The notes under the pieces: generated by a model | The model's database searches: none | What the model was told of the DNA's origin: nothing | What the model saw: the letters and a program-made list of their open reading frames with translations, nothing else | Shown: positions 1 to 64,000 of the stretch, in pieces | Position numbering within the stretch: the first letter of the stretch is position 1 | Layout of the letters: the number at the start of each line of letters is the position of its first letter | Assembly: GCF_030348945.1 (NCBI RefSeq) | Contig: NZ_JAUCEN010000002.1 | Coordinates: forward strand, 3,658,001-3,722,000 | Source of the DNA: Peribacillus sp. ACCC06369 | GTDB taxonomy: Bacteria > Bacillota > Bacilli > Bacillales > DSM-1321 | Direction: 5' to 3' | Length of the DNA stretch: 64,000 bases | Program-made: the position numbers and the translations under genes

Positions 1-219
1 GTTTGTACGGATGGCCTTTTGTGCATTTGTAATCCTTGGATTTTCGGGAATCACCCGTCCATCAAAATATTTCTTTAACGTCGCCACCCCGGAATTGATC
101 CAAAGCAATGATGGATCTTCATGAGGAACCAATGACGCGCTTGGTTCGATGTTATGGCCTTTTTCACTAAAAAAATCTAAATACATTTGGCGGATTTGAG
201 CACCGGTTAAATACTTCAT
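1..219 (-). CDS. alaS: Alanyl-tRNA synthetase, N-terminal part (runs off the left edge)
   Basis: Class II aminoacyl-tRNA synthetase that charges tRNA-Ala in the cytoplasm. Only the first 73 residues are in the window; they begin [17 protein letters not shown] and continue through [17 protein letters not shown], the highly conserved AlaS start and class II motif region. The ATG is preceded by an AGGAGG-type ribosome site. A T-box leader specific for this class of gene lies directly upstream, which confirms the identity and the start. The C-terminal editing and oligomerisation domains are outside the window. Confidence 0.97.
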
Positions 220-261
220 ATATATATCCTCCTTTTAAAATTATGTAATTTTGAGCACACA

Positions 262-502
262 AAAAACTCCCATCCCAAAAACAGGGACGAGAGTTAACTC
301 GCGGTACCACCCTGATTATGGACGCAGGAATTCCCGGGTCCATCACCTTCATAAAAGCCTTAACGCGGCATGACGGCAGGTATTAGCTGCTCTCAGGACT
401 AGCTTTCTGCTGCTCTTCACCTTGCAGTCCCTTTCAGCCTGGGGGACCCCTCTCTTTTAGATGGACTTCAGCATACTTCATCCTTCAACGAATTATCTTA
501 TG
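262..502 (-). promoter_or_regulatory. T-box riboswitch leader of alaS
   Basis: The minus strand carries the T-box core AGGGTGGTACCGCG (about 302-316). It is followed by a rho-independent terminator (266-296; AACTCTCGTCCC, loop, GGGATGGGAGTT, then T-run). Upstream is a stem I-like region with an AGAGAG motif. T-boxes read through when uncharged cognate tRNA binds, so alaS should be induced by low charging of tRNA-Ala. A GCU triplet at 401-403 is a candidate alanine specifier, but I did not fold the RNA. Confidence 0.95.
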
Positions 503-508
503 TAATGG

Positions 509-537
509 ATTATATTCACAAGACTTTTATTTGTCAA
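509..537 (-). promoter_or_regulatory. Sigma-A promoter for the alaS leader
   Basis: Perfect consensus on the minus strand: TTGACA (532-537), a 17-bp spacer, and TATAAT (509-514). The -35 lies inside the last codons of the upstream yrrI-like gene, so promoter and coding end overlap. Confidence 0.9.
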
Positions 538-1603
538 TAAGGGGCGGCTTCTTTCTAAAGTGAACGCGGGCATGAAGCACAAAAACTTTCAACACAGCCA
601 AAATGGGAATCGAAAGGACCATGCCCGTGATACCACCTATTTCACCTCCGGCCAATAATGCGAGCATGATGAAAAGCGGGTGCATATGGAGGCTTTTACC
701 GACTATAAACGGCGACAGGATATTTCCCTCGAGAAATTGAAGCAGGAGCACGATGACCGCGATGATCACCACCATTTTCACTGACATGGTCGCGGCGATG
801 ATCACTGCAGGGATGGCCCCAATTACAGGCCCGAAATACGGAATGACATTCGTTATTCCGATTATCGCTCCCAATAGCAGCGGATATTGCATTCCGACTA
901 TCCAGAAAAGCAGCGAGGAAATCAACCCGACCAAGGCACAGACAATGATTTGTCCGCGAATATAGCCGCCCAGCGACGCATCCACATCACGAACGAATGC
1001 CCGTCCCTGCTTGCGCCATTTTTTCGGGGTCATATACCAAGCCATTTTTTTTAGAACAGTGAAATCTTTCAGGATATAAAAAGCAATGAATGGAATCAAA
1101 GCAATCAGAACGATGAAATCAATCATCTTCATTGCATACTCCATCGCCTTCTCTGGAATACGCTTCAGCCAGCCTTCGAAAAGGGTGACACCTTCTTCGA
1201 ACCTTTCATGAATTCCGAACGGCCATGCTGCCGTTTGATGATTGAGCTTATCTATCCGGCTCCGATACTGATCAACCAGTTCTGGGACGCTTTCCGACAG
1301 CTCGCGAACCTGGCTGACAATCACTGGAATACCTTTATAAACGGCAAAGCCAATCCCTCCGAAAAACAACAAATAGATAATCGTAATCGAAAGCCAGCGA
1401 CGCAGCCCTTTCTCATTTAAATATTCCACTACCGGATGCAGCAAGTAACTGATGAACGCACCAATCAAAAAAGGCAGCAGTACCGTCACACATACAGTAA
1501 CGAAAGGTCCCCACATGGGCTTAAGTTTCATAAAAATATAGATAACGAAAAATAAGAGCAATAAAAAACCCAGGCGATAAAACCACTTCAGACGAATACT
1601 CAC
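527..1603 (-). CDS. yrrI: AI-2E family transporter-like membrane protein (YrrI family)
   Basis: Polytopic membrane protein of the AI-2E exporter / PerM family, about 358 residues, normal length. There are hydrophobic segments near the N-terminus, a soluble middle stretch, then a C-terminal membrane block with the family motif ITNVIPYFGPVIGAIPA. The family moves small solutes or ions; the substrate of this member is unknown. I chose the GTG at 1603 because GGGAGG lies 8 bases before it; a GTG 9 bases earlier overlaps that ribosome site. The position next to alaS matches yrrI in B. subtilis. Confidence 0.88.
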   Translation of the reverse strand: MSIRLKWFYRLGFLLLLFFVIYIFMKLKPMWGPFVTVCVTVLLPFLIGAFISYLLHPVVEYLNEKGLRRWLSITIIYLLFFGGIGFAVYKGIPVIVSQVRELSESVPELVDQYRSRIDKLNHQTAAWPFGIHERFEEGVTLFEGWLKRIPEKAMEYAMKMIDFIVLIALIPFIAFYILKDFTVLKKMAWYMTPKKWRKQGRAFVRDVDASLGGYIRGQIIVCALVGLISSLLFWIVGMQYPLLLGAIIGITNVIPYFGPVIGAIPAVIIAATMSVKMVVIIAVIVLLLQFLEGNILSPFIVGKSLHMHPLFIMLALLAGGEIGGITGMVLSIPILAVLKVFVLHARVHFRKKPPLIDK

Positions 1604-1656
1604 ACTAAACACCTCCCGCTCATTTATTCTTCGAAAGGCGGAAGGTTTTCATACAT

Positions 1657-1687
1657 AAAAAAGAGTGCCCTCATTATCAGGACACCC
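1657..1687 (-). terminator. Rho-independent terminator after the 37-aa gene
   Basis: Minus strand GTGTCCT, loop, AGGGCAC followed by TCTTTTTT: a 7-bp stem with one G-U pair and a T-run. Confidence 0.8.
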
Positions 1688-1694
1688 ATTCCCG

Positions 1695-1808
1695 CTATAA
1701 TAATGACTTTAATCTTTTGCGTATTTTCTTCATGTTCCGTTTGATCATCTTCGAGTTCATCAAGTCCGAACCCATATTCATTAGAGTATTGCGTGAACGT
1801 CTAGCCAT
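1695..1808 (-). CDS. Small basic protein, DUF3918/YrzQ-like
   Basis: A 37-residue protein, MARRSRNTLMNMGSDLMNSK and on to a basic tail ending IRKRLKSLL. An AGAGGTG ribosome site stands before the ATG and a terminator follows directly. The basic C-terminus (RNMKKIRKRLKSLL) and the place between yrrI and a zinc-ribbon gene resemble the small YrzQ-type proteins of Bacillus. That family link is from memory of its general pattern, not from a search. Function unknown. Confidence 0.65.
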   Translation of the reverse strand: MARRSRNTLMNMGSDLMNSKMIKRNMKKIRKRLKSLL

Positions 1809-1830
1809 TGCAAACACCTCTTCCGTTAAA

Positions 1831-2025
1831 TTACATACTGAAGCGGCGGTCATTTTCCTCAAACAAATCGTCCAATGAGCTTAAACTTCCATCTTCCTCG
1901 ACTTGGTGCGTATTAATGAGCCCTTCGGATAAGGTCATTTCAATAAAGCAATTCCAACAATAATATTGATTCACGCCAATCTTCCCAACATCTTTACTGC
2001 GGCAATTCGGACATTTAATTTCCAA
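1831..2025 (-). CDS. Small zinc-ribbon protein (YrzR-like)
   Basis: A 64-residue protein with two Cys pairs, CPNC and CWNC, about 15 residues apart: a treble-clef or zinc-ribbon fold, followed by an acidic tail. I placed the start at the TTG (2025) because GTGAGGTG sits 6 bases upstream; an upstream ATG in the same frame lies inside the end of yrrD and lacks a ribosome site. The gene follows yrrD by about 10 bases, so the two are probably cotranscribed. Biological role unknown. Confidence 0.75.
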   Translation of the reverse strand: MEIKCPNCRSKDVGKIGVNQYYCWNCFIEMTLSEGLINTHQVEEDGSLSSLDDLFEENDRRFSM

Positions 2026-2035
2026 AATGGACACC

Positions 2036-2500
2036 TCACTGTTCATAAACTGAAACAATGATGGTATCCTTCCCTAATGCAGGCGGCTGTTTTGATTCTA
2101 TCACTGTCGACTCCGAGAAAAACCCATCCGTTGTTTCATACGCTATAATCGTGCCCATTTTCTCCTTGAAATATACATCCTGCAGTAAACCCAGTTCTTC
2201 GCCCATTTCTGAAAAAAGCATGCGACCCAATAATTCGTCCTTCGATAGGCATATGGAATCCGCAGGCACTTTCCTTAAGTTTGAATCCTGTTGCATGATG
2301 ACGATCCCATCTGGACCGAATGAAGAAATATCGTCAAGTTTCAAATGAAAAGCTCTTTTGAACAATGCTTGCTGATGAACGACCAAGCCTGTTACCTGAC
2401 CCATTTCAGAAATTGATAAATCGTGGACCGTGCCGACTCTTTCTCCTTTGATTGTAAAAACCGGCATCCCTTTCAATAATGAAAACGTCCGCAAGGTCAT
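2036..2500 (-). CDS. yrrD: PRC-barrel domain protein YrrD
   Basis: A 154-residue soluble protein with two PRC-barrel-like halves: residues about 8-70, containing KGMPVFTIKGERVGTVHDLS, and about 85-150, containing LLGRMLFSEMGEELGLLQDV. The repeated pattern 'G..VG.V.DL.....G.V..' is typical. Matches B. subtilis YrrD in position between recD2 and yrrI. PRC barrels usually bind protein or RNA partners; no catalytic residues are visible. The start may be this ATG or a TTG two codons later; the AAAGG upstream fits either. Confidence 0.82.
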   Translation of the reverse strand: MTLRTFSLLKGMPVFTIKGERVGTVHDLSISEMGQVTGLVVHQQALFKRAFHLKLDDISSFGPDGIVIMQQDSNLRKVPADSICLSKDELLGRMLFSEMGEELGLLQDVYFKEKMGTIIAYETTDGFFSESTVIESKQPPALGKDTIIVSVYEQ

Positions 2501-2603
2501 CCCGCCTTTCCGAACATTTTTATTATCTCTTTACTACTGAAAATAGATGTGCTGAAAGGTTTTCCATTGTTGCTCCATCTTCCGGAAATACAGGGAACAG
2601 GCA

Positions 2604-2629
2604 TAAAAAAAAGACCGGTTTCCCGGTCT
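2604..2629 (-). terminator. Terminator after the TPM protein gene
   Basis: Minus strand GACCGG, GAAA loop, CCGGTC, then eight T: a compact perfect hairpin. Confidence 0.92.
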
Positions 2630-2641
2630 GATTCACCTGTT

Positions 2642-3415
2642 TTACCATCCCCTGCTGGCACCTCCGCCACCGGAACTTCCTCCGCCACCTCCACGTGGAC
2701 CGCCGCTGCCGCCTCCACGGCCACCGCCGCCTCCGCGACTGATGATTATCAAAAGGATATTGATTAGCGTTTGGAGGAAAAATCCTTTAAAGAACTTGGC
2801 ATCGAGGATGAATACGATGATGACAACGAGGATAATGAGGAAAATCTGTAAACCTGATGGCTGAAAGTTTTCTGACTCAGGCTGAACGGAGAGATCTTGA
2901 TAAAACTCGTCACCTAGGTTGTATTCTTTCATGACATCGTTATATACGGCCTTATAGGTTTCCGTCAGGGCAACATCATATTTACCCTCTTTCAGCGCAG
3001 GGATAGCCACATTGTCCAAAATCTGACCAGATTTTATATCGGTAATGGCCCCTTCCAAACCGTAACCCACTTCAATACGGATTTTCTGTTCTTCCATGGC
3101 TAGAACAATTAGAACTCCATTGTTCAGCTCGGAATCACCCAGTTTGAATGATCTCAATGCCTCGACCGAGTACTCCTCGATCTCGGATCCTTCCATGGAA
3201 TCAACCGTCAAAACGGAAATTTGTGCTTTTGTAGCATCATCCAATCGTTTCCCAAGTTCGATGAGTTCGGATTTTTCCTGATCATCCAGGACTCCGGCGA
3301 AGTCCTGAACATATATATCCCCAACTGGTTCAGGGATGTTAGGTTGTGCTGCGACCACGTTTGCTAAACTGCACGTGAGAATGAAGAATAGCGCAAACAC
3401 AGCTAGTTTTTTCAT
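2642..3415 (-). CDS. TPM domain protein (YgcG family), secreted or membrane-anchored
   Basis: 257 residues. An N-terminal signal peptide (MKKLAVFALFFILTCSLA, cleavage probably near AAQP) is followed by a TPM phosphatase-like domain (about 30-150, with FAGVLDDQEKSELIELGKRL). Then come a linker, one membrane helix (about 190-215) and a glycine-rich tail ending GGGGASRGW. The architecture is that of YgcG-type proteins, which commonly sit beside LemA. It overlaps the stop of the lemA gene by one base, so the pair is translationally coupled. The TPM domain should face outward. Exact function unknown. Confidence 0.88.
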   Translation of the reverse strand: MKKLAVFALFFILTCSLANVVAAQPNIPEPVGDIYVQDFAGVLDDQEKSELIELGKRLDDATKAQISVLTVDSMEGSEIEEYSVEALRSFKLGDSELNNGVLIVLAMEEQKIRIEVGYGLEGAITDIKSGQILDNVAIPALKEGKYDVALTETYKAVYNDVMKEYNLGDEFYQDLSVQPESENFQPSGLQIFLIILVVIIVFILDAKFFKGFFLQTLINILLIIISRGGGGGRGGGSGGPRGGGGGSSGGGGASRGW

Positions 3416-3981
3416 TATTTATCGCTCCCGAAATCAACCTTTGGCGTTTCTTTTTCTTGATCGGTCACTTCAAAATATGGTTTAGCATCGAACCCGAACA
3501 CTCCTGCCATCATATTCTTCGGAAAGCGTTTAATCATCTTATTATAGTTTGTAACTTCATCATTATAGTCTTTTCGTGCTACTGTCAGTCGATTTTCCGT
3601 TCCTTCCAAACTATCCATGAGACCCTTGAAGTTCTCATTGGCCTTTAAATCCGGATAGTTCTCGACAACCACCAAAAGACGGCTTAAGGCCCCGCTCAAT
3701 TCTTGATCGGCATCAATTGCATCTTCAGTCGAGTTGGCGCCGGCTAGCTTCGAGCGTGCATCACTCACCGCTTTAATGGCTTCCGTTTCATGCGAAGCAT
3801 AACCCTTGACCGTTTCAACAAGGTTCGGAATCAAATCCGCCCTTCGTTTCAATTGGTTATCCACCTGTGACCATTTATTGTCGACATCTTCACTTGCACT
3901 TACAAGGCCGTTGTACGAAGATGCCCCAAAAATGACCAGCAAAACGACAACGACTATTCCTAGTATCCAACCTTTTTTCAT
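3415..3981 (-). CDS. lemA: LemA family protein
   Basis: 188 residues: an N-terminal membrane anchor (WILGIVVVVLLVIFGASSY) and a helical LemA domain with the family motifs VDNQLKRRADLIPNLVETVKGY and NYPDLKANENFKGLMDSLEGTENR. LemA proteins are membrane-bound helical bundles of poorly known role, usually encoded with a TPM-domain partner as here. An AGGGGGG ribosome site lies a few bases before the ATG. The gene is first in a two-gene operon ending at the terminator near 2604. Confidence 0.95.
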   Translation of the reverse strand: MKKGWILGIVVVVLLVIFGASSYNGLVSASEDVDNKWSQVDNQLKRRADLIPNLVETVKGYASHETEAIKAVSDARSKLAGANSTEDAIDADQELSGALSRLLVVVENYPDLKANENFKGLMDSLEGTENRLTVARKDYNDEVTNYNKMIKRFPKNMMAGVFGFDAKPYFEVTDQEKETPKVDFGSDK

Positions 3982-4092
3982 CAGTTTCCCCCCTACTCTT
4001 TCACATATAAGTTATATTCTATATTAGTTCCACCAAAACTATGAATTATAAACAAAATTCATCAAATGAAGAAACAAAACATTGATCACCAG

Positions 4093-6501
4093 CTACATGA
4101 AATCATAAGGGGTGACACTTTCCATCCCGATCATCGGGTCAGCATGCATGAGAGTATCAAGATAACTTGCCTCTGGCGCATGTACATCTCCCTTTTCAAC
4201 CGGCCTATCTTCCTCACTCAAAATCTCCCGCAGCTTTTCACGCAAAGTCGTTTTCCGGCGCATCTCATCATTACGCTCGATCCCTAAACGGAATGCATCC
4301 TCTTCACCACAAAGGATCAAGAAATTTTTACTGCGGGTAATTGCCGTATACAATAAATTTCGGCGAAGCATCCGATAATAACTTTTCACTACAGGTAAAA
4401 TGACAATGGGGAATTCGCTTCCCTGCGACTTATGAATGGAGCAGCAATATGCATGAGTAATCTGGTTCAAGTCCTGTTTCGTGTAGGTCACCTCGATACC
4501 TTCGAAAGAAATGATAACTTTATCGACATGATCGGTATTTTCCTTAGCGAACAGTATGGACACGATTTCACCCATATCGCCATTAAAGACACCCTCCTCT
4601 GGCTGGTTCACCAGTTGAAGCACCTTATCACCCGTTCTGTATATCACGTCACCGAATTTAATTTCCCGCCGCTTTTCATCCGCATTGCCATTGAACACTT
4701 CCTGAAGCATTTTATTCAGTGCATCAATCCCGGCAGGCCCCCTATACATCGGAGCCAGTACCTGTATATCCCTGGCCGTGAAACCCTTTGTCCTGGCATT
4801 CGCAACCACTTTCTCGATTACCTGGGCGATTTGCCCGGTCTGACAGCGAATGAACGATCGATCTTCTTGCTGCTTCGTAACATCATCCGGGAGTCTTCCT
4901 TTTTTGATGTCATGGGCCAATTCAATGATCGATGAGCCGTCAGCTTGACGGTAAATATGTTCCAAACTGACAGTCGGTACACAATCCGATGCAAGCAAAT
5001 CCTTTAAAACCTGCCCAGGGCCGACTGATGGCAGCTGATCTTCATCACCCACCAATATCACTTGGACATTTTCCGGCAAGGCTTTAAACAATTGATGGGC
5101 CAGCCACGTATCAACCATGGAAACCTCATCGATGATCACGATCCGGCCATCCAACTGATTATCCTCATCATGGGAAAAGCCTTCACTCCCGTTCCACCCC
5201 AGCAAACGGTGGATCGTAACAGCGGGAAGTCCAGTCGATTCGGCCATGCGTTTCGCTGCTCGGCCAGTAGGAGCCGCAAGTACGAATGGAAATGGATCGC
5301 TTCCTTCTTTTTTATAATCGTTAATGTCCATGGATACACCATGCAGCTCCGCATAAAGCTCAACAATTCCTTTGATCACCGTCGTCTTACCGGTACCAGG
5401 CCCCCCCGTCAAGATTAACATGGGGGACTGCAGGGCTGTTTGTATCGCTTCCTTTTGGGCTGGGGCGTAGGAAACATCAAGCCGCTCTTCCAGCTTCCCA
5501 AGTGCCAGCAAAAACTCCGATTCCGGGAACTGGTCCTCATACTCCGTTTGAGCAAGCAGCCGCTTGATGTTCATGACGATTCCCTTTTCGGAATAGAATA
5601 GTGAAGGCGGATAAATTCGTTGATCCTCGACAACTATTTTTCCCTCTTGCGTCAATTCGATTATTTCCGAGGAAATGTTTGTGAATTCAATGCGATCCCG
5701 TTTATTTTCCTCAAGCAGTCGCTTGACCGCTTCCAATAGCTGCTCGGCTTCTATGTAGATATTTCCATCCTGGAGGCATTGTGATTCAAGTGTATACAAG
5801 CACGCAGCCTTGATTCGGTCGGGATGGCTGCCGGAAATGCCAAGCTGATGCCCAAGCTCATCCGCCCGTCCAAAACCAATCCCTTCAATATCCTCCACGA
5901 GCTTATAAGGATTTCCCTGAACCATCGTGATCGTATCCTGTTTATACATTTGATAAATCTTCATCGACAACTGTGGTCCAAAGCCATATTGATTCAGGGC
6001 GATCATCACCTGTTCCAAACCTTGATGCTCGACTAATGTATCATAGAGGCCCTTTGCCTTTTCCCCTGATAGCTTCGGGATATCATCAAGTAACGAAGGC
6101 TGAGCCAGAATTTTGGAAATTGCCTTTTCCCCTAGGGTCTCAACAATGCTTTCGGCTGTTTTTTTCCCAATGCCCTTGAAAAGATCACCGGATAAATAAC
6201 TGACGATCCCTTCCTTGGATTGAGGCAAATCCTTACGGAAATGCTCCACATGAAATTGAAGGCCAAAACGCGCATGTTCCTTCATCGCCCCATAAAAAAT
6301 ATAGATCTCATCCTCATGCATCCTTGGAAAATAACCTGTTACGACAGCTTCCTTCTCTTCATAATTCAGATTCGTTTCATGCACACGAATTCTTACAACC
6401 GAGTACATATTTTCTTCATTATGAAAGATCGTCACTAAATGACTTCCTTTCATGAACATTTTCTCCTCTGAAAACAAATCCAACGAATCTTGCTGGCTCA
6501 A
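4093..6501 (-). CDS. recD2: ATP-dependent 5'-3' DNA helicase RecD2
   Basis: SF1B helicase of the RecD2 (YrrC) type, about 802 residues, acting in DNA repair and fork maintenance without RecBC. Visible parts are an N-terminal OB-like domain, helix-hairpin-helix repeats (LFKGIGKKTAESIVETLG; IEGIGFGRADELG), Walker A GGPGTGKTT near residue 365, Walker B IIDEVSMVD, and the C-terminal HKSQGSEFP and AITRSK helicase motifs. I moved the start to a TTG (6501), since AAAGGTGGGGAG lies 5 bases before it; the ATG at 6522 has no ribosome site. The C-terminus after about residue 730 is less conserved. Confidence 0.93.
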   Translation of the reverse strand: MSQQDSLDLFSEEKMFMKGSHLVTIFHNEENMYSVVRIRVHETNLNYEEKEAVVTGYFPRMHEDEIYIFYGAMKEHARFGLQFHVEHFRKDLPQSKEGIVSYLSGDLFKGIGKKTAESIVETLGEKAISKILAQPSLLDDIPKLSGEKAKGLYDTLVEHQGLEQVMIALNQYGFGPQLSMKIYQMYKQDTITMVQGNPYKLVEDIEGIGFGRADELGHQLGISGSHPDRIKAACLYTLESQCLQDGNIYIEAEQLLEAVKRLLEENKRDRIEFTNISSEIIELTQEGKIVVEDQRIYPPSLFYSEKGIVMNIKRLLAQTEYEDQFPESEFLLALGKLEERLDVSYAPAQKEAIQTALQSPMLILTGGPGTGKTTVIKGIVELYAELHGVSMDINDYKKEGSDPFPFVLAAPTGRAAKRMAESTGLPAVTIHRLLGWNGSEGFSHDEDNQLDGRIVIIDEVSMVDTWLAHQLFKALPENVQVILVGDEDQLPSVGPGQVLKDLLASDCVPTVSLEHIYRQADGSSIIELAHDIKKGRLPDDVTKQQEDRSFIRCQTGQIAQVIEKVVANARTKGFTARDIQVLAPMYRGPAGIDALNKMLQEVFNGNADEKRREIKFGDVIYRTGDKVLQLVNQPEEGVFNGDMGEIVSILFAKENTDHVDKVIISFEGIEVTYTKQDLNQITHAYCCSIHKSQGSEFPIVILPVVKSYYRMLRRNLLYTAITRSKNFLILCGEEDAFRLGIERNDEMRRKTTLREKLREILSEEDRPVEKGDVHAPEASYLDTLMHADPMIGMESVTPYDFM

Positions 6502-6537
6502 CGCTACTCCCCACCTTTCCATGCATATGCCGACTAT

Positions 6538-7209
6538 TTACTCAGCATTCATTTCTTCCATCAGTTTCTTACCGTGTGCAGCAAGCATATGGTCAGGCTG
6601 TGCTTCCAAAGCCTTATCAAAATAAGCGATCGCTGCTTGCGCATCTTCACGATACCCGGCAAACGCAACACCTAAATTATAATAAGCATCGGCATGTCCC
6701 GGATCCTGCTCCACAATTAAATTCAGTTGATTGATCAACTCATCGTATAATTCCGCATTGGCAAGACATAGTGCATATTGGAATCTCGCGTCAACGTCCT
6801 CTGGGCTCAGCTCCACCGTTCTCTGTAAATAAGGCATCGCCAACTTCGGTTGATCCAACGCCATCAATGTCAATCCAAGCATGAAGTAAGCATCGCTGTT
6901 CTCCAGTCCCAAGCGGATTGCCTTTTCAAACATATCCTTCGCTTCGACTAATTTAGAATCGGATTCATAGTATAAGTTACCTAATGAATAATAAGCCGCA
7001 GCTGCATTTTCATCCAGCTCAATCGCCTTTCTGTAAAACTTGACCGCTTTATCCGTTTCACCAACGGCAGTCAATACATTCCCGAAATTTATGTAGGCAA
7101 CAGGCTCATTCGGATTTTCCTCGATCGCCTCATTAAAAACTTTCGCCGCTTCTTCGTATTTCCCTTGCTGCATAAACTCAATTCCTTGTTGATTCTTATC
7201 CATTATCAT
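6538..7209 (-). CDS. yrrB: TPR repeat protein YrrB
   Basis: About 223 residues made of roughly six tetratricopeptide repeats, for example PNEPVAYINFGNVLTAVGE, AAAAYYSLGNLYYES and ADAYYNLGVAFAG. It is a soluble protein-interaction scaffold, located between mnmA and recD2 as in B. subtilis. The open frame extends upstream to 7317, but that part crosses the mnmA terminator. GGAG stands 6 bases before the ATG at 7209; the ATG at 7203 is an alternative. Partner proteins cannot be inferred from sequence. Confidence 0.88.
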   Translation of the reverse strand: MIMDKNQQGIEFMQQGKYEEAAKVFNEAIEENPNEPVAYINFGNVLTAVGETDKAVKFYRKAIELDENAAAAYYSLGNLYYESDSKLVEAKDMFEKAIRLGLENSDAYFMLGLTLMALDQPKLAMPYLQRTVELSPEDVDARFQYALCLANAELYDELINQLNLIVEQDPGHADAYYNLGVAFAGYREDAQAAIAYFDKALEAQPDHMLAAHGKKLMEEMNAE

Positions 7210-7280
7210 TTCACACTCCATTTTTATATTAAAAAGTATAGCATAACAGTAGTCGAATTCAGACAGCACACCCGCAATCC

Positions 7281-7316
7281 AAAAGAAGTCCCCAACCGCA
7301 AACACAGCTGGGGACA
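7281..7316 (-). terminator. Terminator after mnmA
   Basis: Minus strand GTCCCCAGC, loop, GGTTGGGGAC, then TTCTTTT. It separates mnmA from yrrB, so yrrB/recD2 need read-through or their own promoter. Confidence 0.85.
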
Positions 7317-7324
7317 TGCTTATT

Positions 7325-8449
<1,125 letters not shown>

Positions 8450-8469
8450 TCATTTATTTAAAGAAGGAA

Positions 8470-9615
8470 TTATCTTCCCACTAATCTTTTAACGATTTTA
8501 ACGGTGGTTTCAGCTGCCTGCCTGACGTCCTCTTCCGTGTTGTTCAAACCGAAGCTGAAACGAATCGAATTCTTCGTCCGCTCCGAAGCTTTCCCGAACA
8601 TCGCCACAAGTACATGCGACGGATCGATTGACCCGGCTGTACAAGCGGATCCGCTCGATACCGCAACACCTGCCAAGTCCAAATTGACGAGCATAGATTC
8701 CACATTCGTACCCGGAAAACTAACATTCAGCACATGTGGCAGCGACTGTTCCATAGATCCGTTAATTTCATATTGTACATCCGCCTCATCAAAGACAGCA
8801 AGCAATACGTCTTTAAATCGCTTGTATTGCTCCGTTTTCTCTTCCATCGTGCTTTGTGCAAGTAAAACAGCTTCTGAAAAACCGGCAATTGCCGGCACAC
8901 TCTCCGTACCTGCACGGCGTTTGCGTTCTTGTTCCCCGCCATATAAATGCGGATTCAGCTTCAAGCCTTCACGCATATATAGAAAGCCGATTCCTTTGGG
9001 ACCGTTGATTTTATGTGCTGATACACTCAGCAGATCCACCCCCAACTCACGAACGTCAATACGGATCAAACCATATGCCTGGACCGCGTCCGTATGGAAA
9101 ATGGCTGGATGGCCCTTGAGCAGCTGTCCAATTTCAGCAATCGGCTGGATCGTTCCAACCTCGTTATTGCCGAACATGACCGAAACCAAAATCGTATCGT
9201 CCCGCAATGCAGACTTTAAATCGGCAATTGAAATAAGCCCCGCTTCATTCACAGGTAAATATGTGACTTCAAAGCCAGACTTCTCAAGGAATTGGCACGT
9301 ATGCAAGACCGCATGATGCTCAATCTCCGTCGTGATGATGTGCTTTCCCTTTTCTTTATAAGCATTGGCAACACCAATGATCGCCGTATTATCCGCCTCG
9401 GTTCCACCGCTAGTGAAAATGATTTCATTCCGCCCGGCACCTATGCTCGTAGCAATACTCGAACGCGCCTCATCCAAAACATGGCGCGCCTCCCGCCCGA
9501 AAGCATGAATGCTCGACGGATTGCCAAAGTCATGGCTCATGACTACCATCATCCTATCGATCACATTCGGATGCATCGGTGAAGTCGCAGCATGATCTAA
9601 ATATATTCTGTCCAC
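8470..9615 (-). CDS. iscS: Cysteine desulfurase (IscS/NifS family, YrvO type)
   Basis: PLP enzyme that releases sulfur from cysteine as an enzyme persulfide; here it most likely feeds MnmA next door. 381 residues. It has the N-terminal YLDHAATSPMHP, PLP lysine Lys202 in SAHKINGPKG, and catalytic Cys325 in SSGSACTAGS. I used the GTG at 9615: GGAGGCGAC lies just before it, and the longer reading from 9666 would run through the cymR terminator. Downstream mnmA follows closely, so they form one operon. Confidence 0.95.
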   Translation of the reverse strand: MDRIYLDHAATSPMHPNVIDRMMVVMSHDFGNPSSIHAFGREARHVLDEARSSIATSIGAGRNEIIFTSGGTEADNTAIIGVANAYKEKGKHIITTEIEHHAVLHTCQFLEKSGFEVTYLPVNEAGLISIADLKSALRDDTILVSVMFGNNEVGTIQPIAEIGQLLKGHPAIFHTDAVQAYGLIRIDVRELGVDLLSVSAHKINGPKGIGFLYMREGLKLNPHLYGGEQERKRRAGTESVPAIAGFSEAVLLAQSTMEEKTEQYKRFKDVLLAVFDEADVQYEINGSMEQSLPHVLNVSFPGTNVESMLVNLDLAGVAVSSGSACTAGSIDPSHVLVAMFGKASERTKNSIRFSFGLNNTEEDVRQAAETTVKIVKRLVGR

Positions 9616-9633
9616 TTTTTTGTCGCCTCCATT

Positions 9634-9670
9634 AAAAAAACGCAAGCGCCTACATAATAGGCGCATTGCT
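9634..9670 (-). terminator. Terminator between cymR and iscS
   Basis: Minus strand GCAATGCGCCTA, TTATG loop, TAGGCGCTTGC, then seven T. Strong stem with one bulge. Partial read-through into iscS-mnmA is likely since no clear promoter sits between. Confidence 0.88.
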
Positions 9671-9676
9671 AATCAC

Positions 9677-10096
9677 TTAAATATAGTACATATAAGAATC
9701 GATTTCACCCGTATCCTTGTAGCTAGCCAAATCCATAAGCGTCGTATTATCCAATACATCCTTCACAGCATCGCGAATCCGGATCCAAAGCTGGCGCTTA
9801 ACCGGCTCTTCATCCTCAATTCCTTCAACCGGAGTAATCGGCCCTTCCAATACGCGGATGACATCACCCGAAGTGATCTCCTGAGGATCTTTAGACAAGA
9901 CATACCCGCCATAAGCACCGCGGACACTCTTCACCAACCCTGCATTACGAAGCGGCGCAATCAACTGCTCCAAATAATGCTCCGACAAATTATGCGTCTG
10001 GGCAATCGATTTCAAACTTTTCGGGCCTTCTCCATAATGTTTAGCAAGCTCGATCATAATCGTTAAACCATAACGGCCTTTAGTAGATATCTTCAT
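9677..10096 (-). CDS. cymR: Rrf2-family cysteine metabolism repressor CymR
   Basis: 139 residues, the expected CymR length. The N-terminal winged helix begins MKISTKGRYGLTIMIELAKH; the recognition region is HNLSEHYLEQLIAPLRNAGLVKS. It lacks the three-Cys cluster of IscR-type Rrf2 proteins, as CymR does. In Bacillus CymR represses sulfur-uptake and cysteine genes together with CysK. The ATG at 10096 follows GAGGTG; a TTG 15 bases upstream overlaps that site and is less likely. An extended -10 (TGCTATAAT, minus strand, about 10142-10150) lies upstream. Confidence 0.93.
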   Translation of the reverse strand: MKISTKGRYGLTIMIELAKHYGEGPKSLKSIAQTHNLSEHYLEQLIAPLRNAGLVKSVRGAYGGYVLSKDPQEITSGDVIRVLEGPITPVEGIEDEEPVKRQLWIRIRDAVKDVLDNTTLMDLASYKDTGEIDSYMYYI

Positions 10097-10288
10097 ACAT
10101 ATACACCTCAAATTATTTATCCGTTTCTAAATTCTTTTGAAATTATAGCATATTCCCGCCGGAAATGCATTCACCCGCCCTTCATTTGTCAAATTATCCT
10201 AATTGGAGAGGTAGGATAATGCAAAAAAAGAATGAAATATAACCGATCGGATGACGGATTTTTTTCCAGTGGAGACGGAATTTTGGGT

Positions 10289-10545
10289 TAGGACGGATAT
10301 TCGTACGGACAGTCGGATAGTGGGGATAAGTCGAATCTTTCGCTCGGACGGCCAGATTATTAGGCGGTAAGGTCGAATCTTTCGCTCGGACGGCCGGATT
10401 ATTGTGAGGATAGGTCGAATCTTTCGCTCGGACGGCCGGATTATTGTGTGGATAGGTCGATTTTTTCGCTTGGACGGCTGGATTATTGGGCGCTAGGTCA
10501 AATTTTTCGCTTGAACGGCCGGATTATTGGGTGCTAGGTCGATTT
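10289..10545. repeat. Tandem repeat array, 41-42 bp unit, left of the NERD gene
   Basis: About six to seven copies of a unit of the form TAGGTCGAATCTTTCGCTCG + GACGGCCGGATTATTGTGNGGA. The GTCGA/GTCAA anchor recurs at 10330, 10372, 10414, 10456, 10497 and 10538. Spacings are 42, 42, 42, 41 and 41. Each unit splits into two half-units of about 21 bp. A worn copy starts near 10289. The rest of 10112-10637 holds no gene I can support. Confidence 0.9.
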
Positions 10546-10646
10546 ATATAAAAGTTCGTTCCATGCCACATTTATTTTCACTAAAATACAGGAAATCACT
10601 TTATTAACCGAGAATACTTCACTTAAATCTATAAGGAGTGGTTATC

Positions 10647-11617
10647 ATGATCATTAAAAACTGCAAGATGCCTTTAAAGATAGACATGCTCGAAGCCCTG
10701 ATGAGACGCTTACCCCCTGGACATGCGAAGCAACCGGCAATAATTGCAGATATCAAGAAAATCAAGGCAGGATACAACGGTGAATACAGAGTCTTCCAAT
10801 CTCTTATAGCACTTCCTGAAAAGGAGTATCTACTCTTTCATGACCTCCGTCTAATCGGATCACCTTTTCCCTTCCAAATCGACATCCTCATTCTCACATC
10901 CTCTTTCCTCTTAATCCTTGAAGTCAAAACATGGCTGGTGAAATCTTTTTCGACGATGCCTTCAATCAACTTATCCGTACTAATACAGATGGAAATACCG
11001 AAGCTTTTGATGATCCCATATTGCAAGTGAGCCGGCAGCGCCAGCACTTGTTAGACTGGTTAAAAACAAAAAGAACAAACAACCTTCCAGTTGAAACCCT
11101 CGTTGTCAGTGCCAATACTTCAACGATCATTCGGGCCGTGAATAAGGATATTAATAGAAAAGTAATAAGAAAGGATCGTATTCTTCTTAAAATTGAAGAA
11201 TTAAATTACAAGTATGGCGAAGCGGTCCTTTCTACTAGAGCAATGAAACGGTTATCGAATCTATTGCTCGATGGACACATCCCTTATATTCCTAAACCGC
11301 TAGAGAATTACAGAATTCCGATTACCGCCCTCCAAACCGGAATATTCTGCCACAAGTGTTCTGCATTTACCATGGAGCGGAAATCAAAAAAGTGGATTTG
11401 CTGTACCTGTTTGGATATTTCCCTTGATGCTCACATTTCGGCACTTTATGATTATCTATACCTCGTTAAACCTACCATTACAAACAGCGAATTTCGAAAC
11501 TTCGTCCAACTCCAATCCCCATCCAGTGCAAAAAAACTATTACTTTCACTGAAACTGAATCATTCCGGCCATACTAGAGGCAGAGTTTATCTATTAGATT
11601 CTCTCTTAGAAGGATAG
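10647..11617 (+). pseudogene. NERD-domain protein with C-terminal zinc ribbon, broken by a -1 frameshift
   Basis: NERD (nuclease-related) domain gene. The first frame gives a normal NERD start (AGYNGEYRVFQSLIALPEKE, then QIDILILTSSFLLILEVK) and then loses the family pattern at about 10927. The next frame resumes it from MAGEIFFDDAFNQLIRT. One base appears to be missing in the run CAAAACATGG. The C-terminal half has a zinc ribbon (FCHKCSAF, then WICCTC). AAGGAG sits 8 bases before the ATG. NERD proteins are suspected nucleases; with the frameshift this copy is likely inactive unless the base is a sequencing slip. Confidence 0.85.
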
Positions 11618-11790
11618 GCCGGATTATTCTGCTGGTAGGTCGCATTAATTCTTTTTAGGTCGGATTATTCCCCCGGTAGGTCGATATATCCCTTGGTAGG
11701 ACGAATTAGCGTGCTCGTAGGTCGATTTATACTTATGTAGGACTTGATTTTTGCGTGGATAGGACAATTATCGACCTTACAAGCATAAAT
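11615..11790. repeat. Tandem repeat array, about 21-bp unit, right of the NERD gene
   Basis: About eight degenerate units of the form TAGGTCGGATTATTCNNCGG, each roughly 20-22 bp. The TAG stop of the NERD gene is the start of the first unit. The core matches the half-unit of the left array. No gene is visible between it and rarA. Confidence 0.85.
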
Positions 11791-11898
11791 TAAATCCCCA
11801 AACGGACTACTATATTAGGAATTCGCCCTCTTTTACAGCATAATCAGCGCATTTCCCCCATCAGTTGTGATACCTTATATAAAAAGGAGAGGTGCGCA

Positions 11899-13170
11899 AT
11901 GAATATTAAACCGCTTGCTTTCCGGATGCGGCCTCGGTCGATTGATGAGATCATCGGGCAGGAGCATCTGGTCGGTGAAGGAAAAATTATCGCAAGGATG
12001 GTGAAAGCCAAGCAGCTTTCTTCCATGATTTTGTATGGTCCGCCGGGAATTGGCAAGACATCGATTGCAAGTGCGATTGCCGGAAGCACGAAGTTTGCTT
12101 TCAGGACGCTGAACGCGGTGACCAATAATAAAAAGGATATGGAAATCGTGGCAGCCGAGGCTAAGATGTCCGGGAAAGTGATTCTGCTGCTTGATGAGGT
12201 TCATCGACTCGATAAGGCGAAGCAGGATTTCCTATTGCCTTATCTTGAAAACGGGATGATCACCTTGATCGGTGCAACGACCAGCAATCCCTATCATGCA
12301 ATCAATCCGGCCATCAGAAGCCGGTGCCAGATTTTCGAGCTCAAATCATTGGAAACCAATGATATAACCAAAGCTCTGGAACGGGCACTTCATGATGAAG
12401 AACGGGGGCTTGGTGCGTATAAAACCGATGTCAGCCTTGATGCCCTTACCCATTTCGCGACTGCTTCCAACGGAGATGTCCGCAGTGCCCTTAACGCTCT
12501 TGAACTCGCCGTCATTTCCACCGAAACCGATGAGTCCGGAACGATTCATATAGATCTACAAATTGCCGAGGAATGCATGCAGAAAAAAAGCTTCTCACAT
12601 GACAAGGACGGAGATGCCCATTATGATGTTCTGTCGGCTTTCCAAAAATCAATTCGCGGAAGTGATGTGAATGCAGCCCTTCATTATTTGGGGCGATTGG
12701 TCGAAGCTGGTGATCTTGTCAGCATTGCCCGCCGTATGGTGGTCATTGCCTACGAAGACATAGGTCTTGCCAATCCCCAGGCTGGTCCCAGGGCACTCGC
12801 TGCCGTCGAAGCCGCTGAACGACTTGGGTTTCCTGAAGCCCGGATTCCACTTGCCAACTCAGTGGTCGAGTTATGCCTATCACCGAAATCGAATACGGCC
12901 ATTGTCGCCATTGATGCAGCTCTATCCGACATTCGCAGCGGCCATAGTGGAGATGTACCAGATCATCTCAAGGATGCCCATTACAAAGGCGCCACTGACC
13001 TCGGACGCGGCATCGGCTACCTTTATCCGCATGACTACGAGAATGGCTGGGTGAAGCAGCAATACTTACCGGACAAACTGCGCAGCAAAAAATATTACAA
13101 ACCTAAAAAGAGTGGAAAATTTGAACAAGCCCTTGCCTCGGTCTATGAAAATATCGAGAAAAAGAAATAA
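11899..13170 (+). CDS. rarA: AAA+ ATPase RarA (MgsA/YrvN), replication-fork maintenance
   Basis: 423-residue clamp-loader-like ATPase that acts at stalled forks and in recombination. It starts MNIKPLAFRMRPRSIDEIIG. Walker A is GPPGIGKTS (47-55) and Walker B LLLDEVHR (about 95), followed by a sensor 1 stretch GATTSNP. The C-terminal tetramerisation region contains DGDAHYDVLSAFQKSIRGSD. An AAGGAGAGGTG ribosome site fixes the ATG. It is monocistronic with its own terminator. The position near cymR matches Bacillus. Confidence 0.95.
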   Translation: MNIKPLAFRMRPRSIDEIIGQEHLVGEGKIIARMVKAKQLSSMILYGPPGIGKTSIASAIAGSTKFAFRTLNAVTNNKKDMEIVAAEAKMSGKVILLLDEVHRLDKAKQDFLLPYLENGMITLIGATTSNPYHAINPAIRSRCQIFELKSLETNDITKALERALHDEERGLGAYKTDVSLDALTHFATASNGDVRSALNALELAVISTETDESGTIHIDLQIAEECMQKKSFSHDKDGDAHYDVLSAFQKSIRGSDVNAALHYLGRLVEAGDLVSIARRMVVIAYEDIGLANPQAGPRALAAVEAAERLGFPEARIPLANSVVELCLSPKSNTAIVAIDAALSDIRSGHSGDVPDHLKDAHYKGATDLGRGIGYLYPHDYENGWVKQQYLPDKLRSKKYYKPKKSGKFEQALASVYENIEKKK

Positions 13171-13202
13171 CTCCGGATCACTTCAGACCCGGAGTTTTTT
13201 TA
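13171..13202 (+). terminator. Terminator after rarA
   Basis: CTCCGG, 11-base loop, CCGGAG, then seven T, starting directly at the stop codon. Confidence 0.9.
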
Positions 13203-13675
13203 TTGTGGGAAATGAAAACTTTTAATATGCCTCAGATTGACAAAGACCGCCTCCTCATGAGCATTCATCAACCGTATTACTCATTCCAATATTCTGCGGA
13301 TGCATAACTAAATTGAGCACGACCAGTTTATTGGTTTGTATGTACACCTGCCAGCCAAACGCTCCGGCTAGACCTTTCTTAGTTAACAACCGGAACGCTT
13401 AGGCTAAATTCCCTTTGAATCACCTTGCTTGGCCAATTTCCCCCGGGAATCAGTCCGCATCAAGGGCAGAAACAACATTTCAATATTTGATTCTAGCCCG
13501 ATAACTTTTACAGCATTTAATCTTAGCTTATTGCAGACTGCAATCCGCGCACTTTTAGCGCAGATAAATTAGGTTTCCTCGTATCCAGTAAGCGGATATG
13601 TCAATTACGATTGCTAGCGGCATGTCCACTTTCATAAGAAGGCACAACAACTTTTTGGTTGCTGTACCTGTGTGG
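13203..13675. other. Intergenic stretch without a recognisable gene
   Basis: About 470 bases of mixed composition between the rarA terminator and the Ser/Glu repeat gene. I see no ribosome site with a convincing frame, no tRNA and no clear promoter. It could be remnant DNA. Confidence 0.5.
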
Positions 13676-14323
13676 TCAATCTTCTTCTTTATAGATACCC
13701 TTCGATGCTTTAATCATATTTTCCAGCCACATTTTCTTAAATATATTCACACGACGGGGACTGCCATTCTCTTCACCCTCAGCTGAATTTTCTATAGAAT
13801 CATTATCTTCTGCGGTGAGTTCATTTGTACCAATTTCGTCGGAAAGGATTTCGTCGGAAAGGATTTCGTCGGAAAGGATTTCATTCGAATTGCCTTCATC
13901 TGCTAAAATTTCCGTTGAGCTACTTTCATCTGATGACGAGCTTTCTGTTGAACTACTTTCATCTGATGATGAGCTTTCTGTTGAACTACTTTCATCTGAT
14001 GAACTTTCCGTTGAACTACTTTCGTACGACGGGCTTTCCGTTGTACTATTTTCCTCTGTAGAGATCTCAATTGAATCACTCTCGTACGATGAGCTCTCTG
14101 TTGAATCACTCTCGTACGATGAGCTTTCCGTTGAATCACTCTCGTACGATGAGCTTTCCGTTGAATCACTCTCGTACGATGAGCTTTCCGTTGAATCACT
14201 CTCGTACGATGAGCTTTCCGTTGAATCACTCTCGTACGATGAGCTTTCCGTTGAATCACTCTCGTACGATGAGCTTTCCGTTGAATTACTTTCATACGAT
14301 GAACTTTCAGTTGAATATTCCAT
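13676..14323 (-). CDS. Ser/Glu-rich tandem-repeat protein
   Basis: 215 residues, extremely acidic and serine-rich. Residues about 3-90 are near-perfect copies of the 10-mer STESSSYESD. Then come variants such as STESSSSDES, three 5-mers LSDEI, and a non-repetitive tail with a basic patch (RRVNIFKKMWLENMIKASK). TTGGAGG stands 11 bases before the ATG. There is no signal peptide and no membrane segment. It looks intrinsically disordered. The function is not known to me; a role in spore coat or mineral binding is only a guess. Other frames here are open only because the repeat length is a multiple of three. Confidence 0.65.
   Translation of the reverse strand: MEYSTESSSYESNSTESSSYESDSTESSSYESDSTESSSYESDSTESSSYESDSTESSSYESDSTESSSYESDSTESSSYESDSIEISTEENSTTESPSYESSSTESSSDESSSTESSSSDESSSTESSSSDESSSTEILADEGNSNEILSDEILSDEILSDEIGTNELTAEDNDSIENSAEGEENGSPRRVNIFKKMWLENMIKASKGIYKEED
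14073..14310. repeat. 30-bp tandem repeats inside the Ser/Glu gene
   Basis: About eight copies of a 30-bp unit (plus strand TTGAATCACTCTCGTACGAT + GAGCTTTCCG), nearly identical in the central copies. That points to recent expansion by slippage or recombination. A separate 15-bp unit (AGGATTTCGTCGGAA) repeats three times near 13848-13882. Confidence 0.95.
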
Positions 14324-14513
14324 TTATTTTTTAACCTCCAATATTTATTTAATCTTTAGGGATATCCGTACTGCATATATATGCGCCTTCTTTCTAATAG
14401 GGACTTTGCTTATCACCCATTTTAAGGTAAAACTACATTCTCTTATAAAAATTTGGCGATTCAATTTTACCTGGTCAATTTAATTAGATTCAAAGTTTTT
14501 TCTCCTTGCAAAC

Positions 14514-14543
14514 AAAAAAATAGCCTCGGAATCGAAGCTACTT
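14514..14543 (-). terminator. Terminator of the YtrA-type ABC operon
   Basis: Minus strand AGTAGCTTCG, ATTC, CGAGGCTA, then seven T. Confidence 0.88.
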
Positions 14544-14561
14544 TACATTTTTCCCTTCATA

Positions 14562-15254
14562 CTAGCTATGATGTCCCTTTAGCCAACCGACCACCGATTT
14601 CCCACTACTTTCGCGAAGGTCCTCGACATTTTCCTTGGAAATGATCTCGCCATCCTTAATCAGAATGACTTCATCAAGGATGTTTTCGATTTCCTCAATT
14701 TCATGAGTCGCCATAATAACCATTTGCCTTTCAAAATCGATAGAAGACAGCAAACACCGTACAATCGACTCCCTGACCATAACGTCCAACCCCGAGAATG
14801 GTTCATCCAATAATACGACCGGTGCCTCACGAGAAAGGGCTAGCACTAATTTAAGCCTTCCCCGATTACCTTTCGACATCGTACGGACCTTCTTCCGGTC
14901 ATCCAATTTCATGAATGCCAGCATTTCAATTGCCTTATCCCGATTAAAATCAGCAAATTGCGATGCATGAAATTCAATATACTGACCTGCCGTAAAATTG
15001 GGATAGAAAAAATCAAGCTCTGTCAGATAAGAAACAACAGAAGCTGTCCTCCTGCTTACCGGCATCCCAGCGACCGTCACCTCACCATGATCCGGTTTCG
15101 CGAGACCCGCAATCAGTTTGAGCAATGTTGACTTACCGCTACCATTGGCTCCCAACACCCCATAAATCTGCCCCACTTCAAACTTGAGTGATACACCATC
15201 AAGGGCAGCAATGCTTCCATACCTTTTCGTTACATCATGCAGCTCAACTGTCAT
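14562..15254 (-). CDS. ABC transporter ATP-binding protein (YtrB-like)
   Basis: 230 residues, complete nucleotide-binding domain. Walker A is GANGSGKST (about 35-43). The signature is MSKGNRGRLKLVLAL, a variant of LSGGQ seen in YtrB-type ATPases. Walker B is PVVLLDEPFSGLD and the switch is His in MATHEIEE. Its ATG overlaps the GntR stop as ATGA, so translation is coupled. It should power the membrane protein encoded at 15632-16420. Substrate unknown; relatives respond to cell-wall antibiotics or acetoin. Confidence 0.92.
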   Translation of the reverse strand: MTVELHDVTKRYGSIAALDGVSLKFEVGQIYGVLGANGSGKSTLLKLIAGLAKPDHGEVTVAGMPVSRRTASVVSYLTELDFFYPNFTAGQYIEFHASQFADFNRDKAIEMLAFMKLDDRKKVRTMSKGNRGRLKLVLALSREAPVVLLDEPFSGLDVMVRESIVRCLLSSIDFERQMVIMATHEIEEIENILDEVILIKDGEIISKENVEDLRESSGKSVVGWLKGHHS

Positions 15255-15628
15255 TCCGCATCCCCCTGCTTCTTCAGAAATTGCTGTACCGCCGCCAGCA
15301 TTTCTTCTCTCGACAAGCCAATTTCTTTCATGTTCTCAACGAATGTCTCAATAACTTCCGTTTGAATCCGGGTACGCAGTGAAGCAATCAGCGCCGGATC
15401 ATTTTTAACGAATGTACCTTGCCCCCTTCTCGTCTCCACAATTCCATCCCTCTCAATCTCGCTATAAGTACGCTGTATCGTATTCGGATTGACACCCATT
15501 TCAACAGCCATTTCGCGGACCGATGGCAATTTATCCCCACTCTTTATTTCACCCCGTACAATTGAATAACAAATTCGATCCGAAACCTGTAAATAAATCG
15601 GCTTTGATGCATGAAAATCCTCTGACAT
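15251..15628 (-). CDS. GntR-family regulator, YtrA subfamily
   Basis: 125 residues. The N-terminal winged helix has KPIYLQVSDRICYSIVRGEI, SGDKLPSVREMAVEMGVNPNTIQRTYSEIERDGIVETRRGQGTFV. A short helical C-terminus, rather than a FadR/HutC ligand domain, defines the YtrA group. Such proteins repress their own ABC operon. Encoded in the middle of the operon, 3 bases after the permease stop. The ATG follows GAGGTG. Confidence 0.93.
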   Translation of the reverse strand: MSEDFHASKPIYLQVSDRICYSIVRGEIKSGDKLPSVREMAVEMGVNPNTIQRTYSEIERDGIVETRRGQGTFVKNDPALIASLRTRIQTEVIETFVENMKEIGLSREEMLAAVQQFLKKQGDAE

Positions 15629-15631
15629 CCT

Positions 15632-16420
15632 TTACACCTCAATCTTTCGGTCCAGCAACCAACATGAAGCAAGGAACAATATCACTAATCCAATAACATC
15701 CAACCCGCTTGTCAAAAGTGAAATATTTCCCCCGCCTTCTATATAAACCTCCAACTTGGCTTGAGAAAAGCTAAACGACGAACCGCTAAAAGCCGGTACA
15801 GCCCATATATCATCCAGGTTCCGATATACCATTGTATGACCAACCCAATTTTTCAACAAAACCATTCCTATAAACAGAAGAGACACTAACAGCCAACGAA
15901 TATTTTTAATAAGTTGAATCCTTGCGAGTGCATGATACACTACCCATAAAAACATCATAAGCACAGCTATGACAATACTAACCGCCGTCATAGCCCCTCC
16001 TAACTGTAACAGGCTACCTAATTCCGTAATATTCCTCACCTGAAAGTCTTGCTGAAAATAACTAGTCGGAACCTTAAAAGCCACAAAAACTAAACAGCTG
16101 GCAAATAAAATGGAAACCACTTGAAACAGCACACTTGACAATAATTTACTTCCAAGCAACATCGCTGCAGACTGGGGATTGTGAATCCACAATTGCGTCT
16201 TCCCATCGTAATTCAAACATCCAAAAATCAAAGAGAACATAATAAATGGCTGTAAGAACAAGATCACCCATGTACACATATAAAAAAGACCTGCAACTTC
16301 CAAAAACTTGGATGCTAAAAAAGAAATGAACACAAAGCCAACTTGCGCAACCAACAACCACAGAAGTGCGGATTTCCCGATCAACCACTCCTTTTGCACT
16401 AAACCTTTAAATGAATTCAA
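15632..16420 (-). CDS. ABC transporter permease-like membrane protein
   Basis: 262 residues with about six membrane segments (for example LLWLLVAQVGFVFISFLA, VILFLQPFIMFSLIFGCLN, LGLVILFLASCWLLD). No named domain is certain. It is first gene of the operon with the GntR regulator and ATPase, so it is most likely the membrane partner. It starts with TTG; AAGGGG is 8 bases upstream. Much of the central part is loosely conserved in such proteins, so the family label rests on context. Confidence 0.8.
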   Translation of the reverse strand: MNSFKGLVQKEWLIGKSALLWLLVAQVGFVFISFLASKFLEVAGLFYMCTWVILFLQPFIMFSLIFGCLNYDGKTQLWIHNPQSAAMLLGSKLLSSVLFQVVSILFASCLVFVAFKVPTSYFQQDFQVRNITELGSLLQLGGAMTAVSIVIAVLMMFLWVVYHALARIQLIKNIRWLLVSLLFIGMVLLKNWVGHTMVYRNLDDIWAVPAFSGSSFSFSQAKLEVYIEGGGNISLLTSGLDVIGLVILFLASCWLLDRKIEV

Positions 16421-16452
16421 CTTCCCAACCCCTTCAGAATTGTTCTAGTTAC

Positions 16453-16482
16453 ATAGTACACAGTTACACCAAAATATGTCAA
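16453..16482 (-). promoter_or_regulatory. Promoter of the YtrA-type operon
   Basis: Minus strand TTGACA (16477-16482), 18-bp spacer, TACTAT (16453-16458). GTAAC occurs twice, in the spacer and just after the -10, and may be part of the operator. The latter is a guess. Confidence 0.65.
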
Positions 16483-16574
16483 AGGTATTATAAAATAGTA
16501 AAATATACTATTATTTTATATTGAAATTAAATATAATGGATGAAGTGGTTACAAATTGAGGAAGGAAGTAAAAT

Positions 16575-17504
16575 ATGAGACATGAAAAAAAGAAGAAAAA
16601 GAAACGGACATGGCTGAAGGTAGTTGGTATAATTGTCCTACTTTTTATATTAGCAGGCGGAGCCTTTGCCTACTCCGTATGGAATTCACTGACAAAAACC
16701 GTTGACACGATGCATACACCAATAGACCGTACCACGGATAAACGAACCAAAGACCTTGCACTATCAGATCAGGAGCCATTCTCGATGCTCATGCTCGGTG
16801 TCGATGAACGTGATGGCGACAAAGGCCGTTCAGATACAATGATCGTCTTGACAGTCAATCCACAAAAGAAATCGGTCAAAATGCTAAGCATTCCGCGTGA
16901 TACACGGACCGAGATTGTCGGTCATGGTACACAGGATAAAATTAACCATGCATTTGCCTTCGGCGGCGCGAAAATGTCCATGGATACCGTTGAAAACTTC
17001 CTTGATATCCCGATCGACTATTATATGAAGATCAATATGGAAGGCTTTAAGGATATCGTTGACGCAGTCGGCGGCGTGACTGTCCAAAACGATTTGGACT
17101 TCACCTATGAAGGCGTCCATTTTGCAAAGGGAAGCATTAATCTAAATGGGGAAGATGCACTTAAATATTCGCGAATGAGATATGAAGATCCGAATGGTGA
17201 TTATGGCCGTCAATCCAGACAACGTTCCATCATCGAGGCTGTCATCAAGGAAGGCGCTAGCCTTTCATCATTGACGAAATACGATGATGTATTCGCTGCA
17301 TTAAGTAAAAATATCCAGACGAATTTGACGTTTGATGACATGATGGACATCCAAAAGAACTACAGGGACGCAAGCAAAAGCATAACCCAAGCAACCATTC
17401 CAGGAAATGGAACGAAAATCGACGGAGTCTACTATAATATTGTGTCGGATGAACAAAAAGAAAAGGTTCAATCCGAATTAAAAGAACAATTATCCATCAA
17501 ATAA
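16575..17504 (+). CDS. LytR-CpsA-Psr (LCP) family glycopolymer transferase
   Basis: 309 residues: a Lys-rich cytoplasmic start, one membrane anchor (VVGIIVLLFILAGGAFAYSV) and an outward LCP domain. Conserved LCP residues are seen in GVDERDGDKGRSDTMIVLTV, SIPRDTRTEI and YSRMRYEDPNGDYGRQSRQR (the Arg/Asp pyrophosphate-binding set). LCP enzymes attach wall teichoic acid or other undecaprenyl-linked polymers to peptidoglycan. It resembles TagU/LytR; the polymer handled is not shown. Monocistronic, with a terminator right after. Confidence 0.93.
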   Translation: MRHEKKKKKKRTWLKVVGIIVLLFILAGGAFAYSVWNSLTKTVDTMHTPIDRTTDKRTKDLALSDQEPFSMLMLGVDERDGDKGRSDTMIVLTVNPQKKSVKMLSIPRDTRTEIVGHGTQDKINHAFAFGGAKMSMDTVENFLDIPIDYYMKINMEGFKDIVDAVGGVTVQNDLDFTYEGVHFAKGSINLNGEDALKYSRMRYEDPNGDYGRQSRQRSIIEAVIKEGASLSSLTKYDDVFAALSKNIQTNLTFDDMMDIQKNYRDASKSITQATIPGNGTKIDGVYYNIVSDEQKEKVQSELKEQLSIK

Positions 17505-17517
17505 GAAAAAATGAAAG

Positions 17518-17550
17518 AGCTGTCCGGACCCGCATCCTGACAGCTTTTTC
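17518..17550 (+). terminator. Terminator after the LCP gene
   Basis: AGCTGTC, 13-base loop, GACAGCT, then TTTTTC. Confidence 0.88.
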
Positions 17551-17781
17551 ATTTTCCCCGTCCAATATTCTGACAAAAAACGAACACCAATTGTAGAGAT
17601 TTGTTGGAATTTTTGTTGTTTATTAGGCATGAAAAGACGGTATAATCTAATATGAGCTGAAAATTCCATCTTCCCCTTGCCCCTTTAAATCACTTGACCT
17701 ATTATTCTATGGACCCGGAATTCCATCAACCACCATTCATCAACTATAATAAATAATCCTAAACAAAAGGAGCGGATTTAC

Positions 17782-17883
17782 ATGAAAATCAAAGCAGGCA
17801 GCTGGGCTATGCTAAGCACACAGGACAAAATGTTTATTCTTAAAGCCATCAGTGATCGTTCAAGAATGAAATATGTTTCATGA
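17782..17883 (+). CDS. Small 33-aa protein of unknown function
   Basis: A frame reading MKIKAGSWAMLSTQDKMFIL with a short basic tail ending RMKYVS, preceded by AAAGGAGCGG 7-8 bases upstream. A TATAAT lies about 140 bases upstream (17640-17645). It could be a genuine small protein or the start of a truncated gene. I do not recognise it. Confidence 0.5.
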   Translation: MKIKAGSWAMLSTQDKMFILKAISDRSRMKYVS

Positions 17884-17971
17884 GAAATAGATCTTATCAT
17901 TGCTACACGAGAGCATCACCTCTCCCTTTTCAATAAAACGAACTTGAGCCTGAAAAAGGAGAGGAATCTAT

Positions 17972-18280
17972 TCAATCTGGTGATCCCATAACAAACGCCA
18001 TTCGCCTTATTCTTTCACGGCATGTAAACATCCCAAAGCGAGAATTGAAGACCTGTGTAACTGGAATTTCATAGGCCGTTTTATGCTGCCTCCCATCCTT
18101 ATCCAGCCTCCAGTTCTTCACTTTCTTAAATTGGCCTACATCATACTGAAAGGTCTGCACTTCCATATGCTGGCGCTGGACCGATTTTAGATCTGCAGGT
18201 TCGGAAAACCGAAACTTCACTTCAAAGCTTAACAAATCCCCGGACTTCCAAAAAAATGATACAAGCTCGCCGATACTCCT
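17972..18280 (-). pseudogene. Decayed gene fragment, unknown family
   Basis: A minus-strand frame gives a protein-like stretch (ELVSFFWKSGDLLSFEVKFR, later FQYDVGQFKKVKNWRLDKDG and TAYEIPVTQVF). It has no plausible start: a TAA lies just upstream, and the start codons available have no ribosome site. Near its end another frame reads LWDVYMP then stop, as if the original end were shifted. It looks like the remains of a soluble domain. I do not recognise the family. Confidence 0.45.
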
Positions 18281-18353
18281 ATAGGAATCTTACCTTGTCT
18301 CCTCACCTCATCGCCCTCACAGGTTATCATTCATTTATATATAAGGATAACGA

Positions 18354-18384
18354 CAAAAAAGAAGCATGTTGGTAGACATGCTCC
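18354..18384 (-). terminator. Terminator downstream of the VanZ fragment
   Basis: Minus strand GAGCATGT, CTACCA, ACATGCTTC, then six T. Confidence 0.85.
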
Positions 18385-18410
18385 TTACGTATATGTACCG
18401 AAAAAGATTT

Positions 18411-18524
18411 CTAGATTCTATGACGCCTTCTCCGATAAAAGAAAAGAAAACAGAAGATCCCTAGCAAACCGCCAAACGTGTCCAGCATGACATCCTGCCA
18501 TAAAGATGAAGATCTACCAATCAT
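18411..18524 (-). pseudogene. VanZ-like protein, C-terminal fragment
   Basis: 37 residues containing SLWQDVMLDTFGGLLGIFCF and a basic tail YRRRRHRI, like the last helix of VanZ-family membrane proteins. The normal N-terminal 100 or more residues are missing. The frame is closed just upstream of its ATG. It shares an ATGA overlap with the small gene upstream, so it may still be translated. Confidence 0.6.
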
Positions 18525-18652
18525 ATACTATTAGGTTCTTCAATGATCCCGCTTAATTTCTCCTTAAGCTCCTCCACAAGTTCATTTACAGTAACATCTT
18601 GTCCAGACTCACCCTTGGCAAAAGTGTCTTTTAAAATATCAAAAAAATCCAT
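18521..18652 (-). CDS. Small acidic 43-aa protein, unknown
   Basis: Begins MDFFDILKDTFAKGESGQDV and continues to LVEELKEKLSGIIEEPNSI; probably helical. GGAGTGG lies about 9 bases before the ATG, a good Bacillus ribosome site. Its stop overlaps the start of the VanZ fragment as ATGA. I do not recognise the family. Confidence 0.55.
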   Translation of the reverse strand: MDFFDILKDTFAKGESGQDVTVNELVEELKEKLSGIIEEPNSI

Positions 18653-18880
18653 TAGAAATTTCCACTCCAATATATAATTGAGCCACCATTTCATACTGTT
18701 GTCCTAATCCTTTTTTCAAAAATAAGGAATATAGCTCATTTATTTGATAATCACATATATAGTAGGGATTGGCAAGCGGAATCTACTATATTATCAGAAA
18801 AGTAACTAAAAATTAACATTCCCTTAATAATCAGAGTGGGAAGGAATACTACTAGTCAATATGTGTGGATAAAAGAAAAC

Positions 18881-18908
18881 AAAAAAAGGACCGATTCCTC
18901 AGCCCCTT
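18881..18908 (-). terminator. Terminator of small membrane protein copy 1
   Basis: Minus strand GGGCTGA, GGAA, TCGGTCC, then seven T. Nearly identical to the terminator after copy 2. Confidence 0.85.
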
Positions 18909-18920
18909 CGATACCCCGAA

Positions 18921-19058
18921 TTATGATCGTCCCATAAAATAAGTCATTAATGAAATTAAAACTAACGTAATGGTAATATAAGTCCCAATAAAAATTTTCT
19001 TGCTTCTCTGTTTCTTTTCATAAACTTCCTCGAACGTAATGAATTTGATTTTTTTCAT
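18921..19058 (-). CDS. Small single-helix membrane protein, copy 1 (45 aa)
   Basis: Starts MKKIKFITFEEVYEKKQRSK; the charged head is followed by one membrane helix (IFIGTYITITLVLISLMTYF) and a short tail MGRS. AAAAGGAG is 8 bases upstream. A paralogue at 20804-20941 shares about three quarters of its residues, the leader and the terminator. The preserved reading frame in both copies supports a real protein. Family and function unknown. Confidence 0.75.
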   Translation of the reverse strand: MKKIKFITFEEVYEKKQRSKKIFIGTYITITLVLISLMTYFMGRS

Positions 19059-19155
19059 CAAATATCTCCTTTTACTTTGATAGCAGCTATCTGACATCGC
19101 CTACCGCGAAGTCCCTTAGCTTGATCTTTATAGTGTAGTATCGGCACATAACCAA
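19059..19155 (-). promoter_or_regulatory. Promoter and conserved leader of small membrane protein copy 1
   Basis: Minus strand -35 TTGGTT (19150-19155), 17-bp spacer, -10 TATAAA (19127-19132). The leader AAGGGACTTCGC, loop, GCGATGTC, AGATAGCTGC can form a hairpin (GACTTCGC with GCGATGTC) enclosed by AGCTA/TAGCT. The same block precedes copy 2. The RNA class is not one I recognise. Confidence 0.6.
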
Positions 19156-19341
19156 TGATATTTAGGTAATATTAACTATTTTTTTATAGGCTATATTTCT
19201 TAAATCTGTATAAGGTTAAGTCAACTTGAAAACACATTATGTACATTTAGTAAATTCAATGACCATTATGGTAAATCCTGCCTAGCCATTTAAATAATCT
19301 GAATTTATTAAGCGCTTACTTTATAAAATTCATTATTATTT

Positions 19342-19428
19342 TTATCCACCGAAAAATGACAACCATAATGGTACACTGAATAAAGTTCTCCACATTAATC
19401 CTTTTATAAAAGCATTAAGTCCATCCAT
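19342..19428 (-). CDS. 28-aa hydrophobic peptide
   Basis: MDGLNAFIKGLMWRTLFSVP followed by LWLSFFGG: one short membrane-spanning peptide. GAGAGGG precedes the ATG by 8 bases. A damaged relative, GLLWGTLLSFPLWLLFLG, lies at 20584-20740 beside membrane protein copy 2. The recurrence suggests the peptide is real. Function unknown. Confidence 0.5.
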   Translation of the reverse strand: MDGLNAFIKGLMWRTLFSVPLWLSFFGG

Positions 19429-19524
19429 AATAAAAATCCCTCTCAATTAGGTTGCATTTTTATAATTGTCCCCATGTTCTTTATTCTAGATACCTTTTAC
19501 GGTAATTTTCCCGATATTGAAAAT

Positions 19525-19555
19525 AAAAAAAGAAGACTGAATAACAGCCTTCCCT
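19525..19555 (-). terminator. Terminator after the SinI-like gene
   Basis: Minus strand GAAGGCTG, TTATT, CAGTCTTC, then seven T. Confidence 0.88.
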
Positions 19556-19591
19556 AACGTAATTTTTATCCCCTGATTTGCTTTTTCCAGT

Positions 19592-19696
19592 TCATTTTCC
19601 TTTTATGAAATCCCGCACTTCTTCAATAGATAATCCTAAATTTTCAGCCTCTAAAATTAGATAAACCCATTCTTCCCGTTCATTGTTAGCTTCCAT
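19592..19696 (-). CDS. SinI-like antirepressor (34 aa)
   Basis: A small protein consisting almost only of a SinI domain: MEANNEREEWVYLILEAENL then GLSIEEVRDFIKGK. The pattern EW..L..EA..LGLS.EEVR.F matches B. subtilis SinI and the C-terminal pairing domain of SinR. It should bind a SinR-type repressor as a heterodimer and remove it from DNA; a SinR homologue is encoded at 55779. GGGTGG stands 7 bases before the ATG, immediately after a c-di-GMP-I riboswitch. Too short for routine gene callers. A frameshifted relative lies at 23403. Confidence 0.85.
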   Translation of the reverse strand: MEANNEREEWVYLILEAENLGLSIEEVRDFIKGK

Positions 19697-19709
19697 GATA
19701 AATCCACCC

Positions 19710-19797
19710 AACTTGTGGTAACACAGCCGTCTTAGCATTTAGCCTTAGACCTGTAATTTTGCGTCCCTACTTTTCAATAGGTTTGCCCTTCTCAAGA
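19710..19797 (-). promoter_or_regulatory. c-di-GMP-I (GEMM-I) riboswitch controlling the SinI-like gene
   Basis: On the minus strand the conserved blocks appear in order: GGGCAAACC, a stem CCTATT/AGTAGG closed by a GAAA tetraloop, GGGACGCAAA, then GGTCTAAGGCTA (tetraloop-receptor side), AAGACGGC and GTTACC. These are the hallmark nucleotides of the c-di-GMP-I aptamer. The ribosome site of the SinI-like gene begins directly after it, which points to translational control. No terminator lies between aptamer and start. Confidence 0.92.
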
Positions 19798-19799
19798 AT

Positions 19800-20226
19800 A
19801 TTTCACATTAATTATTAACCAAGATTAATAAATCTCTTGAATCCATGATTCCTTGGTGCTAAATAAAGCATCATGCCCTCAAAGAATTTACCCTTAATTA
19901 AAACTATATTAATATTAATTATACTTAAAAACGTAATAATAGCACTTAATATTATTCGTTTTTTTCTGCCATTTTTCAACATCTTTCATCACAAAGTGAC
20001 ATCACAATGTAAAAACACTGGTATAATGCACTTTCTTTACAACTCTTTTATTAAAAATAGATTTATAATAACTATAATTTGCTCGAATTTACTATTCTAA
20101 AAAAATAATATTTTGAATTAAGTGGGCGAAGTGATTCAGTTTTAATTTATTTCCACTAAGAATAAAGCCAGCATTACAAACCATAATATGCCTGTAACCT
20201 GACTGTTCGTGAACTCTAGTAAATAT
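19800..20226. other. AT-rich intergenic stretch upstream of the riboswitch
   Basis: Holds possible promoter elements for the riboswitch transcript (minus strand TATAAT near 19915; TTGGTT with TATTCT about 16 bases on, near 19795-19822). A plus-strand frame at 19873-20100 is AT-driven and lacks a ribosome site, so I do not call it. Confidence 0.4.
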
Positions 20227-20565
20227 TTACACACTTGATTCCCTTTGGATACCTAATAAATTGCTAAACATCCCTTTTTTTTCATTCGCCAACTGGTTAT
20301 ATTCACCGACCTGAATGATTTCTCCCTGTTCCATGACCAACACTTGATCGGCATTGCGAATCGTCGATAATCGATGAGCTATGACGATCATTTTTCCTTT
20401 TAATCTTTCAATAGCGGATTGAATCTTCGCTTCGTTCTCCGTATCCAAAGCACTTGTTGCTTCATCCAAAACCAGGATGGCCGGTTTGCGTAAAATCGCT
20501 CTGTCTAGTACCAGACGCTGCCTTTCTCCTCCCGATAGTCGGACACCTCGATCTCCGATAATTTC
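20227..20565 (-). pseudogene. ABC transporter ATPase, C-terminal fragment
   Basis: 113 codons with an intact second half of an exporter-type nucleotide-binding domain: signature LSGGERQR, Walker B ILVLDEATSALD, switch His in IAHRLSTIRNAD, D-loop SALD. The transmembrane domain and Walker A are missing, and the frame is cut at a TAA at 20566-20568 where unrelated sequence begins. It is a truncated relic of an MsbA/LmrA-type multidrug or peptide exporter. Confidence 0.85.
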
Positions 20566-20583
20566 TTATCTTATAAAACTGAT

Positions 20584-20740
20584 CTAACCGAGAAATAACA
20601 ACCACAACGGAAAGCTTAAAAGCGTTCCCCACAGTAGTCCCACAACAAGAACTTCTGAAAATAAAGATCTTCTCTTTTGTAGTCTTAGGACTCTTAGCTC
20701 CTTTGACTACCCATTTAGACAAAAGGAGAGCTTCCTGCAT
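20584..20740 (-). pseudogene. Damaged copy of the 28-aa membrane peptide region
   Basis: The minus strand encodes GLLWGTLLSFPLWLLFLG before a stop, similar to the 28-residue peptide at 19342. The upstream part is shifted between frames. It lies between the ABC relic and membrane protein copy 2. Confidence 0.5.
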
Positions 20741-20764
20741 ACTTCCTCATTCACCTTCTTAACA

Positions 20765-20790
20765 CAAAAAAAGGACTGATTTCTCAGCCC
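20765..20790 (-). terminator. Terminator of small membrane protein copy 2
   Basis: Minus strand GGGCTGA, GAAA, TCAGTCC, then eight T. Confidence 0.88.
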
Positions 20791-20803
20791 TATTTTACAT
20801 CCG

Positions 20804-20941
20804 TTATGATTTACCAAGAAAAAAAGTCAATAAAGAAATCAAAATTAAAATAATAGTAATATAAGACCCAATAAAAATTTTCTTACTTCTTTCTTTCTTT
20901 TCATAAGCTTCCTCGAACGTAATAAATTTGTTTTTTGTCAT
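20804..20941 (-). CDS. Small single-helix membrane protein, copy 2 (45 aa)
   Basis: Starts MTKNKFITFEEAYEKKERSK, then a membrane helix (IFIGSYITIILILISLLTFF) and LGKS. It is the paralogue of 18921-19058: the same FITFEE.YEKK.RSKKIFIG core, the same ribosome site spacing (AAGGAG), and a similar leader and terminator. Differences are mostly conservative, which suggests selection on the protein. Function unknown. Confidence 0.75.
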   Translation of the reverse strand: MTKNKFITFEEAYEKKERSKKIFIGSYITIILILISLLTFFLGKS

Positions 20942-21010
20942 CAAATATTCTCCTTATATTTTGATGGCAGCTATCTGACAACGCTTTCAGCGAAGTCCCT
21001 TTGCTTGATC
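20942..21010 (-). promoter_or_regulatory. Conserved leader of small membrane protein copy 2
   Basis: Minus strand AAGGGACTTCGC, TGAAA, GCGTTGTC, AGATAGCTGCC, matching the copy 1 leader over about 60 bases, including a CGC/GCG hairpin and AGATAGCTGC. Beyond it, 21011-21353 is AT-rich with no gene. Confidence 0.55.
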
Positions 21011-21353
21011 TTCATATTAAAGTATCGACCAAACGGCAAAAATATTAACTGTATTATTCACTATTTTTATACTGAGCTAGATTTTATAAATTAATATCAG
21101 TTCTTTACTATATAGTTTACTATAAATCATACAAAATACATTAATTCAATATATTCCATTATACCCAAAAGTCTTTTATACCAAGATATCAATTCAATAA
21201 TGCAAAGCAAATATCCCTACCTGTTGCATAGAACTATTTTTAGAGCTGCAATTTGATTAATCCCTATCCATTTACTGATTAGTAAATAAAAAGGATAGAA
21301 ATTCACCTTTTGCCAAAAATAACAAAAAGGATATCAACGGGAGGAAGAGAAAA

Positions 21354-22724
21354 ATGGATTCAGAAATGCAGGAGAAATGCGGGGTATTTGGAGTGTTTAA
21401 TCACTCCAAAGCAGCCGAATTAACTTATTATGGACTTCATGCACTTCAACACCGTGGTCAGGAGAGTGCAGGAATTGTGGCTAGTGATGGGAAATCATTC
21501 AGGAATCACAGGGGAATGGGATTAGTTACCCAAGTATTTTCACGGGACATCCTTGATGGATTAAGGGGAAATATGGCCATTGGTCATGTACGATATTCAA
21601 CTTCTGGTGAAAGTTTATTGCAAAACGCACAACCTCTCGTTTTTAAATATAGCGAGGGGGACCTGGCTGTTGCTCATAATGGCAACCTCGTAAATGCAAG
21701 GATAGAACGGGATGTGTTACAACAGCAGGGAAGCATATTTCAAACAACAACTGATACTGAAATTATTGCTCAATTAATAGCTCGTTCAAGTAAAAAGCAT
21801 TTCGCAGAAAGCGCACCTGATATTCTTAAACGTCTCGACGGTTCATTTGCCTTGATTATAATGACTGAAAAACAAATGCTAATTGCCCTGGATCGTCATG
21901 GGTTACGTCCGCTTAGCCTTGGAAAAATTGGTGAATCAATCATCGCCTCCTCAGAAACATGCGCTTTAAATGCGGTTGATGCTAAGTTCTGGCGGGAAGT
22001 TGAACCAGGGGAATGGCTTCTTATAGATGAAAATGGAATCCAAACTGGAAGATTTGCGGAAAAAGGTAAGGTTTCCCTTTGTTCCTTTGAATTTGTCTAT
22101 TTTGCCCGTCCAGATAGCGTTATTCAAGGAAGAAGTGTCTTAACAATCCGGAAGGAATTAGGTGGAATTCTGTCAAGAGAACATCCGACACAAGCTGATG
22201 TTGTCGTTGCAGTTCCCGAATCAAGCGTCCCTGCCGCCATTGGTTTTTCTCAACAATCAGGAATTCCATATGAAATGGGGATTATTAAAAACCCTTATGC
22301 TGGTCGTTCATTTATTGAGCCCACGCAAGAATTGCGCGACTTAGCTGTTCGACTGAAATTAAGCGCTGTGCAAGAAATTTTGGAAGGAAAAAGGGTGGTA
22401 TTAGTCGATGATTCGATTGTTAGGGGAACGACAAGCAAGCGCATTGTCCAATTGATTAGGCAAGCAGGTGCCAAGGAAGTCCATGTAAGAATTAGTTCAC
22501 CTATGGTTAGAAACCCTTGTTTTTATGGAGTGGATATGCCAACTAAGGAAGAACTATTTGCCAACAAACACGAACACGAACGAGCTATGGGAAAGGTTAT
22601 CGGGGCAGATTCATTAGCCTTTTTAAGCACCGATGGGTTATTAGAGGCAGTAGATGTAGATCTTGGAGAAACTAGCAGCCGCTGTATAGCCTGTTTTAGT
22701 GGTGCTTACCCAACTAATATTTGA
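21354..22724 (+). CDS. purF: Amidophosphoribosyltransferase PurF (stand-alone copy)
   Basis: First step of purine synthesis: PRPP + glutamine to phosphoribosylamine. 456 residues. A short propeptide precedes nucleophile Cys9 (KCGVFGVF). The glutaminase domain has LHALQHRGQESAG and HNGNLVNA; the PRPP loop is VVLVDDSIVRGTT. The four Fe-S cysteines are present (SLCSFEF, RNPCFYG, SSRCIAC), as in B. subtilis PurF. GGGAGGAAG precedes the ATG. It stands alone with its own terminator, not in a pur operon, so it may be a second copy. Confidence 0.94.
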   Translation: MDSEMQEKCGVFGVFNHSKAAELTYYGLHALQHRGQESAGIVASDGKSFRNHRGMGLVTQVFSRDILDGLRGNMAIGHVRYSTSGESLLQNAQPLVFKYSEGDLAVAHNGNLVNARIERDVLQQQGSIFQTTTDTEIIAQLIARSSKKHFAESAPDILKRLDGSFALIIMTEKQMLIALDRHGLRPLSLGKIGESIIASSETCALNAVDAKFWREVEPGEWLLIDENGIQTGRFAEKGKVSLCSFEFVYFARPDSVIQGRSVLTIRKELGGILSREHPTQADVVVAVPESSVPAAIGFSQQSGIPYEMGIIKNPYAGRSFIEPTQELRDLAVRLKLSAVQEILEGKRVVLVDDSIVRGTTSKRIVQLIRQAGAKEVHVRISSPMVRNPCFYGVDMPTKEELFANKHEHERAMGKVIGADSLAFLSTDGLLEAVDVDLGETSSRCIACFSGAYPTNI

Positions 22725-22746
22725 AATGATACAGCTTAAGTAGGAT

Positions 22747-22802
22747 AAAAATGGCAGCACCGCACAAAAACAACCGTCTTTGTGTGATTCCTGCCATTTT
22801 CC
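22747..22802 (+). terminator. Terminator after purF
   Basis: AAATGGCAG, partly paired arms with GCACAAA/TTTGTGT, CTGCCATTTT. Confidence 0.8.
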
Positions 22803-23350
22803 TACTATTAAACCTTGGAATTTGTCACTGTTTTCTCATACCACTTACAATTATTTACCTCTCTCTTTCTTTCTCTCTACAAATGGATAGGCCCCACTTA
22901 TCTATACAACTTTTTTAAGGTGTTTATGCTGAGCCGGGATTTAAGACATTCGTGTTACTAGGGGCGGAATTTTGCCGCCGACTGCCTTCAGATATGAAGG
23001 TCACCCTGCCTTACTCTTGGTCTTAAGATATAGCTACTATTGTCTTCACTGTTCAGGACCTGCATCCTATAGCCCACTTACCTGCAGGCAAAACACTATG
23101 AATAAAAGACTCGGCGTAATGTGTCTCTTCTACTTTACAACAACCACTTCCAACTTATTTAGAATGTGACCTTCACACTTTACTAACTCCATACTTACAA
23201 TTTCCGAACAATACTATAGATTAGAACAATTTTTTTCTAACTAAAAAGGAACTCTTAGGTATCAGCCCACACAAATGAATAATTTTGTTGATAACATCGC
23301 TACAACCACAAGCTTTTAAGTTATAACAAAAGTGAACAGTAGAATCCAGT
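22803..23350. other. Non-coding stretch with clustered hairpins
   Basis: Between about 22930 and 23095 lie compact inverted repeats: GGCGG AATTTTG CCGCC, CCTTCA GATA TGAAGG, and ACCTGCAGG. The GC content is higher than the surroundings. No frame is convincing. It may be the remnant of an insertion element end or a structured RNA; I cannot name it. Confidence 0.4.
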
Positions 23351-23376
23351 TCAAAAAAAAGCTGAATGACAGCCAT
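23351..23376 (-). terminator. Terminator after the second SinI-like gene
   Basis: Minus strand GGCTG, TCATT, CAGC, then eight T; resembles the terminator of the first copy. Confidence 0.8.
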
Positions 23377-23402
23377 CAAAAGTATATATATTTTTTGTTT
23401 TT

Positions 23403-23535
23403 CTAATTCTTGTGGAGCTGATTAATCAAGTTCTGTTCGTTCTGAATAAAATCTCTCACTTCTTGAATGGAAAAACCTAAACTTTTTGCTTCCAAAATTA
23501 AATTAACCCATTCTGCATCAATTTTTTTTCTGCAT
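23403..23535 (-). pseudogene. Second SinI-like gene, frameshifted at an A8 run
   Basis: Encodes a SinI domain (DAEWVNLILEAKSLGFSIQE, VRDFIQNEQNLINQLHKN) close to that at 19592. By alignment its ATG is at 23535, but that frame stops after five codons. A run of eight A (23522-23529) puts the SinI domain one base out of frame; seven A would restore it. A GTG at 23549 opens the domain frame but has no proper ribosome site. Either decayed, or expressed by slippage on the A run. Confidence 0.7.
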
Positions 23536-23552
23536 ATCTTCTTTTTCACCCT

Positions 23553-23625
23553 ATTTGTGGTAACACAGCCGTCTGAGCATAGCCTTAGACCTGTAATTTT
23601 TTTCAATAGGTTTGCGTTTCTCAAG
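23553..23625 (-). promoter_or_regulatory. Remnant c-di-GMP-I riboswitch with internal deletion
   Basis: Same leader as at 19710 (GCAAACCTATTGAAA, then ATTACAGGTCTAAGGCTA, CAGACGGCTGTGTTACC), but about 11 bases are missing, including the 3' strand of the GAAA-capped stem and the GGGACGC block. Without these the aptamer should not fold or bind ligand. Confidence 0.85.
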
Positions 23626-23900
23626 AATATTTAACATTATGATTTTCCAATTTAGTTTCATGGCACAAAATCTGCGATTCTAACTTTTTATGAAGTCGAC
23701 ATACCCCACGACATTTTTTGCTAAGTATTTAATACTATATTCATGTTAATTATACTTAAAAATCTTTCGATTAATTAAAATACTTTTTGTTAATTTCCGT
23801 CATCATTCTACAATATTCTTCAAAAAAAAAACAACTAATTATTAGGAATTTTTGATTCATCACAAACAAGCTTAACCGCGCAATAATATTAAATAATTGA

Positions 23901-24026
23901 TTACTTTAACTTTCTTCGACGTTTATTAAAAACTTTCATAAAAATACTTCCTTCTTCTGTTTTAAAAAATTTAACTCCAACTAATTTTAAAGGTGTCCAT
24001 ATTTCTCTCATTTGGTATAAAGGCAT
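23901..24026 (-). CDS. Small basic 41-aa protein, unknown
   Basis: MPLYQMREIWTPLKLVGVKF, then FKTEEGSIFMKVFNKRRRKLK. AAAGGATGA is 8 bases before the ATG. The C-terminus is strongly basic. The upstream 150 bases are AT-rich. I do not recognise the family; it could be a small regulatory or RNA-binding peptide, but nothing shows this. Confidence 0.5.
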   Translation of the reverse strand: MPLYQMREIWTPLKLVGVKFFKTEEGSIFMKVFNKRRRKLK

Positions 24027-24645
24027 TAAAAATCATCCTTTCTTCTATAACTCATTAATTGAGCTTTTGCTTTTAATAGGTATATATATAAATAGTAGAA
24101 TTTATTATTTTACATTTTTTGTACTTTATTTTATATCCTGCGATAGAATTTACAGGTTACTTCATAACCCTTAACGAACAAGCCGTTCTTTATAAAGAAA
24201 AATTAAATTGAACTTACCATCTCTACATTATTATGTCAATTGGTTTCATTATTAAAACTATTTGCATATCTAGTAATTTGTTTCCCTCATTACAGGAATA
24301 ATAAACATCCCCTGTATGTCTAATCCTTAACTTGCTAGCTGATCCCCAAACTGCCATATCTAAAGTAAATTTAGGTTAGTAAGAATAGGTTTTATCCATT
24401 GGCCAAAGGCCTGAAATCTCTTATTCTAGGGCATGATGTGTTCCTACTTTCAACTATTCTCCTTTTTATTAATTGCCAGTAGCTTTTATTCGACCATTAA
24501 ACATTTCAAAAACGAGCTTGAAAATTAGGATATGATGGCTAACTTAATATTTTTTTGTCTATTTATGTTTGTTTTAAAGAACTAACTATACTTTATTGAG
24601 AACAAGTGCTATATTATAAAAAAAACGGTTTATATGGAGGAGGAT
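24027..24645. promoter_or_regulatory. Upstream region of polysaccharide locus A, with possible SinR boxes
   Basis: About 600 AT-rich bases without a supported gene. A GTTCTTT occurs at 24185-24191, and on the other strand AAAGAAC (24576-24582) and TGAGAAC (24597-24603), the last two 21 bases apart. GTTCTYT is the known SinR site of B. subtilis. The proximal pair lies about 45-70 bases before the acyltransferase start. Single 7-mers occur by chance in such DNA. Confidence 0.4.
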
Positions 24646-25821
24646 ATGACTAGATATGAGGAATTTGACTCATTAAGGGGTTTAGCCGCTCTCATTGTAT
24701 TAATCGGGCATTATTTGATGGTATATCCTTCATATGCTAATTATCAGTATGATTCAAACAGCTCCTACTTGATTTATTTGTTCAAGGAAACTCCTCTACG
24801 CCTTTTTTTCAGTAGTGGAAATGAGTCTGTCATTCTATTCTTTGTATTGAGTGGTTTTGTTTTGTATTTATCAGTTAATAGTGCTAAATTCCACTATTCT
24901 ACATACTTAATAAAACGAGTCTTTCGAATTTATATACCATATCTAGTAGCAATAAGCGCGGCTATATTGGCGAAAATACTTTTAAGCCATATTGATTTGC
25001 CCTTTATCACTGACTGGTTTAGTAAATCTTGGACAGGCCTGGATACTCCTTCCTTATTAATAGAACATCTTTTGTTTATTGGGCATTACAATACAGACGC
25101 CTATAACAATGTTATCTGGTCCCTTGTTCACGAGATGAGAATTTCGATTATATTTCCTTTACTGATTTTTTTATTTGTACGAAAAAAGCTTAAATACTCT
25201 TTATTATGGCTTTTTGTTTTAATTTTTTCATCGACTTTTTGTTTATATTTAGTTGGTTCCGGTGTGGATATAACCAGCATTCTTCTAAGTTTCCACTATA
25301 GTACTCTTTTTTTAATGGGAGCTATATTGGCGAAATATCGCCATGAACTTTTTGCGTATACCTTGAAAATGAAAAAACCTGTAAAAATTGCATTGTTGTT
25401 GGGGGCAATTATCTGTTTTATGTACGAAGGCATCATTGGCGAAGTGGATTTATTGAACAATTATATTTTCAGGGATTATGTGGTCTCGATCGGTGTTTGC
25501 ATATTTATTATCATGAGCGTATCTTCCCAAAAAATTTCAACGCTCTTAAGGTCAAGTTTGCTAACTCTTCTCGGTAAAATTTCATATAGTTTGTATTTGT
25601 ACCATCTTATATCGTTATTCTCATTCATGTACCTATTCTATAATAAGCTACCTACCGGTTTAATATTGATTTTTTCCTTTTTCTTTTCTTTGTTACTCTC
25701 TACAGTGTCCTATCAATTAGTGGAAAAACCATGCATGAGCCTTGGATCGTATTTCACGAGAAACAAACAAAAAACAGTAATAACCAAAGATCCGATAGCT
25801 CTAAAACGCAAAATAGGATAA
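24646..25821 (+). CDS. Acyltransferase 3 family membrane protein (polysaccharide O-acyltransferase)
   Basis: About 391 residues with some ten membrane helices. Family motifs: EFDSLRGLAALIVLIGHYL near the N-terminus (the His is the catalytic candidate), FFVLSGFVL, YLIKRVFRIYIPY and SLVHEMRISIIFPL. Such proteins O-acetylate or succinylate surface polysaccharides. GGAGGAGG precedes the ATG at 24646; an ATG 12 bases earlier overlaps it. First gene of locus A. A paralogue with the same motifs is at 56857. Confidence 0.93.
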   Translation: MTRYEEFDSLRGLAALIVLIGHYLMVYPSYANYQYDSNSSYLIYLFKETPLRLFFSSGNESVILFFVLSGFVLYLSVNSAKFHYSTYLIKRVFRIYIPYLVAISAAILAKILLSHIDLPFITDWFSKSWTGLDTPSLLIEHLLFIGHYNTDAYNNVIWSLVHEMRISIIFPLLIFLFVRKKLKYSLLWLFVLIFSSTFCLYLVGSGVDITSILLSFHYSTLFLMGAILAKYRHELFAYTLKMKKPVKIALLLGAIICFMYEGIIGEVDLLNNYIFRDYVVSIGVCIFIIMSVSSQKISTLLRSSLLTLLGKISYSLYLYHLISLFSFMYLFYNKLPTGLILIFSFFFSLLLSTVSYQLVEKPCMSLGSYFTRNKQKTVITKDPIALKRKIG

Positions 25822-25897
25822 TTGCTTACTATTCTATAAAAATTCTCAGCAAGTTTAGAACATATTCTTACTATCTCTAAAAAAAGTGGTGAAATCG

Positions 25898-26641
25898 ATG
25901 AATGAAAAGTTAAAAATAAAAGATTTTATACGAATCTTAAAGAAGCGAATATTTATCATTATTCTTTCTACACTTTGTATTACTGGTTTCATTATTTTTT
26001 CGTCCATGTACCTTATGAAACCAACTTATCAGTATTCCACTCAAGTTCTGGCAGGATCTTTAAGCATGGATGAAAAGGAAGCTTCCATAAACAAAGTTCA
26101 AGAAAACAGACAGCTTGCCCTTTCATATATGGACATCATTAAAAGTCCGCAGATCATGATAGGGGTTAAAGAGGAATTGAACCTTAAGGCTTCAAGCTAT
26201 GACTTACTTAAGCAAGTTTCCATTACAAATAGAGATAATTCCCAAATCATCACGATTACCGTCAAGGATTCGAATCCTGAATCTGCTAAGGACATTGCCC
26301 AGACAGTCGCGAGGCATTCGATATCTAATTTTAAAGACCTTACAAACGTTAAACAGATTAGTATTCTCAATGATAATAAAATGGGACAAGCAGAACTTCT
26401 TTTCCCAAAACCGAAATTCATCATAGCCATTTCAATCGTAATAGGCTTTTTCGCTGGAATAGGCTTAGCACTTCTTAGAGAACATTTTGATGATTCGACC
26501 TACTCCGATAGAGAGCTTGAACTTCTTGGAATTCCATTATTAGGAAGGCTGGATTTGAATACCAAAAGATTAAACAGAAAACGTAAAATAACTTATAAAA
26601 CCTTACCTTCCACAAAACGGGGTGAATATAGTGAGTATTAA
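25898..26641 (+). CDS. Wzz/CpsC-type chain-length regulator and kinase modulator
   Basis: 247 residues with two membrane helices (about 20-42 and 180-200) around an extracytoplasmic domain containing MDEKEASINKVQENRQLALS and ITVKDSNPESAKDIAQTVA. The motif PKPKFIIAISIVIGFFAGIG at the second helix is typical of CpsC/EpsA. It is longer at the C-terminus than the locus B homologue (a basic tail KRLNRKRKITYKTLPSTKRG). It overlaps the next gene by 11 bases, which encodes the matching, but degenerate, kinase-like protein. Confidence 0.9.
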   Translation: MNEKLKIKDFIRILKKRIFIIILSTLCITGFIIFSSMYLMKPTYQYSTQVLAGSLSMDEKEASINKVQENRQLALSYMDIIKSPQIMIGVKEELNLKASSYDLLKQVSITNRDNSQIITITVKDSNPESAKDIAQTVARHSISNFKDLTNVKQISILNDNKMGQAELLFPKPKFIIAISIVIGFFAGIGLALLREHFDDSTYSDRELELLGIPLLGRLDLNTKRLNRKRKITYKTLPSTKRGEYSEY

Positions 26642-27254
26642 ATTTTCAAGGAAACAATCCTTTTACCTAAATGAAATCAATAAAGAGCAATTTTATTCGA
26701 TATGTAACAATATCGAGTCCAACCTTCATAAAGACAATTTAATATTAATGATTACATCCATATCACATTCACAGAATATTGCCAATGCTACCGCGTACTT
26801 AGCACTTGCCTTTTCTGAGCAGCGTAAACGAGTGCTGGTTGTGGATGCTAATCTGCGTCAACCTTCGCTTCATCAGGTGTTTAATATCGATAATTCATTC
26901 GGTTTGACCAATTTGCTTTTAAATGAGAAGCCCAATTTTAACGAACATGCTATACATATAAAGGGTCATCTATTCTGTATACCTACAAGCGAAGTCATTT
27001 ATGAACCTGCAACATTATTAACATTAGAGACCCTTCCCACTCTGATTGAAGAGTGGAAAAAGAATTTTGACCTCATTTTATTTCATACATCGGACAGTTT
27101 AAATAAACCTGATGCAAATATCGTTGCTAAATATTGTGATGGCATAATTTTAGCGATACAAGAAGGAAGAGATAAGTTAGAGAAAATATCAGGTGTGAAA
27201 ATGCAATTTGAACGGGCAAATCTTGAAATTTCTGGATCAATGATCATTTCTTAA
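26631..27254 (+). CDS. BY-kinase (CpsD/EpsB) homologue with lost P-loop: probable pseudokinase
   Basis: 207 residues with the overall CpsD pattern, including VLVVDANLRQPSLHQVF (Walker A' region) and PATLLTLETLPTLIEEWKK. The Walker A, normally TSSEPNDGKSTTAAN, reads TSISHSQNIANATAY: the Gly, Lys and Ser/Thr that bind ATP are Asn, Ile and Ala. The Walker B Asp is His (LILFHTSD). There is no C-terminal tyrosine cluster. It should not phosphorylate; it may act as a structural partner of the Wzz protein. A GTG start follows ACGGGGTGA. Confidence 0.85.
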   Translation: MSIKFSRKQSFYLNEINKEQFYSICNNIESNLHKDNLILMITSISHSQNIANATAYLALAFSEQRKRVLVVDANLRQPSLHQVFNIDNSFGLTNLLLNEKPNFNEHAIHIKGHLFCIPTSEVIYEPATLLTLETLPTLIEEWKKNFDLILFHTSDSLNKPDANIVAKYCDGIILAIQEGRDKLEKISGVKMQFERANLEISGSMIIS

Positions 27255-27271
27255 ATCAGGGAGGGTAATAA

Positions 27272-27910
27272 GTGGATTCGAAAGCCAGAGTCGATAGACA
27301 GAAAGAAATCCTGATAAAACACCTATCGACATCATCATATTTTAATCTAAAGCGCACAATGGATTTTATCATCTCTTTTTTTATGCTGATACTTACAGCA
27401 CCTATTTTATTTTTATTTTGCATTCTTATCCCTATTGATTCAACTGGCTCCCCTTTTTATTATCAACAAAGACTGGGATTGGATGGAAAGCCTTTCAATA
27501 TGATTAAACTGCGTTCCATGGGCATCGATGCCGAAAAAAATGGACCGACGTGGGCAAGTGATAATGATTCTAGGGTTACAAGAATAGGAGCCTTTATACG
27601 AAAAACACGCATTGATGAAATCCCTCAGCTAATAAATGTTTTAAAGGGTGATATGTCACTCATCGGTCCAAGACCTGAAAGAGAATATTTCTATAAAGAA
27701 TTCGAAAAGTTTTTGCCTGGCTTTAAAAACCGTTTATATGTAAAACCAGGAATAACAGGATGGGCACAAGTAAATGGGGGGTATGATTTAACGCCAAAAG
27801 AAAAGCTGGATTTTGACCTCTATTATATTCAACACCGCTCATATGCTATGGAAATCAAGATTTTGTTCCGAACATTGACCATAGTCTTTACTGGTAATGG
27901 AGCTAGATAA
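27272..27910 (+). CDS. Priming sugar-phosphate transferase (bacterial sugar transferase family)
   Basis: 212 residues. One N-terminal membrane helix (TMDFIISFFMLILTAPILF) and a catalytic domain with KLRSMGIDAEK, RIGAFIRKTRIDEIPQLINV, GDMSLIGPRPERE and KPGITGWAQVNG. This is the WcaJ/EpsL-type core that moves a sugar-1-phosphate from UDP to undecaprenyl phosphate and so starts each repeat unit. The GTG start follows GGGAGGG. The donor sugar cannot be told from sequence alone; the neighbouring epimerase suggests a UDP-hexose or UDP-HexNAc. Confidence 0.94.
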   Translation: MDSKARVDRQKEILIKHLSTSSYFNLKRTMDFIISFFMLILTAPILFLFCILIPIDSTGSPFYYQQRLGLDGKPFNMIKLRSMGIDAEKNGPTWASDNDSRVTRIGAFIRKTRIDEIPQLINVLKGDMSLIGPRPEREYFYKEFEKFLPGFKNRLYVKPGITGWAQVNGGYDLTPKEKLDFDLYYIQHRSYAMEIKILFRTLTIVFTGNGAR

Positions 27911-27932
27911 TCTAAAAAAGGGGTAGTGAAAA

Positions 27933-28925
27933 ATGAATAAAGTACTAGTAACTGGGGGCTTTGGCTTTATTGGCTCTCATATTGTCGATATATTAATCCG
28001 TAATAATTATGAAGTGGCTATATATGATAACCTATCTACCGGATCTATCGGGAATGTCCATGCAAAAGTCACTCCCTTCTTTGGAAATGTTGAAGATGAG
28101 GTCTTACTTGAAAAAGCGATGGAGACATTTAGGCCTGACTATGTCATTCATCAAGCTGCACAAGTTAGCGTACAACAATCAATTTCGGATATTACGAATG
28201 ATGCACGGATCAATATCATGGGAACTATAAACATCGCTAAACTCTCTCACAAGTATGCCGTAAAAAAGATCGTGTTTGCCTCATCAGCGGCTGTATATGG
28301 AAATGCTGATGTTATGCCAATTACCCTATCACATCTTACTTCTCCATTATCACCATATGGTGCATCTAAAAAAACGGCAGAGGATTATCTAAAGCTTGCT
28401 AAAGAATTATACGACTTAAATTATGTGAACCTTCGATACAGTAATGTCTATGGACCAAGACAGACAGCAAGCGGTGAAGGCGGTGTTATATCTATCTTCA
28501 CTAATCTAGTCATTAATAATGAGCGGCCCGTTATTTATGGGGACGGCACGCAAACGAGAGATTTCATCTATGTAAAGGATGTAGCTGATGCCAATCTGAA
28601 AGCGTTGGAATCTGAAGGAAGCGGCACCTTCAATGTCTCATCAACCACTAGTACAAGCATCAAACAATTATTCTCGATTATTCAATCCTTTGGCAGCCAT
28701 GATTTAGCTCCTATTTATCAGCCAGCCAAAAATGGGGATATCAAAGAAAGCTTACTCTGTAATAAAACGACCATTCAAAAATTGGGTTGGCACCCCGTTC
28801 ATTCACTTGAAAGCGGTCTTGCTAGCACATATGAATATTATTTAAATCAAAATCAGCCTTCTTTAACCACCAAGACACTTCATTCACCTGCACCAATACT
28901 CAAGCCAACGACTTTATCGTCATAA
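27933..28925 (+). CDS. NAD-dependent UDP-sugar epimerase (GalE/Gne type)
   Basis: 330 residues, extended SDR fold. NAD-binding GGFGFIGSHI (7-16), catalytic YGASK (Tyr and Lys of YxxxK near 150), a Ser/Thr in FASSAAVYGN, and RYSNVYGPRQ. It is expected to supply an epimerised UDP-hexose for the locus A repeat unit. A C-terminal extension rich in Thr and Pro after about 305 (SLTTKTLHSPAPILKPTTLS) is not part of the enzyme core. Confidence 0.9.
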   Translation: MNKVLVTGGFGFIGSHIVDILIRNNYEVAIYDNLSTGSIGNVHAKVTPFFGNVEDEVLLEKAMETFRPDYVIHQAAQVSVQQSISDITNDARINIMGTINIAKLSHKYAVKKIVFASSAAVYGNADVMPITLSHLTSPLSPYGASKKTAEDYLKLAKELYDLNYVNLRYSNVYGPRQTASGEGGVISIFTNLVINNERPVIYGDGTQTRDFIYVKDVADANLKALESEGSGTFNVSSTTSTSIKQLFSIIQSFGSHDLAPIYQPAKNGDIKESLLCNKTTIQKLGWHPVHSLESGLASTYEYYLNQNQPSLTTKTLHSPAPILKPTTLSS

Positions 28926-28942
28926 TATCGGGAGCAAAAAAA

Positions 28943-30409
28943 GTGAATACAAAGAAGAACTCTATTATAAAAAACATTGTCCATTTATTTTACAGCACAA
29001 TTCTTTCCAATGTTCTAAATGCGGCCACCCTCATTTTATTAGCTAATTATTTTAACTCAAAAAACTATGGGATTTTTAGTATAGCACTAGCTCTTGCCAT
29101 GGTCATGAACTTTTTTACGGACCTTGGGACAAGTAATACTTTTCTAAGGGAAGGAACGAAGAAGGAAAACTTAGGGAGAACGTTTTCTTCTTATATAAAG
29201 ATTCGGCTTGTTTGCTCCCTTTTAACCTTTTTTGTTTTCTTTGCCGGTATACGTATTCTTTATCAAGAACAACAAATTCTTTATATGATATATAGCCTAA
29301 TGATCCCGATGGTCATTGGCCTGGCGATGCAAAGTATTGGGATCACCTATTTTCAATTAATTGAAAGGATGCAATTCATTGCATCGATAAAAATCTGCTC
29401 TTCTTTTGCTTTAATACTTTCAACCACAGTGAGTATGGGCTTAAAAGTGGATGTGCATCTAGCAGCCTTTTTATATGGATTTTCTTATTTAGCAGGTGGA
29501 TTTTACAGCCTTTATTTACTGCTGAAAAAAGCGAAAATAAAATGGAAATCTCCTTTTGAAAAAAAATTATTAACTAATCTTAGTCCGTTTTTAATAAGTG
29601 GGTTATTTATTATGCTAACCCCTCAATTGGGCCCATTAGTGCTAGAAAAAACACTGCCTTTAGCGCTGGTCGGTCTCTTTGCAGTAGCCTATCGGATTCC
29701 TTCTGCTTTATACCAAATACCTGGGGTAATTGCAGGCGCTTTTTTTCCGCTTTTATTTAAGCGATACAACCAAGGTGAGCTTGCAGAACACACAAGATTG
29801 AATATCCTGCAAATGAAAATCATGTCCTATATCGGTATGTGCATGACTATAACCTTATTCTACTTGGCTACTTATCTCGTCACCATTTTATTCGGAGCCG
29901 AGTGGGGATCTGCGGTTCAGCCTTTAAAAATATTGGCCTTTATAATCGTTCTGCAAGGCTTTAACATTGCCATTGCTGACGGTCTCACGACAAGGGGATT
30001 ACAGAACCGGCGTACAATTGTCCAGTTTATAACCATCACCGTTGGTTTGGTTTCCTTTTATTTTTTGAGCGTCAACTATGCAGTAGCTGGTTCAGCTTTT
30101 GCCGTGCTAACCATGGAAATCGTCTCATTCATTGGCTATGTCGCTGCCAACCCAGAAAAAAGAATGGTTTTCTTCAAGGTGATCCTTCCGTATGGTACCT
30201 TCTTTTCTATTAGTTTCATCCTGATGCACAACTTATTATCCAAGTATCCTTTTATAGCGATGATTTCTAGCATCATTTTTGTCACTGCTCTAATTATGCT
30301 GCTCGATAAGAGCATTAAGCAACTAATCGTTGGCTTCATAAAAAAGAAAAATGAAACCAAACATTTACAAGATGGGAGACAAAAAGAGAATGGAAAGATT
30401 GCTAATTAA
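28943..30409 (+). CDS. Wzx-type polysaccharide flippase
   Basis: 488 residues, about 12-14 membrane helices, MATE/PST superfamily. It carries lipid-linked repeat units across the membrane. The start is a GTG after GGGAGC; the N-terminal helix LFYSTILSNVLNAATLILLA and the pattern NFFTDLGTSNTFLREGTKKE fit oligosaccharide flippases. It precedes the polymerase gene, whose start lies inside its 3' end. A second, unrelated-looking flippase serves locus B. Confidence 0.88.
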   Translation: MNTKKNSIIKNIVHLFYSTILSNVLNAATLILLANYFNSKNYGIFSIALALAMVMNFFTDLGTSNTFLREGTKKENLGRTFSSYIKIRLVCSLLTFFVFFAGIRILYQEQQILYMIYSLMIPMVIGLAMQSIGITYFQLIERMQFIASIKICSSFALILSTTVSMGLKVDVHLAAFLYGFSYLAGGFYSLYLLLKKAKIKWKSPFEKKLLTNLSPFLISGLFIMLTPQLGPLVLEKTLPLALVGLFAVAYRIPSALYQIPGVIAGAFFPLLFKRYNQGELAEHTRLNILQMKIMSYIGMCMTITLFYLATYLVTILFGAEWGSAVQPLKILAFIIVLQGFNIAIADGLTTRGLQNRRTIVQFITITVGLVSFYFLSVNYAVAGSAFAVLTMEIVSFIGYVAANPEKRMVFFKVILPYGTFFSISFILMHNLLSKYPFIAMISSIIFVTALIMLLDKSIKQLIVGFIKKKNETKHLQDGRQKENGKIAN

Positions 30410-31646
30410 TAAAAACACCTCTATGTGGTCAGTCTTTCTCTTGTTATTTTTTATTACACTCAGTAAATATAATATCTCCATCGGTTTTTCTTTAAAAATT
30501 TACATGATTTTTCTAGCCATTTTCTTCTGCATTCATTTTCGGGATTTTTATTTCCAAACCCTTTATCATTATGAAATCCTATTGCTTTTATTTTATTTTA
30601 CCTATTGTCTGAGCGGCGCTTTTTCTCAATATCCTGAATCAAGCATTCGGGTCATCCTAGGAGTGATACTCGTACTTGGCTGTTATTTCATCATGAGATA
30701 TGTACTGGAGCTAACAACATTAAGTGCCATTGAGAATTCGATTGCAAATGTCGGGATCATCTTTAACGTCATTAGCCTTTTATTGTACATCATCGGCATA
30801 AAGGTGACAGGAAGATTTCCGACTGGTGTCGAGATTACTTCATATGGATTATTATTGGACCGGGATTATCCAAGATTAATCGGTTTGCTGGATGATCCAA
30901 ACATCTTCATTTTTTTTAACACAATCTTTTTTTCCTTTTATTTAACCAATTTAAAGGGATTCAAGAATTCGATTGGATTCCTCCTATGTATGATTACTTC
31001 CCTTCTTACTTTTTCAAGAGGTGGAATTTTAGCGCTTGTACTGGTGGTCTTTTTGTACATGCTGTTAGCTAATTTCTCAAAAAAAATCAAAATGTTAGCC
31101 GTTTCCTTATTATTTCTAACGGTAATATTTGTTGCTGGATCTCTTATCAAAATAGATTTCAATGAAATCATCACGAGCCGCATTACTGACTTTTCAACTG
31201 ATGGGGGCAGCGGCAGGTTTGAATTATGGGGGCAGGCGATCAACTACTTTATGTCCAATCCCCTTTTTGGCATTGGCGCTTTTAATTTTTCCGATTATTA
31301 CGCTTTCGAGCATAATGAAAAGCTATATGTTCACAATACGTATCTCGAGGTTTTAGTAGAGTCTGGAATCATTGGTTTTCTTTTTTACCTTTCCTTTTTA
31401 TTGATGCTTTTCATCACCTTATTTAAGTCTAAATTACATAAAGAAAAACCTTTCATTGTACTTACCCTTTTTGCTTTCTTGATACAGATGATGTCCCTTT
31501 CACTCATGATTAATGAGGCATTTTTTTCCTTTTTAGCACTAGCTTTAAAATATATTTCCGTATATGAAAGAAAAGAGGTGGAATGTAATGAACTACAGCA
31601 AAAAGGACGACAGACCCCTGGTTTCGGTGATAACTCCCTCGTATAA
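30390..31646 (+). CDS. O-antigen polymerase-like protein (Wzy)
   Basis: About 418 residues with roughly 11 helices, and the Wzy_C/O-antigen ligase motif region FELWGQAINYFMSNPLFGIG with HNTYLEVLVESGIIG. It should join flipped repeat units on the outer face. I placed the start at the ATG 30390 (GGGAGA upstream), which overlaps the flippase by 20 bases; an ATG at 30351 is possible. Confidence 0.88.
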   Translation: MERLLINKNTSMWSVFLLLFFITLSKYNISIGFSLKIYMIFLAIFFCIHFRDFYFQTLYHYEILLLLFYFTYCLSGAFSQYPESSIRVILGVILVLGCYFIMRYVLELTTLSAIENSIANVGIIFNVISLLLYIIGIKVTGRFPTGVEITSYGLLLDRDYPRLIGLLDDPNIFIFFNTIFFSFYLTNLKGFKNSIGFLLCMITSLLTFSRGGILALVLVVFLYMLLANFSKKIKMLAVSLLFLTVIFVAGSLIKIDFNEIITSRITDFSTDGGSGRFELWGQAINYFMSNPLFGIGAFNFSDYYAFEHNEKLYVHNTYLEVLVESGIIGFLFYLSFLLMLFITLFKSKLHKEKPFIVLTLFAFLIQMMSLSLMINEAFFSFLALALKYISVYERKEVECNELQQKGRQTPGFGDNSLV

Positions 31647-32391
31647 CAGCTCGTCTTTTATTATAGAAACCATAAAAACTGTCCAAGATCAAACCTACTT
31701 TAACTGGGAGATGATCATTGTTGACGATCAATCAAAGGATGACTCGGTTCATGTCATTAAATCTTATGCAGATAAGGATTCAAGGATCAGACTTATCCCC
31801 TTATCTAAGAATGTCGGGGCTGCCCGTGCTAGGAATATAGCCATTAAAGAAGCACATGGAGATTATATTGCATTTCTTGATAGTGATGATCTATGGCTCC
31901 CAACTAAACTGGAAGAACAAGTCACATTTATGCAAAAGGGAAATCTTGCTTTCTCTTTCACCTCCTATTCTTTAATAGATGAAGAAGGAAAGTCTCTTGA
32001 TGTTGAAGTAAAGGCACCTAAAGCGGTGGATTATAAGTATCTGATTGGAAATACAACAATTGGCTGTTTAACCGTGATGCTGGATAAGCTGCAAATCAAG
32101 CATATTGAAATGCCCGATATTCAGCCAGAGGATACTGCTTTATGGCTGTTACTGTTACGACAAGGATATAAAGCGCATGGCTTACCGAAAGTCTTATCCA
32201 AATATCGTATTGTTAGTAACTCTACTTCCAGGAATAAATTTAAAGCTGCTTACCGATATTGGAAGCTGTTACGAAACCAGGAAAAGTTAAACTTTATTAA
32301 AGCAAACTTTTATTTTAGCAAATACGCCTATAACGCTTACAACAAAAACAGAGGTTCACAGCCTGCCTCTTTACTAAATGGAGGGAAATAA
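31588..32391 (+). CDS. Glycosyltransferase family 2
   Basis: 267 residues. GT-A fold: VSVITPSYNSSSFIIETIKT at the N-terminus, IIVDDQSKDDS, the metal-binding DSDDLW and a C-terminal EDTALWL. It is inverting and adds one sugar from a nucleotide donor to the growing lipid-linked unit. AAGAGGTGG is 6 bases before the ATG at 31588. The 5' end overlaps the polymerase gene by 59 bases. Confidence 0.92.
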   Translation: MNYSKKDDRPLVSVITPSYNSSSFIIETIKTVQDQTYFNWEMIIVDDQSKDDSVHVIKSYADKDSRIRLIPLSKNVGAARARNIAIKEAHGDYIAFLDSDDLWLPTKLEEQVTFMQKGNLAFSFTSYSLIDEEGKSLDVEVKAPKAVDYKYLIGNTTIGCLTVMLDKLQIKHIEMPDIQPEDTALWLLLLRQGYKAHGLPKVLSKYRIVSNSTSRNKFKAAYRYWKLLRNQEKLNFIKANFYFSKYAYNAYNKNRGSQPASLLNGGK

Positions 32392-32396
32392 GAAAT

Positions 32397-33443
32397 ATGA
32401 ACAATGTCCTGCTACTTACAGATAAACTCATAATAGGCGGAGCTGAGATGTATTTTTGCAAATTGGAAAACCATCTTCAGGATGAAAACATGATGTTTTA
32501 CTCTGCTGCTGCGACGGGTGAATTGTACAAGCAAATCCATAACAAACAACAATTCATTCCTTTAAGCTTAAAGAATCACCTCGCCAATCTTAAAATACTA
32601 ACTAAACAAGTTAGCTTAAAACGCATTGATGTCATTCATGCCAATAGTTTACGAATGCTGCTATATTCGATAGCCATTAAGAAACTAACCAGAAGAAATA
32701 TCAAACTGGTGTACACCAAGCATAATGTAACGATTCTAGAAAAAAAGGTGCCCTTTCTATTTAAAAGGGTGCTGAACAAGCATGTTGAGCAAATCATTGC
32801 GGTCAGTAATTTTGAAAGAGATAACTTACTTCAATTGGGTGTTAGGAAGAGGCTTATTCGGACGATTTACAACGGCGTGGATGTGGAGCACTTTTCTTTT
32901 AAACAAATACAGCCTAAAGAAACATTCAATGTGGGAATTTTAGCCCGCTTATCAAAAGAAAAAAATCATGAACTATTCTTGAAAATTGTTAATGAGTTAA
33001 AGGATGTACCTAATGTGATGTTTTATATTGCCGGTGATGGACCGGAGCGAGAATTTGTAGAAAAAATGATTAAAGACTTAAAGTTACACCACAAAGTGAT
33101 GCTCCTAGGCAATGCCTCCAATCCGTATGAATTTATATGCAATATGGACTTACTTCTATTAACATCACTTAGAGAAGTCTTTCCAATGGTCGTCCTGGAA
33201 GCAATGGCAGCTGGTACGCCAATTATGTCAGTGGATGTAGGCGGCATTAAAGAAGCCGTTGTGGACCATGAAACTGGGATTCTCATTTCACATCATTCAG
33301 AACAAGAATTTGCCAATCAAATTAAATCCCTTCAAGATAATGAGGATTTAAGACAACGCTTGGGAAGCAAAGCAAGACAAAAAGTAGAAGAATCCTTCTC
33401 CCTCTCGAATATGATTCATTCTACACTGAAAACCTATCAATGA
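32397..33443 (+). CDS. Glycosyltransferase family 4
   Basis: 348 residues, GT-B fold. N-terminal GGAEMYFCKLE; C-terminal donor site GILARLSKEKNHELFLK, GDGPEREFVEKM, LLGNASNPYEFICNMDLLLL, and E in REVFPMVVLEAMAAGTPI. Probably retaining. The ATG follows GGAGGGAAATAAGAA. Last gene of the polycistronic part of locus A; a hairpin terminator lies just after it. Confidence 0.92.
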   Translation: MNNVLLLTDKLIIGGAEMYFCKLENHLQDENMMFYSAAATGELYKQIHNKQQFIPLSLKNHLANLKILTKQVSLKRIDVIHANSLRMLLYSIAIKKLTRRNIKLVYTKHNVTILEKKVPFLFKRVLNKHVEQIIAVSNFERDNLLQLGVRKRLIRTIYNGVDVEHFSFKQIQPKETFNVGILARLSKEKNHELFLKIVNELKDVPNVMFYIAGDGPEREFVEKMIKDLKLHHKVMLLGNASNPYEFICNMDLLLLTSLREVFPMVVLEAMAAGTPIMSVDVGGIKEAVVDHETGILISHHSEQEFANQIKSLQDNEDLRQRLGSKARQKVEESFSLSNMIHSTLKTYQ

Positions 33444-33444
33444 A

Positions 33445-33484
33445 CAAAAAACAAACGATGGCCTCGTTTGTTTTTGTTTTTTAT
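33445..33484 (+). terminator. Terminator after the GT4 gene of locus A
   Basis: AACAAACGA, TGGCC, TCGTTTGTT, then TTTGTTTTTT. It separates the beta-helix gene, which therefore needs its own promoter. Confidence 0.9.
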
Positions 33485-33496
33485 GCCTATACATAC

Positions 33497-33540
33497 TTTT
33501 TGGACAAGCATATGCTATATAACGTCACCATAAAAGGAGT
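33497..33540 (+). promoter_or_regulatory. Possible sporulation (sigma-K-like) promoter before the beta-helix gene
   Basis: ATACATACTTTTTGGACAAG is followed by CATATGCTA. The sigma-K consensus is an AC-type -35, about 16 bases, then CATANNNTA. The match is by eye and the sequence is AT-rich. Confidence 0.3.
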
Positions 33541-33547
33541 GATATAT

Positions 33548-35089
33548 ATGGCAGACCCAATTAACCTCCCTGAGGATTGCCAGAATAGGGATGTTGCTAA
33601 TATTGATTGTTTTGGCGCTAATCCGAATCTAGTGGATAATTCACCAGCCATTCAAGCAGCGATTGATTATTGTGTAGATAATAACTACTCTAAAGTCATC
33701 ATTACAGGGAAGAAACAATATACCCTATCCTCCCCCATTGTCATTAAGCAAAATGTCCATCTTGAAATTGATCCGACGGTAACATTAATAGTTAAAGGTA
33801 ATTTCCAGGTTTTTGAGCTACAAAAGGATGCTTCCCTCTCCGGTGGGACGATTGAAGTAGTCGATAATAGCTTCAATTCATCCGTCATTTTTCTTTCCGG
33901 GGCACAGCAAATAGAAATTCATAATCATACAGCTATATCCAATATCAATATTATTAACCGTACAACCACGTATCAAGGTATTGCCATCCATTTATACTGT
34001 AACAAAGCATGGGATTTCATCAGTTTCTTTCAGGCAAGCTCCCTCCAAATCACAAACTTCCATACAGCACTCTATTTAAAAACCGAAAAACTTTTAAATG
34101 TAGATACCCCGTGTTGGATTAACGCGAACTCCTTCGAGTCCATTTTTATAGATGGCTGCCAGTACGGTATCGAGATTGTGGGAAACAGTGATCTGCCTTA
34201 CGAAATTTCCGGCAACACCTTTACTGGCATTCAAGTTCAAAGTCGAAAACAAACGAAGAAAGTCATTCGATGCTCAGGTGCATATAACATATTTGAAGGA
34301 ATCATATGGGATACCTACCGTATGGATGCTCCCCCGCTCGTCATTGAATTCTCCTCCACCTCCCATCACAACTACCTAAGTTCGAATCAGGTATCGACAT
34401 CCATCCTTGATCGCGGCCAATACAATCGATGCACATCTCCTCATGAAGAATCGCTCCAAGTATATCCACCTCTTGCCTTAGGAAAAGCCCATCTGGTCGG
34501 GAATCAAGACGATATCTTAGTAAATGCAAACGTCCGCTACGCTGTACGTCAGCTTTCCGGAAAAGCTCCTTATGGAGGAAATATCAATAACTGTTTCAAT
34601 TTACTCGATGAGCAAAGTGTAAATTACCTCGATGTTCCCAGTTCCCAACCGGTTGTGATTGAATTGGATTTTACAAAACAGCCTATTAAAATGCTAAATT
34701 GCTTTGGTATTTATTTTGGATGGAATGAAAGTCCCAGTCGCGTATTGATTGAATATCAACAAAGCTTAAATGGACCTTGGACAGTTGCGAAAAATCTTCC
34801 ATTTAATGCCGGTAACACTGTTATCTCAGAAGCAAGAGCAGAAACGCTGTATAAAATTAAACTGACGTTAAGCGGGTATACACAAGAGCACAAACGATTC
34901 CGGATTAATCGGATCTTCGCAAGATCATCGTTACAGCAAGGTGCTGCTTGGTTGCCAACTACAGGCGGAACAGTATATGGAGATTTAGAACTTCAAAAAG
35001 GGAAAGCAGTGACAATGGCTTCATCAAACGGAACAAAGTGGAAAGTGAGTATTAATGATCAAGGACAAATTATCACTTCAAAGCTATGA
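33548..35089 (+). CDS. Parallel beta-helix (pectate-lyase-like) protein without signal peptide
   Basis: 513 residues. Starts MADPINLPEDCQNRDVANID, then a pectin-lyase-type repeat region (SPAIQAAIDYCVDNNYSKVI and GGTIEVVDNSFNSSVIFLSG) to about residue 300. The C-terminal part contains a carbohydrate-binding-like sandwich (IELDFTKQPIKMLNCFGIYF). AAAAGGAGTG fixes the ATG at 33548; upstream codons are promoter and terminator DNA. No secretion signal is visible. It is related to the convergent gene at 35281, which has a membrane anchor. Probably acts on, or binds, a polysaccharide. Confidence 0.8.
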   Translation: MADPINLPEDCQNRDVANIDCFGANPNLVDNSPAIQAAIDYCVDNNYSKVIITGKKQYTLSSPIVIKQNVHLEIDPTVTLIVKGNFQVFELQKDASLSGGTIEVVDNSFNSSVIFLSGAQQIEIHNHTAISNINIINRTTTYQGIAIHLYCNKAWDFISFFQASSLQITNFHTALYLKTEKLLNVDTPCWINANSFESIFIDGCQYGIEIVGNSDLPYEISGNTFTGIQVQSRKQTKKVIRCSGAYNIFEGIIWDTYRMDAPPLVIEFSSTSHHNYLSSNQVSTSILDRGQYNRCTSPHEESLQVYPPLALGKAHLVGNQDDILVNANVRYAVRQLSGKAPYGGNINNCFNLLDEQSVNYLDVPSSQPVVIELDFTKQPIKMLNCFGIYFGWNESPSRVLIEYQQSLNGPWTVAKNLPFNAGNTVISEARAETLYKIKLTLSGYTQEHKRFRINRIFARSSLQQGAAWLPTTGGTVYGDLELQKGKAVTMASSNGTKWKVSINDQGQIITSKL

Positions 35090-35215
35090 CTATTAAATAT
35101 AAAAAAACTGGCATATATACTCGTTATCCAAAGAGGAAAGGATTATTCCCCATAGATAAAGATCAATAGAACCAGTTCATTAATGGTCATTAATGTTATC
35201 TCCAATTTACATTAC

Positions 35216-35256
35216 AGGGTGAGTGCATATCTATTAGATAATCACCCTTTTATAAT
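35216..35256 (+). terminator. Terminator between the convergent beta-helix genes
   Basis: AGGGTGA (35216-35222), 19-base loop, TCACCCT (35242-35248), then TTTT. Confidence 0.7.
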
Positions 35257-35280
35257 TAATTTAAACCCTTTCGCTTTTAT

Positions 35281-36204
35281 TTATTGATTCAAGATATTAA
35301 CCTGACCTCTGTCAGTGATTCGACTCATAGGCAAGGATGGAATATCAATGGTGGTACCCATGCTATTATCCTTAAGTTCAATAACATCGTTTTGAAGTGT
35401 GATTTTATCCAAATCCCAAACCATACCCTCAAACTTATTGTATTGCCCCGTTACCTTCAAAATGCTCTTTGTTTTGCCTGAGGGCTGTATCTGTAAATTG
35501 GTAAATTGATTACCACTAACCTCATTCGGTATGGTAGAGTTACTATCTATGTAAATCATATTCACACAATCTTCTAAAGATAGATTCAAAAAACGATTAG
35601 CATTGATCCAGGCCTTACCAGAAGACGGTTCTTCAGCTATTAGCTTTACTCCAGTCTTCATTCCTGCAACCTTGACATTTTCAAAGTTCACGAAAGAAAT
35701 CTCATGTTCTTTACCGCCAGCATATAAAGATATCCCTGTACCCCGATTACTCTCAGACCAGTTAATAATATTGACATCCTTCACTTGCGTTTTGTTCCAG
35801 GTATTATAATATTTATACTTACCATCTAAGTAAATGACCTCTGAATTAAATTCAGCATCATTTATCACTACATAAGCACCTTCAATGGAAGCATTCTGCT
35901 CAAGCTCAAGCACCCTGAAGTTTCCCTCAACAATAAACTTCGTTCCGTATCCGAATAGCAGCTTAACACCTTTCCTAACTATGATTGGTGATGAAATCGT
36001 ATACTCCCTGTCATCCAGCATTACCGTCTTTAACTTATTGGACTTTGCATGATCAATCGCAGCCTGAATCTTCGCAGAATCATTAGCCCCTTTAAAATCT
36101 TCAACGTATACTTTTTCTTTATGGTTAGATAGAGAATGTTTCTGCTGAAAAATGAAGAAAACAATAAGCAAAAAACAGAAGAAAAAACCGATAATTTTTT
36201 TCAT
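35281..36204 (-). CDS. Membrane-anchored parallel beta-helix protein
   Basis: 307 residues. N-terminal signal or anchor (MKKIIGFFFCFLLIVFFIFQ), then a pectate-lyase-like helix: SAKIQAAIDHAKSNKLKTVM, YTISSPIIVRKGVKLLFGYG, FIVEGNFRVLELEQNASIEG. These stretches align with the protein at 33548 (for example TLSSPIVIKQNVHLEI, KGNFQVFELQKDASLSGG), so the two are paralogues, one cytoplasmic-like and one outward. The ATG at 36204 follows GGGATGTG. Substrate unknown. Confidence 0.82.
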   Translation of the reverse strand: MKKIIGFFFCFLLIVFFIFQQKHSLSNHKEKVYVEDFKGANDSAKIQAAIDHAKSNKLKTVMLDDREYTISSPIIVRKGVKLLFGYGTKFIVEGNFRVLELEQNASIEGAYVVINDAEFNSEVIYLDGKYKYYNTWNKTQVKDVNIINWSESNRGTGISLYAGGKEHEISFVNFENVKVAGMKTGVKLIAEEPSSGKAWINANRFLNLSLEDCVNMIYIDSNSTIPNEVSGNQFTNLQIQPSGKTKSILKVTGQYNKFEGMVWDLDKITLQNDVIELKDNSMGTTIDIPSLPMSRITDRGQVNILNQ

Positions 36205-36290
36205 GAAACACATCCCTTTTTTAAATTTTTTTATTTAGGTGCTGTGAATTCTCCTACAGGAGATAAGAGTCTCCTCATAAGTATTTTTGC

Positions 36291-36317
36291 ATAATACTCT
36301 TGTTTAGTTGCTGTCAA
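36291..36317 (-). promoter_or_regulatory. Promoter of the membrane-anchored beta-helix gene
   Basis: Minus strand TTGACA (36312-36317) and TATTAT (36291-36296), spacer only 15 bp. The 80-base leader has two competing short hairpins (GGAGA/TCTCC and CTCC/GGAG). Confidence 0.6.
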
Positions 36318-36450
36318 TTTAAAGGGACAGCTAAAAATATGTGTTTCATTTTTACAAATTATGACTTAAATGTTTGTGAATTTTAATCGAAGAAAGTGTA
36401 GGTGAAAATGAGGTATATATAATAGTAGAAGAATCCCTTATCCAAGTTAA

Positions 36451-36485
36451 TAAAAAGACAAAGAGCTTTCAAAAGCTCTCTGTCT
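36451..36485 (-). terminator. Terminator at the 3' end of the locus B operon
   Basis: Minus strand AGACAGAGAGCTTT, TGA, AAGCTCTTTGTCT, then TTTTATT. Long, nearly perfect stem. Confidence 0.9.
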
Positions 36486-36569
36486 GTATTAATCTTTAGT
36501 GGAATTCTTAGTGTTGACAGGCATCCAAAATAAAAAGATGTTTTCCGCCATTAATCTGATTTACTGTTG

Positions 36570-37601
36570 TTACTTTTTATTATAATATTCCACATACCAA
36601 TTTACGAACTTTTGCAAACCCTCTTCTATCGAAGTTTCCGGCTTAAATCCGACAGCCTTCTGCAGCATATCAGTAGAAGCATAAGTGGCAGGTACATCTC
36701 CAGGTTTGATTGGTTCAAAAACCTTATCAAATTCTATCTCTTTACCTAGAGCATTACTTAAACATTTCTCCAAAGCTCCAATGAAAGCCATCAACTTTTC
36801 AGGATTGTTATTTCCAATGTTAAATACTTTGTGAGGAACGTTATTATCTCCTACTGAAGGGTTGGATAAAAGACGTTCTATTCCCTCGACAATATCGTCA
36901 ATGAAGGTGAAGTCTCTATATAAGTCATTTTCAAAATCACCATTATTAAAGATCTTAATTGGTTCACCAGCAAAATACTTATCAGTAAATCCAAAGTAGG
37001 CCATATCCGGTCGTCCCATAGGGCCATAAACCGTAAAGAAACGGAGTCCTGTAGCAGGAATATTATATAGATGACTGTATGTATGGGCCATCAATTCATT
37101 TGATTTCTTAGTTGATGCATAAAGCGATACAGGGTTGTCTACAAAATCTGTTTCTTCAAATGGAACCTTTTTGTTAGCTCCATAAACAGAACTAGATGAT
37201 GCGTATACAAGATGGTCCACAGGATTGTGCCTGCAAGCTTCAAGTATGTTGTAAAAACCAATGATATTACTTTGAATGTACACATCCGGATTTTCTATCG
37301 AGTATCGCACACCAGCTTGGGCAGCCAGATTTACTACAATATTAGGCTTATATTCTTCAAAAATATTGTTGATGATCGCTTTGTCAGAGATATCACCTGT
37401 GATAAAGGTAAATTTCTCATAAGGTTTAAGTTGCTCCAAACGAGCATATTTAAGCTTCACATCATAGTAATCATTTATATTATCAACACCGATCACATTA
37501 CAGCCTTGTTCTAATAGTTTCCTTGATAAGAAAAATCCGATGAAACCTGCCGCTCCAGTGATTAGGTATGTTTTACTAGAATCTAGGGATTTGTAATTCA
37601 A
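36570..37601 (-). CDS. UDP-glucuronate/UDP-sugar 4-epimerase (CapI/GalE-like)
   Basis: 343 residues, extended SDR: TGAAGFIGFFLSRKLLEQG (16-34), YASSSSVYGANKKVPF, catalytic YASTKKSNE, RFFTVYGPMGRPDMA. The GRPDMA motif is shared with CapI/LspL UDP-GlcA 4-epimerases. It would turn UDP-GlcA from the Ugd gene just upstream into UDP-GalA. Its start overlaps the ugd end by 26 bases. Last gene of locus B. Confidence 0.9.
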   Translation of the reverse strand: MNYKSLDSSKTYLITGAAGFIGFFLSRKLLEQGCNVIGVDNINDYYDVKLKYARLEQLKPYEKFTFITGDISDKAIINNIFEEYKPNIVVNLAAQAGVRYSIENPDVYIQSNIIGFYNILEACRHNPVDHLVYASSSSVYGANKKVPFEETDFVDNPVSLYASTKKSNELMAHTYSHLYNIPATGLRFFTVYGPMGRPDMAYFGFTDKYFAGEPIKIFNNGDFENDLYRDFTFIDDIVEGIERLLSNPSVGDNNVPHKVFNIGNNNPEKLMAFIGALEKCLSNALGKEIEFDKVFEPIKPGDVPATYASTDMLQKAVGFKPETSIEEGLQKFVNWYVEYYNKK

Positions 37602-38952
37602 CGTGTTTCGACTCCTTTATGACTTCTCTACTTGCAGGTTTTCTTCCAATAGAGTGATACTCTACACCTGATTTTTGCATCTCTTCAACACTATAGATAT
37701 TTCTTCCGTCATATACTAAAGGAGTCCTCATCAACTTCTTATATGTTTCAGGCGTTAATGCTTTCACTTCTCCCCATTCAGTAAAAATAAAACAGACATT
37801 TGCACTTTCTAGGGCATGCTCTATATTCGCAACATACGTGATACTGCCTTTGCCATTCTTACCTTCTGGATACACTCTAGCAAAATTCTCTGCCCCAACA
37901 GGATCAAAAGCATAGATATCGGCACCTTGCTCTAATAATAAAGGCACGTTCTCAAGAGATGCAGCTTCTCTTAAATCGTCAGTACCGGGCTTAAAAGTCA
38001 ACCCTAACACTGCTACTTTCAGCCCATTAAAAGTAATGAGTCTTTTACTAGCCTTTTTATATAACATCGTCTTTTGGTCCTTGTTCACATCAATGGCGGC
38101 TTTGACGGTTTTAAGCTCGTAACCGTTTTGTCTTGCCAGATACTCCAATGCTTTAGTATCCTTTGGAAAACATGAACCGCCATAACCAATACCCGCATTT
38201 AAAAACTTGCTTCCGATACGATTATCGAAGCTCATTCCTCTTGCGACATCCTGAACATCCGCACCTACCAATTCACATAGATTTGCAATATCATTCATAT
38301 AAGAGATTTTAAGGGCAAGAAAATCATTTGATGCATACTTGATCATTTCTGCAGATCTTCTATTGACTGAGACAACAGGTAAATGAAATGGCTCATAGAT
38401 ATCCTGCATCAGTTCTTCAGCCCATTTACTCTCTGTTCCGATAATGATCCGTTCTGCATGCAGTGTATCATGTACGGCAGATCCTTGTGCCAAGAATTCT
38501 GGGTTCGATACAACTTCCACTTTTACATCATTAACTAAAAAGTCTTGTATAAACTGCTCGACTTTATCATTCGTGCCAACTGGGACTGTAGATTTCACGA
38601 CTACTAGACAATCCTTTTCCACCGATTCAGCAATTTGCCTAGCAACTGTTGCAATGTATGAAAGATTTGCAGAACCATCTGGCTGCTCTGGAGTACCGAC
38701 ACCGATAAAAATTGCATCGGCATCCTTATAGGCGGATTTATAATCTGTTGTATAATCAATTCTTCCTGAAGCATAATTCTTCTGCATCAATTCTTCCAAA
38801 TCAGCTTCATAGATAGGAGAAATTCCAGACTTCATTACGTTTACTTTATTTTCATCTATATCAACACAGGTTACTTGATGACCCACTTCGGCAAAACATA
38901 CACCTGCTACTAAGCCGACATAGCCTGTTCCTGCTACTGCTATTTTGTACAT
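37576..38952 (-). CDS. ugd: UDP-glucose 6-dehydrogenase
   Basis: About 458 residues. Oxidises UDP-glucose to UDP-glucuronate with two NAD. N-terminal MYKIAVAGTGYVGLVAGVCF, catalytic Cys in GYGGSCFPKDTKAL (about 260), and the C-terminal NAD/UDP domain with VLGLTFKPGTDDLREA. Typical TuaD/Ugd length except for a short basic tail (SREVIKESKHVELQIPRF). AAAGGTAGG precedes the ATG 38952; a longer reading to 39036 has no ribosome site. GalU (49980) supplies its substrate. Confidence 0.95.
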   Translation of the reverse strand: MYKIAVAGTGYVGLVAGVCFAEVGHQVTCVDIDENKVNVMKSGISPIYEADLEELMQKNYASGRIDYTTDYKSAYKDADAIFIGVGTPEQPDGSANLSYIATVARQIAESVEKDCLVVVKSTVPVGTNDKVEQFIQDFLVNDVKVEVVSNPEFLAQGSAVHDTLHAERIIIGTESKWAEELMQDIYEPFHLPVVSVNRRSAEMIKYASNDFLALKISYMNDIANLCELVGADVQDVARGMSFDNRIGSKFLNAGIGYGGSCFPKDTKALEYLARQNGYELKTVKAAIDVNKDQKTMLYKKASKRLITFNGLKVAVLGLTFKPGTDDLREAASLENVPLLLEQGADIYAFDPVGAENFARVYPEGKNGKGSITYVANIEHALESANVCFIFTEWGEVKALTPETYKKLMRTPLVYDGRNIYSVEEMQKSGVEYHSIGRKPASREVIKESKHVELQIPRF

Positions 38953-39198
38953 TGTTATGCCTACCTTTGCTCTTTTATTAAAAATTGAATCGGTTAAGTA
39001 CCTGTTCAACTTCTGAATATATTTTAAAATTCCCAAGAATAGTTTTTATTAATCGCAATCTATATCTTCCTGAACCATAGCATCAAACATATTAATAGTC
39101 GATTTCATTGCCTTTATTATTTCCATAACAAGGCCTTCAAGATTTATAAGTGAGACAAAACCAATCAACGCCACGTATAATCTTTATATTAAATACTT

Positions 39199-40683
39199 CT
39201 AATTTCTCACTTTTAATATTTTTTCTTTATGTGGAATATTAAAACTTGCTATAATTGCCACAAGCTCTTTTCTACTCTTTGGAAACCGCATCAATATGAC
39301 AAAATAGAAAATAATACATATACCTATTGATAGAAAGCTCCAAATATATTTATCACTAACTAATTGTAACATTAATGCTACCCCTCCCATCATCAAAGTG
39401 CAGTAAATTGATGGAAGAACATTTTTAATCATCAACAACGGAGACATTTTAAATACAGTATACATTACTACCCAGTTAACCAAGATGTGATAAATTTTTA
39501 TCATAGAATGACCATAAACTAAAGTATCAAAGCCATACTTTACGCTGATCATTAAAGTCGGTACAAGACCAATTAAATACAAGAATTGTACTAATAAAGA
39601 GAGTTTAGGTCTCCCTTTCGAACGATAGACTTCGCTACAATAAGTCCCAAATACTATTGTTATACTACTCATTAATCCCCAAAGACCTACAAAAAAACTA
39701 GCTTCATGCCATTGCTTTCCTAGCAAAATATCGGTCAATAATTCTCTATATATAAAAATCCCCATTCCCATAGGTAAAATTATCATAGCACTAAGACGAA
39801 TAAATTTTAGAAAGACCTTTACAAATTCATCTTCATTGTTCTGTAACCTAGATAAAGAAGAAAATAGAACTGATGTTGTTGCTGTTACGATAATAGCTAA
39901 AATACCGTTCACCGTTATCATTGTTGTATTATATAGTCCTAGATAATAATTGTTTAATGCACCGGCTACGATAAAAGTACCTATATACGAGGTAGACCAA
40001 ATTGAAATGGCCTCTACTAAAGACCAAAGGCTAAAAGATAGCATTTTTTTTAGAATGGAGAAACTATAAAACAGCGTTGGCTTCCATTTAGAATTTATAG
40101 TTAGAAACACTGCATTTACTAAGTTCCCACATATAGTACCCGCTATCAAAGACCAATAGCTATAACCTAAAATTGCTAGAGGTATAGTTACAATAAATGG
40201 AATAAAAACACTAATGATTCTTACCTTAAATAAGGTTCTATAATCTAAATCTCTCCTATATATAGCCATTTGGATACTTGAAAACGATGTTAACGGCAAA
40301 GAAATACCGGCAATAGAAATAACAGCTCCAAGACCTTGATTTCCAACCAGTGTTGCAATTCGTTCACTAAAAATTATTATTACAAACCATAAAAAAAATG
40401 ATATTAGTAGATTCGTCCAGAATGCAACATTTATACTTTGTATTTTTTCTCTGTTAGTTTCAAATTCATGTTGTATCAGGTACTTCTGAAATCCAGAATC
40501 AGTGAGCATATCCGCAAAACTTATTACAATAATGACAGTAGCTATTACTCCAAAAGCTTCGGGAGTTAGTAACCTTGCTAAAATCATATTCGTAACAGGT
40601 ATAAAAATCTTTGCAACAAATTCTGTAACTGTGGACCATTTTGTTGCATTAGCTATATTTTTAGATAATTCTTTATTTTCCAT
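39199..40683 (-). CDS. Wzx/WzxC-type polysaccharide flippase
   Basis: 494 residues, about 12-14 membrane helices. The N-terminus NATKWSTVTEFVAKIFIPVT and MILARLLTPEAFGVIATVIV is typical of the WzxC/EpsK group. It exports lipid-linked repeat units of locus B. About 245 non-coding bases separate it from ugd downstream, with no clear terminator. Confidence 0.9.
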   Translation of the reverse strand: MENKELSKNIANATKWSTVTEFVAKIFIPVTNMILARLLTPEAFGVIATVIIVISFADMLTDSGFQKYLIQHEFETNREKIQSINVAFWTNLLISFFLWFVIIIFSERIATLVGNQGLGAVISIAGISLPLTSFSSIQMAIYRRDLDYRTLFKVRIISVFIPFIVTIPLAILGYSYWSLIAGTICGNLVNAVFLTINSKWKPTLFYSFSILKKMLSFSLWSLVEAISIWSTSYIGTFIVAGALNNYYLGLYNTTMITVNGILAIIVTATTSVLFSSLSRLQNNEDEFVKVFLKFIRLSAMIILPMGMGIFIYRELLTDILLGKQWHEASFFVGLWGLMSSITIVFGTYCSEVYRSKGRPKLSLLVQFLYLIGLVPTLMISVKYGFDTLVYGHSMIKIYHILVNWVVMYTVFKMSPLLMIKNVLPSIYCTLMMGGVALMLQLVSDKYIWSFLSIGICIIFYFVILMRFPKSRKELVAIIASFNIPHKEKILKVRN

Positions 40684-40730
40684 TTCATCACCTGCTATAA
40701 ATACGAATCTTTACAATTATATTAATCTAT

Positions 40731-41906
40731 TTACAAACTATCAAAAATGCTAACTAAATTACACTTGAATTTTTCATATGTAAATTCATGTGCCCTTTCA
40801 TATGACTTGTTTGAATAATGGCTTCTTAAATCAGCATTATTTAATAACATTTTCATGCCATTTGCTAAAACATAGTCACACTCTTCAATGTTTTGTGCAT
40901 CATAATCGAAACTTTTACTAGCTTCAAGTGAAATAATACCATATTCATTTTTCTCTAAACCCTGAGCCTCTTCGTTGTGGTCCGATAATGATAATATTTC
41001 CCTAGGTCCAGATTTACAATCCACTGCCAAAACAGGTAGTCCTACAGACATCGCTTCAACCATTGCATTTGGAAATCCTTCTGTTATAGAAGACAAAACA
41101 TAAAGGTTAGCGATCTGCATAAATTTATACGGATTGTCTTGGCCACCTAGTAAAACTACATTGTCATCTACCCCTAGATCACTAATTAACTTTATTAATT
41201 TACTTTCCTTATCTCCATGACCTACAATTAATAACATTGCATCTGGAAATTCATTTAAAACCAGTGAAAAAGCTTTAATTAGATGATTAAATCCTTTTTG
41301 GTTAACTAATCTTCCAACGGAAATTATAACTTTACCATTATTAGGTATATCTATTTCAGTAATTTGTTCCTTTGCCTTTTTCCGAATATATTTGACGTCA
41401 TACGGATTATATAAAACTTTACTTTTGGATTTCTCTATATTGAAAGTTTTTTCAGCCTTATCCGCTATTACCTTACTTACCGATACAACCAAATCTGCTT
41501 TATTATATATCCATTTATCAATAGTGAAAGTCGCAAAATAATCAGTTAGCCAATCATAAGACCTTATTCCAACAATTACACTCTCTTTCCCTTTTGAAGA
41601 AACATTAGCAAAATTAGCTGATGTACCAAAAGACATTACAATATCTGGTTTTATTTCTTTTTTCATTTTTCTAACAGCATAAGTTCTTTTTACTATATTA
41701 AGTAATTTTAAAAACTTATTTGATTTTGGTGGACAATTTAAATCTATATATTTAAACTCTGGTTTATAATCTGCTTCTGTAGAATACAAAGTCACCACAG
41801 ATACATCATACTGTTCCTTAAGTAAATTATGAGCAATAAAAGCTACTCTTTCCATACCACCATAATATAAACCTGTTATTAATAATACTACCTTTTTTTT
41901 TTTCAT
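40731..41906 (-). CDS. Glycosyltransferase family 4
   Basis: 391 residues, GT-B. N-terminal LLITGLYYGGMERVAFIAHN; donor domain VISVGRLVNQKGFNHLIKAF, GHGDKESKLIKL, LLGGQDNPYKFMQIANLYVL, and the EX7E-type SSITEGFPNAMVEAMSVGLP. Probably retaining. It starts with an ATG in a run of Lys codons after GAGGAGAAAGAA. Confidence 0.92.
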   Translation of the reverse strand: MKKKKVVLLITGLYYGGMERVAFIAHNLLKEQYDVSVVTLYSTEADYKPEFKYIDLNCPPKSNKFLKLLNIVKRTYAVRKMKKEIKPDIVMSFGTSANFANVSSKGKESVIVGIRSYDWLTDYFATFTIDKWIYNKADLVVSVSKVIADKAEKTFNIEKSKSKVLYNPYDVKYIRKKAKEQITEIDIPNNGKVIISVGRLVNQKGFNHLIKAFSLVLNEFPDAMLLIVGHGDKESKLIKLISDLGVDDNVVLLGGQDNPYKFMQIANLYVLSSITEGFPNAMVEAMSVGLPVLAVDCKSGPREILSLSDHNEEAQGLEKNEYGIISLEASKSFDYDAQNIEECDYVLANGMKMLLNNADLRSHYSNKSYERAHEFTYEKFKCNLVSIFDSL

Positions 41907-42306
41907 TTTCTTTCTCCTCGTATATTAGTAATTTTAAATTAAAAAGAATATCCAATTGTTCTATCTCCTATCTCTCTAAAAATTCCCCAATTAAATGATT
42001 AGAAATATTAAAGAAAGGAGGAGGCACATCGTTTGAGTTTTTCCAAACATCCTGGGTCAATATCAAGAAAAGTCAGAAATTCATGTTAAAGTGGTATAAT
42101 TCACGAACAATCGGTATTCTGAACACTCTCTTTAATAATCAATTTAAAGCGGTTGGATTATTACTACCAAAATTAATTTTATTGGCCGGGACATTGATTC
42201 AATTATTCAAATATTAAAAGACAGAATCAAAAACCTACTTAAATTAGAATAAATTATAGTTCGTAAATACATACTTTAAGTATTTTTACTACTTATTAAT
42301 ACTGTT
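41907..42306. other. 400-base gap in locus B containing an opposite-strand reading frame remnant
   Basis: No minus-strand gene here. On the plus strand 41999-42217 stays open for 72 codons (SWVNIKKSQKFMLKWYNSRT, then NNQFKAVGLLLPKLILLAGT) but has no start codon early on. It reads like the C-terminus of a protein whose 5' part is gone. I do not recognise it. Confidence 0.45.
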
Positions 42307-43644
42307 TCAGCTTGTAATATTAACTCTGTTTTCTTTTCTTTGCAGCTTCTTATTAGCCGATGATATTATTGTAATCATAATTAATACGGATAGAAATCGA
42401 GAGCTAACTATATCTGGTATAGCCATTGCCCCAATTAAAACAGTTAGTAACACCCAGAATAAACCGGTTTTATATTTTAAATACTTATAAGCCAACACCA
42501 AAAAGTTTAAGTATAAAAGTATAGATCCTACAATGCCTAATTGAGCTAAATATTGAGTAATCATATTATGTGGCAACCAAAGGCCGGTAAGTGTACCCCA
42601 ATTACTCGTCCCTAACCCTATACCAAAAATTGGGTTTTCTAAAAAAACTTGGAAAGCAGAGTCAATTAATTTTCCACGACCAGATCCCTCAAATAGTAAC
42701 TGACCTCCACGATTTTCAACTATATACTGTGTGACAAAAGGAATAATTAATAAGATACCCATTATTATAAAAATTGATTTAACTTTGCCTTGTACCATTT
42801 TCACAAATAAGTAAAATGACATTGCAATAACCAATGCAAATAGACCTGTTCTTGAATTTACTAATAAAATTGACATTAATAAAAAAGCTTCACACATAAT
42901 AAATTTCCATGTATTAATTAGTTTATTATCAACGTAATCAATAACTAGCCAGATAGCACCAGTAGCTATATATAATGTCGCAAAACTGTAATCATTCATT
43001 AAACCTGCACTAACAATTCGATTTTCTCCAATAACATCATAATACCCGACCACAAGTTGTAAATAATCAGCGCATACTCTTTGTATAATAACTACTAATG
43101 AAAAAGAAAATACGCTAATTAAATAAAAGCTTTTTAATTTTGCTTCAAATTCTTCATTAGAAAATTTAGATATTTGCTCTCCAATAAAAAATGATATTAT
43201 AAATAAAACAATTGTTAACAATTGTTTTATAGAGTCTGTTATGCCCACACTTGTCCATAATGTTAGTATGCCAAAAAACAACATTAAGAATGGAGAGTAG
43301 AAATAAAAACCTGCACTAAAACCTTTAAAGATAATCAGGATATAGGCAAACATTAATGCCAAATGATACCATGTCAATGGAAAATGACCATAACTTGTAC
43401 CTAAGACTGAAACAAACGAAGTTGGGACGTATATGCAGGCCAAGAAGGCTAGTTTTTGTACAACATTCCACTTATTCCGTTTTCTAGAAAGGAACCATAC
43501 AAACCATAAAACCCCTATAGCTATAATTATCGGTTTACTGATTATTTCATGAAATAACATAACAACGTTATATAGGATTATCATAATAACTTCGACAAAT
43601 TCAATATTTTTATTCTTATGAATTTGTGGACCGTTTGTGATCAT
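42307..43644 (-). CDS. O-antigen polymerase-like protein (Wzy)
   Basis: 445 residues, about 11 helices, with the Wzy/ligase motif region: LLFEGSGRGKLIDSAFQVFL, NPIFGIGLGTSNWG and WLPHNMITQYLAQLGIVGS. It polymerises the locus B repeat units outside the membrane. The start is the ATG 43644, only 3 bases after the upstream glycosyltransferase stop. The first 20 residues are weakly conserved, so a later start is possible. Confidence 0.87.
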   Translation of the reverse strand: MITNGPQIHKNKNIEFVEVIMIILYNVVMLFHEIISKPIIIAIGVLWFVWFLSRKRNKWNVVQKLAFLACIYVPTSFVSVLGTSYGHFPLTWYHLALMFAYILIIFKGFSAGFYFYSPFLMLFFGILTLWTSVGITDSIKQLLTIVLFIISFFIGEQISKFSNEEFEAKLKSFYLISVFSFSLVVIIQRVCADYLQLVVGYYDVIGENRIVSAGLMNDYSFATLYIATGAIWLVIDYVDNKLINTWKFIMCEAFLLMSILLVNSRTGLFALVIAMSFYLFVKMVQGKVKSIFIIMGILLIIPFVTQYIVENRGGQLLFEGSGRGKLIDSAFQVFLENPIFGIGLGTSNWGTLTGLWLPHNMITQYLAQLGIVGSILLYLNFLVLAYKYLKYKTGLFWVLLTVLIGAMAIPDIVSSRFLSVLIMITIISSANKKLQRKENRVNITS

Positions 43645-43647
43645 CTG

Positions 43648-44709
43648 TTATCTCACTCCAAGCATCTTATTATAGATTTCATCGATATTCTTCTTATATG
43701 ACGGAATATTATCTAATAAGTTCGCTTGAATAATTGAGCCATTTGATTTACCCTTCCAATACTCTTTATCAATCAATAATTTCTCTAGTTCATTAGTAAA
43801 ATCTTCATCTGAAGTACAAATTTTCCCACATGTACTATTTACCAACATTGGCAACCCCCCTACCGGAGTACAAACAACTGGGCGTCCCAACGCCATTGCT
43901 TCTACAGCTACTAATCCATAACCTTCCCATTTAGAAGTAATACATAGTACTTTTACTTTCTCTAAAAGACTATAAGGATTTTCCTGAAAACCTACCATAG
44001 TGATACTTCCATTAAGGCCTAAATTATCAATTAAATCTTTGCACTGTTTTCTTAAGACTCCATCACCAATCATGACAGCAGAAATATGAGGAATGTTACT
44101 TTTTAATTTATTTATTAATTTAATAAATCTCATAGGATTTTTCGGTGTAGCCAATCTTCCAATATAAGCGATATCATACAATTTTTCCGAATTATTGGCA
44201 TTAGCTTTAGTTCTTATAGCATTTATATCAATTGGGTTTTTAATTATTGTTGTTTTTTTTGTCAAAAATCTCCCAAAAACATATTCTTCCATTATTGAAC
44301 TAGAAACAGTTAAAACATTCCTGAATCGAAGGCTAGAAATAAAGTATAAAATAGAATTTTTACCCATCTTCTTAATCCATGGCGGATTACTATGCATGTG
44401 GCTAAGAATAGGATATCTTTTAGATAGCATAGAACTTATGACACTTGCACTCGCATCGTGAGCGTGAATTATATCCGGTTCAAATAAGTCAACTACTCGT
44501 TTTACCTCCCTAATAGATAGATTACTCATTGGATAATACATAATACCCTTTTTTTGTAATACATCGCTTATCTGGCCACTTTTACTACAATAAGCCATTT
44601 CAAAGTTTGTATCATCATTAAACATTTCAATTATTTTACATGCAACGTTTTCTGCACCTGAAAATTTGTCACTTTGCAATAAGTGTAATACTTTGATTTT
44701 ATCACTCAT
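43648..44709 (-). CDS. Glycosyltransferase family 4
   Basis: 353 residues, GT-B. KVLHLLQSDKFSGAENVACK at the N-terminus, HAHDASASVISS in the acceptor domain, donor domain DIAYIGRLATPKNPMRFIKL, MIGDGVLRKQCKDLI, FQENPYSLLEKVKVLCI, SKWEGYGLVAVEAMALGRPV. EX7E glutamates are present. Adds one sugar to the lipid-linked intermediate. Confidence 0.92.
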   Translation of the reverse strand: MSDKIKVLHLLQSDKFSGAENVACKIIEMFNDDTNFEMAYCSKSGQISDVLQKKGIMYYPMSNLSIREVKRVVDLFEPDIIHAHDASASVISSMLSKRYPILSHMHSNPPWIKKMGKNSILYFISSLRFRNVLTVSSSIMEEYVFGRFLTKKTTIIKNPIDINAIRTKANANNSEKLYDIAYIGRLATPKNPMRFIKLINKLKSNIPHISAVMIGDGVLRKQCKDLIDNLGLNGSITMVGFQENPYSLLEKVKVLCITSKWEGYGLVAVEAMALGRPVVCTPVGGLPMLVNSTCGKICTSDEDFTNELEKLLIDKEYWKGKSNGSIIQANLLDNIPSYKKNIDEIYNKMLGVR

Positions 44710-44818
44710 AATTCAACCCTCATTCCCCACTCCAATTGCCAAATAATCCCGCCAGTTGTTTTTGACAAAGTAACCATATTGACTATATTTTTGGTCAAAA
44801 GTAAGATATAAACTTAAA

Positions 44819-45988
44819 TCAGTCTTTAACATTACTTAATTCCTTTAAGTAAATATCACTTATTATCTTTTTAACATTCTCTACATCATACTCTCTTATA
44901 GATGTTAAGTTAGCGAGACCCATTTCACCTCTAAGTTGCTCATTCAATGCTAGTTTAGAAATACACTCTGCAAGTCCGTCAATATCATCTGGATTACACA
45001 AGTATCCACCTTTACTAGCTTCAATCAAATCTGTATTTCCACGTACTTTTGAAGCGACACATGGCAATCCTGTAGCCATCGCTTCCATCATTGATCGCGG
45101 AAGACCTTCTTGATAAGATGTCAATAAAAATATATCAGAAACACTTAATAGTTCCTTAATATCAGTCCTAAACCCTAAGAAGTGAATGTTTCTCTCTACC
45201 CCTAATCTCTTCGCTAGCTTCTGAAGAGAGTCTAATTCTGGCCCTCTCCCACATATTAAGAAATGAAGTTTTTGATTTTTCGATTTAGCAACTGCATTAA
45301 TAGAGGCAGTATAATTTTTTCTGTCAACTAAATCCCCCATTGAAATTAAGATAATATCATCTTCTCTCAATCCAAGAGATCTTCTTAGACTTTCATTATT
45401 ATCATACTCAAGTTGATAATTCTTTGTATCTACGCCAACTCCTGGTACATAATAGACCTTTCCACCATTACGAAGTTTAAATTTTTGGGCTGCTTTATAA
45501 TCTTCTAGATTCATTGTTATGATTACATCTGTGTACCGTGCCATCCACAATTCAGCAAACTTTATAACAGTTCTATTAATAAATGATGCACCCTCATAAA
45601 AATGAAACCCATGTGCAGTATAAATTACTTTTGGTACCTTTGCTAGTTTCCCACAGATTCGCCCCACCAATCCACCTATTGGAGTATTGCAGTGGATAAC
45701 CTGTATTTTTTCTCTTTTCAAAAGTGTCATAAGATTTCTAAAAGCTGTAAAATTACTTTTAATATCTGTTAAACTTCTATAAGTACTTGAGTTATAAAAA
45801 TTTATGTCATATTCACAATCGAGTTCTTCTGCATTACTTCTATTTACACCCATATACACTTCGTACCCCATATTCATCACAGCTTCAATACAAGGTAAAC
45901 TTACATTTGTTAATTTAACCTTTTCTCTACTAATCTGTTGATCTTTAGTGGGTTTTGTACTATTAGAAATAAAAAGGTATTTTTTCAT
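44819..45988 (-). CDS. Glycosyltransferase family 4, EpsD-like
   Basis: 389 residues. N-terminal MKKYLFISNSTKPTKDQQIS, then VIHCNTPIGGLVGRICGKLA and YTAHGFHFYEGASFINRT, a stretch typical of EpsD/CapM-type enzymes that act early on an undecaprenyl-linked bacillosamine or FucNAc. Donor site ISMGDLVDRKNYTASINAVA; SYQEGLPRSMMEAMATGLP. GGGATGGGAAG fixes the ATG at 45988. It overlaps nothing, and is followed by a 109-base gap. Confidence 0.9.
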   Translation of the reverse strand: MKKYLFISNSTKPTKDQQISREKVKLTNVSLPCIEAVMNMGYEVYMGVNRSNAEELDCEYDINFYNSSTYRSLTDIKSNFTAFRNLMTLLKREKIQVIHCNTPIGGLVGRICGKLAKVPKVIYTAHGFHFYEGASFINRTVIKFAELWMARYTDVIITMNLEDYKAAQKFKLRNGGKVYYVPGVGVDTKNYQLEYDNNESLRRSLGLREDDIILISMGDLVDRKNYTASINAVAKSKNQKLHFLICGRGPELDSLQKLAKRLGVERNIHFLGFRTDIKELLSVSDIFLLTSYQEGLPRSMMEAMATGLPCVASKVRGNTDLIEASKGGYLCNPDDIDGLAECISKLALNEQLRGEMGLANLTSIREYDVENVKKIISDIYLKELSNVKD

Positions 45989-46017
45989 TTTTTGCTTCCC
46001 ATCCCTACTAATAGTTA

Positions 46018-47211
46018 TCAAATTTCTATTATCATTTTTTCAACTGCTTCTTCACATATCTTAATTGCTTCTACAGCATCTTTAGATTGAGCAATAACAT
46101 ACCCAACTCTATCAACGCTACTATTTATTTCCTCAATATTATCTCCAATATTTTTGGTGAAAGTAATTTCTTTAATCCCAGGTAGTTTCTCTGCTTCTTG
46201 TTCACCATAAATATTCAAAATCTTACCTTTTTTTGTTTTAAAATAACGTATTGCTGAACCCATAGAGATTCTTTTATTAAGAACTGGATTATTACCAAAG
46301 GCAATTTCAATGCAGGCCTCTACCATATCCACTCCAGTAGCAAAAGGAACTAAGTGTGTTGTAATATTATCCCCACCCAATCGAGCTCCTAACTCAACAA
46401 CTTTAGGTCCATCTTTGGTAATAATAATTTCAGTATGAGAAGGTCCATTATTGATTCCTACAGCTTTTATGGCTGCTATTACTACTTTTTCGATTTGTAA
46501 CTTGGTATCAATAGATAATTGTGATGGTATAGAATGTCCCATTTCAACGAATTCTGGTGACCCTGTTGTTACTTTGTCTGTAATTGCAATAATATGAGTG
46601 TGGCCGTCAAAGCTTAACGTTTCTACACTTACTTCGGGACCTTCCATAAATTCCTCTACAATAATTTCACCACTACGAGAGTACTTTTTACTATACTCAA
46701 AGGCATAATTAATAAACTGTTCGTTATTTATATCATCAACTAAAATTACCCCTCGACTTCCCGAATTATCTGCAGGCTTGACTACAAACTCATTTTGGAA
46801 AAATTGTATAGCATTAAGATATTCATTCTGAGTAACTACCCTAAAAAACATTGGTATAGGAACACTATGCTGATTCAATATTGCTCTCATTGAAGCTTTA
46901 TTAGTTACATTAATTGCTGTTTCTTTACTAATTCCAACTATATTTAACTCTTCTGAAACAGCGGCTACAGTCCTTATAGGCAAATCACTCGCAAGTGTCA
47001 TAATTCCATCTATTTCATGCAACTTAGCAGCATCAACAATTTTAGGTATATCTATCGTACTAATATTAAGACAAACATCTGAATGTTCAAAACCAACTGC
47101 ATTCTTGTCCATATCTACAGCAATTACATGCAGTCCCATTTTTTTTGCTTTTAAAATAGCTGGAAGTTGCAATATACTAGCTCCAAGAATCATCAATTTA
47201 CTCTTTCTCAA
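46018..47211 (-). CDS. ATP-grasp carboxylate-amine ligase
   Basis: 397 residues, ATP-grasp fold: N-terminal KLMILGASILQLPAILKAKK, ATP-binding FVVKPADNSGSRGVILV, EIIVEEFMEGPEVSVETLSF, and metal ligands in GPKVVELGARLGGDN. It joins a carboxylate to an amine using ATP. Being inside locus B it may add an amino acid or other acid to a sugar amine; this is inference. Relatives occur in capsule and O-antigen loci. Confidence 0.88.
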   Translation of the reverse strand: MRKSKLMILGASILQLPAILKAKKMGLHVIAVDMDKNAVGFEHSDVCLNISTIDIPKIVDAAKLHEIDGIMTLASDLPIRTVAAVSEELNIVGISKETAINVTNKASMRAILNQHSVPIPMFFRVVTQNEYLNAIQFFQNEFVVKPADNSGSRGVILVDDINNEQFINYAFEYSKKYSRSGEIIVEEFMEGPEVSVETLSFDGHTHIIAITDKVTTGSPEFVEMGHSIPSQLSIDTKLQIEKVVIAAIKAVGINNGPSHTEIIITKDGPKVVELGARLGGDNITTHLVPFATGVDMVEACIEIAFGNNPVLNKRISMGSAIRYFKTKKGKILNIYGEQEAEKLPGIKEITFTKNIGDNIEEINSSVDRVGYVIAQSKDAVEAIKICEEAVEKMIIEI

Positions 47212-47227
47212 GATACTTCACTTTCCT

Positions 47228-47884
47228 TTATAGATAATCTGTACTCTTCTTTCCCTTAAGAACAACACCTTTTGTTGCAGCTACAACTGAATATGGAGCT
47301 ATATCTCGTCCTACAAAAGCTGCCGCACCGATTAGTGAGTAGTCATTTATTGTTATGTGATCACTGACTACACTTGCTTTTCCTAAAAAACAATTATTTT
47401 TTATGATAACATTACCAGCTACTGCTGACATTCCAGATATCGTATTAAAATCACCAATTTTATCGTCATGTGCAATTGAAACATTATTCCAAATTAAGTT
47501 GCAAATTCCAAGGGAAACAAAAGGGCTTAGCAACGATTGCTCCAGAACAATATTCCCTTCCCCAATATCGTTAGTTTCAATTAATGATGATGAATGAAAA
47601 TAGGAAGCTATCTGATACCCTTTTTCTTTACATAAATAATATATTCTTTTACGTATATTATTCATGTTTCTGTAACCTATCCCGATTAAGATATCGTAAT
47701 TTTCAGGGGGATATTTTTTTGTAATATTTTCAAAACTTATAACCGGTAATCCTTCAAACCTGTTTTCAATTAAATATTCTTTTTCTGTACAAAAAGCTAC
47801 AACCTTTCTCTCATCATCATGATCAATATACCATTTAAGTAACCTAGAAAAATTAGAATTTCCGAATATTACTAAATCTTTCAT
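47228..47884 (-). CDS. Sugar N- or O-acetyltransferase, NeuD/PglD/EpsM type
   Basis: 218 residues. An N-terminal Rossmann-like part (MKDLVIFGNSNFSRLLKWYI) and a C-terminal left-handed beta-helix of hexapeptide repeats with catalytic-type His in NNVSIAHDDKIGDFNTISG. In Bacillus EpsM acetylates the 4-amino sugar made by EpsC and EpsN. Those partners are encoded in the same operon, so UDP-N,N'-diacetylbacillosamine is the likely product. Confidence 0.88.
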   Translation of the reverse strand: MKDLVIFGNSNFSRLLKWYIDHDDERKVVAFCTEKEYLIENRFEGLPVISFENITKKYPPENYDILIGIGYRNMNNIRKRIYYLCKEKGYQIASYFHSSSLIETNDIGEGNIVLEQSLLSPFVSLGICNLIWNNVSIAHDDKIGDFNTISGMSAVAGNVIIKNNCFLGKASVVSDHITINDYSLIGAAAFVGRDIAPYSVVAATKGVVLKGKKSTDYL

Positions 47885-48007
47885 GAATTATTTGCCCCTT
47901 AATAAACATTTCGTTTTCAAAAAATTTATAATATCAACAAGTTAATAACATTTTTTTGAATTTCAAATCATATTTACATAGTTCTTAACTTAATAATGAA
48001 ACTCGAT

Positions 48008-48598
48008 TTATTTTTTATTAAAAATATTCTTTTTAAACAATATACTTGAAACAGTAACAAAAAATATCTTAACATCTAGCACAAATGACAAATTTTCCAC
48101 ATAAAAAATATCATTTTTAAATTTCTTAATCATTTCTATTGAATTTCTATAATATGCCTGACTATACCCTGTAATACCTGGTCGAACCTCTAGCTTTTTT
48201 ATTTCATTGGCATTATATCTATTTATAGCCTCTGGTAAATCTGGACGTGGCCCTATAATGCTCATGTCACCCTTAATAACATTTAAAATTTGAGGTGTTT
48301 CATCAATGCTGGTTTTACGAATAATAGCCCCAATCTTAGTTAATCTAGAATCATTTTCTGCATTAAATGTAGAACCATCTTCATTTCTTATATCCGGTGC
48401 GTTCACTTTCATAGACCGAAACTTGTACATCTTGAAAACTTTTCCACCCTTACCAAGTCTTGTCGCATTATAAAAAATTGGCCCTTTGTCTTGAAAGTAA
48501 ATAATTGGACTAATAATAGCTAAAATAATAAGCCAAAATGGCAAAGCTATTACTGCTAGAATTAAATCAATTACTCTTTTAAAAAAGAACTTATACAT
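48008..48598 (-). CDS. Priming sugar-phosphate transferase, PglC/EpsL type
   Basis: 196 residues. One N-terminal membrane segment (VIDLILAVIALPFWLIILAI), then YKFRSMKVNAPDIRNEDGST, IGAIIRKTSIDETPQILNVI, GDMSIIGPRPDLPEA and RPGITGYSQAYYRN. The small size without extra helices matches PglC and EpsL, which load a diacetylbacillosamine-type phosphate onto undecaprenyl phosphate. It overlaps the upstream aminotransferase gene by 8 bases. Confidence 0.92.
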   Translation of the reverse strand: MYKFFFKRVIDLILAVIALPFWLIILAIISPIIYFQDKGPIFYNATRLGKGGKVFKMYKFRSMKVNAPDIRNEDGSTFNAENDSRLTKIGAIIRKTSIDETPQILNVIKGDMSIIGPRPDLPEAINRYNANEIKKLEVRPGITGYSQAYYRNSIEMIKKFKNDIFYVENLSFVLDVKIFFVTVSSILFKKNIFNKK

Positions 48599-49844
48599 TA
48601 TTTCGCCCCACTAGAGAATCAATATTTAAGACTTTATTTATAGTTTTTTTGAAAATCTCTATAATATACTCCACATCTTCCTCACTAAGCAATGTATTAA
48701 GCGGCAATGTAATCTCATTCTTATACATTCCAAAAGCATTAGGATAATCCTTAATATCAAATCCTAAATTCTTATAAGCCGTAAACATCGGTAATGGCTT
48801 ATAGTGGACATTACACGAAACCCCAGCCTCCGCCATCTTAACTATTATTTCATTTCTTTCTTCTTCTCCAATTCCTGGTATCCTCGTCAAATAAAGGTGC
48901 CCAGAAGAAGCGAAGTCCTCCCCATAATGTTGCAAGCTTTGTATACCTAAAGGCAAAAGTGCTTTATCATACATCTCTATAATCTCTTTACGTCTTTTCT
49001 TAAGTCCTTCATATCTATTTATCTGAATTAAACCCATACCTGCCATAATGTCAGTCATATTGCATTTGTAAGCTGGATAAACAATGTCGTATTCCCAAGA
49101 GCCTTTCTGGGTTTTTGCCAATGCATCTTTAGACTGGCCATGAAGACTATAAAGCATGAATTGCTTATAAATCCACTCATCATCTATTCCTAGGTCATTT
49201 CGCCAAACAACTGCACCACCTTCAGCTGTAGTCAGATTCTTAACTGCATGAAAAGAGTAGCAAGTAAAATCAGCAACTTGGCCACATTTCATTCCATTCA
49301 TCTCAGCACCAAAAGCATGAGCTGCATCAGTCATTACTATTACTCTGTTAAATAACCCTTGAAGTTCATTATTTGCTTTAAATAATTCTTTTTTACACTC
49401 AACTATTTCGTATATGGAATTGTAATCACACATCTTTCCCGCTATATCAACAGGAATAATTGCTTTTGTGTTCTCAGTAATCGCATCAGCAAGTTTTGAA
49501 TAATCCATTTCAAAGGAATCTGGCGCTGTATCAACCAGCACAATTTTTGCACCTACATGATCAATAATAGAAGCAGATGCTGTATAAGTATATGCAGAAG
49601 TAATGACCTCATCTCCAGGGCCAATTCCTAAAATACGAAGAGTAAGCTCCATTGCTGCTGTTGCGGAATTTAAACAAACCGCTTTATTTGTCCCAACATA
49701 TTCAGCTATTTTTTTTTCAAACTCTTTTGTTCTTGGTCCGGTAGTAATCCAACCAGATTTCATTGCTTTTATGACCTCTCCAATTTCCGCATCTGTAATA
49801 TCTGGCGGAGAAAATGGTATGTTTCTTACTTGTATGTCTACCAC
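48591..49844 (-). CDS. DegT/DnrJ/EryC1 aminotransferase (EpsN/PglE type)
   Basis: 417 residues, PLP enzyme. Schiff-base Lys202 in SFHAVKNLTTAEGG; the N-terminal FSPPDITDAEIGEVIKAMKS and GWITTGPRTKEFEKK are typical. It transfers an amino group to a UDP-4-keto-6-deoxy sugar, here probably the product of the EpsC-like dehydratase. It lies directly upstream of the EpsL-like transferase. Confidence 0.93.
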   Translation of the reverse strand: MVDIQVRNIPFSPPDITDAEIGEVIKAMKSGWITTGPRTKEFEKKIAEYVGTNKAVCLNSATAAMELTLRILGIGPGDEVITSAYTYTASASIIDHVGAKIVLVDTAPDSFEMDYSKLADAITENTKAIIPVDIAGKMCDYNSIYEIVECKKELFKANNELQGLFNRVIVMTDAAHAFGAEMNGMKCGQVADFTCYSFHAVKNLTTAEGGAVVWRNDLGIDDEWIYKQFMLYSLHGQSKDALAKTQKGSWEYDIVYPAYKCNMTDIMAGMGLIQINRYEGLKKRRKEIIEMYDKALLPLGIQSLQHYGEDFASSGHLYLTRIPGIGEEERNEIIVKMAEAGVSCNVHYKPLPMFTAYKNLGFDIKDYPNAFGMYKNEITLPLNTLLSEEDVEYIIEIFKKTINKVLNIDSLVGRNNV

Positions 49845-49979
49845 TTTGGTTTCCTCGCTTTTTTTAAGTTTAGGTTTTATTATTTAAAATTATTATTTTG
49901 AATTTTTCTTAATTAGCCAATTCAGGAAGGCAGAAAAACAATTACCGAGTCAAATGACTGATTAAAGGTCATCTTATTC

Positions 49980-50873
49980 CTATGCATTAATCTTTTCTGT
50001 AGAAATTACCTTAACCGTTTGTTCTAAAAACTCTACTAGCTCATCTTTAATTTCTTCATTCTGTAGTGCAAACTCAATCGTTGTTTTAACAAACCCTAAC
50101 TTCTCTCCTACATCATATCGTTTTCCTTCAAAATCATAAGCAAAAACTTGTTGTATCTGGTTTAACTGTTGAATCGCATCTGTTAACTGAATTTCCCCGC
50201 CTGCACCAGCTTCTTGCTGATCAAGCATACTGAAAATTTCAGGAGTAAGGATATATCTTCCCATTATTGCCAAATTGGAAGGAGCTGTTCCTAAGACTGG
50301 TTTTTCTACAAAGTTTTCAACTTGATATAGTCGTCCATCTTGAAAAGCGGGGTCTATTATTCCATAGCGGTTTGTTTCTTCTTCAGGTACAGTTTGAACT
50401 CCGATAATTGAATTGTTTGTTTCCTCAAACTGATTAATTAACTGCTTTAAGCAAGGAGTTTCACTCTGGACAATATCATCACCTAAAAGTACGGCAAATG
50501 GCTCGTCCCCAATGAATTTACGTGCACACCATACAGCGTGACCTAATCCTTTTGGTTCCTTCTGTCTAATGTAATGGATATTAGCAAGTTTAGAGGAATA
50601 TTGTACCTTATTGAGCAACTCTAATTTTCCTTTTTCCCATAGGTTTTGTTCGAGTTCAGGAGCGTAATCAAAATGATCCTCAATTGCACGTTTGCCTTTA
50701 CCAGTTACGATTATTATATCTTTTATTCCTGATGCAACGGCTTCCTCCACTATGTACTGAATTGTTGGTTTATCAACGATTGGCAGCATCTCTTTTGGCA
50801 TCGCTTTAGTAGCAGGCAAAAAACGAGTGCCCAACCCTGCTGCAGGAATGATTGCTTTTGTGATTTTCTTCAC
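49980..50873 (-). CDS. galU: UTP-glucose-1-phosphate uridylyltransferase
   Basis: 297 residues. Makes UDP-glucose from UTP and glucose-1-phosphate. It has [57 protein letters not shown] and [10 protein letters not shown]. It feeds Ugd and perhaps the epimerase in the same operon. Normal length for GtaB/YngB. The gene follows the EpsC-like gene by 19 bases. Confidence 0.95.
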
Positions 50874-50892
50874 TTATTAGTCCTCCTTATTA

Positions 50893-52713
50893 TTATTTAA
50901 CTGCTGAGAAAGTCTCGCTCTTTCTTCGATTTGCTAAATTTATTACGAATTCTTTAAGTTCTGTTATGGAAAAATCGTCATATGAGTTTAAAAGATACTG
51001 TATTTCCTCTTCCTGTTCCAATACCGCTTTACCTATAAAGATTTTAGGGAACACAGCTTCACTATGAACCTCTTTCTCCCCTAGTAGCTCTTCATACATT
51101 TTCTCACCAGGACGGATTCCTGAGAATTCAATCCCAATTTCGTCTATTGAATAACCTGATAACTGGATAAGGTTTGTTGCTAATTCAACAATCTTAACAG
51201 GTTCACCCATATCAAGAACGAATATTTCTCCGCCTCGAGCCAAAGAACTAGCCTGAATAACTAATCTCGATGCTTCGGGTATAGTCATAAAATACCTTGT
51301 CATATTTGGATGGGTGACCGTTACTGGTCCACCGGCTTGAATTTGTTTTTTAAATAAAGGAATGACACTCCCTCTGCTGCCTAAAACATTTCCGAAACGA
51401 ACCGCAACAAATTTTGTTGAGCTATTTTTTGCTAACTGCTGGATGATCATTTCAGCAATCCGCTTGGTTGATCCCATAACGTTTGTTGGGTTAACGGCTT
51501 TATCAGAAGATATCATTACAAACGCACCTACACCAAAAGTATCTGCCGCTTCTGCAACATTCTTTGTGCCAAAAACGTTATTTTTAACAGCTTCACGTGG
51601 ATTGTATTCCATTAGTGGTACATGTTTGTGTGCAGCCGCATGGTAAACAACATCAGGTCGGTATGTTTCCATCACTTCAAAAATTCTATCCCGGTCTTGA
51701 ATATCTGCGATGACTGGTAAGATTTCAATTTGATCGGAGTATAGCTTTTTCAGTTCCATGTCAATTTGATAAATGCTATTTTCTCCATGTCCTAGTATTA
51801 TGAGAGTTCCCGGAGAGAATCTGCATATCTGACGGCATATCTCTGAACCAATAGATCCTCCAGCTCCAGTAACTAGTATGGTCTTACCAGTTACATATTC
51901 CGAAATACTATTAATATCTAATTCAACTGGTTCTCTTCCTAATAAATCTTCCACTTCCACTTCTTTAAACTGATTAACAGCTACTTTCCCTAACATAATA
52001 TCTTCAATCATCGGCATGATCTGTGTTTTTGCATTTGTTTTCACACATTCATCAAAGATGACCTTCAATTCTTTTTTACTTAATGAAGGAATCGCAATGA
52101 CAATATTATCTATATGGTATTTTTCTACCATTTCAGGGATATGTGTAGAATTACCCACAACGGGTATTCCTAATATGTCTAGCTGATCTTTTTTCGGATC
52201 ATCATCTATGAATGCAACTGGTTTAAGTTCCGTATCATGATTATTAAGAAGTTGACGTACAACCATGGTTCCAGCAGATCCCGCCCCGATAACCAATGTA
52301 TTCTTGGTTTCTTTTTGGCTATTTATCAAACGGTCACGCAGCATTCTCCAAGAAAAGCGGGAACCGCCAATTAGGATAACATGCATCATCCACGTCAATG
52401 CCATGGCTCTTACATAAACATCTTGAAAAACAATTAATTGGATGGCAATAACTGTGATAACCGATAAGCTTACTGCTTTAACAATGGACAGTAACTCTCC
52501 AATACTCGCATATTCCCAGGCCTTCTTATACAGCTTATAAATAGATGCAAAAAAATGATGGCTAATTAATAGAGAGACTGATGTGACCAAGAGTGTTGGT
52601 AATTTAAATATTTCCAAATAGGGATACAAGAATAAATAACTTACATAAATGGCCGATAATACTATTAATGAATCTAATAGAGCCAGAAGTGTTAATCGTT
52701 TTCGGTAGGCCAA
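50893..52713 (-). CDS. UDP-GlcNAc 4,6-dehydratase-like membrane protein (EpsC/CapD/PglF)
   Basis: 606 residues. Four N-terminal helices (to about residue 115), a first Rossmann domain (LVIGAGSAGTMVVRQLL), then the catalytic SDR domain: ILVTGAGGSIGSEICRQIC, VYHAAAHKHVPLMEYNP, SSDKAVNPTNVMGSTKR and ARGGEIFVLDMGEPVKI. It makes UDP-4-keto-6-deoxy-GlcNAc, the entry to the bacillosamine branch. A 295-base gap with a possible internal promoter lies upstream. Confidence 0.94.
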   Translation of the reverse strand: MAYRKRLTLLALLDSLIVLSAIYVSYLFLYPYLEIFKLPTLLVTSVSLLISHHFFASIYKLYKKAWEYASIGELLSIVKAVSLSVITVIAIQLIVFQDVYVRAMALTWMMHVILIGGSRFSWRMLRDRLINSQKETKNTLVIGAGSAGTMVVRQLLNNHDTELKPVAFIDDDPKKDQLDILGIPVVGNSTHIPEMVEKYHIDNIVIAIPSLSKKELKVIFDECVKTNAKTQIMPMIEDIMLGKVAVNQFKEVEVEDLLGREPVELDINSISEYVTGKTILVTGAGGSIGSEICRQICRFSPGTLIILGHGENSIYQIDMELKKLYSDQIEILPVIADIQDRDRIFEVMETYRPDVVYHAAAHKHVPLMEYNPREAVKNNVFGTKNVAEAADTFGVGAFVMISSDKAVNPTNVMGSTKRIAEMIIQQLAKNSSTKFVAVRFGNVLGSRGSVIPLFKKQIQAGGPVTVTHPNMTRYFMTIPEASRLVIQASSLARGGEIFVLDMGEPVKIVELATNLIQLSGYSIDEIGIEFSGIRPGEKMYEELLGEKEVHSEAVFPKIFIGKAVLEQEEEIQYLLNSYDDFSITELKEFVINLANRRKSETFSAVK

Positions 52714-52973
52714 CCAGATTTCCCCCTTTAATATTGTTTGATTTACGCTCTATAAAAAAAGTTTTAATGAATTGTATTTTATTTCACATGTAATAATTTT
52801 TAATATTAGAATGATTTATGCTGTATATCCCCTTTACAACTTTTTAAAATGTCCTTATAACCTAAGGGCTATTTGTCGTTTAACAAGTCACTTCCAAAAT
52901 GAAGGTAATTTATCAATCTATAATGTTTATCCCAATATAATGTAGAAATTTATCATGAAGACAAAATTTTTTT

Positions 52974-52994
52974 ATTATAATGTAAGCGTTTCTT
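52974..52994 (-). promoter_or_regulatory. Possible internal promoter with cre-like site before the EpsC-like gene
   Basis: Minus strand TATAAT (52974-52979). On the plus strand ATGTAAGCGTTTCTT (52980-52994) fits the CcpA cre consensus except for one base. The -35 is weak (TAGAAA). Lies within the 295-base gap 52714-53008, in which I see no gene. Confidence 0.35.
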
Positions 52995-53008
52995 GGTTTT
53001 CTACCATT

Positions 53009-53773
53009 CTAAAAGATACCTAAAATTTTCTTTTTGAATGGCACTGGTTTTTCAACAATAGGACTTTGATCCTTTAATAGCTGTTCAGCGTTTTCTTTGA
53101 AATGAAATGTTCGTTCTATCCCATGTGCTTTGGTAATTGTTTCATAGGCTTGTTGTAACGTGAAGCCTCTAGATCCTATATTATGTGCATCTGTTGCAAT
53201 AAAATGAGCCATATTATGTTCGATTATCTTTTTTGAAAATGATTGAATACTTTTACCGAAATTCCCGATGATACTGCCAGAGGTAATTTGAGTTAACGCG
53301 CCCTCCTGGACCAATTCAAATAATAGTTTATGATTCGCTATCAATTCCTTATTTCTCTCCGGATGTACGATGATCGGTTTGATTCCTTTAAGCAGAAGCT
53401 CATAAATCACTTCTTGTGTAAACGAAGGAACTTTTCCCGATGGGAGCTCTAACAGTAAATACGTACCGTTATCGTCAAGAGTAAGGATTTCTTCCATTTC
53501 AAGTGAAGTAAATATGTCCCGGTGTATTCTTACTTCTTGTCCGAGATGAATGGTAAGAGGAATATTGTTTTGGTGTAAACTCTCATTTAACCTCACTGCA
53601 CGGTCAATGATGTTACTTTTAACATTTACATATTTCTCATTTAAGTGATGTGGCGTGGCAAATAAATGGGTGATTCCTGCTTCTACGGCTTTTCTTGCCA
53701 TATTCAAGCTTTCCATCATGTCCGAAGATCCATCATCAACCCCCGGGAGAATGTGACAATGTATGTCGATCAA
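53009..53773 (-). CDS. PHP-type protein-tyrosine phosphatase (CpsB/YwqE family)
   Basis: 254 residues. Manganese-dependent phosphatase that removes phosphate from the BY-kinase tail. Metal ligands appear in MIDIHCHILPGVDDG (His4, His6), ATPHH, LGQEVRIH, IVHPERN and ATDAHN. It sits directly after the tyrosine kinase gene, as in CpsB-C-D and YwqC-D-E sets. Expected to control chain length or export by cycling kinase phosphorylation. Confidence 0.95.
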   Translation of the reverse strand: MIDIHCHILPGVDDGSSDMMESLNMARKAVEAGITHLFATPHHLNEKYVNVKSNIIDRAVRLNESLHQNNIPLTIHLGQEVRIHRDIFTSLEMEEILTLDDNGTYLLLELPSGKVPSFTQEVIYELLLKGIKPIIVHPERNKELIANHKLLFELVQEGALTQITSGSIIGNFGKSIQSFSKKIIEHNMAHFIATDAHNIGSRGFTLQQAYETITKAHGIERTFHFKENAEQLLKDQSPIVEKPVPFKKKILGIF

Positions 53774-53911
53774 ATTTCATACACTTCCTTTATAAAACTA
53801 ATAGGAAAAAGGGCCCAATCTCTAAAAATAGGAATTAATACCCTGACTAATAGTAGCATATAAAACTGCCATTAAACAGGGTGTTATTTTGTCGAAAATT
53901 GTTTTATTTCA

Positions 53912-54589
53912 TTAAGATTGATAGTAATAATAATTGCTGTTATCCGTTTCAACGCCATTCAAAACGACTCCAAGCAAGGATGTATTAGCTTTCACTAAAA
54001 GTTCCTTAGCTTTCACTGCACTTTGTTTGTTTGTCTTGCCACTCGCCACTACCATGATCACGCCATCACATTTATTGGATACAATCTGGGAATCCGGCAC
54101 AACCAGAACGGGCGGTGTGTCAAAAATGATATAATCATACATTCCTTTTAATTCATCAATTGCTGTTTCTATCGCTTTGGAATTTAATAACTCTGAAGGA
54201 TTAGGTGGTATCGGCCCACTTGTTAAAATGTCTAAATTTGAAACATTTGAATTCAAGATAGTTTTTCTTAAGTCCATTTTCTTTGTCAATACGCTAGTAA
54301 GTCCATGTATATTACTAAGGTTAAAAGCATAATGAACCGATGGTTTCCTTAAGTCCGCATCCACAAGTAATACTTTTTTCTCTTCTTGAGCAAGAACAAT
54401 CGCTAAGTTGGCAGCTGTAGTCGATTTCCCATCATTAGGCTCCGATGAAGTAACCACAATCGTTTTGATTTCTTTATCTACTGAAGAGAATTGTATGTTT
54501 GTCCTAATTAATCGATATTGTTCAGTAATAGGCGATTTAGGATTAGTCTGCGCAATTAAATTCACTTGTTTTTCATCTTTACTTCTCAA
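53912..54589 (-). CDS. Bacterial tyrosine kinase (CpsD/EpsB/YwqD)
   Basis: About 225 residues. Walker A TSSEPNDGKSTTAAN (Lys55), Walker A' LLVDADLRKPSVHYAF, Walker B IIFDTPPVLVVPD, and a C-terminal cluster NYYYYQS for autophosphorylation. It works with the Wzz-like protein encoded upstream. I prefer the TTG start at 54589 (AAAGGAAGTGGG upstream) over a GTG at 54616, which has none. All catalytic parts are intact, unlike the homologue at 26631. Confidence 0.95.
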   Translation of the reverse strand: MRSKDEKQVNLIAQTNPKSPITEQYRLIRTNIQFSSVDKEIKTIVVTSSEPNDGKSTTAANLAIVLAQEEKKVLLVDADLRKPSVHYAFNLSNIHGLTSVLTKKMDLRKTILNSNVSNLDILTSGPIPPNPSELLNSKAIETAIDELKGMYDYIIFDTPPVLVVPDSQIVSNKCDGVIMVVASGKTNKQSAVKAKELLVKANTSLLGVVLNGVETDNSNYYYYQS

Positions 54590-54627
54590 AAATCCCACTT
54601 CCTTTCTTAATGTCACTGAATGATTCT

Positions 54628-55308
54628 TTATTTATGTTGCGATATTTTTTGAATAGATCCAAGTAATGGCAAATCAAGGAGTCTCTCTATATCATCCTCG
54701 TCCTTAATCGTATTGTCCAAATACTCTAGTAGGAATGCCAAGCCTATTCCAGCCATCAATCCCACCACAACTGCAATAGCGATATTCAATAATGGATTAG
54801 GTTTTACAGGAGTAGGATTTTCCTTAACTTCTGCCTTAGCAAGTATGCTAACATTGTCGACTTTCATAATATCTTTGATTTCCTTTTGAAAAATTGAAGA
54901 AACCGTGTTGGCAATCTCTACTGCCTTGCCAGGATTACTATCTTGAACCGTTAATGAGAAGACTTGCGAATTTTCTTGACTGTTAATCGTAATTTTTTGA
55001 CTAAGTTGATCTACGCTTTGGTCTAGTTCAAGTTCATCAATGACCTTCTCCAAAATGGCAGGGCTTTTTATGATCACACTGTATGTATTGATCATGTCGA
55101 TATTAGATTGGATTTGTGTAGAGTCCAATTGGTTTTCTGATTGTTTCTGATTAACTAGAATCTGTGTTGAAGATTGGTAAACGGGTGTTAATAAGAAATA
55201 AGAAATTGATCCACTAACCAAAGCGGCAATTACTGTCAGCAGCATGATTAGCTTCCAACGTTTCTTTAATGTTTTAAAAATATCTTTAATACTAATAGTT
55301 TCTTCCAT
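54628..55308 (-). CDS. Wzz/CpsC-type kinase modulator (EpsA/YwqC)
   Basis: 226 residues with two helices (about 20-40 and 175-195). MEETISIKDIFKTLKKRWKL at the N-terminus; PVKPNPLLNIAIAVVVGLMA at the second helix. It activates the tyrosine kinase through its C-terminal cytoplasmic tail. First gene of the locus B operon. A strong AGGAGG lies before the ATG. Confidence 0.93.
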   Translation of the reverse strand: MEETISIKDIFKTLKKRWKLIMLLTVIAALVSGSISYFLLTPVYQSSTQILVNQKQSENQLDSTQIQSNIDMINTYSVIIKSPAILEKVIDELELDQSVDQLSQKITINSQENSQVFSLTVQDSNPGKAVEIANTVSSIFQKEIKDIMKVDNVSILAKAEVKENPTPVKPNPLLNIAIAVVVGLMAGIGLAFLLEYLDNTIKDEDDIERLLDLPLLGSIQKISQHK

Positions 55309-55778
55309 TTCATCCTCCTGATATGTTAAAAATGACCTATTGCATTATACCATAATATTACCTATTATTATGTATTTTCAAGGAAATTTACATGAAACTT
55401 ACAATGTAAGAATACTTTTCAAATGCCAAAGTAATTTTACAAAAAAGAAAACAGCAATACAAAGGAAATAATTTCTATTTTTTAAAATATTGCATTAATC
55501 ACATATATATAACCCATTTTCCAGAATATTTGCGACTCAAATTTCAATAAACCTAAGTATACACTAAATCCCAATCTTTCTTATACGATTTATTCGATTT
55601 ACAATATTTCCTTGAAAATAACCTAACTAAATGCCTACCAAAACAGAAAAATCCATTTATACATACAATAATGTCAAGTATTTTAGTGCCTAGTTATCAT
55701 TAAAAATGAAAGGAAAATGTGTAAACTGAAAGTGATAGTTTAGTATAATTTTCAAATTAATGGTTAGGTGTGGTCAAA
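55309..55778. promoter_or_regulatory. Divergent control region between the eps-type operon and sinR
   Basis: Operon side: extended -10 TGGTATAAT on the minus strand (TATAAT 55344-55349). An inverted repeat CTTACAATGTAAG (55398-55410) lies about 50 bases upstream. sinR side: -10 TATAAT (55744-55749), overlapped by TAAACT (55722-55727) and AGTTTA (55737-55742), a perfect 6-bp inverted repeat. No exact GTTCTYT box is seen here. No gene in these 470 bases. Confidence 0.55.
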
Positions 55779-56102
55779 ATGATAGGTTACCGAGTTAAGT
55801 CGCTTAGGAAAGAAATGAAAATGTCAATTAGTGAACTCTCCGCAAAATCTGGCGTTGCCAAATCCTATATAAGCTCACTGGAAAGAAACCTTCAAACAAA
55901 CCCTACTATTTTAGTTTTGGAAAAAATCGCTCGAATCCTTTGTATTAAAGTCGATGCTCTGTTGAATGAACAAGCAGATAAGGTCATGGATGAAGAGTGG
56001 ATGGAAATCATGCAGGATGTAATGGGGTCAGGAATATCGAAAGAGGAAATGCGCGAATTCATTCAAGATAGAAGTGTTTCCTTAAGGATTGAGAAACTTT
56101 GA
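55779..56102 (+). CDS. sinR: SinR-type biofilm master repressor
   Basis: 107 residues. N-terminal HTH (MIGYRVKSLRKEMKMSISEL, then AKSGVAKSYISSLERNLQTN) with a recognition helix almost the same as B. subtilis SinR. The C-terminal SinI/SinR pairing domain is DEEWMEIMQDVMGSGISKEE, MREFIQ. It should repress matrix genes and be neutralised by SinI-like proteins; such a gene is at 19592, not adjacent as in B. subtilis. The ATG at 55779 follows TTAGGTG. Divergent from the eps-type operon. Confidence 0.94.
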   Translation: MIGYRVKSLRKEMKMSISELSAKSGVAKSYISSLERNLQTNPTILVLEKIARILCIKVDALLNEQADKVMDEEWMEIMQDVMGSGISKEEMREFIQDRSVSLRIEKL

Positions 56103-56130
56103 TACCGCTTTCTTTTAGTGCAAATAGAAA

Positions 56131-56173
56131 CTAAAGGGGGAAACGTGGATATAACCACTTTTCCCCCTTTTAC
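56131..56173 (+). terminator. Terminator after sinR
   Basis: AAAGGGGGAAA, GTGG, ATATAA, CCAC, TTTCCCCCTTTT: a long stem with a small bulge. Confidence 0.9.
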
Positions 56174-56646
56174 TACTTCTTCAACTTAAAATATTCCTGC
56201 ATAACCTCGAACCATATGTAATGCCATTGATCATTGGGATGGATGTTAGCATTAGTCAGTATATCAGCCAATCTCATATTCTTTTAACTTAGCTTCTTCT
56301 CTATATCTTCTTTGCTATTTATAAAGTCCATTTATTCGTTTTGATGACCTGCTCGGACGCTTGAATATAATCAGAATAATTCAAACCTAAACTATTCTCT
56401 TCTATTTTGGTATAAATAAAAAGCCACTGAAAGCCCTCATGAACTTGCCAATCACTTAATTCCAATTCATAAGTAAAACTTGAATATTCCTCAAGATACT
56501 CATCTGAGTTTTTCGATGCAGGAATATACCCCTCATCCAGTATAGCTCACAATGAATTAAAATCTTGATTTATAGAGCTTAAAACTAAAAATACCTATTC
56601 CTAAAACTATTACCACCATTACTCCCAAAATAATTTTCTTCTTCAT
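56173..56646 (-). pseudogene. Decayed gene for a membrane-anchored protein
   Basis: A good ribosome site (AAGGAGAGC) and start MKKKIILGVMVVIVLGIGIF open a signal-anchor peptide that stops after 29 codons. Downstream, in shifted frames, the minus strand still reads GYIPASKNSDEYLEEYSSFT, ELSDWQVHEGFQWLFIYTKI and NDQWHYIWFEVMQEYFKLKK. Several stops and frameshifts split it. Family unknown; probably a small secreted or lipoprotein-like product before decay. Confidence 0.6.
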
Positions 56647-56856
56647 TGATGCTCTCCTTCATGATTTTCTTGGTGTAAAAGTTCAAAGTTTTTAATACCA
56701 TTAGTTCCATATACAGGAAATAAGTATTTAGTTTTTTTGATAAATTAGTAGATTTTAAAAATCGGATGAGCATTCTGTACTAAACTTAAAAAGAGAACTC
56801 CCTTGGAGTCCTCATATTGATTTATTCAATTTTGCTTACCGCACAGTTTGTTCCTA

Positions 56857-58029
56857 CTATGCACTACGTTTACCATTGTTTTTTATAACGTTAAACTTTT
56901 TAGATATTTCCTTTCCTAATTTAATAGACGGTTTTTCCACAAAATAATAGGACAAAGTAGCTAAAGTTATTGAAATTATAAAACCAATGACAAGTAGTAT
57001 CCAAGTTTGCACTGTACCACTAAATTGATGCAAGAGAACTAACAATGGGATACAATGATATAAATATAAACTATAAGAAATGTCCCCCAAGAACAGAATC
57101 GGTTTTATTAATAATACTTTTTTTATAATGTTACTGGCTAATGCCAATATGATAAACATTGCCGCCCCTATAGTTACTGCTACTGTATTGGGTGGACCCA
57201 ATAAACGTTCTGGAATAAATGGAATGTTTAATATCCAAGAAGGAAATGTATATAACAAAATTGCTGAAATCGTGATTAATATTTTCATTCCTTTTGATTT
57301 AAATTTCAAGAAATTTATTAGTATATCTTTGTGTTTTGCTAATATAGCCCCTATCACAAAAGAGAGTCCATAATACAAACTAAGCAAATAGTCTGTTTCT
57401 ATATTTACCTCGCCTAAAATAAACGTACCGACAAACCCAAATCCACTTATAAGAAGGCTCCACATAAGCGAAAATTTCCATCCGTATTTTATAACAACAA
57501 TCATAATCAACGGGAAAATTATTGAAATACGCATTTCGTGTACCAATGACCAATATATTGGGTTATATTCACCATTTTTAAAGTCTCCGATTAAAAGAAG
57601 ATGTTCGAAAATTAGTTTATAATCAATGGGATCACTCCATTTACCATTTGCCCAAGAACTAAAGCCAGTTAAAGACACATCAGAAAAAAATTTAAATGCT
57701 GCCAAGACAAATATTACTGATACAATATATGGAATATATATTCTCGTCATTCTTTTTGTTAAATAAATAGGATAAGGGTTATTTCTTTTATCCAAATAGG
57801 GTAGTGATAGTACAAATCCACTTAGAACAAAAAACATTGTTACTGCTTGAGTACCAGAAAAAAATATATGCAAAGGCGTATATTTTAGAATATTAACTAA
57901 GGTGTATCCACTACTATCAATAGTTTTCTCGAAAAACTGTGGGAAAATGAGCAAATAGTGATGGAAAACTACCGAAATAGCTGCTAACCCCCTTAAAGAA
58001 TCTAACTGATTATATCTAATACCGTTCAT
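56857..58029 (-). CDS. Acyltransferase 3 family membrane protein (second copy)
   Basis: About 390 residues, about ten helices: NQLDSLRGLAAISVVFHHYL, MFFVLSGFVLSLPYLD, YLTKRMTRIYIPYIV, YWSLVHEMRISIIFPL. It clearly shares a family and many positions with the protein at 24646. Likely an O-acyltransferase for surface polysaccharide. The ATG at 58029 follows GAGGTAAAG; the upstream ATG (58047) lacks a ribosome site. Not linked by overlap to its neighbours. Confidence 0.92.
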   Translation of the reverse strand: MNGIRYNQLDSLRGLAAISVVFHHYLLIFPQFFEKTIDSSGYTLVNILKYTPLHIFFSGTQAVTMFFVLSGFVLSLPYLDKRNNPYPIYLTKRMTRIYIPYIVSVIFVLAAFKFFSDVSLTGFSSWANGKWSDPIDYKLIFEHLLLIGDFKNGEYNPIYWSLVHEMRISIIFPLIMIVVIKYGWKFSLMWSLLISGFGFVGTFILGEVNIETDYLLSLYYGLSFVIGAILAKHKDILINFLKFKSKGMKILITISAILLYTFPSWILNIPFIPERLLGPPNTVAVTIGAAMFIILALASNIIKKVLLIKPILFLGDISYSLYLYHCIPLLVLLHQFSGTVQTWILLVIGFIISITLATLSYYFVEKPSIKLGKEISKKFNVIKNNGKRSA

Positions 58030-58157
58030 CTCTTTACCTCGTTCCAATTAATGTTATTTTATTATTGTATCACTAAGTGGAACTCTTAAATAATACTTAA
58101 AAGTAAATTTTTCACTTATATTGAAACGAATTCATTAGCTATTTAATTACCGTTTAT

Positions 58158-59834
58158 TTACGCTTCAATTCGCCCGTGTCCTTTCCACGTTCCAGGTGTT
58201 CCATCTTCTACGCATATCCACCCTAGATAACCGTTAGCAGACGGAGAAGGATTCGTTGATATTTGACCTCTCTTGAACGTTCCATGAGAAGGTTTATTAC
58301 TAGAGATAAGTGCTGGTGACTTATCCCTTTCTAGTTCAACCACCCCTCTATACATCCTGATACTCTTAATGTTGTGTGTTCCTATTTTACTAAACCTTAT
58401 CCTTAAGGCCGTCAGTGAAGTTGCTTTTAGGTATTTAATTAAAGATACCTTAGTGTACACTCCCGCCTTTAAAGGTATGCCAACGTTGGAGTATACACTA
58501 TCAGCCAATAAATCTATATACACTACAACATCTATAGAGGACTTTACTTCAATTTCGAGTGTCCCATATGCTATATTACTTTCATTTACCAAACAAGAGA
58601 AACCTTGTGTATCGACTGTTGTAACTATTTGTAAACTTCCGTCAGACCCTCGAGCGCCAGTTACACTGGAGCTTGTTGCTACCATTTCATCTGGAAAAGC
58701 ATCTTCTCCCCCAGTCCAAGCAAAGAATCCATAGTTCGGTATAAAATTAGTGAGATTACGTTCTACCTCGTACCCATCGTTCCCTTTCATGACAATTCCT
58801 TTTGCATTCCCTACCTTATCCTCTATTAAATACCCGATAGTAAATTTACTAATGTAATTATTAGAAATATTTAAGCCACCTACAGTGTAGAGCCTAACCA
58901 TTTCCCCAGAAGTGGCATGCGATATATAGTTACCTGTTATGGATATAGCCTTGCAAGTGGTTGAAGTAACAGTACCAATCTCAAATAATGGGATATTAGG
59001 GGCGAAATGCTCTACATAATTCCCGTTAAAGTTTATAGCAGTGGACTGGTAAAGTGATATCGGGATAGAACCATCATGGTTATTCCCTGCGAATTCACAA
59101 CCTATGAAGTTAATAGCACTACAATTTATAATATCAGCTAATTTAGATTTCACTTTAAAACTGCAAGCCAAAAAATTACCCTGATTTGATTGGGACTCCA
59201 TAACTATGCCTGTAATACAATCTTGGAAACGTACTCTATCTACGGTAAAAGCCCATGAGAAATAAGTTTTCATTCCCACAAGACAGGTTTTAATGTATAG
59301 ATTCCTGATAGAAAAGTCAGCAATCCCTCTAGAACCGCCGGCTAAATTGATTCCTATACTTGTGGTAACACTTCCCCAAATTCCAAGGTTTGATAAATTC
59401 CACCTAACACTTCCATTTAAAACATTTACAATGACATTTGCTGTAGATTTAAAGCCGGAAACCTCTTGACCTTTGCCCTCAATGTTGATGTTCGATTTAA
59501 TATTAACAGTGGTTATGTTATATATTTTTGTAAGAGTAATTTTACCGCCTTCGGGTATGCTGTCTATAGCTCTTTGTACCATTAGGGTTTCATCAACCTC
59601 TCCAGTTAACTTTGGAAACTGTTCAGGTATTATCCCTACACCAAGAGATATTGAGCTAACTTTTTTATTTAAATTTCCAATTTTATCTGAGATGTTCTTC
59701 CCATCTCGATCTAAAACCATACTTGCATCTGTTTTCGATAAATTCAAGTTCTCACCCTCCTTTTTGATCGTGTATCCAAAAAAGGAAGCTAGTATCCAAA
59801 GTAATAAGTTCACTAAAAAGTTCCTTCGTTCCAA
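58158..59834 (-). CDS. Secreted parallel beta-helix protein with phage-tail-like C-terminus
   Basis: 558 residues. The N-terminus ERRNFLVNLLLWILASFFGY resembles a Tat signal (RRxFL plus hydrophobic core). A beta-helix follows (about 90-370: MVQRAIDSIPEGGKITLTKI, ISITGNYISHATSGEMVRLY), then a jelly-roll-like part and a terminal GYLGWICVEDGTPGTWKGHG. Such tails are common in phage tail spikes and prophage pectate-lyase-like proteins. I used the TTG at 59834, since GAGAGGTG lies 6 bases before it. Substrate unknown; polysaccharide is likely. Confidence 0.8.
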   Translation of the reverse strand: MERRNFLVNLLLWILASFFGYTIKKEGENLNLSKTDASMVLDRDGKNISDKIGNLNKKVSSISLGVGIIPEQFPKLTGEVDETLMVQRAIDSIPEGGKITLTKIYNITTVNIKSNINIEGKGQEVSGFKSTANVIVNVLNGSVRWNLSNLGIWGSVTTSIGINLAGGSRGIADFSIRNLYIKTCLVGMKTYFSWAFTVDRVRFQDCITGIVMESQSNQGNFLACSFKVKSKLADIINCSAINFIGCEFAGNNHDGSIPISLYQSTAINFNGNYVEHFAPNIPLFEIGTVTSTTCKAISITGNYISHATSGEMVRLYTVGGLNISNNYISKFTIGYLIEDKVGNAKGIVMKGNDGYEVERNLTNFIPNYGFFAWTGGEDAFPDEMVATSSSVTGARGSDGSLQIVTTVDTQGFSCLVNESNIAYGTLEIEVKSSIDVVVYIDLLADSVYSNVGIPLKAGVYTKVSLIKYLKATSLTALRIRFSKIGTHNIKSIRMYRGVVELERDKSPALISSNKPSHGTFKRGQISTNPSPSANGYLGWICVEDGTPGTWKGHGRIEA

Positions 59835-59891
59835 ATTGATCACCTCTCATTAACTATACTTCAAGACTGCCTTCTAGATAAAGCTAAGAAA

Positions 59892-60240
59892 CTACTTATC
59901 TATAAATCGCAACAACTTCAATTCCAGCAAGTATCTCATTTTGTTACATAACAATGTAAAACTTGTTGGGTTGACTTCAAGAAAGTTTGCATCTAGTAAT
60001 TGTGGTACACAAATACATAGATATTTGTCCCAATGTATAAGAATCCCTAGCAAATGTGTACGTGAGATGCCCTTCTGAAGCAATCCACTTCGAGGGGACT
60101 CCATAATCCATTTTCCGACAAACTGTATGGTAACTCCAGCAATTTTATCATCCTTATCCTTCAAGGTAGCCACCACAGTCGCCTCGGAATCAGTGCTAGA
60201 TCACCTATTGTTCGCTAACGGTTTTACTCCGGACCCCGCT
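59892..60240 (-). pseudogene. Remnant of an Ig-like (Big_1-type) repeat protein
   Basis: The minus strand reads SEATVVATLKDKDDKIAGVT then IQFVG, the pattern of bacterial Ig-like domains. It then shifts; another frame continues with YGVPSKWIASEGHLTYTFAR. No start or ribosome site. A short decayed piece. Confidence 0.45.
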
Positions 60241-60800
60241 TTTGTTTCAATCGCTGTTCCATTTGTACGCAAATCACCAATCAAAAAAATTCTTCATCTT
60301 GTATAGCTTTTGTGGTCGATTGGAATTCGTTTGTACTTTCAACAGTGCTGCCGTCCACAATACTATGTTGTAATGATTCCATTGTTAAATTCCAACTCAG
60401 TCTGAGCACTTTGAAGAGCAGCTGTTGCCCTCTTAACTGCCACATTCAGAAAATCACATTTCACTTTACATCATCGTTTAAAATTCTTGACTTCTTCTGG
60501 AAACTGGAATCCGTATAATTCGGACATCCATATCTAGATTCATCTTCTCATAAATAAGGGCCCCTATGTTAGGATGCTGATAGGATAACCAGCGCATCGC
60601 AGATACACAAAGTCAACCGTTATGGATTTCTTTTATTGGATGGATAAAATTGATCATTAATAGTTTATTTTAGAGCGCCCTAAGGCTCTTTTATTTTGCT
60701 TTGGTTGAGACAAACTCTGCGAGCATGAAAAACAATACTGTACTATCCTAATACTAGACACGATTTTCCATCAAATTTTTAACCCAATGTAAAGTATGTT
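60241..60800. other. Gene debris, no intact gene
   Basis: The minus strand shows scattered protein-like bits in different frames (AVKRATAALQSAQTELEFNN; RWLSYQHPNIGALIYEKMN) broken by stops. A hairpin with T-run (GAGCGCC, CTAA, GGCTCTTTTA, about 60673-60691) could act as a plus-strand terminator. Confidence 0.4.
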
Positions 60801-60890
60801 ATGGTTTTATTTGTTTTAAGTAATGTTATTGTATTCCTTGTTTCCTTCTCGCTTTTTCGTTGTATGATAGAAAAAAAAGGAGTTTTGGGA

Positions 60891-61082
60891 ATGATTATTC
60901 TGCAGTATATTGGAAAAGTTTTTTCATTCATGCATAAGGATATACCAGAAACTCATATTAAATGCCATGTTTGTGCAGGTACAGGTGCCTACGATATTTA
61001 TACTGATTGTCTTACCTGTAATGCAAAGGGATTAATCAGTAAAGTTGAGTATAATAGGAGGCTTGAAGAGGGTGAAATTTAA
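60891..61082 (+). CDS. Small DnaJ-type zinc-finger protein
   Basis: 63 residues with a CxxCxGxG-like zinc module: CHVCAGTGAYDIYTDCLTCN then AKG. The N-terminus MIILQYIGKVFSFMHKDIPE is mildly hydrophobic. AAAAAGGAG precedes the ATG 60891. An upstream in-frame stretch could add a membrane segment, but lacks a ribosome site. Function unknown; such fingers bind unfolded proteins or act as small zinc carriers. Confidence 0.65.
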   Translation: MIILQYIGKVFSFMHKDIPETHIKCHVCAGTGAYDIYTDCLTCNAKGLISKVEYNRRLEEGEI

Positions 61083-61208
61083 AGAATTTCGGGAGGTCGA
61101 TATATGTAATCAAAGAAGCAGTATTGGCTATGCTTCTTTTTTTTGTCCATAAAAAGTGCCGTTTGCCCCTCACCTTAAAAGGGTATTTTCATTTTCAGGG
61201 GGATACAT

Positions 61209-61297
61209 ATGACAGCAATTACTCATATTGGATTGGCTATACCTGATTTGGATGCGGATTAAGTGGTATGAGAAGGTGATGGGATTCAGGTTATTGG
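61209..61297 (+). pseudogene. Glyoxalase/VOC-family gene, truncated start
   Basis: MTAITHIGLAIPDLDAD then stop; after a frameshift KWYEKVMGFRLL continues the VOC pattern, then it ends. AGGGGGATACAT precedes the ATG. A relic of a glyoxalase-like enzyme. Confidence 0.7.
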
Positions 61298-61406
61298 TGT
61301 AATCCTGCGAGTAAGCAAGTATTCGTACACTTGTTAACAGTGCCTAAAATAAAAAAGCCTTTCAAAAATGAACTATGCCCCATTTTTCGGACAGTATAAA
61401 AAAGAC

Positions 61407-61435
61407 AGAATCCCTTGGGAATTCCCAAGGGATCT
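61407..61435 (-). terminator. Terminator of the PTS operon
   Basis: Perfect palindrome ATCCCTTGGGAATTCCCAAG + GGAT. On the minus strand it is followed by TCTGTCTTTTTT. Confidence 0.85.
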
Positions 61436-61504
61436 ACCTTTAGTTTTGTGCAAAGACTTTTCCTAAGCTTTGTACAGTACCAATGTCATTTTCACTCGTA
61501 TAAA

Positions 61505-63433
61505 TTATACTGCTTTAATTTCAATTGCTACTGTTTTATTTCCTGACTTCTCACTAGTATTATCTTGTGTTCTGTAAACAGGTTTTTTTAATACTCCAAT
61601 TATACAAGCTGTAATAATTGAACCAATTAAAATACATACAATGTATAACAATGGACTGCTTGCAGCAATAGGAATTACAAAGATTCCACCATGAGGAGCT
61701 TGTAAAGAAATTCCTAATGCCATACAAATCCCTCCCCCAATTGCTGAACCAACAATATTTGCTGGAATTATTCTTAATGGATCACTTGCAGCAAACGGAA
61801 TTGCTGCCTCAGTAATAAAAGATGCACCCATAATATAAGCAGCTTTTCCTGCGTTACGTTCTTCAAATGAGAATTTATTTTTAAATAGAGTTGTTGCTAA
61901 TGCAATCCCTAATGGAGGAACCATTCCTCCAACCATTAGTGCAGCAGATGGTTCGTAAATATGATTTGCAAACATCGCTAAGCCAAATGCTGATGCTGTT
62001 TTATTGATAGGGCCGCCCATATCAGATGCCATCATTCCTGCCAAAAGCGCTCCTAATAAAATTGCATTCGAACCAGTTAAACCATTTAACCAACCTTGTA
62101 ACGACTCATTAATCCACGCCATCGGACTATTAACTACAAAGTGCATAATAAAGGCTGTTACAAACGTAGCTAATAATGGAAGTATAAGTACCGGTGAAAG
62201 ACTTTGTAATGAATCTGGAATGCCTTTTAATAATTTTTTCAATCCTAAGATTGTATAACCAGCAATAAAACCTGCTATCATACCACCTAAAAATCCTGAA
62301 CCACCAAGGGTTGCCATCATACCACCAATCATACCTGGTGCTAAACCTGGACGATCCCCAATACTATACGCAATATATCCTGCTAGTACTGGAACCATTA
62401 GTGCGAAGGCTGCGCTACCACCTGCTGTACCTAGAAAAGCAGCGAATGCATTATATTCTGAACTATTCGGGTCAGAAGCATGAATGCCAAACATAAAGGA
62501 GATTGCGATTAATATACCTCCAGCAACAACAAATGGAATCATAAAAGATACCCCATTCATTATATGGCTGTATATTTTAGGTTGTTTTAATCGTGTTTTT
62601 TCTTTTGCTTCCTTTAACTTGTTGTTCCCCTGATTTAAAACCTTACCTTTTCCAGAAATAGCATCTTCAATTAAATCCTTAGCATGATGTATCCCATTCT
62701 TAACAGACGTTTTAATAACCTTACGATCACCGAAGACATCCATGTCCACTTTAACATCTGCAGCAACAATTATGCCATCTGCTTCATCAATATCTTCTTG
62801 AGTTAATCTGTTCTGTATTCCCGTCGATCCATTGGTTTGAACTTTTATTTGAACGCCAAGCTCCTCAGCAGCATTTTTTAATGCTTCTGCAGCCATAAAT
62901 GTATGTGCTATTCCAGTAGGGCATCCAGTAACTCCGACCAATTTCTTACCAAAATACTTCTTATCATTCGTATCTACTTGTACCATTTTTTCTTCAGCAT
63001 TTGCAAATAGCTGGACAACTTCATGACTATCTTTGGCAAGAATAAGCTTAGCTCTAAAGGTTTCATCCATTAGAAAAGTGGAGATTTTAGATAAAGTCTT
63101 TAAGTGCTCAGTTGAAGAATCTTTGCCGGCTGCTATCATGAAAAATAAATTACATTTTTCTGAACTATACTTAATTCCACTTAAAGATCTTCCCATAATA
63201 ATAGCAGGCGATTTAACTCCAGCAGATTTTGCATGTGGAATAGCAATACCAAACCCTACTTCTGTTGGAACCTGATCTTCACGAGCCCAAATATCCTGTT
63301 TAAATTGTTTAAGATCATGTAAATAGCCGTTTTTATTTAATTTTTCTGCAAGCTCATTAATTAAGTCCTCTTTCGTTTCAGCAACTAAATCTAATATTAT
63401 GTTTTCTGGCCTTATGACACTAGAAGTCATCAT
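61505..63433 (-). CDS. Fructose-family PTS permease, IIABC fused
   Basis: 642 residues. IIA (1-150) with His67 in GFGIAIPHAKS; IIB (about 163-265) with Cys171 in GVTGCPTGIAHTFMAAEAL; IIC (about 290-620) with GMIGGMMATLGGSGFLGGMI. It imports and phosphorylates a fructose-type sugar. The aldolase gene 14 bases upstream suggests the product is cleaved after a further phosphorylation. The substrate may be fructose, tagatose or a related ketose; FruA and MngA-type proteins cannot be split by eye. Confidence 0.93.
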   Translation of the reverse strand: MMTSSVIRPENIILDLVAETKEDLINELAEKLNKNGYLHDLKQFKQDIWAREDQVPTEVGFGIAIPHAKSAGVKSPAIIMGRSLSGIKYSSEKCNLFFMIAAGKDSSTEHLKTLSKISTFLMDETFRAKLILAKDSHEVVQLFANAEEKMVQVDTNDKKYFGKKLVGVTGCPTGIAHTFMAAEALKNAAEELGVQIKVQTNGSTGIQNRLTQEDIDEADGIIVAADVKVDMDVFGDRKVIKTSVKNGIHHAKDLIEDAISGKGKVLNQGNNKLKEAKEKTRLKQPKIYSHIMNGVSFMIPFVVAGGILIAISFMFGIHASDPNSSEYNAFAAFLGTAGGSAAFALMVPVLAGYIAYSIGDRPGLAPGMIGGMMATLGGSGFLGGMIAGFIAGYTILGLKKLLKGIPDSLQSLSPVLILPLLATFVTAFIMHFVVNSPMAWINESLQGWLNGLTGSNAILLGALLAGMMASDMGGPINKTASAFGLAMFANHIYEPSAALMVGGMVPPLGIALATTLFKNKFSFEERNAGKAAYIMGASFITEAAIPFAASDPLRIIPANIVGSAIGGGICMALGISLQAPHGGIFVIPIAASSPLLYIVCILIGSIITACIIGVLKKPVYRTQDNTSEKSGNKTVAIEIKAV

Positions 63434-63447
63434 ATATATCCCTCCTC

Positions 63448-64000
63448 TTAAATTTCTCCTAATTTATAGAGTGATGCTTTTCCAGTTGAACCAAAGAGAT
63501 CCATTTTTTTCTTTACTAATTCAATAGCCGCCTTCGTTGCTTCAGGCATTAATATATCTGGTTCGTATGCATTTGGATTTTCATCCAGCGTAGCTCTTAG
63601 TTGGTTATAAAACGCTCTTTTCATATCTGTTGATAAATTAATTTTGGCAATACCATGTTTCACAGCTTGTCTTATTTCTTCATATGGGTTGTCTGATCCA
63701 CCGTGGAGAACCAAAGGAATGTTTACTTTTTCATGAATCTTCATTAATCGATCAATTTTAATAGAGTGATCTTTCGTTTTTGGGTATAAGCCATGTGAAG
63801 TTCCAACAGCAACAGCAAGCGTATCAATTCCTGTTGTTTCAACAAAAATGGCTGCTTCATCAGGATTCGTATATAAAATCTCATCTGCTCCGCCTTCTGA
63901 ACTACCCTCATTACTTCCAATAGTACCTAGTTCACCCTCTACAGACACACCTACCATATGAGCAAGTTCTACTGCTTTTTTTGTTAATGCCATATTTTCT
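63448..64000 (-). CDS. Class II fructose/tagatose-bisphosphate aldolase, C-terminal part (runs off the right edge)
   Basis: About 184 residues in the window, open through the end. Zinc-enzyme motifs: VEGELGTIGSNEGSSEGGAD, AVAVGTSHGLYPKTKDHSIK (metal His), LVLHGGSDNPYEEIRQAVKH and AKINLSTDMKRAF. Splits a ketose 1,6-bisphosphate. The residues before the methionine at 63993 (EN) match the family, so the gene starts outside the window. The pattern fits the FbaA/GatY/KbaY group. Same operon as the PTS gene. Confidence 0.93.
   Translation of the reverse strand, partial: ENMALTKKAVELAHMVGVSVEGELGTIGSNEGSSEGGADEILYTNPDEAAIFVETTGIDTLAVAVGTSHGLYPKTKDHSIKIDRLMKIHEKVNIPLVLHGGSDNPYEEIRQAVKHGIAKINLSTDMKRAFYNQLRATLDENPNAYEPDILMPEATKAAIELVKKKMDLFGSTGKASLYKLGEI

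Follow-up and report, generated by a model that had tools for sequence, protein, structure and literature searches.

A c-di-GMP-I riboswitch in front of sinI in Peribacillus, and a second SinI/SinR pair around an EPS island

Introduction

To our knowledge, the route by which c-di-GMP enters the SinI/SinR matrix decision is unclear in Bacillus subtilis. According to the accessible portions of the papers cited here, sinI of this species is transcribed under Spo0A control, and the binding of SinI abolishes the DNA binding of SinR (PMC3163267). A putative c-di-GMP riboswitch before sinI (BMMGA3_08510), entered as "(c-di-GMP)-sinI", was named in Bacillus methanolicus MGA3 in an RNA-seq paper from 2015, where the related function is given as biofilm formation control (PMC4342826). 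The Bacillus cereus group has c-di-GMP riboswitches, 'on' for cbpA and 'off' for mcpA, their class being unstated in the available text; the same text reports that overexpression of a cyclase raises sinI in Bacillus thuringiensis, and it names no riboswitch for sinI (PMC7793685). In Clostridioides difficile the loss of SinRR' raises dccA and c-di-GMP (PMC5864091).

Here we describe a riboswitch-sinI locus of Peribacillus that lies in a window of 64 kb, meaning the whole stretch of DNA that was analysed, and compare it with the rest of its genome, with the genus and with SinR loci of other genera. In Peribacillus and related soil bacteria, predicted RNA sensors of c-di-GMP precede genes for SinI, a small protein that relieves the repression of biofilm slime genes, and this arrangement suggests a direct connection from the signal to the biofilm switch.

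Results

The riboswitch and sinI-2

The initial annotation of the window had placed an intact c-di-GMP-I aptamer within 19592..19797, and RF01051 matches there over its full model with 72.9 bits, so that both the place and the kind were correct. The elements found at this site are:

19918..19923, minus strand: TATAAT within the block TTTTTAAGTATAATTAA, candidate -10 element (alignment of 18 sinI-2 upstream regions)
19714..19797, minus strand: aptamer of the sinI-2 riboswitch, c-di-GMP-I class (RF01051; 72.9 bits and E 2.2e-12 by cmscan)
19715..19718, minus strand: CCAC, which forms the 3' strand of helix P1 in the aptamer and is predicted to pair alternatively with the Shine-Dalgarno GUGG (sequence, leader MFE fold and accessibility calculation)
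19703..19709, minus strand: Shine-Dalgarno-like GGGTGGA of sinI-2 (sequence)
19592..19696, minus strand: sinI-2, a 34-aa SinI-domain protein (PF08671 38.8 bits; pN/pS 0.35)
19529..19555, minus strand: intrinsic-terminator-like hairpin 3' of sinI-2 (pattern scan: 11 pairs, then a T tract)

The covariance-model check with RF01051, which the annotation had proposed, gave a match well over the gathering score of 35 (19797-19714, model positions 1-87 of 87). It is the sole gathering-level match reported in the Rfam scan of the 64-kb window, one overlapping lower match of the same clan being omitted from the reported set. Matches to a group II intron and to STnc410 in a permissive Rfam scan were below gathering and were discarded as chance. 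GGGC, GCAAA and ACC are all present in the cmscan alignment of the window aptamer, and we take them to represent the ligand-contact residues G20, A47 and C92 (Vc2 numbering).

The 3' end of the aptamer is 17 nt from the ATG of sinI-2, with GGGTGG in between, and the G-rich Shine-Dalgarno (SD)-like site is kept at the same position in the aligned sinI-2 orthologues shown. The gene had likewise been called correctly: its product, MEANNEREEWVYLILEAENLGLSIEEVRDFIKGK (34 aa; the frame lies inside a 48-aa ORF), matches the Pfam SinI domain PF08671 with 38.8 bits, the curated cut-off being 31.4. The Pfam scan found no HTH domain in it, the only other match, MerR-DNA-bind, staying below the cut-off with 13.5 bits, and the NCBIfam SinI equivalog NF046031 (cut-off 80 bits) was reached neither by SinI-2 (21.7) nor by SinI-1 (23.6), which is described below. 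SinI-2 is under purifying selection, with a pN/pS of 0.35 over 30 codons in 17 sequences.

The terminator pattern scan found one hairpin as compared to 0.2 in shuffles, and judged from the sequence the aptamer, sinI-2 and the terminator-like hairpin would read as a one-gene unit. The block TTTTTAAGTATAATTAA is retained in most of the 18 aligned sinI-2 upstream regions, and the TATAAT inside it is a possible -10 element of sinI-2. The aptamers of the 18 sinI-2 copies that lie near sinR-2 (see below) score 62-74 bits, again as compared to a gathering score of 35. Two sinI-2 orthologues, L126 (genome G016) and L129 (G019), have no ATG, the codon reading ATA or ATC, and their reading frame stays open from the aptamer onward; this may be either an alternative start or early decay.

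sinI-2 is flanked by 18921-19058 and 20804-20944 (minus strand), which encode similar 45-46-aa proteins with one hydrophobic stretch each; the protein of 18921-19058 gave no match in the Pfam scan. Also beside sinI-2, the stretch 20227-20740 (minus strand) holds what by eye appear to be ABC-type ATPase fragments in differing frames, and is probably a pseudogene.

sinI-1 and the spread of riboswitch-sinI

The genome (5.62 Mb) has three RF01051 matches, two of them 5' of sinI genes. The second of these genes, sinI-1, lies elsewhere in the genome; it is preceded by a riboswitch, encodes a SinI of 46 aa and is convergent with the gene of the 110-aa SinR-1. Both SinI-1 and SinI-2 match the Pfam SinI domain, and SinR-1 is nearer B. 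subtilis SinR than SinR-2 is, with 133.7 as compared to 96.3 bits to PDB 1b0n_A. The annotation had read the window gene as a sinI moved away from sinR relative to B. subtilis, which proved mistaken: a sinI-1 beside sinR-1 exists and also bears a riboswitch, and sinI-2 is a paralogue of sinI. Two things went beyond that annotation, the position of riboswitch-sinI-1 directly beside SinR-1 and a decayed copy at about 23640-23403.

The third RF01051 match (L001 1591-1224, minus strand) lies 5' of the gene for a 64-aa protein, which has CxC and CxxC motifs and only weak zinc-ribbon matches. A further SinI-domain ORF of 46 aa (L009 1477-1617, plus strand; 32.1 bits) has a 259-aa ORF on one side and, on the other, an ORF that by eye is LysM-like, and none of the RF01051 matches of the genome lies there. 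At L184 2785-2210 (minus strand) the element TTTTGGTAGATTACCRACATA occurs twice 5' of sinI-1, flanking a 53-aa zinc-ribbon-like gene that has five SinR-box matches 5' of it.

RF01051 was found in 36 of 36 genomes of the genus, with 156 matches in total; 150 of these were listed, as were 150 of 170 SinI matches plus one added. Among the matches listed, a SinI domain lies within 400 nt 3' of 52 of the 150 c-di-GMP-I matches, in 32 of the 36 genomes, and 31 of these 52 stand beside a SinR-like gene and 21 without one. Counted by genome, again among the matches listed, a riboswitch-sinI adjoins a SinR-like gene in 31 of 36, and 21 genomes carry a copy that lacks this neighbour. In five of the 36 (G002, G003, G012, G015, G026) there was no riboswitch in about 1 kb round sinR-1.

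By record title, the relatives with a 95-97% identical SinR-1 are Peribacillus, including P. frigoritolerans, P. simplex, P. butanolivorans and P. muralis, or unclassified Bacillus. RF01051 or its sister family RF03167 was present at 74 of the best 80 titled SinR loci (19+19+17+19), and because these are the best 80 of 237 from one scan, the sample leans to Peribacillus-like SinRs. A SinI frame, recognised by its motif, follows the aptamer in 74 of the 74 riboswitch-bearing loci, and 75 of 75 frames (the 74 loci and our own sinI-1) match Pfam SinI at E≤0.001. The SinI tryptophan is 54-76 nt from the aptamer end in all loci but L070, where the frame is 275 nt away. The titles of the riboswitch-sinI loci are Peribacillus, Robertmurraya, Cytobacillus, Rossellomorea, Mesobacillus and Neobacillus; Pseudomonas and Paenibacillus, which also occur among the SinR loci, look mislabelled. 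The other six of the best 80 gave no riboswitch match even at E≤1, and in four of them (L054, L095, L098, L103) a convergent SinI-like frame is still present. The species are related, so the counts of loci and genomes are counts of non-independent events.

The sinI-2/sinR-2 EPS island

The remaining part of the window holds two EPS clusters and sinR-2:

24634..35089, plus strand: EPS cluster 1 (acyltransferase, Wzz, epimerase, flippase, glycosyltransferases), the variable part of the island (Pfam, some ORFs unscanned)
36570..55308, minus strand: EPS cluster 2, an eps-type operon from Wzz/kinase/CpsB onwards (Pfam)
55779..56102, plus strand: sinR-2, a SinR homologue divergent from the eps operon (HTH_3 and SinI domains; PDB 1b0n_A)

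That a SinR homologue at 55779 is divergent from an eps operon had been stated in the annotation and holds true. Scanned as the ORF 55770-56102, SinR-2 has an HTH_3 domain (50.6 bits, cut-off 23) and a SinI domain (31.6 bits, cut-off 31.4), and it matches PDB 1b0n_A over residues 1-96 with 96.3 bits (E 8.3e-27); its best NCBIfam match, SlrR, is below the cut-off with 52.7 of 250 bits. The operon opens with genes for Wzz, a kinase-type ATPase and CpsB/CapC.

SinR-2 was matched at 80-100% identity in 19 of the 36 genus genomes, its own included. Some of these matches extend past a stop near the C-terminus, and in the islands read the SinR-2 proteins end variably after about residue 98. In a tree of 45 proteins (midpoint root) SinR-2 forms a group of nine rows (support 94/83) separate from SinR-1, and a single long-branch row stands next to this group. 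G024 does not contribute its SinR-2 to the tree, since its sequence stretch ends inside the gene. In 18 of the 18 genomes with both genes listed, sinI-2 and sinR-2 are on one contig, 23.9-39.5 kb apart and in constant relative orientation, and the pair brackets the EPS island. In the 19th sinR-2 genome, G008, a SinI frame lies about 30 kb off and the aptamer core is by eye altered; this aptamer may still score, because one of the three RF01051 matches of G008 is unlisted.

The contents of the island vary between genomes. The Wzz, kinase and CpsB next to sinR-2 show 76-98% identity in nine of nine islands, cluster 1 has close matches in five of the nine and none in G001, G019, G020 and G034, and the polymerase gene of the window had no match at E 1e-10 in any of the nine. 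A second SinI/SinR pair is built round an EPS island in part of Peribacillus. Adjoining the island is a purF-like gene (21354-22724, plus strand; glutamine amidotransferase and phosphoribosyltransferase), of which a 96% identical copy lies inside the same island in two of nine genomes.

Spo0A-like and SinR boxes, and the partner of SinI-2

We searched the 250 nt upstream of the riboswitches, allowing one mismatch, for TTTGTCRAA, which we take to be the Spo0A box consensus. Such boxes stand 5' of 55 of 75 sinI-1 riboswitches, 66 boxes as compared to a shuffle mean of 8.4 and maximum of 14, and most of those in Peribacillus are one common inherited form with a mismatch. Within 250 nt of the sinI-2 riboswitches there were none in 18 (shuffles 1.8); the sinI-1 rate, 3.52 per kb, would predict about 16 in the 4.5 kb of sinI-2. 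The annotation had put RNA control in the place of Spo0A, and this agrees with sinI-2 but not with sinI-1, which may well keep a Spo0A input.

GTTCTYT is presumably the SinR box consensus, and its operators would be expected at the eps promoter. In the 900 nt 5' of the sinI-1 riboswitches it occurs 2.07 times per kb as compared to 0.44 in the other flank (140 versus 24.5 shuffled), with at least three boxes in 23 of 75 loci, and this enrichment suggests a feedback of SinR on its own antirepressor. As perfect inverted repeats (GTTCTTT-AAAGAAC, gap 0-10) the genome has only two, and the control pattern gave one; of the two, one lies by sinI-1 and the other within the first part of an ABC-transporter ORF. 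The eps/sinR-2 intergenic region had no GTTCTYT in 10 of 10 genomes, and in the window the boxes are at chance, 19 found as compared to 21 expected. With no box at eps/sinR-2 and none enriched in the window, an account of the window eps operon by SinR operators is unsupported, and it is here that the proposed circuit is weakest. The annotation's wiring of c-di-GMP to SinI/SinR is well supported on the riboswitch-SinI side, by conservation (52 of 150 listed in the genus, 74 of 74 at the SinR loci), and not on the side from SinR to eps, where the expected operator was not found.

These boxes also bear on the question of which SinR is the target. SinI-2 could act mainly on SinR-1, or on both SinRs, with sinR-2 a separate regulator of the island: the SinI domain is present in SinI-1 as well as in SinI-2, and the SinR boxes cluster 5' of sinI-1 and are absent at eps/sinR-2. 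Such a target would not lead one to expect that sinI-2 keeps within 40 kb of sinR-2, in one orientation, in 18 of 18 genomes despite the gene replacement between them, and we consider it rather unlikely. We lean instead towards SinR-2 as the main partner of SinI-2.

Expression platform and direction of the switch

The typical sinI-1 leader has the sequence GCCUGRAAUAC-loop-GUAUUYYRGGRGG, a 10-bp hairpin whose 5' arm includes the P1 3' strand and whose 3' arm ends in the SD. One strand is common to two mutually exclusive helices. The sinI-2 class has the CCAC/GUGG pairing in place of this hairpin sequence, and in the window leader CCAC and GUGG are paired in the unconstrained MFE fold. In the anti-SD helix of sinI-1 leaders 97.0% of 632 cells pair, as compared to 28.5-54.9% with slid partners. 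The helix is kept but nearly invariant, and since there were no compensatory double changes, covariation was rejected as a proof and speaks neither for nor against it. Its support comes from conservation, strand sharing and shuffled linkers. Shuffling of the linkers lifts the free-state median probability of an open SD from 0.0029 to 0.067 (64 leaders); set against its own ten shuffles, the native linker hides the SD more than their median does in 56 of 64 leaders and more than every single one of them in 29 of 64.

To calculate accessibility, the ligand state was mimicked by barring the P1 strand from pairing downstream, in 74 sinI-1 leaders (73 titled and our own) and 15 of the 18 sinI-2 leaders. 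L070, with a short aptamer call and its SinI 275 nt off, was left out of the leader statistics, and L126, L129, L135 and L139, for which the start-codon filter found no start, were left out of the accessibility table. In sinI-1 the median probability that the whole SD is open goes from 0.0023 free to 0.326 with P1 locked, with a rise of more than twofold in 65 of 74 leaders and a drop by more than half in two. The effect is weaker in sinI-2, where the median goes from 0.0031 to 0.061; 11 of 15 rise more than twofold, four rise twofold or less and none drops by half. In the window leader the probability rises from 0.0031 to 0.0243, which is small in absolute terms. The SD of sinI-2 is also weaker, with a median strength of 5.1 as compared to 8.6 kcal/mol in sinI-1.

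It is very probable that the riboswitch acts on sinI-2 translation. Because the SD-hiding hairpin shares a strand with helix P1, c-di-GMP is predicted to turn SinI on, and from the modelled leaders this direction seems likely; it is a prediction and not a result, as the unconstrained MFE of our own sinI-1 leader misses the aptamer fold. The switch could also work the other way, c-di-GMP lowering SinI so that the matrix stays repressed, as with the OFF riboswitch before mcpA in the B. cereus group in the accessible text (PMC7793685). The P1-locked MFE fold of the window leader, in which some of the SD remains paired, and the two sinI-1 leaders that fall on locking would fit this direction. It is unlikely all the same, since P1 needs the very strand by which the SD is hidden, so that the ligand should free the SD, and since most leaders of both classes open more than twofold.

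A decayed second copy

The window also holds the remains of another riboswitch-sinI:

23555..23640, minus strand: decayed second c-di-GMP-I aptamer (alignment with the intact copy and an orthologue)
23403..23522, minus strand: SinI-domain frame of the decayed copy (PF08671 37.7 bits; alignment)

The decayed aptamer has lost the P2 3' strand and the GGGACGC segment, the Rfam scan gave nothing at this position at E≤1, and the ATG at which its orthologue starts does not share the reading frame of the SinI domain. Genome G004 (L121) has an intact relative of this copy (23403-23640). Nearby, the 41-aa ORF 23901-24026 (minus strand), beginning MPLYQMREIWTPLKL, is by eye like a small protein of genome G011 (L185) that comes directly after a c-di-GMP-I riboswitch; the Rfam scan of the window found no riboswitch 5' of the window ORF.

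A decayed neighbour raises the question whether sinI-2 is itself a decaying duplicate with no present role, and its riboswitch a relic. The two orthologues that lack the ATG, the changed aptamer core of G008, the window ORF of only 34 aa and SDs weaker than those of sinI-1 would all agree with this. Yet the pN/pS of 0.35 in 17 sequences, aptamers of 62-74 bits and the retained synteny with sinR-2 argue against it, and we find it quite improbable.

The ligand and its network

A single GGDEF protein is encoded in the genome, carrying the GGDEF motif as well as a GAF domain. There is also a single EAL protein, which has a YkuI_C domain and presumably may lack phosphodiesterase activity. Genome-wide searches for PilZ, HD_5 and c-di-GMP-II gave no matches. 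With a single GGDEF protein, loss of one enzyme should remove the c-di-GMP signal. Genus genomes with sinR-2 have 1-5 GGDEF matches and 3-4 riboswitches, and the numbers of riboswitches and GGDEF matches rise together (Spearman 0.68, 36 genus genomes, kinship uncorrected). Some GEMM-I variants sense other cyclic dinucleotides such as cGAMP. The ligand-discriminating position is G in the window aptamer and in 41 of 41 aligned sinI-1 leaders, which are those left of 64 after removal of aptamers >96 nt and of near-identical leaders; we take this position to separate c-di-GMP from other cyclic dinucleotide specificity. With this G and an encoded GGDEF cyclase it is very unlikely that the aptamer senses cGAMP or another such molecule, as those variants do, and it would be expected to bind c-di-GMP.

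Discussion

We propose that sinI-2 is read from its own mRNA, with the c-di-GMP-I riboswitch as leader. In the free state the P1 3' strand CCAC would pair with the ribosome site GUGG; when c-di-GMP is bound, P1 would be stabilised and the ribosome site freed, and SinI-2 would be made at high c-di-GMP. SinI-2 would then bind the SinI-like domain of SinR proteins, most likely that of SinR-2 at the far end of the island, which we infer to act on eps, and the repression of matrix genes by the bound SinR would be relieved. The riboswitch of sinI-1 would act alike on SinR-1, with the Spo0A input at the promoter in addition, giving Spo0A AND c-di-GMP, and sinI-2 would have the RNA input alone.

We regard this explanation as a whole, in which ligand-freed SinI-2 relieves SinR repression and sinI-1 does the same plus Spo0A, as evenly balanced between right and wrong. 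Only tentatively do we suggest the more general reading, that c-di-GMP in this genome is in effect a matrix signal read by RNA, with an AND gate at sinI-1 and a c-di-GMP-only gate at sinI-2, which together with SinR-2 occupies the island ends. If true, the sugar genes of the EPS island are exchanged while the SinI-2/SinR-2 control pair stays. The locus is also an example of an antirepressor gene and a repressor gene that keep their places at the two ends of a polysaccharide island whose genes are replaced again and again. The predicted direct link between c-di-GMP and SinI at the RNA level is common to several Bacillaceae genera.

The bare link between a c-di-GMP riboswitch and sinI is already in print once. 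In the literature searched, which leaves out subscription papers and preprints, only one paper names such a riboswitch before sinI in its accessible text (PMC4342826). That literature made no mention of conservation across the family, of a platform working by strand exchange, of an orphan copy accompanied by SinR-2 or of the contrast between two gates. B. methanolicus is like the window in having a c-di-GMP riboswitch before sinI; the report consists of one species and one sinI, in a table entry and a sentence, and its available part mentions no paralogue, platform or function test (PMC4342826).

The sin locus of C. difficile also ties Sin regulators to c-di-GMP, in the reverse direction, and the word riboswitch occurs 0 times in the main text of that paper (PMC5864091). 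According to the available text, the riboswitches of the B. cereus group drive adhesion or motility genes (PMC7793685). Their targets there are output genes, whereas the target in Peribacillus is the antirepressor of the matrix repressor. B. subtilis shares with Peribacillus the small SinI antirepressor and a SinR with an HTH and a SinI-like domain, as seen in the matches to 1b0n_A, and RF01051 had no matches in a control set of 14 genomes that included B. subtilis. Unlike in B. subtilis, the sinI of Peribacillus carries a riboswitch, and a second pair brackets the EPS island.
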